Shown piece by piece: positions 1 through 34,916 of a DNA stretch of 34,916 nt. The notes beneath the pieces are model-generated. The model saw only the letters and a list, made by a program, of their open reading frames with translations. It ran no database searches and had not been told where the DNA came from. The stretch is taken from positions 1 through 34,916 of the IMG/VR virus record IMGVR_UViG_3300027686_000017; one strand, written 5' to 3'. Numbering within the stretch: position 1 is the stretch's first letter; every line of letters begins with the position of its first letter. This stretch comes from a virus. The translations under genes and the position numbers were made by a program.

Positions 1-40
1 CACCAGTAATCTTATCAAGTATTTTCTCGTTGACATTCAT
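1..40 (-). CDS. Head morphogenesis protein, 5' fragment (duplicate of the gene at 32711-34807)
   Basis: The minus strand reads ATG at 40-38 and gives MNVNEKILDKITG before running off the window edge. The full-length gene at 32711-34807 begins MNVNEQILDKITA, so this is the same gene cut by the linearisation point. The two copies differ at K/Q and G/A plus one silent change. All differences keep the frame. It should not be counted as a second gene. Confidence 0.85.
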   Translation of the reverse strand, partial: MNVNEKILDKITG

Positions 41-46
41 TATTCA

Positions 47-133
47 TTACCCAAATGGCGACATTGGTGGCATTGGCGAAGGTCTTTTTTCCTCTTTATC
101 AATCACGATAAACCTAACAAAAGCAGATAACAT
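47..133 (-). CDS. Small 28-residue protein between portal and head gene (copy 1)
   Basis: This is a short minus-strand frame, ATG at 133-131 to TAA at 49-47, lying between the portal gene and the Mu F-like head gene. The product has a hydrophobic N-terminal half and a proline/methionine-rich end (RPSPMPPMSPFG). The second copy at 34814-34900 differs by two amino-acid substitutions (F to V, K to E) with no frame break, which is weak support for coding. The ribosome-binding site is poor. Function is unknown; its place between portal and minor head protein would fit a minor structural or assembly protein, but a non-coding spacer is possible. Confidence 0.4.
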   Translation of the reverse strand: MLSAFVRFIVIDKEEKRPSPMPPMSPFG

Positions 134-175
134 TCCATTGGTGCTAGATTTATTATAAATCCTATCATGATTTAT

Positions 176-1486
176 TTAATCAAGGTTCATTGGGTTCTGT
201 AAGTCAATCCTATCTCTTTCATCTTCAACAGAAACATCATTAGCTATTACTTCACCCTTCTTCATGTTGTGTAAGAATGTTTCATGGCTTATTCCGCCTG
301 ATTGCCAAGCACCCATTAACGCTGTAAGGTCTTGTGCAGAAATCTTAGTGTCAGAGAAGTCAGTGTTTAGCTCTACTTCAATATCACCACTAACGCCTTC
401 CCATTCAGCCATTAAAGACAATGCCTTTGCAATACCTTCTTGAACTGATAACACAGCACCAACCAATACGGATGATTCAGAGTTTTGTCTGAGTCTTACT
501 GCTTCTGCTGACTCGACACCTGTTTTTTCTGTTTGTAATAGACTAGCACCAAGACTTGCCATAATGCTTCGTTTTTCTTCTACAGCCTTTTCTAATGCTT
601 GCAGTCCTTGACCAGTAAATTCTAAGTACCCAGCTCTACTAGACGAATCTGGCAATATCCAAGCTGAACCTGAACCAATTTTTAACTCACTGTCACCATC
701 AATTCCTGTTACATAAGGCGTAGGCAACGCTGTAAAGTGTCTGCCATGCTCTAAGTCAGCACTGGTTCTATACATTGACAGGTTAGTATCAACTAATGAC
801 ATCAGAGGCGGTTGTGTTGGATTAAGATTTAATTCATTACCACTTAATGCTACAAATGGGATTTCATTTAATGCTTGACCAACTTTAGTAGGATATATTT
901 CATTCCATAGACTCCAACCTTGCGAATCTCTCCAAATTCTAACAACATATTTACCATCTTCATCTATCATTAACTCTCTGTACTGAACTTCATAAGTCAT
1001 GTCATAAGTATCATTTAACGCATGAGCAACATAAGTTTCTTTTAAAACGATAACATCATCCATCCAGTTAGTCATTTGCTCTGTAGTGTAACCTGACAAA
1101 TAAGCCCTATCTTCCGTTCTGTCAATTAGTATTCCTTGTCTACCCATTAAGAGTTGCTCGGATAGCATATTAGAAATGAAATCTTTTAGGCTTACACCTG
1201 TACCTGTAATGTCTTGTGCTAATTCTAAAATTCTGTCAGGTGCATTTATGACTGGCTCAATACGCATAACAGCACCAACAAGCCCTTGTACTGTGTTCTT
1301 AATTGCATTGACATACATTGCTCTCATTACATAAGATTCGTATGATTTTTTGTCTTGACTTGATAGCTTAGGTAAGTAAACCTCACCTTTTTCTTTAACT
1401 TTATCTGAGCCTAAAAAAGAATCTCTGACCCTTGTCCACTTATTCTCTGTTTCTATATACAATGGATGTTTGCTTTCAATTCCCAT
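176..1486 (-). CDS. Portal protein (DUF4055 family)
   Basis: A 436-residue protein that resembles the DUF4055 family of phage portal proteins: an N-terminal segment with the signature region around KSYESYVMRAMYVNAIKNTVQGLVG (roughly residues 48-72), a central beta-rich region and a long helical C-terminal part with EKRSIMASLGASLLQ and ESAEAVRLRQ (about residues 300-335), as in the portal stem and crown. Portals form the dodecameric ring at the capsid vertex through which the terminase packages DNA. The gene starts 3 bases after the large-terminase gene ends and precedes the Mu F-like head gene across the window join, the usual terminase-portal-minor head order. Length is normal for the family. 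Confidence is high from both sequence and position. Confidence 0.88.
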   Translation of the reverse strand: MGIESKHPLYIETENKWTRVRDSFLGSDKVKEKGEVYLPKLSSQDKKSYESYVMRAMYVNAIKNTVQGLVGAVMRIEPVINAPDRILELAQDITGTGVSLKDFISNMLSEQLLMGRQGILIDRTEDRAYLSGYTTEQMTNWMDDVIVLKETYVAHALNDTYDMTYEVQYRELMIDEDGKYVVRIWRDSQGWSLWNEIYPTKVGQALNEIPFVALSGNELNLNPTQPPLMSLVDTNLSMYRTSADLEHGRHFTALPTPYVTGIDGDSELKIGSGSAWILPDSSSRAGYLEFTGQGLQALEKAVEEKRSIMASLGASLLQTEKTGVESAEAVRLRQNSESSVLVGAVLSVQEGIAKALSLMAEWEGVSGDIEVELNTDFSDTKISAQDLTALMGAWQSGGISHETFLHNMKKGEVIANDVSVEDERDRIDLQNPMNLD

Positions 1487-1489
1487 CTT

Positions 1490-2689
1490 TTAAACTCCTA
1501 TAACTTTAGCCAATCGTGGTTGTCCTTTTCTTTTAATCATTGGTTGCAATGCATATCTTAAAGCATCAATATAGTGATTATTAGAATCAACTATAGCTGG
1601 CAATATATCCTCTGTCAACCTATCTACTTTATAACTATATTTTAGAAATTCACTGGCTGTTTCCATACACCTACTATGAATATACACCTGTCTGAAACTT
1701 CTTATAAATTCTATACCATCTTCAATACTGCCGCCCCACTTGTGAACTGACTCAATTCTATATCCTTGCCTTCTAATATAGCTTATGGACTCAGGTCTAG
1801 CACTATCTGCTCTTATTATATGCTGTTTTGACATTGGAATTTCATCTATTAGTTTGTAGGTGTGGTCTAACTCGACTTGTCTGCCACCAGCTTCATAATC
1901 AATCCACAAACAATTGTCAAAAATATGGCATCTTAAAATAACTGTAGGGTCTTGGGAGAAGCCCCAATCTAATCCATAATAAAAAGTAGCATCAGGTGGT
2001 GCTACAAAGTCCATTACTGTCGATTTGTTTTTAAATATTTGTGCCTCAGTTGCTTTTCTGCACTCACCTTCCCAGATATGTAAGTAATCATTGTAATCTA
2101 ATGCTTTTTGATACTCCATCTCAGCTTTTAACTCATCCGTAAAATATGGGTTCTCATCCCAGTTAACTTTAACTGTGAGCTGGTCTGGTCTTTGATTGAC
2201 TATAAACTGTTGGTAAGTAGGGTCTGTTTCTAAGTTAGGATTAAGCGACAACCACAACTCAGAATTTTTTTTGCGTAAAATCGTTGGCGTAAGGATTCTC
2301 CAAGATATAGCTGGAATAGTTTGACATTCTTCAGCCCATGTAATGTCTATTCCTTCGAGAGATTTAATTTGTTGTGGGTCATGTTTAAGTCCATGAAAGA
2401 TAAACTCTGTGCCATTCTTGCCTCTAATAGAATCTCTATACACAGTGTAAAATTTTCCGAGGTCATATTTCTCAACGCAAGTAGATAGTAACTTATGAAC
2501 TGAATCCCTGATTGAGCCTTGAACTTCACGAGTGCAAAGTATTCGTTTCTTTTCTTTTAAACCTATTACTAACAATGCTAAAGCAAATGATGTAGATTTA
2601 CCACCACCTCGACCACCATAAAACGCTTTTACAGAATGTGGCTCTAGCAAACCCTCAAAGACATCTGGGATTTGTATCTTAGAAATCAT
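1490..2689 (-). CDS. terL: Terminase large subunit (TerL, Terminase_3-like)
   Basis: The DNA-packaging motor ATPase and nuclease, 399 residues. Walker A is GGRGGGKS at residues 25-32 and Walker B is IDITWAEE at 114-121, followed by a coupling motif near LSLNP (147-151). The RNase H-like nuclease half holds the expected acidic residues: D241 in YYGLDWG, D295 in IRADSARPES and D375 in the NNHYIDALRYAL segment. This arrangement fits the PBSX/SPP1-type Terminase_3 family. The start overlaps the small-terminase stop by 4 bases (ATGA), so the two are translationally coupled. All catalytic positions that I can recognise are intact. Confidence 0.95.
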   Translation of the reverse strand: MISKIQIPDVFEGLLEPHSVKAFYGGRGGGKSTSFALALLVIGLKEKKRILCTREVQGSIRDSVHKLLSTCVEKYDLGKFYTVYRDSIRGKNGTEFIFHGLKHDPQQIKSLEGIDITWAEECQTIPAISWRILTPTILRKKNSELWLSLNPNLETDPTYQQFIVNQRPDQLTVKVNWDENPYFTDELKAEMEYQKALDYNDYLHIWEGECRKATEAQIFKNKSTVMDFVAPPDATFYYGLDWGFSQDPTVILRCHIFDNCLWIDYEAGGRQVELDHTYKLIDEIPMSKQHIIRADSARPESISYIRRQGYRIESVHKWGGSIEDGIEFIRSFRQVYIHSRCMETASEFLKYSYKVDRLTEDILPAIVDSNNHYIDALRYALQPMIKRKGQPRLAKVIGV

Positions 2690-3036
2690 TTTGACTTAAC
2701 GAACTCTACCTGTACTGAGAAATCACCTTCTACATCAAGCTCTTGTCGTTCTACATAGCCACGACCCTTTCCTTGTGTCTTTAGAAATAGGTCTATGGCT
2801 CGTAACTTAACAGTTTCATTAGTAGTAGCCATTAAAGAATGTAATCCTTCCTCTGCAATGTCTAGGCTTTCTTCTCTTATATCTTGCAGTTGGTCTTTAT
2901 CTTTCAAGGCTCTATCTCTTACAGCAATTCTTGAGATGTCAACTCCATACTCTTTTTTATAAAGCCTTACAGCTCTAGCATAGAGTCCTGCACTCTCTCT
3001 AAGTCCACCCCAAAATTCATCATTTGATAATTTCAT
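2686..3036 (-). CDS. terS: Terminase small subunit
   Basis: A 116-residue, largely helical protein directly upstream of and overlapping the large terminase by 4 bases. The centre (REESLDIAEEGLHSLM, about residues 54-69) and the NETVKLRAIDLFLKTQGKGRG segment (about 73-93) look like the oligomerisation helices found in many small terminases, which bind the packaging site and load DNA onto the motor. The N-terminal helices (SRIAVRDRALKDKDQL) would be the DNA-binding part. The family is divergent, so the call rests on both gene order and the characteristic central segment. Confidence 0.8.
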   Translation of the reverse strand: MKLSNDEFWGGLRESAGLYARAVRLYKKEYGVDISRIAVRDRALKDKDQLQDIREESLDIAEEGLHSLMATTNETVKLRAIDLFLKTQGKGRGYVERQELDVEGDFSVQVEFVKSK

Positions 3037-3040
3037 GTTT

Positions 3041-3060
3041 TTGTTAAGTTTTGTTAAGTT
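3041..3060. repeat. Exact tandem 10-bp repeat before the small terminase gene
   Basis: The plus strand carries two head-to-tail copies of TTGTTAAGTT, filling the short gap between the SSB-like gene and the small terminase start at 3036. It could be a protein-binding site, part of a packaging start site or chance AT-rich repetition. Only the repeat itself is certain. Confidence 0.6.
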
Positions 3061-3398
3061 TAAAAATCATCATCATCAGGAAAATCTCTACCCTTATCAC
3101 CCATAAATGGTTCGTTAACTGCTGATTCTACAGCATTTGCTACAAAAGGCAACTCAACCTTACCTGTAAGCATTTTGTTTCCTGTGCTTGTTACATACAA
3201 TTCATCTGTATATTGTTTTGTAACATCATCCCAAGTATTTCTAAATCTAAAAGCTATTTCTAAGTCTTTACCATCTACATTTATATAGGCTTTTAGAATA
3301 GGTTTCTTTGTTGCTTGTATAGCTTCAACACCTTTTTTGCTAAATAATCCTTGTGCAATAAAAATAGTTGATGTGTTTGGTTTTGCTTCGTATGCCAT
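3060..3398 (-). CDS. Probable ssDNA-binding protein (acidic C-terminal tail)
   Basis: A 112-residue protein whose body has alternating hydrophobic and charged stretches compatible with a beta-barrel (LKAYINVDGKDLEIAFRFRN; DELYVTSTGNKMLTGKVELP) and which ends in a strongly acidic tail with a terminal phenylalanine, DFPDDDDF. Bacterial SSB ends in a DDDIPF-type tip, and T7 gp2.5 ends in an acidic tail with a final Phe; both recruit partner enzymes through it. The neighbourhood (annealing protein upstream) also suits an SSB role. There is no clear family signature, so the function is inferred from the tail, size and context. It starts in a TAATG overlap with the gene at 3398-3781. Confidence 0.45.
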   Translation of the reverse strand: MAYEAKPNTSTIFIAQGLFSKKGVEAIQATKKPILKAYINVDGKDLEIAFRFRNTWDDVTKQYTDELYVTSTGNKMLTGKVELPFVANAVESAVNEPFMGDKGRDFPDDDDF

Positions 3399-3781
3399 TA
3401 TTTTTTACTCCTAATTTTTGATAATAATGAGTAGCTTTTTGTTACTAAACTACCCAATTGTTCTACTGTAATTGTATTAGTGCCATCTGACCGAATTGAT
3501 GCAGGTAGCCATCCTTTTTTAGTAGACATTCTGTTAATAGCTTTTGATGTAAAAACCACTCCATGAAACGCCTGACAATGAGCAACACTGTAACCTTTAA
3601 TAGTTGACCATTTTAGTATGTCTTTATCATTGGTTGTCCACCCTCTCATACTTTGAGCGTGTGCAACAGTCCAACCTAAGTCATTCTTTAATCTGAGTAT
3701 CTCTATTCTGTCTGTAAATCTGTCTTTATAAGCAAGTGAAGGGTCGCTTAGATGTTCTATAAATTGCTCATAAGTAATCAT
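3398..3781 (-). CDS. Hypothetical protein with two 27-residue 'VAHxQ' repeats
   Basis: A 127-residue protein not matched to a named family. Residues 36-62 and 63-89 are two imperfect 27-residue repeats sharing the core G(W/Y)(T/S)VAHxQ, followed by a variable stretch and a lysine. The repeats look like a helix-turn unit and somewhat resemble ankyrin-like 'G-x-T-x-x-H' phrasing, but two units are too few to decide. The C-terminus is basic (SKIRSKK). It starts after a 133-bp structured leader with a good ribosome-binding site (GGAGAG) and overlaps the downstream SSB-like gene by one base. Function unknown. Confidence 0.7.
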   Translation of the reverse strand: MITYEQFIEHLSDPSLAYKDRFTDRIEILRLKNDLGWTVAHAQSMRGWTTNDKDILKWSTIKGYSVAHCQAFHGVVFTSKAINRMSTKKGWLPASIRSDGTNTITVEQLGSLVTKSYSLLSKIRSKK

Positions 3782-3914
3782 TCACTCTCCAAATTAGTAG
3801 TTACTTAGGGTAACAACTCCCCGATACGACATCTCTGCCAACCTAACGAGGGAAAGGTTTAGGGAATGAAAGCCCTAGTAAAACCCCCGAATACTGTTTC
3901 GGCTACAGTAATTC
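3782..3914 (-). ncRNA. Candidate structured leader RNA
   Basis: A 133-base gene-free stretch between the annealing-protein stop and the next start, about 44% GC by my count and clearly richer than its surroundings. Reading the minus strand I see four hairpins: ACTGT/ACAGT (3893-3909), TAGGG/CCCTA (3860-3877, extendable by GGTT/AACC), GGCA-GAGA-TGTC with a GNRA loop (3828-3839), and GTTAC/GTAAC (3800-3814). A motif recurs twice: GTATTCGGGG (3885-3894) and GTATCGGGG (3819-3827). This is compatible with a regulatory leader or a processed small RNA. I cannot assign it to a known riboswitch class. Confidence 0.45.
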
Positions 3915-4511
3915 TTAAATTGTTGCTACAGGATTTTCAAATAATCTAGCGTGGTAATCCTGTACTTGTACTAAGCCTTTATCACTGGCTTCTTCATAAA
4001 TATTTGTAGCCAGCTCTATATCTCCATTAGCTTTTGCTATATCTAAATCATCTTTCATTTGTACAACTTTAGCACCATATTGTTGTGCTGGTGTTAAGGG
4101 TTTATTATACGCACTTGGTTCTTTTTTAGGTTTTGAATTAGAAAAATCTTCTGCTTCACATTCCGAGTAGTGTCCTAGCGTGTAAAAACCACAATTTTTT
4201 AACAGACTGCGACTTAATGCTCTTTTTTGAGCCATCTCCAATAAATAGAAATTGTTACAGCTCTTGCCTATCTTTGGACTGTTCATAGCTGAAGCAAACA
4301 TTGTAATAGGCGGTTTACCTTCAAGGGTAGTAATACACTCCATAGCACAATAAGTTTCAGTACATGCAATAATTTTATACTCTACCTTAACTTTAGACTT
4401 AGCTTCAATCTTCTCAATGCCCTCTCTCTTAATAATTGTGTAGTGAGCATGTGGAAACATATCTGTTTTTTCCAAGCCATATTTTAAATACAAATCTTTT
4501 AATACACTCAT
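3915..4511 (-). CDS. Probable single-strand annealing (ERF/Sak-type) recombination protein
   Basis: A 198-residue protein. The N-terminal half is beta-rich (KVKVEYKIIACTETYCAMECITT), followed by a helix with YLLEMAQKRALSRSLLKNCGFY (about residues 89-110), which resembles the 'EMAxTRAxGRAL' signature of ERF and related phage annealing proteins. A charged linker (SNSKPKKEPS) then leads to a short helical tail. Such proteins anneal complementary strands during phage recombination and replication. The ATGA overlap with the winged-helix gene and proximity to nuclease and SSB-like genes support a recombination role. The family match is from memory of the signature only, so confidence is moderate. 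Confidence 0.5.
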   Translation of the reverse strand: MSVLKDLYLKYGLEKTDMFPHAHYTIIKREGIEKIEAKSKVKVEYKIIACTETYCAMECITTLEGKPPITMFASAMNSPKIGKSCNNFYLLEMAQKRALSRSLLKNCGFYTLGHYSECEAEDFSNSKPKKEPSAYNKPLTPAQQYGAKVVQMKDDLDIAKANGDIELATNIYEEASDKGLVQVQDYHARLFENPVATI

Positions 4512-4735
4512 TATGTTCTCCCTTTATAAACATACTCAGCCCACTTACATTGCACATCAAATCTGTTTGTACCTTCTACTATATTGGTATCAAACACATG
4601 ACCAAGTTGTTTTAAATCAAATATTACAGCCGCTAATCTCATAATGCCATAAGTATCATCTGCTTGGCGTGGCGTAATACTTCCTTTAGTCCTAACATAC
4701 GCTAGGACTTGTTCTTTTTGATTACTCATTTTCAT
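4511..4735 (-). CDS. Small winged-helix (HTH_39-like) protein
   Basis: 74 residues. The pattern QKEQVLAYVRTKGSITPRQA followed by a helix with GIMRLAAVIFDLKQLGHVF and a short wing is typical of phage helix-turn-helix domains of the HTH_39 type, which bind DNA as small regulators. I use the ATG at 4735 because AAGGAG lies about 7 bases upstream; the ATG two codons later would also fit. It overlaps the gene on each side by a few bases. It is one of two obvious DNA-binding proteins in the early block and thus a candidate regulator of the repeated promoter motif. Confidence 0.7.
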   Translation of the reverse strand: MKMSNQKEQVLAYVRTKGSITPRQADDTYGIMRLAAVIFDLKQLGHVFDTNIVEGTNRFDVQCKWAEYVYKGRT

Positions 4736-4871
4736 TTTCCATCTCCTTTAAGTCTTTAGATTGTTGTTCTTGCCAATTGACAGGAACTAAATTATCATAA
4801 TGAATACCATCACTAATATAGTAAATTTCACCAGTATCTTCCATTTCTACAACTTCTCTGCTACCCTTCAT
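4722..4871 (-). CDS. Small hypothetical acidic protein (49 aa)
   Basis: I start this gene at the ATG at 4871, which overlaps the stop of the upstream 59-residue gene as ATGA and has AAGGA a suitable distance before it. The open frame extends to 4919, but that longer form would overlap the upstream gene by 52 bases. The product (MKGSREVVEMEDTGEIYYIS..., ending KEMENENE) is acidic, with a short beta-like core. No family recognised. It overlaps the winged-helix gene start. Confidence 0.55.
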   Translation of the reverse strand: MKGSREVVEMEDTGEIYYISDGIHYDNLVPVNWQEQQSKDLKEMENENE

Positions 4872-5047
4872 CTTAACCATCCTTGCATGTGTACCACATA
4901 CGGAGTTAATCCAATACAAAATCCTAAAACAAAGTACCTGCCTTGTTTTGTAGATTTTTTAAATTTTTGATGAGGGATTTGATTTCGTCTAAACTCACTT
5001 TGAATAAATCCATGTTTCCATAAGAAATGCTTTATAGTTCTAATCAT
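4868..5047 (-). CDS. Small basic hypothetical protein (59 aa)
   Basis: Minus-strand frame from ATG at 5047 to TGA at 4870-4868. Its start forms TAATG with the stop of the zinc-finger-like gene upstream, and GGAG lies before it; its stop forms ATGA with the next gene. These tight couplings on both sides are the main support. The product is basic, begins MIRTIKHFLWKHGF, and contains a hydrophobic run (YFVLGFCIGLTPYVV, about residues 38-52) that might be a membrane segment. No family recognised. Confidence 0.6.
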   Translation of the reverse strand: MIRTIKHFLWKHGFIQSEFRRNQIPHQKFKKSTKQGRYFVLGFCIGLTPYVVHMQGWLR

Positions 5048-5199
5048 TATTTTTTCTCCTTAATAATGTTTGCACATTTAGTTGAACAACAAATTGTGTC
5101 ATATCTCATTGGCTCAATACCAAATCCAAAACCAGTTCTTGAATTGCATATCCAGCAATAAGTTGGTTGGGTCTGTGTTTTAGTTGTGTCTTTAGTCAT
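5047..5199 (-). CDS. Small zinc-ribbon-like protein (50 aa)
   Basis: ATG at 5199 preceded by a strong AAGGAG ribosome-binding site, ending at TAA 5049-5047. The product contains CWIC (residues 15-18) and, after about 19 residues, CCSTKC (37-42). That gives two cysteine pairs spaced like a small zinc ribbon, in a context (YCWIC...CCSTKCAN) often seen in phage treble-clef or ribbon proteins. It is the first gene downstream of promoter-like site 5255-5283. The target (DNA, RNA or protein) cannot be read from the sequence. Confidence 0.7.
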   Translation of the reverse strand: MTKDTTKTQTQPTYCWICNSRTGFGFGIEPMRYDTICCSTKCANIIKEKK

Positions 5200-5254
5200 T
5201 TGTATCTCCTTGTTTTGGTTAAAAACTGTAAGATTTAATTACCTTACACAGAAC

Positions 5255-5283
5255 ATCTTACGCTCTTAGTTCATATAAAGCAA
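5255..5283 (-). promoter_or_regulatory. Promoter-like site with spacer motif (site B)
   Basis: On the minus strand: TTGCTT (5283-5278), a 17-bp spacer TATATGAACTAAGAGCG, then TAAGAT (5260-5255). The spacer shares ATGAACTAAGAGCG with the ACGAACTAAGGGCG core of site A. The -35 side overlaps the last codons and stop of the Ref/HNH-like gene, and the site ends 56 bases upstream of the zinc-ribbon-like gene start. Confidence 0.6.
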
Positions 5284-5540
5284 GTTTTATTTACTTTATT
5301 TAATAATTGCTCCTGCGTTCCATATACTTCTTCCCAGACTCTCATACCCATGTGATGAATACCTTGTCCGCCTCTATGATGTTCTACGCATAAAGGAATA
5401 GTATTAGAGTCATCAGCCTTCTTGCTTAGACTTGAATATTTATAACCAATTAAATGATGAATTTCAGCAGGCCTCATACAAATCACGCATCCATGTTCAG
5501 CTAATGCTTCAAATCTAATTTTGCGTTCTTTCGGTTTCAT
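5271..5540 (-). CDS. Ref/HNH-like nuclease (RecA-dependent nuclease family)
   Basis: 89 residues with a metal-binding layout characteristic of HNH/Ref nucleases: C18xxC21, PAEIHH with H28/H29, then C51xxHH (H54/H55), RGGQGIHHMG with H62/H63, and a terminal WEEVYGTQEQLL helix. Phage P1 Ref cuts DNA at RecA-made D-loops; the family's core, without P1 Ref's long N-terminal arm, is about this size. The start overlaps the alpha-CTD-like gene by 26 bases. It would act with the annealing protein and VRR-NUC in recombination. The stop codon lies inside promoter-like site B. Confidence 0.75.
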   Translation of the reverse strand: MKPKERKIRFEALAEHGCVICMRPAEIHHLIGYKYSSLSKKADDSNTIPLCVEHHRGGQGIHHMGMRVWEEVYGTQEQLLNKVNKTCFI

Positions 5541-5904
5541 ATTGTTTCTTTAATTTACGCCACAAATCCAATCCTTCGCCTATTTCTTTTAGAGAACCTC
5601 TGCCCAAGTTAGGAACTTTTAGTAAACTTCGAGTACCATAATCAGATTTTGCATTATAAAGATGCTCTAAATGTTCCATTGTGTAAATATTTTCAGCTTT
5701 AAAAATACCTCTAACTCTCGCATTAAATTCACAATTTTCAACAGGTGTGTGTTTTTCTTCATCATAAACATTCTTTACAAAATGTTTAAATTCTCTATTA
5801 AAATTCGTCAACATATAATTTTCAAAATTTACTGGTGCTTGTCTTTGCATTTTTAATTTCATCATTTCAATAAATATAATACTTCTTGCTTCTTCTACAT
5901 TCAT
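5515..5904 (-). CDS. RNA polymerase alpha C-terminal-domain-like protein
   Basis: 129 residues. The second half closely follows bacterial RpoA alpha-CTD: NARVRGIFKAENI (61-73) aligns with the helix carrying E. coli R265, and LLKVPNLGRGSLKEI (94-108) aligns with the HhH hairpin. R63 matches R265, N99 matches N294, G101 matches G296, S104 matches S299 and E107 matches E302. N268 becomes G and K298 becomes G. The first 55 residues are a helical extension with no recognised family. The alpha-CTD contacts DNA UP elements and activators, so this protein could compete with or replace it; that is inference. It sits in an early operon, starting at the stop of the DUF1367 gene. Confidence 0.72.
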   Translation of the reverse strand: MNVEEARSIIFIEMMKLKMQRQAPVNFENYMLTNFNREFKHFVKNVYDEEKHTPVENCEFNARVRGIFKAENIYTMEHLEHLYNAKSDYGTRSLLKVPNLGRGSLKEIGEGLDLWRKLKKQYETERTQN

Positions 5905-6386
5905 TAGTAAAACCCCTCTAATTGTTTGACAGTATTGTCTAAATCATCATCTGAGTAATTAGTTAAAACATGTTCTAAAATAACTTTGGTTGTAAGTTTC
6001 CATAGTTCATTAAATTCTTTTTCATCCATTTTTGCAAATGATATGGACTTTGCTTCAATCCGAACAGAACCATCAATACGATAAACAGCATTAAACATTC
6101 CACACAAAATAATTAAATCTTTACGAAATCGGTCAAAAGACTTTTCAGGTACAACATCTTTCCATTTTGAATCTTCTAAAGAACTAGGTTTCCAATGGTC
6201 AAAAGCAAACTTTACAAGTGAAAACCATTTTTTATGAAACCTGTAATTTCTAGGCTTAACAAAATTTGAAGTTACAACATCATTCTTTATTAACTTGCCA
6301 ACAAACTCTGCTGAAGTTTGGTCTGCTGGAACTAATATTCCATGACTTGCACCTTCTGCTTCATATTTTTGTAGAGTTATCATCAT
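5904..6386 (-). CDS. DUF1367 family protein
   Basis: 160 residues. The segment with VKPRNYRFHKKWFSLVKFAFDHW (about residues 44-66) and the downstream helix resemble DUF1367, a family found in phage replication/recombination (nin-like) regions of lambdoid and other phages. Biochemical function is not established to my knowledge. The start ATGATG overlaps the DUF3310 stop (ATGA), so translation is coupled. No membrane segments or cysteines of note. Confidence 0.65.
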   Translation of the reverse strand: MMITLQKYEAEGASHGILVPADQTSAEFVGKLIKNDVVTSNFVKPRNYRFHKKWFSLVKFAFDHWKPSSLEDSKWKDVVPEKSFDRFRKDLIILCGMFNAVYRIDGSVRIEAKSISFAKMDEKEFNELWKLTTKVILEHVLTNYSDDDLDNTVKQLEGFY

Positions 6387-6601
6387 TTCATTTCATCCAT
6401 TGTCATATCCATTTGAGATTCAATTAACTTATCTAAATACCATCTAGCTTTTCTTAAATCTTGTATACCAGACTTTTCTTTGTATCTAGTAATGTACTTA
6501 ACAATGTTGCCCTCAATAAATGTCATGTCATTGCTCGTAATAAAATCAGTTACTTCTATGCTACCTTTTTGGTAATAGCTTGGAGTTATGTTATTGCTCA
6601 T
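6383..6601 (-). CDS. DUF3310 family protein
   Basis: 72 residues when started at the ATG at 6601, which overlaps the upstream stop as ATGA; a longer frame begins at 6616. The core FIEGNIVKYITRYKEKSGIQDLRKARWYLDKLI is the DUF3310 signature, a small helical domain found in many phages, sometimes fused to nucleotide kinases such as T7 gp1.7. Its own activity is unclear. The pattern N-x-x-K-Y-x-x-R is intact. Confidence 0.75.
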   Translation of the reverse strand: MSNNITPSYYQKGSIEVTDFITSNDMTFIEGNIVKYITRYKEKSGIQDLRKARWYLDKLIESQMDMTMDEMK

Positions 6602-7152
6602 AATTCTTTCATCCATTGGTTAGCTTCGGTACTGTTCATTCCAGCTTCAGCCATGTAATATTTCTTAGCTTGGTACTGAATATAAGAAGGTATGTCAGTC
6701 CATCCAACACCTTGAGGCTTGTGGTCTTTAAAAAAACTCATTTTTGATTCATGGTCTGATTGATTCCATTGTGAGTGCCAGTCTGTTTGTACATCTAAAT
6801 TATGTGCCAATTTTTTAATCTCCTCGTTGTTAGTTGGGGCTAATTGCCTCATAGTCTTAATTATTTGTGCTGGTAAAGGTGGATGTGCTAAACCCATATC
6901 GTAGTGTTGATTTAATGCAATGTGCCATGTGTTTTGTTGATGAATAGTTAGCCTAGAAATCTGCTCAGAAAAATCAGTTATTGTTTTAACCCTGTCAGAC
7001 TTACTTCTAATAAAATATCCATAGTTCCTCTCACACCAAGAAGAAATCTCCGTAGCAATCGTAATGCAATCTAATTTCTTATTATCAATTTCGTTATTAG
7101 CGTACATTTCTAGCATCCAATACTGCTTGATGTATGTCAGCATAACTGTCAA
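6598..7152 (-). CDS. Hypothetical protein downstream of the replication gene
   Basis: Up to 184 residues, overlapping the DUF6291-like gene by 56 bases; internal ATGs at 7116 and 7107 would reduce this overlap to 20 and 11 bases, so the start is uncertain. The protein is helical with many W and H residues (TDWHSQWNQSDHESKMSFF; KPQGVGWTDIPSYIQYQAKKYYM). The position just after a replication-initiator-like gene would suit a helicase-loader or lambda P-like partner, but I see no AAA or other motif to support that. Unrecognised. Confidence 0.6.
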   Translation of the reverse strand: MTVMLTYIKQYWMLEMYANNEIDNKKLDCITIATEISSWCERNYGYFIRSKSDRVKTITDFSEQISRLTIHQQNTWHIALNQHYDMGLAHPPLPAQIIKTMRQLAPTNNEEIKKLAHNLDVQTDWHSQWNQSDHESKMSFFKDHKPQGVGWTDIPSYIQYQAKKYYMAEAGMNSTEANQWMKEL

Positions 7153-7699
7153 TAACTTTAGGTTCTGGCTTTACTTTACCTAACCAGTTAGATACAAATT
7201 TTGGCGTACCTCTTGCTGTCTTTTGTTTTTCTGGATTAGATATTAACCAAGTCCGCATTTTTTGTAATTCATGGTCAATGTTAATAGTTGGATATGTTTT
7301 GTTTAATTCATCAATCAACAAATTAGTTAGTCTGTATTCTTCTCCACTTTTAAGTGGCATTAGAATTTTACATTTAACATTTACATTATCATTTACATTA
7401 TCATTTACATTAGGTTCTTGTTTGGTTAACCTTAGGTTATCGTTAGGTTCTGCGTTGGTTATCTTTTGGTTAGCTGGTCTACCACCCTTTGAGCCATTAA
7501 TAAACTTCCTATGATTAGCTTGTAACTGTGGCTTAATCATTAGGAACATAGCTCTTGGTAAGGGTTTTAGCTCAATCTCTGTAGAGTTTAATCCATATTC
7601 AAAGATAGCATCATAGAGTTGCAACCTGTCTTTCTGGGTTAAGGCTTTTAAACCAATATAGAAACTCCGATATACAATGAATGAATCTTTTTTTATCAT
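7097..7699 (-). CDS. DUF6291-like replication protein
   Basis: 200 residues when started at the ATG at 7699, which has GGAG 7 bases upstream; the frame is open from 7711, but that ATG lies within the ribosome-binding site. The N-terminal domain (SFIVYRSFYIGLKALTQKDR, LQLYDAIFEYGLN, KPLPRAMFLMIKPQLQANHR, then NGSKGGRP) is the DUF6291 pattern seen in phage DnaD/O-like replication proteins. A polar linker follows, containing NVNDNVNDNVNVK encoded by a short DNA repeat, and then a C-terminal helical domain with TARGTPKFVSNWLGKVK, as in DnaD-type proteins. It is the only replication-initiation candidate in the genome. Confidence 0.65.
   Translation of the reverse strand: MIKKDSFIVYRSFYIGLKALTQKDRLQLYDAIFEYGLNSTEIELKPLPRAMFLMIKPQLQANHRKFINGSKGGRPANQKITNAEPNDNLRLTKQEPNVNDNVNDNVNVKCKILMPLKSGEEYRLTNLLIDELNKTYPTINIDHELQKMRTWLISNPEKQKTARGTPKFVSNWLGKVKPEPKVIDSYADIHQAVLDARNVR
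7375..7412. repeat. Tandem ATTTACATTATC repeat within the replication gene
   Basis: The plus strand contains consecutive copies of a 12-bp unit, ATTTACATTATC, encoding an N-V-N-D repeat in the linker of the DUF6291-like protein. Iterons inside initiator genes mark replication origins in lambda-type phages (in O), so this is a possible origin. Simple slippage in a linker-coding region is the alternative. Confidence 0.5.
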
Positions 7700-7740
7700 T
7701 TTTTTCTCCATTTTTTAGTCTTTTAGTATACACAATTAAA

Positions 7741-7763
7741 ATCTTAGGTGTCCTTAATTCGTA
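7741..7763 (-). promoter_or_regulatory. Possible promoter-like site with spacer motif (site E, weak)
   Basis: On the minus strand TACGAATTAAGGA (7763-7751) is followed by TAAGAT (7746-7741). The TACGAATTAAGG core matches the other sites, but the distance to the -10-like hexamer is 2 bases longer and no good -35 is seen. It covers the end of the XRE gene and lies about 40 bases before the replication gene. Confidence 0.3.
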
Positions 7764-7932
7764 AATGAGTTTGCAAGATTCTCAAATAAATCTCTTTAAA
7801 TGGATGTCCTTGTTCATATTTTTGCCATTGCCTGATACCAACACCAACAATATCTGCACACTCTCTTTGCTTTAGTCCATGAGATACTCTTAGTTCTTTA
7901 ATCTCACTACCCATCATATTTGATTGTTTCAT
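7744..7932 (-). CDS. XRE/Cro-type helix-turn-helix regulator
   Basis: 62 residues comprising little more than one HTH domain: IKELRVSHGLKQRECADIVGVGIRQWQKYEQG, where KQRECADIVGV is the turn and RQWQKYEQG the recognition helix, with the W-x-x-Y/W-E-x-G ending seen in Cro/CI-like domains. Starts at 7932, 7917 and 7914 are all possible; the longest overlaps the upstream gene by 26 bases. With no dimerisation domain beyond the final helix it is Cro-like in size. It is a good candidate to bind the repeated spacer motif, one copy of which overlaps its own 3' end. Confidence 0.78.
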   Translation of the reverse strand: MKQSNMMGSEIKELRVSHGLKQRECADIVGVGIRQWQKYEQGHPFKEIYLRILQTHLRIKDT

Positions 7933-8119
7933 CTGCTTCTAAATCCTTTTCATTAATAAAATATAAAATTATGTTTGTTCCATCATGGCTTTGAAGATTC
8001 CATTCAATTGAACTTCTATAGCCATTTGCTATGTCTTGCAATTGCTTTCCGTCAGATTCGTTAATTGGAACAACAACATGATGTTCTCCTTCGGGTACAA
8101 ATATAAATTCATCACTCAT
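7907..8119 (-). CDS. Hypothetical small acidic protein (70 aa)
   Basis: I start at the ATG at 8119, which has GGAGAG about 7 bases upstream; an ATG at 8134 lacks this. The product begins MSDEFIFVPEGEHHVVVPI and is acidic with alternating beta-like strands (SSIEWNLQS, TNIILYFIN). No family recognised. It overlaps the XRE gene, suggesting coexpression. Confidence 0.55.
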   Translation of the reverse strand: MSDEFIFVPEGEHHVVVPINESDGKQLQDIANGYRSSIEWNLQSHDGTNIILYFINEKDLEADETIKYDG

Positions 8120-8148
8120 AATAACTCTCCTCAAATAAAGTTATTATA

Positions 8149-8433
8149 CTACTTCCCCCAACAGTTCCAAATTTCATCCCAGAGGTTTTCAGAAAAATCA
8201 TAGTAAGTACCTATGTCATTACCGCCAAGATAAGGATGAAACTCTTTTGCTATTTTTTTTAAATCAGCTATTGCCTCAATAAGCAATTCAGCGTTCTTTT
8301 CATTAAAACGAATCATGCCTGTATCTTTGTCTACTAAGTGTTCAAAAGTTATTACACCTTCATGTACTTCATTAACAAATTCTGTATATGCTATATCGTT
8401 TAATTCTGCTTCACTATATAAATTCATATCCAT
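8149..8433 (-). CDS. Hypothetical protein (94 aa)
   Basis: The start at 8433 is chosen because AAAGGAG sits just upstream; the frame is open further, to 8472, without a ribosome-binding site. The protein is acidic and helical, ending NLWDEIWNCWGK. It is the first gene behind promoter-like site C (8500-8528). No family recognised. Confidence 0.6.
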   Translation of the reverse strand: MDMNLYSEAELNDIAYTEFVNEVHEGVITFEHLVDKDTGMIRFNEKNAELLIEAIADLKKIAKEFHPYLGGNDIGTYYDFSENLWDEIWNCWGK

Positions 8434-8499
8434 AATATCTCCTTTGTGTGTGCCAGTTTTTCGACATGGCAAGGTCGTAAGGAAAACTATTTAAGTTAA

Positions 8500-8528
8500 A
8501 TTATACGCTTTCAATTCGTATTTAAATC
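8500..8528 (-). promoter_or_regulatory. Promoter-like site with spacer motif (site C)
   Basis: A perfect TATAAT (8505-8500 on the minus strand) is preceded by the 17-bp spacer AATACGAATTGAAAGCG and a poor -35 (GATTTA, 8528-8523). The spacer repeats the ACGAAYTRARRGCG core of the other sites. It overlaps the last codons of the gene at 8511-8834 and leads into the gene at 8433. A weak -35 beside a conserved spacer would fit an activator-dependent promoter. Confidence 0.6.
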
Positions 8529-8834
8529 ATTAATTACAGCTTCCGCAACTGAAACCATACATCCACAATCATCACAAGGAATATTAATCCATTTGTCATA
8601 ATCTATTTCTTGACCTTTGGCATAAAATTTATAGCCACTAACTTTTGTAACAGCTTTTTGTATGATTGGTTTTGCCTCAGTCATTTTGCTTTCAACAAGT
8701 TGCTCCACAAACATCTCTACAAGGTTGCTCACTTCCTGCCTACTTGCCATTTTTGATGAAGGCTTACCATCTATTAAGTTTTTGATATGGCTTCGCTGTT
8801 GGTCGTTTAATGTAACTTGGATATTAGTATTCAT
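8511..8834 (-). CDS. Hypothetical protein with C-terminal CxxCxC cluster (107 aa)
   Basis: The N-terminal part is helical (LNDQQRSHIKNLIDGK; SRQEVSNLVEMFVEQLVESK), and the C-terminal part contains CDDCGC (about residues 88-93) that might bind metal or form a redox site, although one cluster alone is not a full zinc-binding set. It is translationally coupled to the 39-residue basic gene upstream by ATGA. No family recognised. Confidence 0.6.
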   Translation of the reverse strand: MNTNIQVTLNDQQRSHIKNLIDGKPSSKMASRQEVSNLVEMFVEQLVESKMTEAKPIIQKAVTKVSGYKFYAKGQEIDYDKWINIPCDDCGCMVSVAEAVINDLNTN

Positions 8835-8950
8835 TTTTTACTCCTTAATAATTTTAGTTTTTGTCTTTTGTTTTTTCTTCTTTCTTTTCTTGCAAGAGAG
8901 TTTTGTTTGCCCCCTTGCAAAAAGTCAGCAGTCTTTTTAGAATTAGACAT
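8831..8950 (-). CDS. Small, highly basic protein (39 aa)
   Basis: ATG at 8950 to TGA at 8833-8831. It overlaps the previous gene by 8 bases at its start and the next by ATGA at its stop, the same coupling used throughout this block. Over a third of the residues are Lys or Arg, concentrated in the second half (ARKERRKNKRQKLKLL), which suggests nucleic-acid or ribosome contact. The lysine-rich coding sequence also ends in an AGGAG that serves as the next gene's ribosome-binding site. Confidence 0.5.
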   Translation of the reverse strand: MSNSKKTADFLQGGKQNSLARKERRKNKRQKLKLLRSKK

Positions 8951-9338
8951 GAGTTGCAACCTTAACATCATTGTCAATTCTTTTAACTTCATGACTTAAA
9001 ATAGCATCCTTGTTTTGCTCAAAAAATTCATCAGTACAGACAAAAGTCCATTCCCATCTTTTAGCTCTTTCTTCTTTAACAATATCCCAACCATCAAATT
9101 CGCCTTCACAAAAACAAACAGCTTCACAGCCATATGCTTTTGGGTCAAGAACTTCGTGATTTTTGTACTGGTCAGCACCACCTGCGTGTTGAGCATATCG
9201 TATTCTTAAAAAACCAAATTCAATATGTACCCAATCATTGCTAGCTTCATCATAATAAACTTGACCTGTGTAATGGTCAGAATGAAAATCGCCTACTTTT
9301 TCGCCTTTTTTTAAATTGTCAAAATTAAATATTTGCAT
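8943..9338 (-). CDS. Hypothetical protein (131 aa)
   Basis: A soluble 131-residue protein beginning MQIFNFDNLKKGEKVGDF, with a beta-rich first half (GQVYYDEASNDWVHIEFGFLR) and a tryptophan/acid-rich second half (EGEFDGWDIVKEE; WEWTFVCTDEFFE). Preceded by AAGGAG and, further upstream, by a strong hairpin at 9359-9374. No family recognised. Confidence 0.65.
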   Translation of the reverse strand: MQIFNFDNLKKGEKVGDFHSDHYTGQVYYDEASNDWVHIEFGFLRIRYAQHAGGADQYKNHEVLDPKAYGCEAVCFCEGEFDGWDIVKEERAKRWEWTFVCTDEFFEQNKDAILSHEVKRIDNDVKVATHV

Positions 9339-9358
9339 TTATTTCTCCTTTTTGGGTT

Positions 9359-9374
9359 GGGGGATTGCTCCCCC
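9359..9374 (-). promoter_or_regulatory. GC-rich hairpin with GCAA tetraloop upstream of the 131-aa gene
   Basis: The minus strand reads GGGGGA-GCAA-TCCCCC, a perfect 6-bp stem with a GNRA loop, lying between two genes and about 20 bases before a start codon. The 3' side is followed by AACCCAAAAAGGAG rather than a U-tract, so it is not a standard intrinsic terminator in the direction of the operon. An mRNA stability or translation-control hairpin is more likely. Confidence 0.5.
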
Positions 9375-9381
9375 TGTTAAT

Positions 9382-9705
9382 TTATTTATTTATAATGTCG
9401 ATATGTATAGCTTGAGTAACATCAGAACCACGCTTTTGTAAAAACGCTTTACACAACATTCCTTCGTACATAAAATATTGTTCCAATTTAATTTCACGCC
9501 TAACAACTACTTCTTGTTTGTGCTTAGTAATAGCAAAACCTACTTTCATAGCATATACTTCAGGGTAGTCAATCGTGTGTTGGATTTCAGCTTCAGTTGC
9601 GTAAGTATTATTTTTACCCATATAACTACGACTATCACCTAGTGTTACATTTATAGTGCCTGTTTTTGCAATAAATTTTACTGCTTCGTTATCTTTAAAT
9701 TCCAT
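9382..9705 (-). CDS. Hypothetical protein, first gene of the early operon (107 aa)
   Basis: Beta-rich and soluble (VKFIAKTGTINVTLGDSRSYM; KQEVVVRREIKLEQYFMYEG). AAGGAG lies upstream, and the promoter-like site A is 53 bases further on. As the first gene behind the best-defined early promoter, it is probably among the earliest expressed. No family recognised. Confidence 0.65.
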   Translation of the reverse strand: MEFKDNEAVKFIAKTGTINVTLGDSRSYMGKNNTYATEAEIQHTIDYPEVYAMKVGFAITKHKQEVVVRREIKLEQYFMYEGMLCKAFLQKRGSDVTQAIHIDIINK

Positions 9706-9757
9706 TTGTATCTCCTTTATTTGGTTTTATGAAGTTATTATTAACTCCATATGAAAG

Positions 9758-9786
9758 AGTCTACGCCCTTAGTTCGTATAAGTCAA
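9758..9786 (-). promoter_or_regulatory. Promoter-like site with spacer motif (site A), start of early operon
   Basis: On the minus strand TTGACT (9786-9781), 17-bp spacer TATACGAACTAAGGGCG, then TAGACT (9763-9758). It lies in the only divergent intergenic region of the genome (9706-9848), upstream of the block running from 9705 to 3060. The spacer core is shared with sites at 5255, 8500 and 32496. Confidence 0.65.
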
Positions 9787-9848
9787 GTCATTTATTAAAA
9801 TAAATTCTGTAACATAGAAATAGGTTTAAAAATTAAACACCTAATAAT

Positions 9849-10193
9849 ATGCAAGATACTGAACATCAATTACAAAAAGCCATTACACAATACTTAAATT
9901 TGTTAGGCTTATGTTGGTGGGCTGTTCCAAATGGTGGCAGAAGAAACATAATCACAGCTACTAGGTTAAAAAGTGAAGGGGTTAAATCAGGAATACCAGA
10001 CATTAGTCTAATATATAAAGGACAATTTTATGGCATTGAGGTTAAAAAACCTAAGACCGATACACCTAAAGGTACTTTAAGTAAGGTTCAAAAGGATAGG
10101 ATAGCCCAAATTGAGCGTTCTGGTGGAGTTGTTGGTATTGCCTACTCAATAGTTGATGTAGAGAAGTTATTGCAAATTTGGGGTATTAGCTGA
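9849..10193 (+). CDS. VRR-NUC domain nuclease
   Basis: 114 residues, a stand-alone VRR-NUC domain. The PD-(D/E)xK core is visible as GVKSGIPD with D51, then YGIEVKKP with E64 and K66, and Q81 in the following helix (LSKVQ). Such small phage nucleases are Holliday-junction or flap-type resolvases in related families. It is the only gene on the plus strand. Its start lacks a convincing ribosome-binding site (AACACCTAATAATATG), and its end overlaps the metallophosphoesterase gene tail-to-tail by 8 bases, so the two transcripts would be antisense at the junction. Confidence 0.85.
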   Translation: MQDTEHQLQKAITQYLNLLGLCWWAVPNGGRRNIITATRLKSEGVKSGIPDISLIYKGQFYGIEVKKPKTDTPKGTLSKVQKDRIAQIERSGGVVGIAYSIVDVEKLLQIWGIS

Positions 10194-10947
10194 GTTCGTT
10201 TCCCCATACACAAGCCTTACCATCTATAATATCTATGACTTCTACTTGAAAATCACCATTTTTATAGAAATGTACGATACCAAAAGCATGACTCCAGTTA
10301 TGTAATCTGCCTTTAAGCCAAGTATTATTTTCAGCAGACATATCTTTTAAACAACCCATTGCCCAAGCGTTTATGTTTCCAGCTAGGCTAGTACCAGACA
10401 ATCTGCCCACATCATGTACATGCCCATACATTATATTAGTTAGATAACGAGATAAATGCTGACGAGTATGCCCACCATTTGCACCAGTGTAAGCTCCATG
10501 TATAAAAGATAACTTACCAATAGTAAGCACTTCATTGTATTTGTGATATTTATAACCTCTTTCATCCCATTTGCAAGCCTTTCTAAATGTGTACTGGTCA
10601 AGGAATGGATTTTCCAAAACGAAAGCATCAAGCCATTCATCATGGTTGCCTGCAAGTAGAAATTTTTTTTTGCAACCTACTTCATCTAAAACTTTATCAA
10701 ACTTATCAATTTGTTTATTGACTGCTTTTATTTCTTTTTCTATTTCAGGAAGTTGGTACTCAAGAGGTGGTCGTTTTCTTCGTTTGTATTTATGGCTAGA
10801 TACAGAACTCCACTCGCCTACATCACCGAGGTTTATAAATATTGAGGGTTTGACTAACTGTATGGCTTTAAGAACAACTTTAACTGCGGAGTTGTCTTGA
10901 ATGGGAAAATGCTGGTCAGGAATTACTATCGCAGTGTCTACTATCAT
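10186..10947 (-). CDS. Calcineurin-like metallophosphoesterase
   Basis: 253 residues with all dimetal-site motifs in order: D11QH13, G41D42VGEW, G100N101H102D103, H150GAYTG and G175H176VH178. This is the canonical metallophosphoesterase fold that hydrolyses phosphodiester or phosphomonoester bonds with Mn/Fe-type ions. Substrate cannot be told: phage homologues have been suggested to act on nucleic acids, cyclic nucleotides or other phosphoesters. It is the last gene of the tail/lysis transcription direction and starts just after the holin-like gene, so it is probably expressed late. Confidence 0.88.
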   Translation of the reverse strand: MIVDTAIVIPDQHFPIQDNSAVKVVLKAIQLVKPSIFINLGDVGEWSSVSSHKYKRRKRPPLEYQLPEIEKEIKAVNKQIDKFDKVLDEVGCKKKFLLAGNHDEWLDAFVLENPFLDQYTFRKACKWDERGYKYHKYNEVLTIGKLSFIHGAYTGANGGHTRQHLSRYLTNIMYGHVHDVGRLSGTSLAGNINAWAMGCLKDMSAENNTWLKGRLHNWSHAFGIVHFYKNGDFQVEVIDIIDGKACVWGNELS

Positions 10948-11385
10948 TTACCTTCGAGAAGTTATACTTTGACCAAAATACATGCCAACTACTGAAAGTA
11001 TAGCATGACCAAGCCAGTCTGGAGTAACTATACCTTCCAATTCGACCCATGTTGTTACATCTTTAGTAAAGTCTAAGAATAGTAATTTAAACCCTTCTGT
11101 AGTTATAACAGGAATATGAGTTGTAGTTTCAAACAGTGCTGGTGCTAGTAATATAAACCCAGCCATAGTCATAAAAGAAATAACTAAGAATCGTCTTATC
11201 CAGTTTGCATTAGGATTTACAAATGCTCTAGCACTTGCTACGCTTTTTTCTGATTCACTAAATCTGCGTATTAAGGCGTTTTGTTGTTCAGCTTTGTCAG
11301 CGTTAGACTGACTCCACATTTTCATGACAGCACCCCCTACTGTTGATACTAGCATAGTAAGTATTTCAGCAGGGAGTCCAAACAT
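10948..11385 (-). CDS. Holin-like protein (3TM-holin family type)
   Basis: 145 residues beginning MFGLPAEILTMLVSTVGGAVMKMWSQ, then a charged helix and two further hydrophobic segments: RRFLVISFMTMAGFILLAPALF (about 65-86) and LGHAILSVVGMYFGQSI (about 125-141). The layout, including NPNANWIRRFLV, resembles the GTA_holin_3TM / Holin_3TM_2 family that forms the membrane lesion at lysis. It lies in a run of small membrane proteins after the fibre genes. Confidence is moderate because a neighbouring endolysin was not found. Confidence 0.62.
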   Translation of the reverse strand: MFGLPAEILTMLVSTVGGAVMKMWSQSNADKAEQQNALIRRFSESEKSVASARAFVNPNANWIRRFLVISFMTMAGFILLAPALFETTTHIPVITTEGFKLLFLDFTKDVTTWVELEGIVTPDWLGHAILSVVGMYFGQSITSRR

Positions 11386-11388
11386 TAT

Positions 11389-11499
11389 CTAACTACCAGT
11401 TAGCCAGTTAAACAAAACAGCAACTACAACTATACAAGCAAATATTATTAAACTTGTTTTACCTGTTGCTCTTTTTTTTATATCTTCTAATCCGTACAT
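11389..11499 (-). CDS. Small single-pass membrane protein (36 aa)
   Basis: ATG at 11499 to TAG at 11391-11389. The product is MYGLEDIKKRATGKTS followed by a hydrophobic run LIIFACIVVVAVLFNWL, with a short basic N-terminus. It overlaps the upstream gene by 13 bases and ends 3 bases before the holin-like gene. Size, topology and place suggest an accessory lysis protein or antiholin-like peptide, but that is inference. Confidence 0.6.
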   Translation of the reverse strand: MYGLEDIKKRATGKTSLIIFACIVVVAVLFNWLTGS

Positions 11500-11723
11500 A
11501 AGACCCCCATTTTATTATTCATTAACTTCAGAGTAGTAATGAAACCTAGCTCTGAAATGGCATAATACCCGACAGCACCATAGAATGTCCATCTTATTTG
11601 GTTCAATGTGTGTGTAATTCTGTCGAGTTTTAGGTTTGTATCTTCACTTTTACTAAACAATTTAGAGATTTGGTCAGAGTGTTTTGCAACCTTATGCTCA
11701 AGCATTTCAATTCTGTTATCCAC
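11487..11723 (-). CDS. XhlA-like coiled-coil membrane protein
   Basis: 78 residues starting at GTG 11723. Residues 1-45 form a heptad-patterned helix (IEMLEHKVAKHSDQISKLF, LKLDRITHTLNQIRW), followed by one hydrophobic segment (YGAVGYYAISELGFIT). This matches the arrangement of haemolysin XhlA-type proteins found in phage lysis cassettes. The start overlaps the end of the 22-residue basic gene. Confidence 0.55.
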   Translation of the reverse strand: MDNRIEMLEHKVAKHSDQISKLFSKSEDTNLKLDRITHTLNQIRWTFYGAVGYYAISELGFITTLKLMNNKMGVLCTD

Positions 11724-11784
11724 GCTTCTTTTTCTTTTTTACTGGAACACTTTTATATGGATTCTTTGTAGACTTATAAGCCAT
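11716..11784 (-). CDS. Tiny lysine-rich peptide (22 aa)
   Basis: A 22-residue frame, MAYKSTKNPYKSVPVKKKKK followed by RG, starting at ATG 11784. The start is backed by an excellent ribosome-binding site, AGGAG 7 bases upstream, and the stop overlaps the next gene's GTG start. It has no hydrophobic segment and ends in five lysines. Function unknown. Without the ribosome-binding site I would not report it. Confidence 0.5.
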   Translation of the reverse strand: MAYKSTKNPYKSVPVKKKKKRG

Positions 11785-11793
11785 TGTTATCTC

Positions 11794-12084
11794 CTATTTA
11801 TTTAAACCAACTGCACTACCTGTCAAGATAGCTCCAAAGGCTAAGTGAAACAATCCACCGCCCATTAAAGTAAATGGTTCGTGTTGACCAGTAAGTTTGG
11901 TCATCAATTCCATTTGTATCATTACATGCTCTGTAGAGTTTATTATATCCATAAATTGACTGATGTCTGGTCTATTCAAGCCATACCAAACAGGTACAAA
12001 CAGGAAATCGTAAAATGAAATTATGAGATAAATTATTAATGCAGTCCATCTCCAACGCATTGTACTGGTTTGAATATCTGTCAT
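11794..12084 (-). CDS. Small two-segment membrane protein, holin candidate (96 aa)
   Basis: The N-terminal segment WTALIIYLIISFYDFLFVPVWYGL (about 13-36) and the C-terminal segment MGGGLFHLAFGAILTGSAVGL (about 74-94) are hydrophobic, separated by an amphipathic helix (FMDIINSTEHVMIQMELMTK). Two membrane passes, short length and neighbouring membrane proteins make it a second holin/antiholin candidate. The ATG abuts the stop of the 34-residue membrane protein. Confidence 0.6.
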   Translation of the reverse strand: MTDIQTSTMRWRWTALIIYLIISFYDFLFVPVWYGLNRPDISQFMDIINSTEHVMIQMELMTKLTGQHEPFTLMGGGLFHLAFGAILTGSAVGLNK

Positions 12085-12189
12085 TTAAATACATGGTGGT
12101 GTGCATCTAACCGCTTGAACACCAAAAACTATTGCTACAATAAAAGCAAAAATTACGCATCCTAATAAAATTGCAACACCTTTAGTCAT
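12085..12189 (-). CDS. Small single-pass membrane protein (34 aa)
   Basis: ATG at 12189 to TAA at 12087-12085. MTKGVAILLGCVIFAFIVAI then VFGV form a nearly complete membrane helix, followed by a short tail with two cysteines (VRCTPPCI). It overlaps the preceding gene by 8 bases and ends directly against the next start. Likely part of the lysis/membrane cluster; exact role unknown. Confidence 0.6.
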   Translation of the reverse strand: MTKGVAILLGCVIFAFIVAIVFGVQAVRCTPPCI

Positions 12190-12610
12190 CTAATTGTATT
12201 CCTCTGTCTGGTAATTCTTTCGGTACTGAAGGTTTACTGACACCTTGACACATTCTTCTCACTTCAGCAAAATCGTCGCTTAAAACCAAGTCCTTGTACC
12301 TTGCACACAACTTTAACATTTCAAGCTGTTGTCTTAATAATTCGTTGGATAAAACTAATCTTCTATATTCTTTTGTACAAGTAGAACCAAAAGGTATGCG
12401 TAATCGTATACCTATCGTTCTATTAACTCTGTTGCTATCATAATCATAAGCATCATTTGAATCTGGTCTGTATTTATCACCGCCTTTTGTGTAATCCATG
12501 TAAGGCTCAATTGTTCCTATTTGACAATGTTGTAAGCTGTTTAAATACTCATTAGCAGAATAAACGCTTGTAGAACATAGCAACAATACAATTATAATTA
12601 ATCGTTTCAC
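12182..12610 (-). CDS. Secreted periplasmic protein, possible outer spanin partner
   Basis: 142 residues starting at GTG 12610, with a classic signal peptide (MKRLIIIVLLLCSTSVYSA, cleavage likely after YSA). The cysteine in the signal region is not in a good lipobox (LLLC), so a lipoprotein is doubtful. The mature part has a beta-like region (GTIEPYMDYTKGGD; NRTIGIRLRIPFGSTC) and a C-terminal helix (YRRLVLSNELLRQQLEMLKL) with three more cysteines. Next to a membrane-anchored coiled-coil protein, it could be the periplasmic half of a spanin-like pair; this is inferred from topology only. Confidence 0.55.
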   Translation of the reverse strand: MKRLIIIVLLLCSTSVYSANEYLNSLQHCQIGTIEPYMDYTKGGDKYRPDSNDAYDYDSNRVNRTIGIRLRIPFGSTCTKEYRRLVLSNELLRQQLEMLKLCARYKDLVLSDDFAEVRRMCQGVSKPSVPKELPDRGIQLDD

Positions 12611-13029
12611 TAATAACCTCCTGCAAGTTGTCGAGTAAGTTCTTTAATATCGTATTTATATTGGTTCATTGCATCATTTAAGTTGCGAACTGAATCTTCT
12701 AATGCTCTTAACTCTGCTTCTGAAGCAAGTTTATAAGCACCATCTCTTAATGCTTCATTTTGTATTCTGACTTTTTCTACTCTTGAACCTAAGTTAGTTA
12801 ATTGAATAACTAATTCTTCTCTGGCTCGAATCATATCACCTTCTATATTACCCACTCGCAAATTTACATTATTAAACTCACCATTCACCCTTTCTCCAAG
12901 AACCATGATTTGTTTTTCGTTGCCTTCTATAACATTTTGTAATTTATTAACATACGATAACGAACCATATAGTGATGCAACAACAGCAATTACTACTGGA
13001 ACACTAGCGACGTATTTCATTACACTCAT
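12610..13029 (-). CDS. Membrane-anchored coiled-coil protein, inner-spanin-like
   Basis: 139 residues: an N-terminal membrane anchor (VASVPVVIAVVASLYGSLSYV, about 7-27), then a long heptad helix to the end (QIMVLGERVNGEFNNVNLRV, LEDSVRNLNDAMNQYKYDIK). Inner spanins have this one-helix anchor plus periplasmic coiled coil. It is translationally coupled to the secreted protein downstream (TAGTG) and to the upstream gene (ATGA). No sequence family recognised; the assignment is structural. Confidence 0.5.
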   Translation of the reverse strand: MSVMKYVASVPVVIAVVASLYGSLSYVNKLQNVIEGNEKQIMVLGERVNGEFNNVNLRVGNIEGDMIRAREELVIQLTNLGSRVEKVRIQNEALRDGAYKLASEAELRALEDSVRNLNDAMNQYKYDIKELTRQLAGGY

Positions 13030-13496
13030 TCAGGTTTCTCAGTCCAATCAGTAGGTACATATGCAATTATTTTATCAATTGTATCTAAAGCATTAATCTC
13101 TGCTTCTTTAGTTTTTTGTTCTGCATAAAGTGTTGTAGCGTAAGTAGATATATTAGAAGGTACTGCTTTGCCACCTTTACTAGCTCTAGACCAATACCAA
13201 TCTATTTGAGATTGATTATTGCCTAACTGTTGTTTTACTTCAGAAAGCATTGTATTTTTTAAAGCATCAATATCTCTAGGCGTTCCCGCATAAGTATCAG
13301 TTACAGTTTTACTTGTTTCAACTTGAGTTACAGCACCATCCCAATAATATCTGCTGTCTGGTCTTATAATAATATATTCTTTTATTCCTAATGAAAATAA
13401 AGTATCAGGGTGTCTAAAAATTGATTTAGGGTATGTAATATCATTTACAACCATTGCTTTTGGAATTTTAATTGTTTCGCCATTAAAGTACCACAT
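13026..13496 (-). CDS. Tail-fibre-associated / assembly-type protein
   Basis: 156 residues beginning MWYFNGETIKIPKAMVVNDI, with a segment describing 'NDITYPKSIFRHPDTLFSLGIKEY' type sequence, then a helical C-terminal half (EQKTKEAEINALDTIDKIIAYV). This layout is common in phage proteins encoded right after long fibre genes, some acting as fibre chaperones or small capping subunits. Gene position supports this; biochemical role is inferred. Confidence 0.5.
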   Translation of the reverse strand: MWYFNGETIKIPKAMVVNDITYPKSIFRHPDTLFSLGIKEYIIIRPDSRYYWDGAVTQVETSKTVTDTYAGTPRDIDALKNTMLSEVKQQLGNNQSQIDWYWSRASKGGKAVPSNISTYATTLYAEQKTKEAEINALDTIDKIIAYVPTDWTEKPE

Positions 13497-13508
13497 ATGT
13501 ATCTCCTG

Positions 13509-16500
13509 TTATCTTGCGTTAGAATATTTAAAGGGTGTTTCTGCGAATGCTAAGTAGATGTAGTTACCGTTGTTTAATATCCCGTGGTTATATCTAAGTT
13601 TAAAACCATTAGAAGTAAAGTCTATAAAGGCACTACTCCAAGTTTCTTCAGCATTAGTTAGGTTTGGATATAAAGTTTCATCTGCTGGATTAAAAGGTGA
13701 GCGTTTATTATCAATAATCCACCAAGAAGTTGTATTATTGGTTGATTTCACCATTACCCAAGCTGGTCTGAAACCTGTGTAAACAAATGTACCATCATTA
13801 TTTCCATTACCAGTATATGAACCGACCTTAGAGTAGCCATCTACAGAGTGGAAAGCGTAACCAAGCACATTAAGATTATTTCCATTTACATCTGAATTAG
13901 TACCTAGTGAAATAAGTGTAGATGATGGGGCTGTAGAATTAAATTGAGTAGGTACATTTGTTTCAACGTTAGTTAAATTTAATGGTACAATTTTTGCCCA
14001 ATCTGTTAAACCATCTGCACCTACAATCCAATAAGAGCCTTCACTACGATTTTTCATTATAACCATTTCTGGTGCTTTTTCTAAACCGTGTCCAATTGTA
14101 GCATTAGCACCTGTTCCTGTCCAAGTCATAATACTAAATCCAGCATCTACATTAGCAGATGTCTTAGTTGTGTTTATAGTACCTTCAGTATTTGCTGAAC
14201 CAACTCCGTTTGCTTTCCAGTTCCAAGATACAAAAGTCTTAGTGTTTTGATTAATACCATCTGAATTTCCTAATGTAAAACCATCATTTCTAAATGCGGT
14301 AATACCAGTTGTTTCATTAGTATTTTCACCGCTTGTTGATTGCGAAGCTAAAATATTTGGTGCACCCACTACTCTATTTGCTAAACGGTGTCCGTGATTT
14401 ATACTTCTAGCTTTTATCCAAACAAGGTCAGGAGCGAACGGAACAGCAATATTTCTAGCTGTATTGTTACCAGTATAAAGCACAGTATTAAAATTCTCAC
14501 TAGGTATAACAGCAGGTTCAGGTAAGTTCTTTGTACATAAAGCTAAGAAGCCTGTAGGTACTGCGTAAAAGAAATCACCTATGTCATTACCATCTTGATT
14601 GCCTTGTTGTGTCCTGTTACCAGCAAATGAAGAATCTTGTCCGAAGTTGGCTATTAATGTGTCAGTTGAACTTTGTCTAACAAACATTGGAGTTAAATTC
14701 GAAGTAAGATTTGTAAAAGCCGCGTTAGTTGTAGTTCCTGCTTCTATTTGTGTTTTAACTGTAGCACTACTAGCACTACCATCTGTATTAAACCAACTAT
14801 CATTCTTTCCAAACCATATTGCATTATTATCAACATCGAGTGCTACCATAATTATATCGCCATCACCAGCCTCAACTCCATAATTTGCACTAACAGCATT
14901 ATTAAATTTTATTCCTTGCGATGAAGCTCCACCATCTAATATCCAAGCCCACTCATAAGCATCCATTCCAGCATCTTCATCTGTCATTACATAGTTTTCG
15001 GTATCAAACACACCCATTCCAAATCTATTTGCACTACTTTGTCTAACTTCCCAATACCATTTACCACTTGATACTGCAAAAGTTGATGGTGTTCTTGCAC
15101 TATTACCACCAGATGTAAGAACTGCTTTTAAATTACCTTCAGATAATCCTGATGAACTCTGTTTGTTTAAAGGATTAAGGGTAGCAAAGTTATTCGTAGG
15201 ACTATCAACCATCACATCTGACTCTGTTAAGTTATTACTTGTCCAATCATTGTTGTTACCACTTTGGTCTAGCCAGTATGCGAACTCTCGTTTGTCAGCG
15301 AAAGCCATATAGATAAAAGTGTCATTGTTACCATTAACTCTTGCATTTACACCTACTTTAAAACCATTGGAATCAAGTGAAGTTACATCATCACCATTTT
15401 GATTTGTTTCTGCTCCTGCTGTATTAGCTAACAAACTAGAAGGTGTTTGATTGCCTCGATAATTTCTAACATTATCAACCACAACCCAATCGTGAGCCGA
15501 GTTAGTTCTTTTAATTAATAAAAATGCGGGTTTAAATCCTAACCCAGTTATTGCGTGATTAGCAGAACCATTACCAGTATAACTTCCAAACTTACTATAC
15601 CCAGATACACTAGTAAAACAGTAAGCTAGCATACTCTTAGTATTTTCGTTAGTAAGACTTCCATTGCCAACATAAAATACAGAACTACTTGGTGTAGTAT
15701 TATTCCAATAAGCTGGTTCTGTATCTACTGCATCAGTTTCATTTAATCTTAAATTTTTTGTATTTCCTAAAGAAGAATGATAAACAACCCAATCTCTGCT
15801 TGACGTATTTGTATTTTTTACAATTATCATGTCTGGAGCGGCAGATAATCCATGTCCTATTGTAGCATTACTACCTGTTCCAGTATAAGTAATCACACTC
15901 TGCCCATAAGCAGCGTTTGGCAATGTATAACCAGTAGTACTTCCGTCATTGTTAGTAACTTCAGTATTACCAAAATCCCAATTCCAAGCTACAAAGGTAT
16001 CACCGTTTGAATTTACCTGACCTTGATGTCCAAGTTTAAAACCATCAGTTTGAAAACCTTCTATATTGTGTGTCTGACTTACTAGTGCATCCGCAGTATT
16101 AGGTTTTATATTTTTGTTATAACCAAACGCTTTATTAGTTATGATATGGTTAAAAGTGTCAGTTCGACATTTTATCCAGACCATATCAGGATTAAAACCA
16201 ACGCCACCTATGTATCTTCCGTAGGCAGAAGTTGAACCATTACCAGTCCAAGTAACTGCACTAAAACCCTCTACTGTATAGTCTTGTTTAAACGGTAGGT
16301 AGAATCCATTAGTACCGTAAGAACCTGAATACTCTATAGGCTTCCATTCTCCGTATGTACCTGTTTCTCCAAATGAAGATGGGGTTAAGGCTTGTCCATC
16401 TATGAAGTTTACTTCACCGAGGTAGCCATCAAAATAAGCACCTGAACGAAAAGGGTTTCTGCTTGATATACTATGAGCTGATGCCGCATTAATTGACATA

Positions 16501-16940
16501 TTAGCGTTCTGTGAAGGATGTGACGCACCAATTGTTTTAGGTGCAAGTACACCATTTATATACAATTTAATTCTGTTTGCTTCTGTAGCTTGAGTTGTGT
16601 CCATTACACACATTAAATGATACCAAGCTGAAGGGTCACGCAAAAGACCTATTGACTGAACAGCGTATTGGTTATAACAATTAAATTTAAAGTGACCATC
16701 CCCTGATATTTCTACTCCACCATAATCTGTATCATTACCTGCACTATAAGCGAAGAAAATAAAACCACCAGCATCAGAACCTCTTTTTACCCAACCACTC
16801 CATGTCCAAGTCTTACGATTACCAGCACTAGCAAAAGTTTTACTTAGATAAGCAGAAGAATCATCATCAAACCTAAGACTCTGGTCAATTAGATAATCCC
16901 CACCAGTTGCAGGAATTAATGAAGATTGAATTATTGACAT
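13509..16940 (-). CDS. Giant LamG/SPRY tail adhesin (1143 aa)
   Basis: The largest gene. Residues about 1-205 are a LamG/concanavalin-like domain (WTWSGWVKRG, AWYHLMCVMDTTQ, KLYINGV, FDGYLGEVNFIDG). Residues about 220-560 carry three repeats of a 'FSxxTWTGNG / GFxPDMVWIK' module. A SPRY-like domain (GKWYWEVRQSS, RFGMGVFD) lies around 600-770. Three more of the same modules follow (VLYTGNNTARNIAVPFAPDLVWIK; FSIMTWTGTGANATIGHGL; VGSYTGNGNN...). The module set before the SPRY domain is thus duplicated after it. LamG and SPRY domains bind carbohydrate or protein ligands, so this is the likely receptor-binding spike. No enzyme signature seen. Confidence 0.8.
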   Translation of the reverse strand: MSIIQSSLIPATGGDYLIDQSLRFDDDSSAYLSKTFASAGNRKTWTWSGWVKRGSDAGGFIFFAYSAGNDTDYGGVEISGDGHFKFNCYNQYAVQSIGLLRDPSAWYHLMCVMDTTQATEANRIKLYINGVLAPKTIGASHPSQNANMSINAASAHSISSRNPFRSGAYFDGYLGEVNFIDGQALTPSSFGETGTYGEWKPIEYSGSYGTNGFYLPFKQDYTVEGFSAVTWTGNGSTSAYGRYIGGVGFNPDMVWIKCRTDTFNHIITNKAFGYNKNIKPNTADALVSQTHNIEGFQTDGFKLGHQGQVNSNGDTFVAWNWDFGNTEVTNNDGSTTGYTLPNAAYGQSVITYTGTGSNATIGHGLSAAPDMIIVKNTNTSSRDWVVYHSSLGNTKNLRLNETDAVDTEPAYWNNTTPSSSVFYVGNGSLTNENTKSMLAYCFTSVSGYSKFGSYTGNGSANHAITGLGFKPAFLLIKRTNSAHDWVVVDNVRNYRGNQTPSSLLANTAGAETNQNGDDVTSLDSNGFKVGVNARVNGNNDTFIYMAFADKREFAYWLDQSGNNNDWTSNNLTESDVMVDSPTNNFATLNPLNKQSSSGLSEGNLKAVLTSGGNSARTPSTFAVSSGKWYWEVRQSSANRFGMGVFDTENYVMTDEDAGMDAYEWAWILDGGASSQGIKFNNAVSANYGVEAGDGDIIMVALDVDNNAIWFGKNDSWFNTDGSASSATVKTQIEAGTTTNAAFTNLTSNLTPMFVRQSSTDTLIANFGQDSSFAGNRTQQGNQDGNDIGDFFYAVPTGFLALCTKNLPEPAVIPSENFNTVLYTGNNTARNIAVPFAPDLVWIKARSINHGHRLANRVVGAPNILASQSTSGENTNETTGITAFRNDGFTLGNSDGINQNTKTFVSWNWKANGVGSANTEGTINTTKTSANVDAGFSIMTWTGTGANATIGHGLEKAPEMVIMKNRSEGSYWIVGADGLTDWAKIVPLNLTNVETNVPTQFNSTAPSSTLISLGTNSDVNGNNLNVLGYAFHSVDGYSKVGSYTGNGNNDGTFVYTGFRPAWVMVKSTNNTTSWWIIDNKRSPFNPADETLYPNLTNAEETWSSAFIDFTSNGFKLRYNHGILNNGNYIYLAFAETPFKYSNAR

Positions 16941-16948
16941 GGATACTC

Positions 16949-19285
16949 CTAAGTATAAATTGCAGAGTTAGTCATGTAGACATTAGTTCCATCTGAAAAA
17001 TAAGATAATAAATATGTTCCTGCCGTTGATACAGTAGATAAGAAATCACCAGTGACTTTAGTATTTGCATGTGCTGATACTGTATGTCCACCTGAATTAA
17101 TAAATAATATGTTTCCCGATTGTGAAGCAATATTAGTAAAAGTTAAAGCAAAGTTACCTGAAGGAGTGCATTTGAAGTTGTTACTTTCATTCATATTAAA
17201 TGAACCATCATTGTCAGTTGTAAGTGTTCCTCTTGAACTACCACCAACAAGAACTCCAGATACAGTTGTTGAAAATTTAAGGTCGCCATCGTGATAAAGT
17301 AGAACTGAACCATCTTTATTAAACCTACCCATAACCTGAGAGTTACCACCTGAAACAATATCTACTGATGCACCATCACTATCAATAAGCAATCTGCCTA
17401 TTCCTACATCACGAACCCAAGAATGTGAACCATCATGATAAATTTGTAAATCATTTCCAGCACCAAGATTTACTTTTCCGTTGTCTTGTAAATACATATC
17501 TGATGTACCACTCATTATCAGATTATTTGTCATAGTGCCACCAGTTTTAAGAAGGGCGGTAGAGTTAAGAGTCTGTATATCTACTCCATCAACAGTTCCA
17601 GTTACAGCTATGTTTCCTGTTACATTTGCACCAGAAGAAGTTGTTTCAAATTTCTTAGCATTGCTATAATATAATGAAACAGCACCATTTTCTACAAATG
17701 TAGCCATATCATCATTATCTGCATTAGATTTTACTCTTACATCTGTTCCTCTTAAATAAAGGTCGCCACTACCTTTTTCCCAAATATAAGAATGGTTGTT
17801 AGTATTTTCGTGATAAATTTCTAAGTCATCACCTGCACCAAGTTTTATCTGGTCATTATCACCAAATCTTAAATTACCTGTCATAGTTCCACCAGCTAAT
17901 GGTAGCTTGGTAGCATCAGTTGGTGTTGTCCAAGTCAATACACCTGAACCATTTGTTGTTAATGCTTGTGCATTATTACCATCATCATTAGGAAAAACTA
18001 AAGTGTAACTTGCACCTGCTGAATGAGGTGGGCTTTTAAGTTTAATACCATGTGAGTTTGCTGAACAATTTAACTGTATGTACCCATCTGTTGTACCATC
18101 ACTTTTAGCTTCTATTGAAGGAGTGCCAGATGTAGATATTAAATTTAATTTAGCAGTTGTTACAGCATCACTTGCAATCTTTACAGTTGTTACAGCATTA
18201 CTTGCAATTGTAGCCCCAAACGAGCCAGTGCCACTTCCAGTAACTTCACCTGTTAAAGCTATAGTTTGGTCGCCTGTGTTAGTTCCGCTTGTGTTTGCTA
18301 GCCTAGCTCCATCTACCGATATATTTCTGCCATCAACAAGTGTTGTACCACTCATAGCAATGTTGCCTGTCATAGTTCCACCAGTTTTTGGTAGTGATGC
18401 AGTTATAGAAGCGGCTTGAGAAGATGTGATGCCAGTCTTTGCTGTATTAGCTGTAATAGCACTAGCTTGACTAGAGGTAATTCCAGTCTTAGCTGTGTTG
18501 TTTGATATTGCTGTAGCCTGTGCTGAAGTAATGCCTGTCTTGGCTGTGTTAGCTGTAATTGCACTTGTTTGTGCAGATGTTATACCAGTCTTAGCTGTGT
18601 TATTACTTATAGCTGTTGCTTGTGCTGATGTAATCCCTGTCTTAGCAGTATTAGCAGTTACAGCATTATTTAAAGTTTGTATATCTACACCATCTACAGT
18701 TCCCGTTGCAGTTATATTTCCTACAACATTAACTCCCGTAGCAGTTGTTGAGAACTTTAAAGTACCATTATGAAATAAATCTACATCTCCATCATCACTA
18801 AACTCTGCTAATGCTTCTCCAGAACCTAATATTTGTACAGACTGACCTGTGTCTGAAGTGCTTAATCTTAAATGTCCAGATGAAGTGTTGACATAAGAAT
18901 CAGTGCCATCATGGTACACCTCTAAATCAAGACCAGTACCTAGTATCAATTTCTTAGTGTCAACAAATGAGACATTACCAGTAAATACACCACCAGTCTT
19001 AGGCATTGCTTCTAAATCAGTTGCAAAATCGTCTAACAATTCAGCAGTAACTCTTAGCTCTACATTACTTCCATTAGCGTGAGCACTAGATGTAGCAATA
19101 CAAGTAAAGGTAGTGCCACTTATAGCAGTAACCTTAACTACTTCACTATTTATAGTTACATAAGTATGGTCAGCTCCACCTAAAGAGGGGAAACCGCTAT
19201 TTGATGCTACAGCAAATTGTGTTACACCTGCCGATATACCTGCTGTTAATGTTGTTACAGCATTGTTAGTAAATTTAACAGCCAT
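16949..19285 (-). CDS. Long repetitive tail fibre protein (778 aa)
   Basis: N-terminal beta domain (about 1-95) followed by three copies of an 'LGxGxDLxxYHDG ... FxxDGxVxLYHxGxLKFxTTxxGVxV' module (about residues 112-190, 475-560, 605-685), two of them ending in GTVDGVDIQTLN. Between the first and second is a run of five 17-residue units (TAKTGITSAQATAISNN-type) that would form a trimeric helical or beta shaft. The C-terminus is a small beta domain. The 'LGxGxDLxIYHDG' motif is widespread in marine phage fibres. I do not see the S74 chaperone motif. Confidence 0.8.
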   Translation of the reverse strand: MAVKFTNNAVTTLTAGISAGVTQFAVASNSGFPSLGGADHTYVTINSEVVKVTAISGTTFTCIATSSAHANGSNVELRVTAELLDDFATDLEAMPKTGGVFTGNVSFVDTKKLILGTGLDLEVYHDGTDSYVNTSSGHLRLSTSDTGQSVQILGSGEALAEFSDDGDVDLFHNGTLKFSTTATGVNVVGNITATGTVDGVDIQTLNNAVTANTAKTGITSAQATAISNNTAKTGITSAQTSAITANTAKTGITSAQATAISNNTAKTGITSSQASAITANTAKTGITSSQAASITASLPKTGGTMTGNIAMSGTTLVDGRNISVDGARLANTSGTNTGDQTIALTGEVTGSGTGSFGATIASNAVTTVKIASDAVTTAKLNLISTSGTPSIEAKSDGTTDGYIQLNCSANSHGIKLKSPPHSAGASYTLVFPNDDGNNAQALTTNGSGVLTWTTPTDATKLPLAGGTMTGNLRFGDNDQIKLGAGDDLEIYHENTNNHSYIWEKGSGDLYLRGTDVRVKSNADNDDMATFVENGAVSLYYSNAKKFETTSSGANVTGNIAVTGTVDGVDIQTLNSTALLKTGGTMTNNLIMSGTSDMYLQDNGKVNLGAGNDLQIYHDGSHSWVRDVGIGRLLIDSDGASVDIVSGGNSQVMGRFNKDGSVLLYHDGDLKFSTTVSGVLVGGSSRGTLTTDNDGSFNMNESNNFKCTPSGNFALTFTNIASQSGNILFINSGGHTVSAHANTKVTGDFLSTVSTAGTYLLSYFSDGTNVYMTNSAIYT
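18395..18649 (-). repeat. Five tandem 51-bp repeats in the fibre gene
   Basis: The minus strand encodes five consecutive 17-residue units beginning TAKTGITS(A/S)Q and ending in AISNN, AITAN or a variant. Units alternate between a 'SNN' and a 'TAN' ending, which points to duplication of a two-unit block. Variable copy number here would change fibre-shaft length. Confidence 0.8.
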
Positions 19286-19305
19286 TGGAAGCTACCCCCA
19301 TATAA

Positions 19306-19728
19306 TTAGTTTACAGTAACAGTCCAAGTGATAGTCATGCTATCGTTTGCCCCTTTATTAACAACTGTGAACACTGTTCTACAAAGCATGTCACCTGCTG
19401 AACTTGCATCAAAAGTACCTGCTTCAACAATAGCACCTGTGCCTGTTCCTGCTGGGAAAGTTCCTACATACACAATGCTATTACCACTTACTACGGCTGA
19501 AGTTAATGCAACCCTAGCAATCTCTGTGGCAAGTGTTGTATTAGCAGGTGCAACCGCAGTCGACCCCGTTCCGATTGCCATATGAGTCATAACCGTATTC
19601 GCATTTCCCATGCGTTGGGCTACCCACTGTTTTCCACCTGTAACTACTGTATTTGGAACTTCTGCTACTATCTTATTGTTTATAGCAATAGATAAAGCAC
19701 CTGTCATTGTAAAATTATCGTTAATCAT
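19306..19728 (-). CDS. Phage tail fibre-associated protein (140 aa)
   Basis: Beta-rich, glycine/threonine/alanine-rich and free of cysteine apart from one position. Segments such as ITAGGK-like VVTGGKQWVAQRMGN, THMAIGTGSTAVAPANTTLATE and VNKGANDSMTITWTVTV are typical of small phage tail proteins in which 'MAIGTGxTA' recurs. It lies between two fibre-type genes in the same operon. A baseplate or fibre-hinge subunit is the best guess. Confidence 0.6.
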   Translation of the reverse strand: MINDNFTMTGALSIAINNKIVAEVPNTVVTGGKQWVAQRMGNANTVMTHMAIGTGSTAVAPANTTLATEIARVALTSAVVSGNSIVYVGTFPAGTGTGAIVEAGTFDASSAGDMLCRTVFTVVNKGANDSMTITWTVTVN

Positions 19729-19740
19729 TTCTTTCTCCTG

Positions 19741-20481
19741 TTAATTAAATGTTGTACTACCTAGCACCATATTACCTAATGCTCTACCATGTACCCTCGA
19801 TATAACGATTGTATCACTAAACGAAAGTAAATCTGTATCATCTTCTAAGAACTCGTTTCCTACACCTACAAGACTGCTTAAAGTAAATGCACTGCCTAAA
19901 ACTTTTGCGTGGCTAAATGTTTGACTATCTGCAACTGTCAAACTGTCTGGCTCGTTTTTTCCAAACTCAAAAATATCTGAATCACCAACCGTTACTGAAT
20001 CTGGCTGATTTTTTCCAAACGATAAAACTTCTGAATCTGTAAAACCAAAAGTAGAAAGTTCTATTTTAGCCAATAAATTTGCTACCAAATCAGAAAATGC
20101 TACGGTATCTGGAATGGGTCTACTAAAACTTAGACCTGTTATAGAACTTAAAGTGGTTATATCTGTATCAACAACTCCTGTATTAACACTATTAACTACA
20201 TCACTTAAAGTAATTGTACTTGTGATTAATCTCTTATATACTGTTGCTGTAATAATATTATCACCAATTGTAACAATATCTGTAGTTGGAAATTTGTTTA
20301 AACTAAATACTGGACTGCTAACCATTGTAGTCGTGCTTGTGATTGATTTTACAAATGCCATACCAACAACATCACCTAAAGCTACTGTTTCATTAAAAAC
20401 AGGATTATCAAAACTCTGTGATTTTACTCTGTAGTCTTGTGCAGATATATTTATCCAAGTCACTGTGGCTCTTAATGGCAT
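19741..20481 (-). CDS. Repeat-containing tail protein (246 aa)
   Basis: Low in charge, rich in S, T, V and D, with internal repeats of about 18 residues built on FGKN(Q/E)PDS(V/L)TV(G/A)DS and looser copies (PDTVAFSDLVANLL, IVTIGDNI, TDLLSFSDTIVIS). The recurrent 'xDSxTVxDSxxF' unit suggests a beta-solenoid or filamentous shaft. Overlaps the BppU-like gene by one base. Likely a structural fibre or baseplate component. Confidence 0.6.
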   Translation of the reverse strand: MPLRATVTWINISAQDYRVKSQSFDNPVFNETVALGDVVGMAFVKSITSTTTMVSSPVFSLNKFPTTDIVTIGDNIITATVYKRLITSTITLSDVVNSVNTGVVDTDITTLSSITGLSFSRPIPDTVAFSDLVANLLAKIELSTFGFTDSEVLSFGKNQPDSVTVGDSDIFEFGKNEPDSLTVADSQTFSHAKVLGSAFTLSSLVGVGNEFLEDDTDLLSFSDTIVISRVHGRALGNMVLGSTTFN

Positions 20482-20861
20482 TAGAACTGTTCTCTTACAA
20501 TAAATTTAAACTTATCAGCAATGGTTAAAACTTTTCCACCGATAAACACCATTTCAATTTCACCTTCATAATCTCCAGCAGAACCATCAAGAGTCGTTAA
20601 ACCCCAAGCTAATAAAACTTTACCATTTATATAAGGTAACTGTTTTGTACAAGCTAAAGTGTGCAAAGTACCTGTTCCATCAATTCGTCTAAATTTCATA
20701 AAAACAGTATTAATGTTAGTTAAATCTATTGGTTGCCATGATGCAGGATTAGTTAAAGTTAAAACTTTGCCAGTAGCGGCTACATTGCTATCTCTAAGCG
20801 TAATTTCTAAAAGAGGTAAATCATCACCTTTTACTAAATTGATTGGTTGGTAATATGCCAT
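20481..20861 (-). CDS. BppU-like baseplate upper protein (N-terminal type)
   Basis: 126 residues if started at ATG 20861, which forms TAATG with the upstream stop and has AAGGA just before it; a longer frame opens at 20879. The pattern NLVKGDDLPLLEITLRDSN, INTVFMKFRRIDGTG, GDYEGEIEMVFIGGKVLTIAD, KFKFIVREQF resembles the N-terminal domain of BppU-type baseplate proteins that attach receptor-binding trimers. Its position among the fibre genes agrees. Confidence 0.65.
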   Translation of the reverse strand: MAYYQPINLVKGDDLPLLEITLRDSNVAATGKVLTLTNPASWQPIDLTNINTVFMKFRRIDGTGTLHTLACTKQLPYINGKVLLAWGLTTLDGSAGDYEGEIEMVFIGGKVLTIADKFKFIVREQF

Positions 20862-21661
20862 TATGCTGTCCTTTTCCAAAAATAAACTACGATATAAGGT
20901 TGCACTACATCTATTGAATTTGTATGCGAGTGTCCTGATGAACCTCCTGTTGATTGTGTAGTAACACCTACTGCACCACCATCACCAGCATTTAAACATG
21001 GATGAACTGGGCCACCTCCACCTGAAGTGTTTGACCTCGGCCATTGTGAATAGTGAGTGTGTGCAGGCATTTGAGCCGTTGTTAAACTATGACTTCCACT
21101 AGATGTTGTATCAACTTTATGACCTCCTGTTTCTTCGACTAAATTAAAATCCGCATCTCCAGAATTTAAACCTACTAAAGTCCTACCACTTCCAAAAGCA
21201 ACCCATGTTGTTCCACTCATTCCTGCTAATAATGTTGCAGGGTTAGTGCTAACAACCGAAGTATAAACATGACCAACAGGGTAAATAGCTGTCATTATTA
21301 CTCCGAGCTGTGTTGCTCCTGCTAATAAATTTAACTCTGTAGTTGTTGCTGTGCATCCATCTAACTTGTTTAATTCTTCATCACTAGAAGTTACATTTGC
21401 ATTTACATTTGGAAACCTAGAAGCAAGTATTAAGCCTAAATTTGCACTGGCTAATGCTCCGACTACAATCCACGCAGAGTTACCTCCGTTTCTAATCTTT
21501 AAATTACCACTTGTAGTATCAGCCCAAAGCTGAAAAGCGTATGTTGTGGTTGGTGATGATGAACCACTATTAGCAGTTGCAATAGCTGTCAAAGCTAGAT
21601 TTATATCTGCTCTAACTGCCGCACCTGTTCCATTTGCTACATTATAATCATGCTGACTCAT
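20861..21661 (-). CDS. Collar/Gp10 C-terminal-like tail fibre protein
   Basis: 266 residues from the ATG at 21661 (ATGA overlap with the tail-tip stop and GGAG upstream); an open frame extends to 21691. The N-terminus has an NVANGTGAAVRADINLALTA motif common to tail-tip-attached fibres. The second half is a collar-type domain: YPVGHVYTSVVSTNPATLL, WVAFGSGRTLVG, EETGGHKV, the HxH-like MPAHTHYSQ and GHSHTN motifs, and a final VVQPYIVVYFWKRTA. Histidine pairs of this kind coordinate iron in T4-like and other fibres. It would sit at the tail tip. Confidence 0.75.
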   Translation of the reverse strand: MSQHDYNVANGTGAAVRADINLALTAIATANSGSSSPTTTYAFQLWADTTSGNLKIRNGGNSAWIVVGALASANLGLILASRFPNVNANVTSSDEELNKLDGCTATTTELNLLAGATQLGVIMTAIYPVGHVYTSVVSTNPATLLAGMSGTTWVAFGSGRTLVGLNSGDADFNLVEETGGHKVDTTSSGSHSLTTAQMPAHTHYSQWPRSNTSGGGGPVHPCLNAGDGGAVGVTTQSTGGSSGHSHTNSIDVVQPYIVVYFWKRTA

Positions 21662-24399
21662 GCCCTTCTCCCAAATCCTGTAGCCATCCAATTAATATTT
21701 TTTTGTATGGCTGTACCGCTACTATTATATATTACAATGCTAAACCCACTTACAGTTTCCGAGCTTACAGTCCAGTAATCTGTAGGTGATAAATTTTGCC
21801 CTGTAATCCCTAAATATGGAACAGCCTTAAACGGATTTGTATAACTTATGGTTCTACCGCTTGTTGGTACTGTTACATTTGAATCTTTTTCATTTCTGTC
21901 AGGCATATCTATTGTTACTCCTAAAGACGAAATAGCAATATTTCTTGACGAGTCGCTCGAAGTTATAACAACTCTAAATTGAAATGCTCGTGCTTGGAAA
22001 TCACCAATTACTAATGGTTGGTAAGGAGTCCATGTTGGAGTGCCTGTTGGGTCTGTATTAGTTGTTCTTATTTCCAAAGTAGCTACAACTTTATCTGAAG
22101 GCTCTCCATCAAAATTTGCCCATGTATCTATTAAAGCAGTTCTTCCATCAATTAAATCAGTCTGCACAAATCCTGAAGCAGTAAAATTTGCTGTAACTCT
22201 GGATGTAAAAACTTGCCCTAAATCTACATAATTATTAAAAGTGTATGAGCCACTTGTTGCTACTACATTATTTGTATTTGTTAATACAAGTGTATTTCCA
22301 GACTTTTCTGTATTTACTTTAGCACCAGAAAATGCAGGTGATTGAGTGTCAGTAGCAACTACATTAAAATCAATAATATTAGGAACTGTTGTAATGGCTA
22401 ATGTTGCATTAGTTGCAAAGTTTCCTGCTGAATCTACAGCCTTAATCATGTATGTTCCTGCCAACAATGGAAGCGAAGCATTAGTAGAAGTACCCGCAAG
22501 TGCTTGACCTAAAGCAGAACCACCCGCCCACACAGCTCCAGTAACTAATGGAGTGTGTCGTATTCGTAAAAATCCACCATGAATTACATCAATATCTGGC
22601 GACCTATCCCACTGCAAGTAAGCTGAACCGTCAATTGCATTTACAGAAAAGTTTGCTATTTGTACTGGCGGTGTAGTTAGTCCAGCTAAGTTTGTAGTAG
22701 TTGTAATGTAAGCTGACTTTACTCCAATAGTGTTAACTGTTCTTACTCTAAAAGAAAAAGTACCTGCTTTAAGATTATTAACTTGTGCTGAAGTTGCTCT
22801 TGTTTGAGTTACAAATTGAAACGCTCCACTGCCTTCTGCAAACTCAACTTCATAAAATTGTGCAAAAGCATCTGTTGGTGCTGTCCAGTTAAGATTTGCT
22901 CTAACCTGTACTCCTTGACCAGTATTAGTTACAAACAATTGCTCTGATACAAGCAAGTTTACTGGTATTTTTGTAGTTGTTACATCAGGTAAATTTGTGT
23001 TAGGTGCAGTATCACTTACTTGAATTGTTCCAAAATTATAAGAACCATCTGCATATTCCACAGCAGAAACAGTTACTTCATCATTATTTTTTAATGACAT
23101 TTTTATAATTCTAAACTTCTTTCCTGCACTTGCGTTTAAGTATTGCCAGCCGACTGTAGAGTGTTTAATATAAACAACATCTCCAACCTCTGCTTTTAAT
23201 GCCTCTATTGTTGCTGTAAATTGACAACTTATTTTTTGCCTAGATTGATTTAAATTAATAGTAGTAATCATTTTTGCTCTATCAATATCACTTGTATATG
23301 GCAATGTAATAGTTTTTTCTAACAGCTCACCATTATCTAGTGTCCTTAAACTTGCGGATTCGATTACAGCTATGTCAGGTTGCCAGTCTTTATTCTTATT
23401 AATAAAATTAGCTCGTATTCTGTTAAAGTGATTATTTTTACTTCCTAAAGAAATAGTCCAAGCACCAACAATATTATCTTCATCAAATGTAAAGACAGCA
23501 GTTTCAGGTTTATCAATTACTAATTTATACTTTCCACCTGTAAATACTAAAAAGCCTTTACAAGAAGTTAAAAGTTGTTTTAATATACTTATTGAACCTT
23601 GAGAAGTATTTATAATTCCATTAGTAGTATATCTTTTAACTGTAGCACCACCAATATTAACTGTTGTATCACAATAATTAGCGGCTACAATAAAAGAAGC
23701 ATCATCAATTAAAGAAGTTGCAATGCCTCTACCATATCTCGTATCTGTTAAATAATCTCTTATAGCTAAAGCAGGATTATCACTCCAAGCTGTTGCGTTG
23801 TTTCTTGGGTCAAATACTTTAACACCTTTTAAATCAGCAGTTATAGTTGGTAAACCCTGTGGAAAAGCATCTACATCAAATTTCATTTTAACATAAACAT
23901 ATGCTGTTCCTCTTAGTCTATGTGCTGAAGTCCAATTTCCTAAATCAGAAACAGCATTACTATCCGCAGTTTGATTATCAGCTCCGTTATGTGTGTAGAC
24001 ATTTAAGACACCATTAAATCTTGAGTCTGTTGATAGTATGTCATTTAAATAAATGTTCTCAAATGAGTTAATTTCGCCCTCTGACATTGCAATAATAACA
24101 TGAAGGTACTCATTAGTAGAACCACTAACTTCTACAAATACTCGTGTGCCACCTATTTTTCTATATCCATATACAACAGGTAGTGGTGCGTTGTTAGAGG
24201 CTTTATTAATTAACGCACTTCTTTGTTGTTCTGCTATTGGGTCTTGTTCATCAGGTTCAGGCAAAAGCCCACTCAATGCACCTGCAACAACTGTGCCAAC
24301 TAATCCCTGTGTTAAGGCAGTACCGAGTACGCTAGTAACAAAAGTTCCTGCATAAGCACCTGCTAAGGATGATGCAATTGCTATAGCACTAACTGCCAT
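21658..24399 (-). CDS. Tail tip protein, lambda J-like
   Basis: 913 residues. A small-residue/hydrophobic N-terminus (SAIAIASSLAGAYAGTFVTSV) leads into LPVVYGYRKIGGTRVFVEVSG and a J-like core with MSEGEINSFENIYLND and DFIVAANYC-like regions. Fibronectin-III-like domains occur near residues 495-585 (RANLNWTAPTDAFAQFYEVEF) and 590-670. This order matches the central tail-tip proteins of siphoviruses that bind the receptor and seal the tube. It comes directly after the NlpC-like gene, the typical K-J order of lambda. Confidence 0.8.
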   Translation of the reverse strand: MAVSAIAIASSLAGAYAGTFVTSVLGTALTQGLVGTVVAGALSGLLPEPDEQDPIAEQQRSALINKASNNAPLPVVYGYRKIGGTRVFVEVSGSTNEYLHVIIAMSEGEINSFENIYLNDILSTDSRFNGVLNVYTHNGADNQTADSNAVSDLGNWTSAHRLRGTAYVYVKMKFDVDAFPQGLPTITADLKGVKVFDPRNNATAWSDNPALAIRDYLTDTRYGRGIATSLIDDASFIVAANYCDTTVNIGGATVKRYTTNGIINTSQGSISILKQLLTSCKGFLVFTGGKYKLVIDKPETAVFTFDEDNIVGAWTISLGSKNNHFNRIRANFINKNKDWQPDIAVIESASLRTLDNGELLEKTITLPYTSDIDRAKMITTINLNQSRQKISCQFTATIEALKAEVGDVVYIKHSTVGWQYLNASAGKKFRIIKMSLKNNDEVTVSAVEYADGSYNFGTIQVSDTAPNTNLPDVTTTKIPVNLLVSEQLFVTNTGQGVQVRANLNWTAPTDAFAQFYEVEFAEGSGAFQFVTQTRATSAQVNNLKAGTFSFRVRTVNTIGVKSAYITTTTNLAGLTTPPVQIANFSVNAIDGSAYLQWDRSPDIDVIHGGFLRIRHTPLVTGAVWAGGSALGQALAGTSTNASLPLLAGTYMIKAVDSAGNFATNATLAITTVPNIIDFNVVATDTQSPAFSGAKVNTEKSGNTLVLTNTNNVVATSGSYTFNNYVDLGQVFTSRVTANFTASGFVQTDLIDGRTALIDTWANFDGEPSDKVVATLEIRTTNTDPTGTPTWTPYQPLVIGDFQARAFQFRVVITSSDSSRNIAISSLGVTIDMPDRNEKDSNVTVPTSGRTISYTNPFKAVPYLGITGQNLSPTDYWTVSSETVSGFSIVIYNSSGTAIQKNINWMATGFGRRA

Positions 24400-24817
24400 G
24401 TCTAACTACTCCTGTAACATTGGGAACTTGTCTTATATTAACTAATTCTACTCCGTTTTCATTTGAAACAATAGCTATTTTAGAACCCATACATACAGCT
24501 ACACTTCGCCATTTTTTAGCGTGTGCTAAATCTTGAGCCATAATAATAATATCGCCAATTTGTATAAATTGTATGTCAACTCGCTTATAACCCCAAGTTA
24601 ATAAATGCTTATAAATATCACCATTTTTTTTTGCGTATTTCCAAGCTGATTTTTGGTCAGTCCATTTTCCGATAAATTCTTTTTTATGCTCTGTACCATG
24701 AATTATATCAATAGCACCAAGAACAAATAATGGACAATCATTTACACCAAATTCAAATGGTATTCCTATTTGACTTTCTACATAATTGTGTAATTTAATT
24801 TCAACATCTGGATTCAA
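24389..24817 (-). CDS. NlpC/P60-like tail tip peptidase (DUF6950 type)
   Basis: 142 residues. I place the start at TTG 24817, which overlaps the upstream stop as TTGA and follows a purine-rich GGGGGAAAG; an earlier TTG at 24832 has no such site. The signature GIPFEFGVNDCPLFV places a candidate nucleophile cysteine as in the tail-tip NlpC/P60 and DUF6950 proteins. A histidine in DLAHAKKWRSVAV follows at a plausible distance. Such proteins cut cell-wall peptides during DNA entry. The remaining catalytic residue is not certain. Confidence 0.6.
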   Translation of the reverse strand: MNPDVEIKLHNYVESQIGIPFEFGVNDCPLFVLGAIDIIHGTEHKKEFIGKWTDQKSAWKYAKKNGDIYKHLLTWGYKRVDIQFIQIGDIIIMAQDLAHAKKWRSVAVCMGSKIAIVSNENGVELVNIRQVPNVTGVVRHGS

Positions 24818-25380
24818 CTTGCTTTCCCCCAAGTTATATCTTTAACAACTTCAGAAGCAAATTCAAAACCTTTATCACCTGCAAAAAATACTTGTTGTTC
24901 TTCATGGTTAGTGTGTCTACCTGTTTTTCTTGTAAAGTCTACCCATGAATTTGTAGCTGAAACTGACATCATTGATTTACCACCAAGTGGGTCGTCTGAT
25001 ATAGTTGGTGTGTCCATCCTACCTTCAAAAATTAAAACAGGGTTAGATATTAAAACTTGTGAGGTGTTCAGAAAGGCTGTGTAAATTCTTACTGGTCTAT
25101 CAATATATTCTTTATTTAAAAATCTTGAAATCATTGACTGGTCAACACCTGATAAAGACATTGTAACTTTGCTAACTACAACTTCTACTGCTTCTTGAAT
25201 ATCAGAAAAACCCATGAAATGTCCAACAGCAATATAATCTTTACTGTCATATGTGATAGTTTTATAACCATCATTCATATAAACATTTTCATCATCAAAT
25301 ATAATCTCAGCCAAATGTACAGGTCTGTTAGCTGGTTTTACCAGTTCATTTTGAAATGCTGTAGTTGAGCCTCTGTTCAT
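24814..25380 (-). CDS. Minor tail tip protein (DUF2163/L-like position)
   Basis: 188 residues beginning MNRGSTTAFQNELVKPANRP, with VHLAEIIFDDENVYMNDGYKTI and RPVRIYTAFLNTSQVLISNP(V), ending in a helical tail (EEQQVFFAGDKGFEFASEVV). This resembles the family of hub/tail tip proteins encoded just before the K-type peptidase in siphoviruses, at the position of lambda L. Position is the stronger evidence. Coupled by TAATG. Confidence 0.6.
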   Translation of the reverse strand: MNRGSTTAFQNELVKPANRPVHLAEIIFDDENVYMNDGYKTITYDSKDYIAVGHFMGFSDIQEAVEVVVSKVTMSLSGVDQSMISRFLNKEYIDRPVRIYTAFLNTSQVLISNPVLIFEGRMDTPTISDDPLGGKSMMSVSATNSWVDFTRKTGRHTNHEEQQVFFAGDKGFEFASEVVKDITWGKAS

Positions 25381-25952
25381 TAAACAACCTCAATTAGTTT
25401 TATTTGGTAATTTACAAAACCATTAGCACCTACAGTCATATTTTGACTATCAGAAGAAAACGCAACTGTAAACGGAACAGCGTTGTAAGTTATGACTTCA
25501 TTGTTGGCAATTGGTTTTTGTAGAACAGGCTCAATAATTAATGATGTAACTCCATCAGCAACAACTGTATAAACCTTATCATGACTTGCAAACTTTATAA
25601 AATCACCTGCTTTAAGAGTTCCTGTTAAGCCATCAACTGTAATTGTAGAAGAACCTGCAATGTAACCAGCACTATTGTTCACTCTTAATGTTCCTGTTGC
25701 AGTGCCACTAGAGTTTGAATAGACTGGTGGAGTAAATGTAAATGTTCCAAATTGTCCTTTTTGTTTTTGTGCAAATGCCCAAACAGGTGCAAAATCAGCT
25801 CTAGTCAAGGGAGGAAAGGTTGCATCAATTGACCAACGCTGTCCACCCCTTGTTCTTACCTGTCTTTTTAAAGAGTGCGTAACACTTGTATAAGTAGGAT
25901 TTAAACTTGTTATAGATATGTAATTAGGTACTGGTGTTGTTGGAAAACTCAT
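25380..25952 (-). CDS. Distal tail / minor tail protein
   Basis: 190 residues, beta-rich: SLKRQVRTRGGQRWSIDATF near residues 27-46, WAFAQKQKGQFGTFTFTPP (58-76), and a second domain with TLRVNNSAGYIAGSSTITV, ending INYNAVPFTVAF-type strands. Proteins of this kind follow the tape measure and build the distal tail ring (gpM/Dit role). Its start overlaps the tape-measure stop (ATGA). Confidence 0.6.
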   Translation of the reverse strand: MSFPTTPVPNYISITSLNPTYTSVTHSLKRQVRTRGGQRWSIDATFPPLTRADFAPVWAFAQKQKGQFGTFTFTPPVYSNSSGTATGTLRVNNSAGYIAGSSTITVDGLTGTLKAGDFIKFASHDKVYTVVADGVTSLIIEPVLQKPIANNEVITYNAVPFTVAFSSDSQNMTVGANGFVNYQIKLIEVV

Positions 25953-28084
25953 ATAGCTACCTGCTGTCCGTTTTGATTAAAGGCTTGTCTGACTACTGCA
26001 ACAATAGTCGGTGCATTTTCTGCTATAACTGATTGTGCTTGTCTTGGGTCTAAAGCGTTTACCTGTGGTGAATATGTTACATTAATAGTTTGTCCACCCA
26101 TTTTATCGTTTGGTGTAATCATACCACTACTATTTGGAGTAAATAATTCAGCTCCTCTTTCACCTACAATATAAGGTTGTCCAGCAGTTACACTACCACC
26201 ATCTGCTCTAAACAAATTTTTTAAAAAATCTCCAAAACCACCACCGCTATTCATGTGTGGGTTGCCTGTTCCTGTTACAGCTCCACCAAAAGCTCCACTA
26301 ATAATACCTGACAAAGCCGAAGCCATTGGTTGTGCTATGTTCATTTTAATCATTTCTTGTGCTACAAATTGAAAAACACTTTTAACTACATCTTTAAAAG
26401 ACATAAGCCCTTGCACCATTTTCATGATTGAGCCTTCAATACTACTTTCTAAACCAATAGCAAATTCTTCTATTTTTTCTTGAGATTCTTTAGCTTTTGC
26501 GGCAAGTTTATCAAATTGTTCGCCCATAACTCGAGTTGCAACGCTACCAAATTCTATTTCTTTAGTTGTTTCTTTAACCACATCTAACATGCCATGCATT
26601 CCATCAATTGCACCACCTGTTGCATTTATGCCTCTACCCATTATTGAAGTTACGTGAAAAAAATCTTCTGTTCGTTTAGTTAAAAAAGGAAAAGCATCAG
26701 CTAATTTTTCAACTGCTTCAACAGCTTCAACACCAATACCCATATTGAATTTTTTTAAATCTCTATCTATTAATTCACCTACTTGTTTAACTTGGTCTTT
26801 AATTTCAGTAAGCATTTTAAATTCTTGCTTTTCATTACCAATTATTCCTAAATCTTGTTTAAGAGTTTTAAGTTCGTTAGTTAATCTTTTAACAAGTGCT
26901 TCAGCATCAGCAATATCTTTGTTCATCATTCCCATGCCTGTAGCGTTCATTCTTTTTAGTGCTTTAGCTGTAGCAATAATAAAGTTATCATCTTCATCTG
27001 GCTGAACACCAGCTAAAATGGCTCTAAAAATACCAGCTTCAAAATGGGCTTTTTCTAAAGATTTTTCTAATGCATCTAAATTATCAGTAGTTTTTCCAAT
27101 ACTTATAAGACCCATATCAAGAATATCACCTAATTCTTTTATTTCGTCTTTAAATAATATAAGAGTTGCTAATGCGATTTTTCCTTTTGTGCCACCAACA
27201 ATTGCTAATAAAACTCCTGTAGTTTTTATTGAATCTGGTAAACCCATAAACTGTTCAATAATACTTCCTACACCTTTGCCAAGTGTAGTTAAAGTTTCAC
27301 CAAACTTCTTCATATTTTCTATAGATTTTTCACTTCTAAATATTTCAGTTATTTTCTTGATTGTTTCGCCTGCTAAATCAAAAACACCAGCATCCGCAAC
27401 AGCTAATTTTAATTCTCTGAAAGCATCTTGCATCATTGACACTTGACCTACAAAAGTCTTTGCTAGTTCTTCTGTAGCACCTACAGCAGTTGTAGTGCCA
27501 TCTCTCCACATAGATTGTATTTTTTCTTTTGTTTGTTCAGCACTAAATTGGACTCCTTCTTCAAATCCTAAGAAGGCTTTAACACCTCTTTCTCTAAACA
27601 AATCTGCGGCAGATATACCTCCAGCCATTGCTCTTTGTAATTGTCCTGCTGTGGCTTCAAATGATAGTCCTGATACTGCGGCAATATCACCTGTGATAGC
27701 TAATAACTCATTCAACTCACTTGCATCTTTTGCAACAGTCAATAGTAATGGTGAGGCTCTTTCTATTTCTTCCAGAGAAAATGGTACTTTAGCGGCAAAA
27801 GTATTCATATCTTTAAACGCTTGTGTAGCTTCTTCACCGCTTTTTGTAAGGAATTGTAAACGAACTTTTAGGCTTTCGACACTAGAAGCTGTTGTAATAA
27901 TTGATTTTACTAATGCACCTGCACCAAGTCCTAACAATGCACCTTGTAAAGATAAGATTCTTGATTTAACACCACTAGCGGCTTTTCCTATACCAGTAAT
28001 AGCATTTTTTGCTCTTTTAGAACCTGTTACAGCACCTCTAGGGTCTACTTTAACACCGAGTGTTGCTATCTGATTAATTGCCAT
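25949..28084 (-). CDS. Tape measure protein
   Basis: 711 residues, helical, starting MAINQIATLGVKVDPRGAVTGSKRAKNA. A conserved tape-measure domain at about 60-230 (SSVESLKVRLQFLTKSGEEA, SLEEIERASPLLLTVAKDAS, RAMAGGISAADLFRERGVKAF) is followed by a hydrophobic stretch around 285-310 (TGVLLAIVGGTKGKIALATL) and long coiled-coil helices; the C-terminus has a small glycine-rich region (GGQPYIVGERGAELFTP-type) typical of lambda-H-family tape measures. By the usual ratio of about 0.15 nm per residue this predicts a tail near 107 nm. Confidence 0.88.
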   Translation of the reverse strand: MAINQIATLGVKVDPRGAVTGSKRAKNAITGIGKAASGVKSRILSLQGALLGLGAGALVKSIITTASSVESLKVRLQFLTKSGEEATQAFKDMNTFAAKVPFSLEEIERASPLLLTVAKDASELNELLAITGDIAAVSGLSFEATAGQLQRAMAGGISAADLFRERGVKAFLGFEEGVQFSAEQTKEKIQSMWRDGTTTAVGATEELAKTFVGQVSMMQDAFRELKLAVADAGVFDLAGETIKKITEIFRSEKSIENMKKFGETLTTLGKGVGSIIEQFMGLPDSIKTTGVLLAIVGGTKGKIALATLILFKDEIKELGDILDMGLISIGKTTDNLDALEKSLEKAHFEAGIFRAILAGVQPDEDDNFIIATAKALKRMNATGMGMMNKDIADAEALVKRLTNELKTLKQDLGIIGNEKQEFKMLTEIKDQVKQVGELIDRDLKKFNMGIGVEAVEAVEKLADAFPFLTKRTEDFFHVTSIMGRGINATGGAIDGMHGMLDVVKETTKEIEFGSVATRVMGEQFDKLAAKAKESQEKIEEFAIGLESSIEGSIMKMVQGLMSFKDVVKSVFQFVAQEMIKMNIAQPMASALSGIISGAFGGAVTGTGNPHMNSGGGFGDFLKNLFRADGGSVTAGQPYIVGERGAELFTPNSSGMITPNDKMGGQTINVTYSPQVNALDPRQAQSVIAENAPTIVAVVRQAFNQNGQQVAI

Positions 28085-28217
28085 CTTTATCCTTTAATTT
28101 GAAGTAGGCAATCCATCCGTTAAACTCCTCAACTGTTATTGCATCAATTTCTGCAACAGTTTTGTGTAAGCGATTCGCAAGTTCATACTTTCCTTTTAGC
28201 TCGGAATCGCCTATTAG
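28074..28217 (-). CDS. Tail assembly chaperone T extension, made by -1 frameshift (GT fusion)
   Basis: A second frame with no good start codon continues the upstream chaperone after a -1 slip at GGGAAAC (28223-28217): reading then gives 47 residues, LIGDSELKGKYELANRLHK onward to EEFNGWIAYFKLKDKDGN. The WIAYF ending is typical of the T domain of siphovirus G/GT chaperones. The fusion is about 153 residues. It ends 11 bases inside the tape measure gene. In lambda, GT with G folds the tape measure and tube before assembly. Confidence 0.85.
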   Translation of the reverse strand, partial: LIGDSELKGKYELANRLHKTVAEIDAITVEEFNGWIAYFKLKDKDGN

Positions 28218-28534
28218 TTTCCCGACATTTCTTCAATAGTGTCCGCTACTGATATATCACCTACAACTCTAACAATTACATTTGGGTCTACATGGTTCAT
28301 TAATGTTATCTTGTCTGCTAAATCAAACATTTTTTCACCATCTTTATCTAATGCTTTTAATAACAAGGTTCTGACCATAAACTCTATATCATCTTCTTTA
28401 GCATGTTTCCAAAGTTTTTTCTTTTCACCCATAGTAAATGGGGTTGCATAAATCGTACAATCCCATTCTTCCACTTCGATAACTTTTGTTTCAATGCTAT
28501 CAAAGTGAGCTTTTGCTTTATCAAGAACACTCAT
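28214..28534 (-). CDS. Tail assembly chaperone G
   Basis: 106 residues from ATG 28534 to TAA 28216-28214, starting MSVLDKAKAHFDSIETKVIE, with the ATPFTMGEKKKLWKHAKEDD and FMVRTLLLKALDKDGE phrases characteristic of siphovirus tail chaperones of the G type. The last codons are TCG GGA AAC TAA and contain the slippery heptamer. It lies between the tube and tape-measure genes as expected. Confidence 0.85.
   Translation of the reverse strand: MSVLDKAKAHFDSIETKVIEVEEWDCTIYATPFTMGEKKKLWKHAKEDDIEFMVRTLLLKALDKDGEKMFDLADKITLMNHVDPNVIVRVVGDISVADTIEEMSGN
28217..28223 (-). promoter_or_regulatory. Programmed -1 frameshift slippery site GGGAAAC
   Basis: Phased G GGA AAC in the G frame, so that both tRNAs can re-pair as GGG AAA after a one-base slip. 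The zero-frame stop TAA follows at once, and the -1 frame is open into the T extension. Lambda uses the near-identical GGGAAAG at the same gene junction. I do not see a strong downstream stem. Confidence 0.88.
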
Positions 28535-28538
28535 TTAT

Positions 28539-28928
28539 TTAAACAGTTGCCCAAGTTACAGCACCGTTTGACTCCCAAGAAAATGAAGCCTCGACCATGC
28601 CATCCATTGAAGCATTAGCATCTTGAGTAGTAATAATTGCAGAAACACTGGCAAAATAATCTCCCGTTGTCGCTCCCTCTGGGTATAGCTTTAGAGCCAC
28701 CTCTGAACCAGCCTGCATAGCAATTTGCCCTGCTGAATCTGTTTCATCCCAAAATGCACTTATCGAACCACTTGCAGATGTTAATGATGGCTTCCTAGTT
28801 CTTGCTACATCACCCATTGTTGTATCTTCAATAGTGTCTGCTGTTTCAGAAAGACTCCAGTCTTTAACCTCAGCAACAGTTGCACTGCCAATTTTTACTA
28901 ATCCTTCACTGCCCTTATGATTGCTCAT
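28539..28928 (-). CDS. Major tail tube protein
   Basis: 129 residues with the features of siphovirus tube proteins: MSNHKGSEGLVKIGSATVAE start, VKDWSLSETADTIEDTTMGD, a loop with RKPSLTSASGSISAFWDE, and alternating beta strands to the end (SWESNGAVTW). Tube proteins of this kind (gpV-like fold) stack as hexamers around the tape measure. Overlaps the 52-residue gene by 14 bases and precedes the G/GT chaperones. Confidence 0.8.
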   Translation of the reverse strand: MSNHKGSEGLVKIGSATVAEVKDWSLSETADTIEDTTMGDVARTRKPSLTSASGSISAFWDETDSAGQIAMQAGSEVALKLYPEGATTGDYFASVSAIITTQDANASMDGMVEASFSWESNGAVTWATV

Positions 28929-29073
28929 TTGACTTCTCCTTTGATTTATTTTTAATTACAGGTTGTTTTTCAACCCAGCCAGCTTCTTTCATTAACTTCA
29001 CCTTATTTGGATGAGGAATAATAAAGTCCTCACCACCATTAGGTGGGTATAATTTTACATCTTTTTTACTCAT
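28915..29073 (-). CDS. Small basic protein between tail terminator and tube (52 aa)
   Basis: ATG at 29073 to TAA at 28917-28915. It overlaps the tail-terminator stop as ATGA and the tube gene by 14 bases. The sequence starts MSKKDVKLYPPNGGEDFIIP and continues HPNKVKLMKEAGWVEKQPVI, then a lysine-rich end. A short protein with 'V(K/E)L(M/L)...GW' at this location occurs in several siphovirus tail modules, but I cannot name it. Confidence 0.65.
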   Translation of the reverse strand: MSKKDVKLYPPNGGEDFIIPHPNKVKLMKEAGWVEKQPVIKNKSKEKSNEQS

Positions 29074-29450
29074 GAATCTCTCCAATAAGGTGTGTCAACA
29101 TTAATCTGATACCATTTCGCATCAGCTCCTACTATTGTAACACTTGCTACATCACAAGACACACTATCAAAAACTTGTGAATCAAATATGCTACAAACAG
29201 TATCAGCATAATCTCTTGCTATGCTTGTTCCTGTTTTGACAGGTACAAATATTTGAACATTGATTATACCATTATAGCGTTTTTTATATTGTAATGCCCT
29301 ATACTCAGTTACACCATTTAATATATTAAGTCTAATCCAAGAACTATTATTAGGCTGATTAAAAGCAATATTATCATAATCAATTGGAGTGCCTAGCCAT
29401 AAAGACTCTAATCTGTTTTCAATTTCTGTTCTTTCATCAGCAAATGACAT
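29070..29450 (-). CDS. Tail terminator / completion protein (DUF4128-like)
   Basis: 126 residues. N-terminal helix with RTEIENRLESLWLGTPIDYDN, then WIRLNILNGVTEYRAL, YNGIINVQIFVPVKTG, a helix with ARDYADTVCSIFDSQ and a final strand KWYQINVDTPYW. This is the pattern of tail-terminator proteins (gpU-like / DUF4128) that cap the tube. It lies between the gp10-like gene and the tube, as in many siphoviruses. Confidence 0.78.
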   Translation of the reverse strand: MSFADERTEIENRLESLWLGTPIDYDNIAFNQPNNSSWIRLNILNGVTEYRALQYKKRYNGIINVQIFVPVKTGTSIARDYADTVCSIFDSQVFDSVSCDVASVTIVGADAKWYQINVDTPYWRDS

Positions 29451-29812
29451 TATTTTAAGCTCCTTACTATTTCTTGTAAAGTTATCATTACCATACCTTT
29501 AGGTGCTTTTTGGCTTGACCCATTTTCTAATGCACTAATATATGGCAAACTATTAGTAATGTAAATTACTTTATTACCACTTCCTTTAGGTGGTTCAACA
29601 AGTTTAAATGTAGTATCACTTGTAATTTTAGTATTAATACTTTGATAACCTAAATTCCAATTTGCTCTTGCTCTACCTGTATCTACTGGTGTCTTTTTAG
29701 TTACACCTCTTAACACATCAAATGTAATTTTTCTTACAGCTACTTCAGCTTCAATACCTATTTTTTTAGCAAATGAAGTCAAATTTACATTAAAAACTGC
29801 GGTACTACTCAC
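29450..29812 (-). CDS. HK97 gp10-like neck/tail-completion protein
   Basis: 120 residues with the hallmark KKTPVDTGRARANWNLGY (about residues 39-56) followed by KVIYITNSLPYISALENGSS (77-96), which defines the HK97-gp10-like family. N-terminal helix precedes (FAKKIGIEAEVAVRKITFDV). The family sits between head closure and tail terminator and helps connect head and tail. Confidence 0.88.
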   Translation of the reverse strand: MSSTAVFNVNLTSFAKKIGIEAEVAVRKITFDVLRGVTKKTPVDTGRARANWNLGYQSINTKITSDTTFKLVEPPKGSGNKVIYITNSLPYISALENGSSQKAPKGMVMITLQEIVRSLK

Positions 29813-30189
29813 CCCAACCTCACTAAATTAAGAGTGTAAGTAGCAGTTACAGCATCCGAAGCAATGCTATTGATAGAATAAATTTCACTATTACGAGTTA
29901 TAGTATCTTGTGTAGAAGGTGTTATTGCTAAATCTTTAGCGGCAAATAATATTGAAATATCACCTGTAAAGCCTATTTCAGTTTCATTTCCAGAAACTTT
30001 ATCACCTTGAAGCATAGAATATTTTACAACTGCTTGAAAAGTGTATTCAGTGTTTGTGTTTGCTATCTGTCCATGAAAAGTATCGTATTGACCTTGAACA
30101 ATTTGGGTATAAATTACAGTTTCTGCAATATCACCAATAGTAACAAATGCAGATTGAACTAATCCTTGTATGGATGATTTAAAACCCAT
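29809..30189 (-). CDS. Head closure/head-tail joining protein
   Basis: 126 residues starting MGFKSSIQGLVQSAFVTIGDIAETVIYTQ. The rest is beta-rich (QAVVKYSMLQGDKVSGNET, GDISILFAAKDLAITPSTQ, SEIYSINSIASD), as in stopper-type head-closure proteins. The family signature is weak; position between the DnaT-like connector and gp10-like protein is the main support. Overlaps both neighbours. Confidence 0.65.
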   Translation of the reverse strand: MGFKSSIQGLVQSAFVTIGDIAETVIYTQIVQGQYDTFHGQIANTNTEYTFQAVVKYSMLQGDKVSGNETEIGFTGDISILFAAKDLAITPSTQDTITRNSEIYSINSIASDAVTATYTLNLVRLG

Positions 30190-30692
30190 TAGGTTCTCAC
30201 TACAGGAACAGTACCAAATTTAGCTCTTGCATATATTGTTCCCCAACCTCTTAACATCTCTTGTACTATTTCAGGCATTACACCTGCTGTATCATTTTTA
30301 TCAAAGTCTAGCGTAATATCGCCAACCTTCAATGAATTAAGTCCTTTACCTTCTGCGTTTGCTGTCAGATTACTTCCAAGCAAATCACCTGCAAATTGTG
30401 CTGTAGCACTTTGTATTTGTATAGGCATAGTAGTGGATGATATTGTTGTTCCATCCCAAGTAACATCAGTTCTTCCCCATCCTAATGCTTGTGTGCTTGT
30501 AGCTCTTGTTCCAACCCAAGCTACCTTTTCGTCTAAAATTCTTGTTGCCATTTTTAAGGCTTTTTCTTTATTGGCTGTTGTTGCACCATCCCAATTTGTT
30601 GCGTATAAATTTGTTGCCCAGTAAGTATCTGCTTCTGCAACAGTTATAAAACTATTTGAGGTTGCACCATTTACAGTAGCTACTAATGCCAT
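30189..30692 (-). CDS. Head-tail adaptor (DnaT-like ssDNA-binding domain, putative)
   Basis: 167 residues with SNSFITVAEADTYWATNLYATNW, NKEKALKMATRILDEKVAWVG and a TQALGWGRTDVTWDG motif, exactly the pattern of phage proteins called DnaT-like (PF20557 type), which in phage head-tail modules act as adaptor (connector) subunits. It begins right after the MCP terminator and is the first gene of the connector/tail run. The DnaT label is a family name; a replication role is not implied here. Confidence 0.8.
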   Translation of the reverse strand: MALVATVNGATSNSFITVAEADTYWATNLYATNWDGATTANKEKALKMATRILDEKVAWVGTRATSTQALGWGRTDVTWDGTTISSTTMPIQIQSATAQFAGDLLGSNLTANAEGKGLNSLKVGDITLDFDKNDTAGVMPEIVQEMLRGWGTIYARAKFGTVPVVRT

Positions 30693-30709
30693 ACTAACTC
30701 CTATTAAAA

Positions 30710-30731
30710 ACCCCCACCCGAAGGCAGGGGT
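30710..30731 (-). terminator. Intrinsic terminator after the major capsid gene
   Basis: Minus strand: ACCCCTGCC-TTCG-GGTGGGGGT, a 9-bp stem (including two G-T pairs) with a UUCG tetraloop, followed by a run of T's (30710-30706). It lies 14 bases beyond the capsid gene stop and just before the next gene. It would uncouple high capsid expression from the tail genes, with some read-through. Confidence 0.88.
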
Positions 30732-30745
30732 AAGATTAAACTTTC

Positions 30746-31666
30746 TTAGTCAAGAATACCTGTCATAGCCGCAATTCCCAAGTTTGAGAATAGAGCAAGT
30801 CCGTTGTACCACTTAACACGAGTTATAGTTTCGTCTTTAGTTTCAGAGATACCAGCTTCTTCGATTTGTATACCTGCTGAACCACTTGCAGTCAAACCAG
30901 AGATACCATGCATCATAGAACCATCATCAATAGTACCAAAATATACACTTGTACTAGCACCTTGATTACCTTGAGCAACATTAATAGGTATATAGTCATT
31001 GCGATAGATTGGAACACCTCTGTACGCAGGTAATTGACGACCACTTGGCAAAGTAACAACTTCACCAATAGAAGCACCACCTAATGCTCTTAACAATGCC
31101 ATGTAAGAACGTAGAGTTCTAGAGTGCATCATAATGTAATCAACTTCACCATCTTTATCTACAACCTTGTCCATTGCCTCGTCCATTTTTGCAAATGAAA
31201 GATTAGAACCATTAGCGGCTGAAGCAACTTTTTGACCAGCAGGACATAAAGCGGCAATACCTGTGATTTCGTTGTTTGCACCTGCACCTACAATCATCTT
31301 AGAAGCATATTGACGACCAAGCTCTTTTGCTTTAGAAGCAACTTGAACAGCTTTCTGATTGTTGATGTTAGAACGAGTAGCTTGAATCAAGCCATTTACT
31401 TCTGCATCACCTACAAGAGTAGTTAATGAAGTTGTAACTTGCGTGAATGTTGCTGGTGCTTTACCACCTGCAATTGCTGTGCCTACTGTAGTCCATTGAG
31501 CCGCACCTAGAGCGTTCTCTCTGTTGTAAGCTAAAGAATTACCTTCAATACCTGCAAATGGTAATACTTCATAAAAAGGATTAACAGTAATGATATTTTC
31601 AATCACTCCTGCAATCAACATATCTTCCGATAGTTTGGCAGATTCTGCCAGTGTAACTGATGCCAT
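30746..31666 (-). CDS. Major capsid protein
   Basis: 306 residues. Start MASVTLAESAKLSEDMLIAG, then ENIITVNPFYEVLPFAGIEG and a P-domain-like helix with SKAKELGRQYASKMIVGAG, DEAMDKVVDKDGEVDYIMMH (residues about 160-200), and a C-terminal strand region (ISETKDETITRVKWYNGLAL). This is the HK97-fold capsid organisation in the non-cleaved type. It has its own leader and terminator, as expected for the most abundant phage protein. Confidence 0.85.
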   Translation of the reverse strand: MASVTLAESAKLSEDMLIAGVIENIITVNPFYEVLPFAGIEGNSLAYNRENALGAAQWTTVGTAIAGGKAPATFTQVTTSLTTLVGDAEVNGLIQATRSNINNQKAVQVASKAKELGRQYASKMIVGAGANNEITGIAALCPAGQKVASAANGSNLSFAKMDEAMDKVVDKDGEVDYIMMHSRTLRSYMALLRALGGASIGEVVTLPSGRQLPAYRGVPIYRNDYIPINVAQGNQGASTSVYFGTIDDGSMMHGISGLTASGSAGIQIEEAGISETKDETITRVKWYNGLALFSNLGIAAMTGILD

Positions 31667-31693
31667 AGTTATGACTCCTATATAAAAAAATAA

Positions 31694-31793
31694 TGCCCAT
31701 GAAATACAGGCAGATTAAAAAACATCTACTACTGTATGCCACAGGCAATAAAGTAGGGTCTAACTATCTCCGACAGCTAATGCGTATATTATA
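31694..31793 (-). promoter_or_regulatory. Structured capsid-gene leader with -10 element and hairpins
   Basis: The 130-base gap between scaffold and capsid genes (31667-31796) begins on the minus strand with a perfect TATAAT (31793-31788); the -35 (AACAAG) is poor. Next come a hairpin with TGCC-TGT-GGCA (31747-31737) set between CTACT and AGTAG arms (31756 to about 31726), and a second stem TGCC/GGCA with a 3' T-run (31713-31694). The first could be an RNA stabiliser; the second could be a weak attenuator. Confidence 0.5.
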
Positions 31794-31796
31794 AAC

Positions 31797-32447
31797 CTAT
31801 TTTGCGAAACCTTGTTCTAATTTTTGTATGGCAGTAAGAGTTTGTCTATTTGCACCAGTAGGTCTTGAATTATGTGCTGAACCACTACCGCTTGAAGTTT
31901 TAAATAAATGAGGTGCTACTTCCATCTGCCCGTTTACCCATTCACTTACTGTCATAGGCTCACTAGTACCATGTCCAAATATAGTGTTACCACTTGCATC
32001 CGTTGGTACTGCTTTACCATCTTTTAATGAAAAGATTGCTTTTGACCTAAGTAATATATCATCCATGCCAGTATCAACAACACCTGCTTTAGTAGCAGAA
32101 TCTCTTACTGCATTATCAATTACTAACTTAGCCAACTGGTTTTGTAATGATTGATTCACTTCGTTTGTTTTGCTCAATTCCTTGTTGTGTACTTCTCTCA
32201 TTGACTTTGTTTTTTCGTCTAACAACTCGTCAATCTTACCAGCATCAATCAGTTTCTTATTGTTTAGCTGTTCTTGTTTGCTTACCATATCAGCATAAGC
32301 ATCCACATCAATCCCTTCAAACTTAGTAGTAAGGCTTTCCATGTCTTTTATTAGTTTAACATTATTATCTCGAAACTCTTTTAATTTTGAATTAACGCCT
32401 TTGTATTCTTCTTCTGAATATGTTACTGCTTCTACTTCTTCGCTCAT
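31797..32447 (-). CDS. Scaffolding protein (GP20-like)
   Basis: 216 residues, acidic and mostly helical: residues about 15-120 are a charged coiled coil (SKLKEFRDNNVKLIKDMESL, DELLDEKTKSMREVHNKELS), followed by a C-terminal tail with PHLFKTSSGSGSAHNSRP and a helix ending QTLTAIQKLEQGFAK. This matches the phage minor-structural GP20/scaffold layout. It directly precedes the capsid gene and has the promoter-like site D upstream. Confidence 0.8.
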   Translation of the reverse strand: MSEEVEAVTYSEEEYKGVNSKLKEFRDNNVKLIKDMESLTTKFEGIDVDAYADMVSKQEQLNNKKLIDAGKIDELLDEKTKSMREVHNKELSKTNEVNQSLQNQLAKLVIDNAVRDSATKAGVVDTGMDDILLRSKAIFSLKDGKAVPTDASGNTIFGHGTSEPMTVSEWVNGQMEVAPHLFKTSSGSGSAHNSRPTGANRQTLTAIQKLEQGFAK

Positions 32448-32495
32448 ATATTACTCCGTAATATTTAATAAAAATGACTCCGTCCAAACGAATTT

Positions 32496-32524
32496 TAACA
32501 TAAGTTTTTAATTCGTAGTGTCAA
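32496..32524 (-). promoter_or_regulatory. Promoter-like site with spacer motif (site D), before scaffold and capsid
   Basis: On the minus strand a perfect TTGACA (32524-32519) is followed by a 17-bp stretch CTACGAATTAAAAACTT and ATGTTA; a better -10 fit, TATGTT, is one base nearer. The TACGAATTAA core is the same as in sites A and C. It lies in the 84-bp gap between the 65-residue gene and the scaffold gene, about 50 bases upstream of the start. Confidence 0.6.
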
Positions 32525-32531
32525 GTCTTTT

Positions 32532-32729
32532 TTACTTTATTTCATCTAATTGAAGCATAATTCCTTCCATAACCCACGCAACCTTAATTTCTTCATCAAC
32601 AATAATTTCTTTAGACAAGTTACTTATTTGTTTTAATATTTTTTCTGTCATAGGGGTTTTTAGTGATAGTTCTACTATTTCATCAAATGCTATACTTGTA
32701 AATTCTGCCATTAAAGACTCCTTTGCCAT
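32532..32729 (-). CDS. Hypothetical acidic protein (65 aa)
   Basis: Helical and acidic, starting MAKESLMAEFTSIAFDEIVE and ending VMEGIMLQLDEIK. Overlaps the end of the head gene by 19 bases; an internal start at Met7 (32711) would reduce this to one base (TAATG-like coupling) and is a reasonable alternative. No family recognised; a minor head or assembly protein is possible by position. Confidence 0.55.
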   Translation of the reverse strand: MAKESLMAEFTSIAFDEIVELSLKTPMTEKILKQISNLSKEIIVDEEIKVAWVMEGIMLQLDEIK

Positions 32730-34807
32730 TTAAAAAGTGTTTCTGCATCTGTAATAATTCCTTTTTCCATTTTTTGTAATAAATCAACTAAACGAGGGTC
32801 AATTAAATTTAACCTTCCTTGTGCATACAATGAAAAACTTTCAGCAAACCATTCTTTAAAGTTTTTATCTGAATACCCTGTAGGTTTTATTGTGCCTTTT
32901 TTTCTAAACATAGCACTTAAAACTTCTTCTAATGGTGGATTTTTATATTGGTTAATACTTCTTACTGCAAATTGTTGATGTATTTGATGTCCATATTCAT
33001 GTATTACTGTCGTTTTAAGAGATTCTGCATTTCCTTTAAAATATGAATCTGCTGTCCACGGTCTAAGTTTTAAATCATCTCCAACTTGCCAAGTGTTAAG
33101 TTTATTACTATTTATATAATAATTTAAATCTTCTTTTGCTTTTGACTTTAGACTGTTGTTGTATTTTTTAATAATTGCAGTGTAAGATTTATGTGCAATT
33201 TTATAATTTATAATTTCTTGGGTACTTCCTTTGTTTTTTTCCCATTTAGTTCTTACACGAACAAAATTAACTTTTTCAATTTCTAATTCTTTTTTTAGTA
33301 TTGCAGTTTTATTCTTAGACAAATCTGCAAGTTTTTCAAGTTCAAAAATACTACGATTATCTGCACCTAGATTAAACCATTTTTTCTTAAAAGTAAAAAC
33401 ACCATCACCCATTGTTGCTGTTACCCTTCTGCTTGATGTGTTTGGAATAACGCCTCGCAGACCTTGCACACCTAGTTTCTTCATCCACCTTTCACCTATT
33501 TGAATGTGTTTTTCAAATAAAATTGATGCTTCATTGGTTAGTCCTGAAAAATCAGCACTCCCTATACTTTGCATGGAACTTAACTTTTTACTATCAGACC
33601 GAAATCTTGTTTGTGGCTTTCCATCTTCTTTAAGAACATATCTTGCATCTTTACCATTTTTAACTAATTCTATTGATAAAGCGGTTTGTATATCTTTAGT
33701 CGTAAGTAATTTAGGCTTTGGCTGTGGAATAGGTTTAATCTTATTCTGTAATTGCTCAAGTGTTAATGGATGTCCTCTCTGGTTGACTAAATCACTAAAA
33801 CTAATCTTTCCAGCTTTCCATAGCTTTTGTTTTTGTACACCTAATACTTCTTGTTGGAAGGCTTTAGACTTAGTGCCTAGCCACTGTTGATAATTCATAT
33901 CACCTGCGACTTGACCATCCATACTGCTTCTGGTTGATTCTGGTATTTCAGAAAATTTACCTTTAGCACCTAATTCTTCCCAGCTTTTTGTTACAGGTAC
34001 TTGTGTGCTTCTGCAATTCCAATGAGCAATAGCTGAAGGGAAAGGCTTACTATGCCCTATTGGGTTATATTCTAAATCCCATTCTAAGCCATCTAGCTCC
34101 ATGCATATTACAGACGTTCTGTTATCAAGCGTTGCTACCCATTCTATTCCTTTAATCACATCAGAATTATTAGCAAATGTGTCAAGCCTTGCAGTATTAG
34201 CAACAGTCTGAATAGAACTTCTTACCACTGCTTCTGCACCACGCCTTTGAGCTTGTAAAGCGGCATCTTTAAATTTATTAACTCTTGTGCCTATTAAGCC
34301 TCTAACAATATTGTCTGTAGTATCGCCTTGTAACATCCCCATTCTAATAGTATCTTCAAACTTAGCTTGGAAGCCAGCTCCTTTTCTAGCCCACCATTCT
34401 TTGGTTGGTGAACCTTCTATAAGAGTTTTTGAGGCAATAGCATTTAACATACTTTTGCTCATAGTTGATTTTATTACATTTGCTTTTAATGATTGATTAA
34501 GTGCATTAACAGTTTGTATTTCAGAGAGTTCAGCTACTTCAGCAAGAATAAGAATTTGTGCTTTAGAAATGTCTTTGTAAGCGGTAGCTATTGTATTTCT
34601 TGTTTTTTTAAGTAAAGCAGTTAGTCTTTTATCTTGAGTTTGCTTTCTAACAGCAGTTATAGCATTAGAAGCCTTCAGTTCAGCTACTACTTTAGCTTCT
34701 AAATCTCTAAGCTGTTGTATTACTTGGCGTTGTACAGTTGCTTCATACCTTTGTATGTTAATAGTATCAGCAGTAATTTTATCAAGTATTTGCTCGTTGA
34801 CATTCAT
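32711..34807 (-). CDS. Mu F-like head morphogenesis protein fused to an HEYGH metallopeptidase-like domain
   Basis: 698 residues. The first half is a Mu F/SPP1 gp7-type minor head domain: a helical start (QRYEATVQRQVIQQLRDLEA), then WVATLDNRTSVIC, ELDGLEWDLEYN and AHWNCRSTQVPV (about residues 223-270). The C-terminal third contains HEYGHQIHQQF (H603-H607) followed by a conserved FKEWFAESFSLYA (about 658-670), the HExxH plus downstream glutamate arrangement of gluzincin zinc peptidases. Minor head proteins of this family carry different C-terminal toxin or enzyme domains. The target is unknown; it could process capsid parts or be injected. The gene start is duplicated at 1-40. Confidence 0.82.
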   Translation of the reverse strand: MNVNEQILDKITADTINIQRYEATVQRQVIQQLRDLEAKVVAELKASNAITAVRKQTQDKRLTALLKKTRNTIATAYKDISKAQILILAEVAELSEIQTVNALNQSLKANVIKSTMSKSMLNAIASKTLIEGSPTKEWWARKGAGFQAKFEDTIRMGMLQGDTTDNIVRGLIGTRVNKFKDAALQAQRRGAEAVVRSSIQTVANTARLDTFANNSDVIKGIEWVATLDNRTSVICMELDGLEWDLEYNPIGHSKPFPSAIAHWNCRSTQVPVTKSWEELGAKGKFSEIPESTRSSMDGQVAGDMNYQQWLGTKSKAFQQEVLGVQKQKLWKAGKISFSDLVNQRGHPLTLEQLQNKIKPIPQPKPKLLTTKDIQTALSIELVKNGKDARYVLKEDGKPQTRFRSDSKKLSSMQSIGSADFSGLTNEASILFEKHIQIGERWMKKLGVQGLRGVIPNTSSRRVTATMGDGVFTFKKKWFNLGADNRSIFELEKLADLSKNKTAILKKELEIEKVNFVRVRTKWEKNKGSTQEIINYKIAHKSYTAIIKKYNNSLKSKAKEDLNYYINSNKLNTWQVGDDLKLRPWTADSYFKGNAESLKTTVIHEYGHQIHQQFAVRSINQYKNPPLEEVLSAMFRKKGTIKPTGYSDKNFKEWFAESFSLYAQGRLNLIDPRLVDLLQKMEKGIITDAETLFKWQRSL

Positions 34808-34916
34808 TATTCATTACCCAAATGGCGACATTGGTGGCATTGGCGAAGGTCTTTCTTCCTCTTTATCAATCACGATAACCCTAACAAAAGCAGATAACAT
34901 TCCATTGGTGCTAGAT
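34768..34916. repeat. Terminal overlap, copy 2 (matches 1-149)
   Basis: See copy 1. In this copy the head gene is complete and the short frame between portal and head gene reads MLSAFVRVIVIDKEEERPSP. The last bases meet position 149 of the window start in the closed molecule. Confidence 0.9.
34814..34900 (-). CDS. Small 28-residue protein between portal and head gene (copy 2)
   Basis: The second copy of the frame at 47-133, with V and E replacing F and K. In a closed genome only one of the two exists. It has a hydrophobic start and proline/methionine-rich end, and the stop is followed 6 bases later by the head gene start. Coding status is not certain. Confidence 0.4.
   Translation of the reverse strand: MLSAFVRVIVIDKEEERPSPMPPMSPFG

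Follow-up and report, generated by a model that had tools for sequence, protein, structure and literature searches.

Autogenous control of a single-stranded-DNA-binding protein (SSB) through an mRNA pseudoknot is the textbook case from phage T4. In T4 and RB69, the gene 32 operator consists of a pseudoknot followed by an A/U-rich initiation region (PMC535899). The RNA analysed here has in common with these operators that an mRNA pseudoknot is found just 5' of a phage ssb initiation region. However, the T4 operator is a pseudoknot of about 28 nt whose sequence is poorly conserved and which is followed by ssb itself, whereas the present RNA is 101-126 nt long across its copies, combines four helices (P1-P4) with a loop-to-linker pseudoknot (PK1) and near-invariant bases, and often has one or two coupled genes between itself and ssb. 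SSB binding is putative in the present case.

The sole published motif found to combine pseudoknots with ssb genes is STAXI (RF01728), likewise a pseudoknotted RNA often located near ssb and DNA-handling genes (PMC2864571). STAXI consists of a small pseudoknot repeated two or three times in tandem and is known from Enterobacteriales, whereas the present RNA is a single non-repeated fold. Membership in this family was rejected based on the lack of tandem copies, on a repeat that resolves into two different elements and on the STAXI covariance model, which did not match the gap described below or its relatives in records L040 and L074. The put RNA of phage HK022 is an autonomous cis-acting phage RNA as well, specifically, a pair of stem-loops spanning about 70 nt close to early promoters (PMC9378689), while a long-range helix and a pseudoknot are found here in a 101-126 nt fold in mid-operon, and membership was again rejected. 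Other structured RNAs of phages or marine metagenomes, namely c4 antisense, manA and wcaG (PMC2864571), show no sequence or model match to the present RNA and differ in their downstream genes. Searches of an open-access library of papers revealed no description of this element.

Intergenic gap and its setting

The window, i.e. the whole stretch of DNA analysed, is an IMG/VR virus record of 34,916 bases in which nearly all genes are encoded on the minus strand. An earlier note, made from the letters of the window, had drawn attention to a GC-richer leader of about 44% GC reaching from an operon-internal stop codon to a ribosome-binding site. The coordinates are exact: read on the minus strand, the gap spans positions 3782-3914 (133 bp) and is delimited by the stop codon of a 198-aa open reading frame and the ATG of a 127-aa open reading frame, the latter being preceded by a Shine-Dalgarno sequence (Table 1). 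The GC content of the gap is 44.4% compared with 35.1% for the window, and only 2.6% of 133-nt stretches are equally GC-rich. On the minus strand, replication and recombination genes encoding NinB, a DUF968/HNH protein, a winged-helix protein and the 198-aa protein are located 5' of the gap, followed on its 3' side by genes for the 127-aa protein, a 112-aa protein and a 116-aa protein in the place of terS, and then by the TerL and portal genes. The closest annotated relatives of TerL (window:1490-2689) are found in Nitratiruptor phages NrS-1 to NrS-3 (48-49% identity).

When folded as a single sequence, the gap is no better than its shuffles (z of +0.22 for the minus and -0.58 for the plus strand). 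The evidence for structure is therefore comparative and comes from covariation in relatives. ARAGORN identified 0 tRNA or tmRNA genes in the window. A search of the region against Rfam, which the earlier note had proposed, came back empty even at relaxed thresholds: at the gathering score, Rfam 15 yielded 0 matches in the window, and relaxed searches gave no match with an E of up to 10 for the gap or for L040 and chance-level matches only in L074 and six loci.

Table 1 Features of the gap and of the adjoining genes (window positions).
Feature	Position	Strand	Basis or remark
SSB-like gene, 112 aa, acidic C-terminal tip	3060..3398	-	family aligned in A6
127-aa gene, no assigned function	3398..3781	-	stop overlaps ssb-like start
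Shine-Dalgarno GGAGAG of 127-aa gene	3785..3790	-	sequence
Conserved structured RNA, whole element	3794..3914	-	27 records, 18 distinct sequences aligned by structure
P4 hairpin, TTGTTAC CCTAA GTAACTA	3798..3820	-	covariation at pairs 2-7
PK1 3' side, TCGG	3821..3824	-	partner 3899-3902
Optional GNRA hairpin, GGCA GAGA TGTC	3828..3839	-	alignment A3
TTAGG in near-invariant TCGTTAGGT, candidate partner of P4 loop CCTAA (PK2)	3842..3846	-	
Helix P3 3' strand, CCCTCG	3847..3852	-	partner 3884-3889
J3, pyrimidine-rich, AACCTTT in window, Shine-Dalgarno-complementary	3853..3859	-	
P2 hairpin, TAGGG CTTTCATT CCCTA	3860..3877	-	all five pairs covary
Helix P3 5' strand, CGGGGG	3884..3889	-	partner 3847-3852
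P1 hairpin, TACTGTA / AACAGTA, loop GCCGA	3892..3910	-	covariation and RNAalifold
PK1 5' side, CCGA within P1 loop	3899..3902	-	partner 3821-3824
198-aa gene, upstream of RNA	3915..4511	-	ERF/Sak-type annealing protein gene there in relatives

Copies, fold and covariation

Records were scanned with the 127-aa protein, the upstream protein, the SSB-like protein and DNA patterns, with the pattern scans being run without reference to any gene and the others being protein-anchored. The structured RNA was found in 27 records, the window and 26 others, all of them uncultured phage contigs. Pairing was derived from the 18 distinct sequences, which were aligned by structural segments, and a covariance model (R1) was built from 14 sequences. 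This model scores the window copy at 101.7 bits. It separates true copies, which reach at least 31 bits (E about 1e-4), from chance matches, the highest of which scores 15 bits. Model building had not drawn on L074-L078, which are the most distant copies. All five occur where predicted, immediately 5' of an ssb-like gene, and four of them (L074-L077) share only 37-50% identity with group-1 copies. Matches to loose patterns in L048, L049 and L053 and a weak match in L014 (15 bits) were discarded as chance. No copy was detected by pattern scan of 84,980 cellular genomes, by protein scan of cellular genome contigs or by cmsearch of the regions 5' of seven phage genes annotated as ssb, and BLAST against named phage records returned chance matches only.

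Read 5' to 3' on the minus strand, the element starts with AAU and hairpin P1, followed by the 5' strand of helix P3 (CGGGGN), hairpin P2 and the segment J3. The 3' strand of P3 (NCCUCG), a near-invariant UUAGGU, a linker and the 3' side of PK1 come next. The element is completed by GG or CG and hairpin P4 with a CCUAA or CGUAA loop, and the next start codon always lies 8-31 nt further 3'. Near-invariant bases comprise AAUUA, UCGUUAGGU and GAUU. P1 consists of 5-7 pairs in most copies and carries the 4-nt PK1 segment in its loop, the P2 loop in group 1 includes TCATT, and J3 reads TATCTCC in most relatives.

Comparative sequence evidence confirms that the observation is real: on the minus strand, which is the coding strand of the operon, the RNA can form P1-P4 and the pseudoknot PK1, all of which are conserved. 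In alignment A3 (14 sequences, 34 pairs), 94.7% of cells are paired and 18 of the 34 pairs show two-sided changes, compared with 8.2 in shuffles and 2-6 when the structure is slid along the alignment. Standard pairs occupy 595 of 617 counted pair cells in the 18-sequence alignment, a count that leans towards the structure due to the alignment being made by hand and that is not a count of events given that many copies are related. RNAalifold recovers P1-P4 with no structure given. Three to five standard pair types are observed at each of pairs 3-7 of P1, while P3 covaries at its fourth (GC/UA/UG) and sixth (UA/GC/GU/UG) pairs. For PK1, pairing is kept through five states (CCCA/UGGG, CCGA/UCGG, CGCA/UGCG, CGCU/AGCG and GACU/AGUC), with three of four pairs retained in L076 and L077 (GACA/AGUC). 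Only 2 of 720 permutations of these types pair equally well, and PK1 alone passes the shuffle control for both cells and score in A3, where L052 is misaligned. The earlier note had proposed a structured regulatory element between operon genes and had named a lack of covariation across relatives as the finding that would refute it; the covariation observed supports this proposal well.

Individual parts of that proposal fared differently. The four hairpins described there resolve into P1, P2 and P4, together with the long-range helix P3 and the pseudoknot. The hairpin with a GAGA tetraloop exists as well, but as an optional insertion into the linker confined to the subgroup of the window, L003 and L004. 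Two copies of the motif GTAT(T)CGGGG are indeed present on the minus strand (GTATTCGGGG at 3885-3894 and GTATCGGGG at 3819-3827). Their interpretation as a tandem-type element does not hold, however: the first copy is composed of the end of P1 and helix P3 and is nearly fixed, whereas the second is the 3' side of PK1, which reads TGGG, TGCG, AGCG or AGTC in relatives. The two are unrelated elements whose resemblance is a coincidence and is not kept in relatives.

Further pairings were considered around P4. The two bases just 5' of P4 and their counterparts in the P4 loop are GG/CC and change to CG/CG in group 2, which suggests that they form an H-type pseudoknot around P4, based on a single change between the two groups. 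Pairing of UUAGG with the P4 loop CCUAA (PK2) is plausible but unproven, as its bases, near-invariant in group 1 and with one pair broken in group 2, vary too little to lend it covariation support. A fifth stem, UCUCC/GGGGA, is absent from the window and group 2 and was dropped.

Across all counted cells, G-U outnumbers A-C by 49 to 1, and the minus strand is therefore the RNA strand. The same ratio, together with the third pair of P3 being G-U in 18 of 18 sequences, argues against a function at the DNA level as a cos/pac site, an origin or a single-stranded DNA hairpin. Such a function would be in line with the position upstream of terS in the window, and single-stranded DNA was also weighed by the STAXI authors for their motif near ssb genes (PMC2864571). 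In L052, on the other hand, the neighbours of the RNA are recombination and replication genes, and we regard a DNA element as extremely improbable.

Neighbouring genes

An SSB-like gene is located 3' of the RNA in all 27 records. It follows directly in nine of them (L016, L022, L050, L052 and L074-L078), and is separated from the RNA by the 127-aa gene in 17; in L007, a Mom gene and, after it, the 127-aa gene intervene. As all three arrangements reach ssb, the first downstream gene varies while ssb is constant. A leader belonging to the 127-aa gene only was rejected, L016, L022, L052 and L074-L078 having no such gene before ssb. Wherever both genes could be read, the 127-aa stop and the ssb start overlap or abut (ATGA or TAATG; 14 nt in L040). 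With the ssb-like gene being next to the RNA or overlapping its preceding gene in every record read, and with PK1 covarying, the RNA shares with T4 gene 32-type operators a pseudoknot 5' of the ssb initiation region. The inserted gene of L007 (L007:3911-4540) belongs to the Mom family of DNA modification proteins (Pfam Mom, 4.3e-35). The 127-aa protein has no match in Pfam, PHROGs or phage records and shows an internal repeat-like pattern in the window (GWTVAHAQSMRGWTT... GYSVAHCQAFHG).

The name SSB-like is based on several lines of evidence. The L052 protein matches the PHROG SSB family (4.3e-11) as well as SSBs of named phages, and the L040 and L052 proteins can be aligned at 8e-10. In an hhalign comparison, the family profile A5 matched the SSB set A7 with an E of 3e-6. 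Nearly all family members end in an acidic DDIPF-like tip, which is typical of SSB. Structure prediction yielded two low-confidence models (pLDDT 49), which leave the SSB fold unconfirmed.

Where the upstream side is present, recombination genes are located 5' of the RNA. Upstream genes tested encode an ERF-type (L026) or Sak-type (L052) annealing protein, with a winged-helix gene between the Sak-type gene and the RNA in L052, while the 198-aa protein of the window has no family match. In other phages (L089 and L090), erf lies right beside ssb and leaves no space for the RNA, which means that such control does not extend to every ssb.

This gene setting also bears on other possible functions. 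A cis-acting antiterminator comparable to HK022 put, allowing polymerase to read into downstream genes, would be in keeping with an RNA that folds autonomously and that, in the window, stands between early genes and the terS/terL/portal genes. In L052, however, the RNA is followed by ssb and a replication-initiation-like gene rather than by late genes, and the put fold is unlike this RNA; we strongly doubt this function. Alternatively, the RNA could be a processing, stability or self-cleaving element parting the recombination-gene message from the ssb part. Small ribozymes are common in phages, the fold is pseudoknotted, and the RNA is indifferent to the identity of the next gene, as seen in L007, L016 and L052. 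Nevertheless, no Rfam ribozyme matched up to E 10, no catalytic core was recognised and the strict link to ssb would be left unexplained, making a processing element quite unlikely. A trans-acting small RNA expressed from the gap would have room for a promoter in L011, L024, L026 and L016, which have about 100 bases upstream, but in most records, the window included, only a few bases lie between the upstream stop and the beginning of the RNA. Matches resembling promoters are at chance level, no terminator is found 3' of it, and a start codon is always close by. We give a trans-acting role very little credence.

Proposed control of the ssb unit

We hypothesize that the RNA acts in cis as a leader through which translation of the ssb unit is controlled, perhaps with SSB regulating its own synthesis, and on balance consider this role probable. 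It is inferred from the constant position of the RNA and from the coupling of the genes behind it: the fold immediately precedes the ribosome-binding site of the leading gene in a set whose last member is the SSB-like gene. The fold would control translation initiation at the first start codon 3' of the RNA, and the ssb-like gene would be translated by coupling to the 127-aa gene, as proposed from the overlap of its start with the 127-aa stop. By analogy with T4, the ligand may be a phage protein, most plausibly SSB itself, an assignment that we make tentatively. Once single-stranded DNA is saturated, free SSB would occupy the pseudoknot together with the neighbouring A/U-rich initiation region and thereby shut off translation, like gp32 in T4. 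An operator of the gene 32 type would be expected to have an unstructured A/U-rich region with UUAAA/UAAA repeats over the Shine-Dalgarno sequence. The leaders are 75% A+T and contain zero to three UAAA each, in a genome that is itself A/T-rich.

A small-molecule riboswitch, in which a metabolite such as a nucleotide would gate translation of the ssb unit, could account for the compact fold with its long-range pseudoknot and near-invariant bases and for an anti-Shine-Dalgarno-like segment with a start codon just 3' of the RNA. It is nonetheless unlikely, with the RNA being confined to one phage gene setting, no copy being located beside metabolic or transport genes and none being present in the cellular genomes covered by the pattern scan. 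We favour a protein operator over a metabolite switch in view of ssb being the only constant partner and of the gp32 precedent in T4 and RB69. Compared with the T4 pseudoknot, however, the RNA is larger and has unpaired bases that are near-invariant, possibly an indication of a different ligand. A new ligand-binding or catalytic RNA class tying phage SSB output to the replication state seems rather improbable.

Within the proposed SSB-responsive leader, the pyrimidine stretch of J3 would be a candidate switching arm that masks the Shine-Dalgarno sequence. The energy of the J3-Shine-Dalgarno duplex is better than that of shuffled J3 (0 of 300 as good). However, the pairing is strongly predicted in some copies only, and a test for coevolution showed a leader's own J3 to perform no better than that of another leader (P 0.31). 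Since L003 and L004 have no recognisable Shine-Dalgarno sequence, sequestration cannot be general, and masking may form one arm of the switch.

The RNA represents a family that is absent from Rfam 15 and whose pseudoknot is supported by compensatory changes in aligned sequences, and it is associated with a single function, that of the phage single-stranded-DNA-binding protein. If the proposed role is true, it would constitute a second, unrelated and better conserved SSB operator in another phage group, and comparison of its many natural variants would allow a direct test of how SSB recognises its own message.

Two observations concern the surroundings of the RNA and of the SSB-like gene. About 100 extra bases between the upstream gene and the RNA in L011 (L011:5780-5875) and L016 (L016:560-720) contain inverted repeats (GTTTAGCAGTTT...AAACTGTAAAC; GTAGGTTT...AAACCTAC) and may be a promoter or terminator region. 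In L065 (L065:3800-4000) and L069 (L069:1-200), the SSB-like gene is found behind a conserved leader of another kind, roughly 170 nt in length (AAGTGCGTRGACT...), the 3' end of which forms a terminator-like hairpin and a run of seven or eight T immediately 5' of the start codon. The stem of this hairpin is changed between the two while the loop is kept (GGGATC TACGATAA GATCCC and GGGGAGT TACGATAAT ACTCCCC), and the leader is possibly a transcription attenuator of ssb.

Follow-up and report, generated by a model that had tools for sequence, protein, structure and literature searches.

The alpha-subunit C-terminal domain (alpha-CTD) of RNA polymerase is a hub that links bacterial activators and UP elements to the enzyme. 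A virus that appears to encode this domain as a free-standing protein raises the question of whether the resemblance is real and, if so, what a detached alpha-CTD might do for a phage. The case at hand lies in IMG/VR record IMGVR_UViG_3300027686_000017, analysed over its whole length of 34,916 nucleotides (the window). A 149-nt direct repeat at both ends of the window (1-149 and 34768-34916, 97% identical) suggests a genome that is probably almost complete, its ends overlapping imperfectly. At 5515-5904 the first-pass annotation proposed a stand-alone alpha-CTD-like protein, expressed from an early operon and forming part of a candidate transcription take-over system. The ORF list and translation give an ORF of 129 codons at exactly these coordinates, with the strand now settled as minus: the ORF starts with ATG at 5904 and its stop codon ends at 5515. 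The plus strand is interrupted there by many stops. The product, P0001, consists of a helical N-terminal segment followed by a stand-alone alpha-CTD-like domain, as judged from PF03118, a structural model and its fold matches. The gene recurs at 100% identity on two other IMG/VR contigs. A search for terminase relatives in bacterial genomes, as a route to the host, found none.

PF03118 (RNA_pol_A_CTD) is the only Pfam family that P0001 matches even at E<=10 (E 3.1e-4, residues 49-112), although its score of 20.8 bits falls just under the gathering cut-off of 23.8. NCBIfam matches are to RpoA models only, and 10 of 10 sequence matches in the PDB are RNA polymerase alpha subunits, all weak (E 0.16-0.48). 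Searches by tblastn return RpoA-like matches and one unannotated scaffold at E 0.06 or worse. In the alignments, the best identity to a host RpoA is 30 of 75 aligned residues, in Comamonas. Neither tblastn nor a genome scan found close homologs in isolate phages, plasmids or bacterial genomes. As a scale for such divergence, comparison of the solved Thermus alpha-CTD with that of E. coli yields just 26.8 bits. A profile built from 34 phage alpha-CTD proteins, with P0001 left out, gives P0001 49.8 bits, while 4000 shuffles of its parts reach 9.1 at most and no other ORF in the window exceeds 3.2 bits. By this P0001-free profile and its shuffles, chance similarity is rejected; the resemblance to alpha-CTD is, at the level of sequence comparison, beyond chance. 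Membership in another helix-hairpin-helix (HhH) family was rejected as well: PF03118 stands alone in Pfam at that threshold, no nuclease or ligase HhH family being matched there, and in PHROGs nothing turned up beyond a match of 10 residues at E 0.64. About 48 residues precede the domain, with no match to alpha-NTD, so P0001 is not an RpoA, only a protein carrying RpoA's CTD.

An AlphaFold2 model built on an alignment of 35 rows has block-mean pLDDT of 84-92 over most of the domain, falling to 75-80 around an insert described below. Foldseek with this model returns alpha subunits as its best 41 PDB matches (E 0.01-0.2), and with VIA-align residues 49-119 superpose on alpha-CTDs of known structure with Z between 9.1 and 7.3, the best superposition having 1.2 A over 57 residues. 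The predicted structure is thus the two-helix plus HhH fold of alpha-CTD. HhH domains of the RAD51 type match the same fold at Z 7.3-7.9, with 8-19% identity and no Pfam match at E<=10; since they reach Z 7.9, the fold alone is not exclusive, and it is the sequence that settles the family. In these Pfam and structure comparisons, no unrelated HhH nuclease or ligase offers a better match. Sequence, profile and predicted fold together bear out the identification of a stand-alone alpha-CTD-like protein.

The domain spans residues 49-117 (5554..5760, minus strand) by its Pfam range, VIA-align range and alignments. The earlier alignment over residues 61-108 had found a genuine alpha-CTD match but drawn it too short. 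Its residue mapping holds in the present alignments: the counterparts of five DNA-contact residues are kept (R63 for R265, N99 for N294, G101 for G296, S104 for S299 and E107 for E302) and two are lost (N268 becomes G66, K298 becomes G103). That annotation had missed a seven-residue insert, YNAKSDY (Y83-Y89, 5638..5658, minus strand), which the alignments place between the counterparts of R284 and T285 in the loop of the 287 determinant. In E. coli, the 287 determinant contacts CRP, and N268 and K298 both matter for alpha-CTD function. The insert is absent from the other phage and bacterial sequences aligned; the protein of one sister contig, L156, has a longer loop there. R265 is critical for DNA binding, and the substitutions N268A and N268W abolish UP-element activation in E. 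coli (PMC11434276). Because the counterpart of N268 is glycine in P0001, DNA binding by P0001 itself is uncertain. The net charge of the domain is -1.

The N-terminal segment (residues 1-48, 5761..5904, minus strand) is modelled as two helices, 3-20 and 27-47, at pLDDT 53-76. It had been described as a phage-specific extension; the extra segment is indeed present, but it may not be private, as it resembles a helical module found in about 30 relatives. Hybrids with a shuffled P0001 N-terminus score as high in 26-48 of 5000 trials (p ~0.005-0.01), and with a profile of the N-terminal module alone P0001 does not rise above shuffles. Homology between this segment and the module is only suggested.

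To place P0001 among its relatives, IMG/VR was scanned with a DNA pattern for PNLGxxSLxEI and then searched with an alignment (one of seven remote alpha-CTDs had proved too heterogeneous for this purpose). Across the loci gathered, 77 distinct ORFs carry the domain. More than 60 with a detached alpha-CTD remain in a rough, regex-based census that leaves out P0001, annotated phages and one host RpoA. The helical module (LLDxxAxEAM...AYxxAexM, RDKIAIAAM or RDYFAAxAM) accompanies the domain in 32 of these ORFs and sigma region 4 or another HTH in 10; the domain sits near the N-terminus in 4, other N-termini precede it in 18, and 3 are cut by contig ends. PF03118 E-values of the scanned relatives run from 4e-25 to 1e-4 (1e-17 to 4e-25, 52-88 bits, in the first scanned set), and P0001 has one of the weakest Pfam scores of the proteins scanned. 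The domain follows the module in most cases. It precedes a RDYFAAxAM...AYxxADAMLxAR module in L032 (4180-4629, plus strand), and it is inserted inside such a module in L125 (5815-6294) and L128 (843-1322, plus strand). The RDYFAA-type module matches phrog_2201, 37111 and 20565 (function unknown), and there are hints of a functional link between it and the alpha-CTD.

Four contigs that are viral or labelled as phage encode Sigma70 region 4 and alpha-CTD in a single polypeptide: L056 (2334-2912, minus strand), L100 (5512-6222, plus strand), L024 (475-840, minus strand) and L011 (927-1856, plus strand). In L056 the two parts score E 8.5e-12 (Sigma70_r4) and 1e-18 (PF03118). Going by their domain content, each such fusion would by itself recognize both -35 and UP elements. 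Proteins of this general kind already have names. Uncultured Caudovirales phage proteins in BFVD bear the UniProt name "RNA polymerase, alpha subunit, C-terminal," BFVD also has alpha-CTD proteins of Mycobacterium phage Mithril and Rhodococcus phage Finch, and tblastn against 50,697 phage records adds Ruegeria V16, Bacillus Goe8 and Microbacterium Mazun. P0001 is therefore not unprecedented. The open-licence papers searched yielded no functional study of phage alpha-CTD proteins; the kind, already named in databases, appears never to have been studied. Four records of the phage collections (L010, L167, L168 and L169) contain a host-type rpoA, which lies beside rplQ in one of them and on an unannotated scaffold in the others; these records are probably bacterial. 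A tree of the domain (~60 residues) has weak nodes and serves only as a hint that the phage alpha-CTDs may be polyphyletic. Judged by sequence, P0001 belongs to a class of phage alpha-CTD proteins with scattered occurrence, within which it is divergent.

Conservation across the class was read from 71 aligned distinct sequences, including P0001 and one full-length RpoA. The core DNA contacts are nearly invariant: R265 in 70/70, N294 and G296 each in 71/71, S299 in 68/71 (the other 3 having Thr) and E302 in 69/71. N268 is kept in 34/71 (His in 16, Arg in 14) and K298 in 52/71, so neither is defining for phage alpha-CTD proteins. Positions that contact sigma are poorly kept (D259 13/71, E261 30/71), as are those that contact CRP (V287 variable, E288 16/71, R317 5/71, L318 6/71). 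With the core DNA contacts held and the sigma and CRP contacts not, DNA binding looks like the shared function of the class. In seven host RpoA sequences aligned as a control, R265, N268, N294, G296, K298, S299 and E302 are all kept. The contact determinants of bacterial RpoA also differ between phyla, and the loss of sigma and CRP contacts, set against a control of seven RpoA, may in part reflect host diversity.

The surroundings of the gene speak to its status. Directly upstream lies ninB (5904..6386, minus strand; phrog_319, E 7.3e-42), whose stop codon overlaps the P0001 start codon in the junction sequence TTTTACTAATGAATGTA. Directly downstream lies a Ref-like HNH nuclease gene (5271..5540, minus strand; phrog_1588, E 2.5e-16), the start of which is overlapped by the 3' end of the P0001 gene over 26 nt; by tblastn, phage relatives of this neighbor are annotated as RecA-dependent recombination enhancement nucleases. 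(An iterated HNH profile aimed at Ref matches HNH genes in general, and its counts were set aside.) With overlapping ends on both sides, the gene reads as part of an operon ninB - alpha-CTD - ref. The "early operon" of the first-pass annotation is supported as far as gene order goes, the gene lying between ninB and ref and upstream of the terminase genes; early expression would be a prediction from that order. Elsewhere in the window, a leader AACCAAAnnAAGGAGATACAAATG occurs exactly twice, at 5197-5220 and 9703-9726 (both minus strand), where no occurrence is expected; it stands just upstream of two start codons and looks like a translation signal. The gene block is otherwise tightly packed, with one 133-nt spacer at 3782-3914 (minus strand) holding a terminator-like hairpin CCGAAACAGTATTCGG and then GGGTTTTACT; this spacer has no Rfam match.

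Sister phages, gathered via the two neighboring genes, provide 18 contigs with a ninB-ref junction. The slot is empty in 11 of them (<=54 nt between the genes), 6 have other small ORFs with no recognized alpha-CTD, and just 1, L156, has an alpha-CTD gene. The L156 product is a diverged alpha-CTD of 139 residues (PF03118 E 1.2e-4), flanked by a ninB and a ref that are 56% and 62% identical to those of the window. A further contig, L088, with a different NinB (phrog_72), shows the order NinB - x - alpha-CTD - x - phrog_1588. Variable versions of the junction are seen at window 5515-5904 and in L138, L144, L156, L157, L158, L159 and L160. The junction serves this phage group as a cargo slot with variable content, and the P0001 gene is accessory in its lineage. 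Either the slot has received alpha-CTD proteins more than once or it has rarely kept one.

Patchy occupancy of this kind speaks against a take-over system that is essential and in favor of a helper whose usefulness varies with the host or the conditions. The first-pass annotation had also pointed to a family of unusual promoter sites. Over window positions 1-12000, promoter-like sites number 41 against 49.9 expected from shuffles, and no repeated promoter-like family was found in that interval. A take-over system finds no support in these results, the gene being accessory cargo (1/18 sister contigs) and the promoter-like sites being at background. P0001 may still have some role in redirecting or tethering host polymerase.

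P0001 is most likely an accessory DNA-binding factor at host polymerase promoters, a function that we infer. In its specific form, which we put a little short of an even chance, the proposal is that a free DNA-binding alpha-CTD changes how host polymerase uses upstream AT-rich elements. NinB, the Ref-like nuclease and P0001 would be produced together, in the early or middle phase of infection. The P0001 domain would bind DNA that is AT-rich and resembles UP elements; given glycine at the positions of N268 and K298, this binding would probably be weak or altered in specificity. The N-terminal helices might dimerize the protein or tether it to a partner. Promoter use by host polymerase would then be altered, through an added upstream DNA contact or through occupation of host alpha-CTD sites. 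Counting for this explanation are the gene order shared with L088 and the occupation of the L156 slot by a diverged alpha-CTD, and the Sigma70_r4 fusions on other viral contigs tilt the balance towards a role in transcription. Against it stand the two glycines, the domain's net charge of -1, promoter-like sites at background and the neighbors of the gene, which are recombination genes. Those neighbors invite the alternative of a recombination or replication helper, in which an (HhH)2 DNA-binding module of the alpha-CTD type would act on phage DNA rather than on promoters, alongside NinB and the Ref-like nuclease. Relatives elsewhere do lie near Sak annealase, RecE/YqaJ exonuclease, RusA, or NinB plus phrog_1588, and the fold is shared with the N-terminal DNA-binding domains of RAD51 (Z up to 7.9). 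This alternative nevertheless seems unlikely: RpoA is the only sequence match, ninB and ref persist in sister phages that lack the P0001 gene, the sigma-region-4 fusions point to transcription, and phage genes cluster for many reasons.

A free domain without alpha-NTD, which cannot join core polymerase in the normal way, could also act as a decoy, mimicking host alpha-CTD and titrating activators, sigma region 4 or UP elements. Host promoters that depend on activators would then be damped, with no recruitment of polymerase by the decoy. There is precedent for phage action on this host surface in T4, whose Alt and ModA ADP-ribosylate Arg265 of alpha (PMC2988021). Yet the insert between the 284 and 285 counterparts breaks the CRP-contact loop, the sigma and CRP contacts are unconserved in the class, although a mimic of those surfaces would need to keep them, and the gene is accessory; we regard a decoy as doubtful. 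Two contact residues turned to glycine, a loop insertion, a Pfam score near the bottom of the range scanned and a patchy presence might instead mark a diverging or decaying copy with little function left. That is quite improbable for an intact ORF with overlapping start and end, a predicted fold that is intact, and R265, N294, G296, S299 and E302 all in place.

Beyond P0001, the preferred reading, a DNA-binding factor at host polymerase promoters, can be extended into a broader and more speculative proposal that is possible rather than probable. Free phage alpha-CTDs, the sigma-region-4 fusions among them, would be widespread and repeatedly acquired portable promoter-recognition modules that bias host polymerase, and the insertion in P0001 would free it from host activators. 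If this is true, supplying the alpha-CTD as a free domain, in some cases fused to sigma region 4, would be a simple means of re-aiming host polymerase. More than 60 distinct versions are found in viral contigs, with DNA-contact residues nearly invariant, and the idea is open to ordinary binding and reporter assays.

Among known systems, the C-terminal domain of RpoA (PF03118) shares with P0001 its fold, the PNLG..SL.EI helix-hairpin-helix and the five contact counterparts. P0001 differs from RpoA in having no alpha-NTD or polymerase assembly domain and a helical N-terminus of its own, and from the RpoA CTD in glycine for N268 and K298 and a 7-residue insert in the 287-determinant loop. The named phage proteins (UniProt A0A6J5MNY7 and A0A6J5L490 among others, Mithril, Finch) are likewise detached alpha-CTDs, of ~110-150 residues. 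They are the top BFVD matches both of the P0001 model and of a model of the relative L064 (pLDDT 88; Z 12.9, 1.0 A and 50% identity against E. coli alpha-CTD); P0001 is the more diverged, at E 0.01 at best in BFVD versus 1e-9 for L064. The family with the LLDxxAxEAM module (L017, L064, L088, L086 and more; ~30 distinct) resembles P0001 in size, C-terminal domain and early or recombination neighborhood, and its member L088 shares the order NinB - alpha-CTD - phrog_1588; by comparison, the P0001 N-terminus is only suggestively related to theirs, and P0001 alone has the YNAKSDY insert. T4 Alt and ModA act on the host surface that P0001 would presumably involve, Arg265 and the UP-element contact (PMC2988021). 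Those proteins, however, are enzymes that modify host alpha, whereas P0001 would be a copy of the domain.
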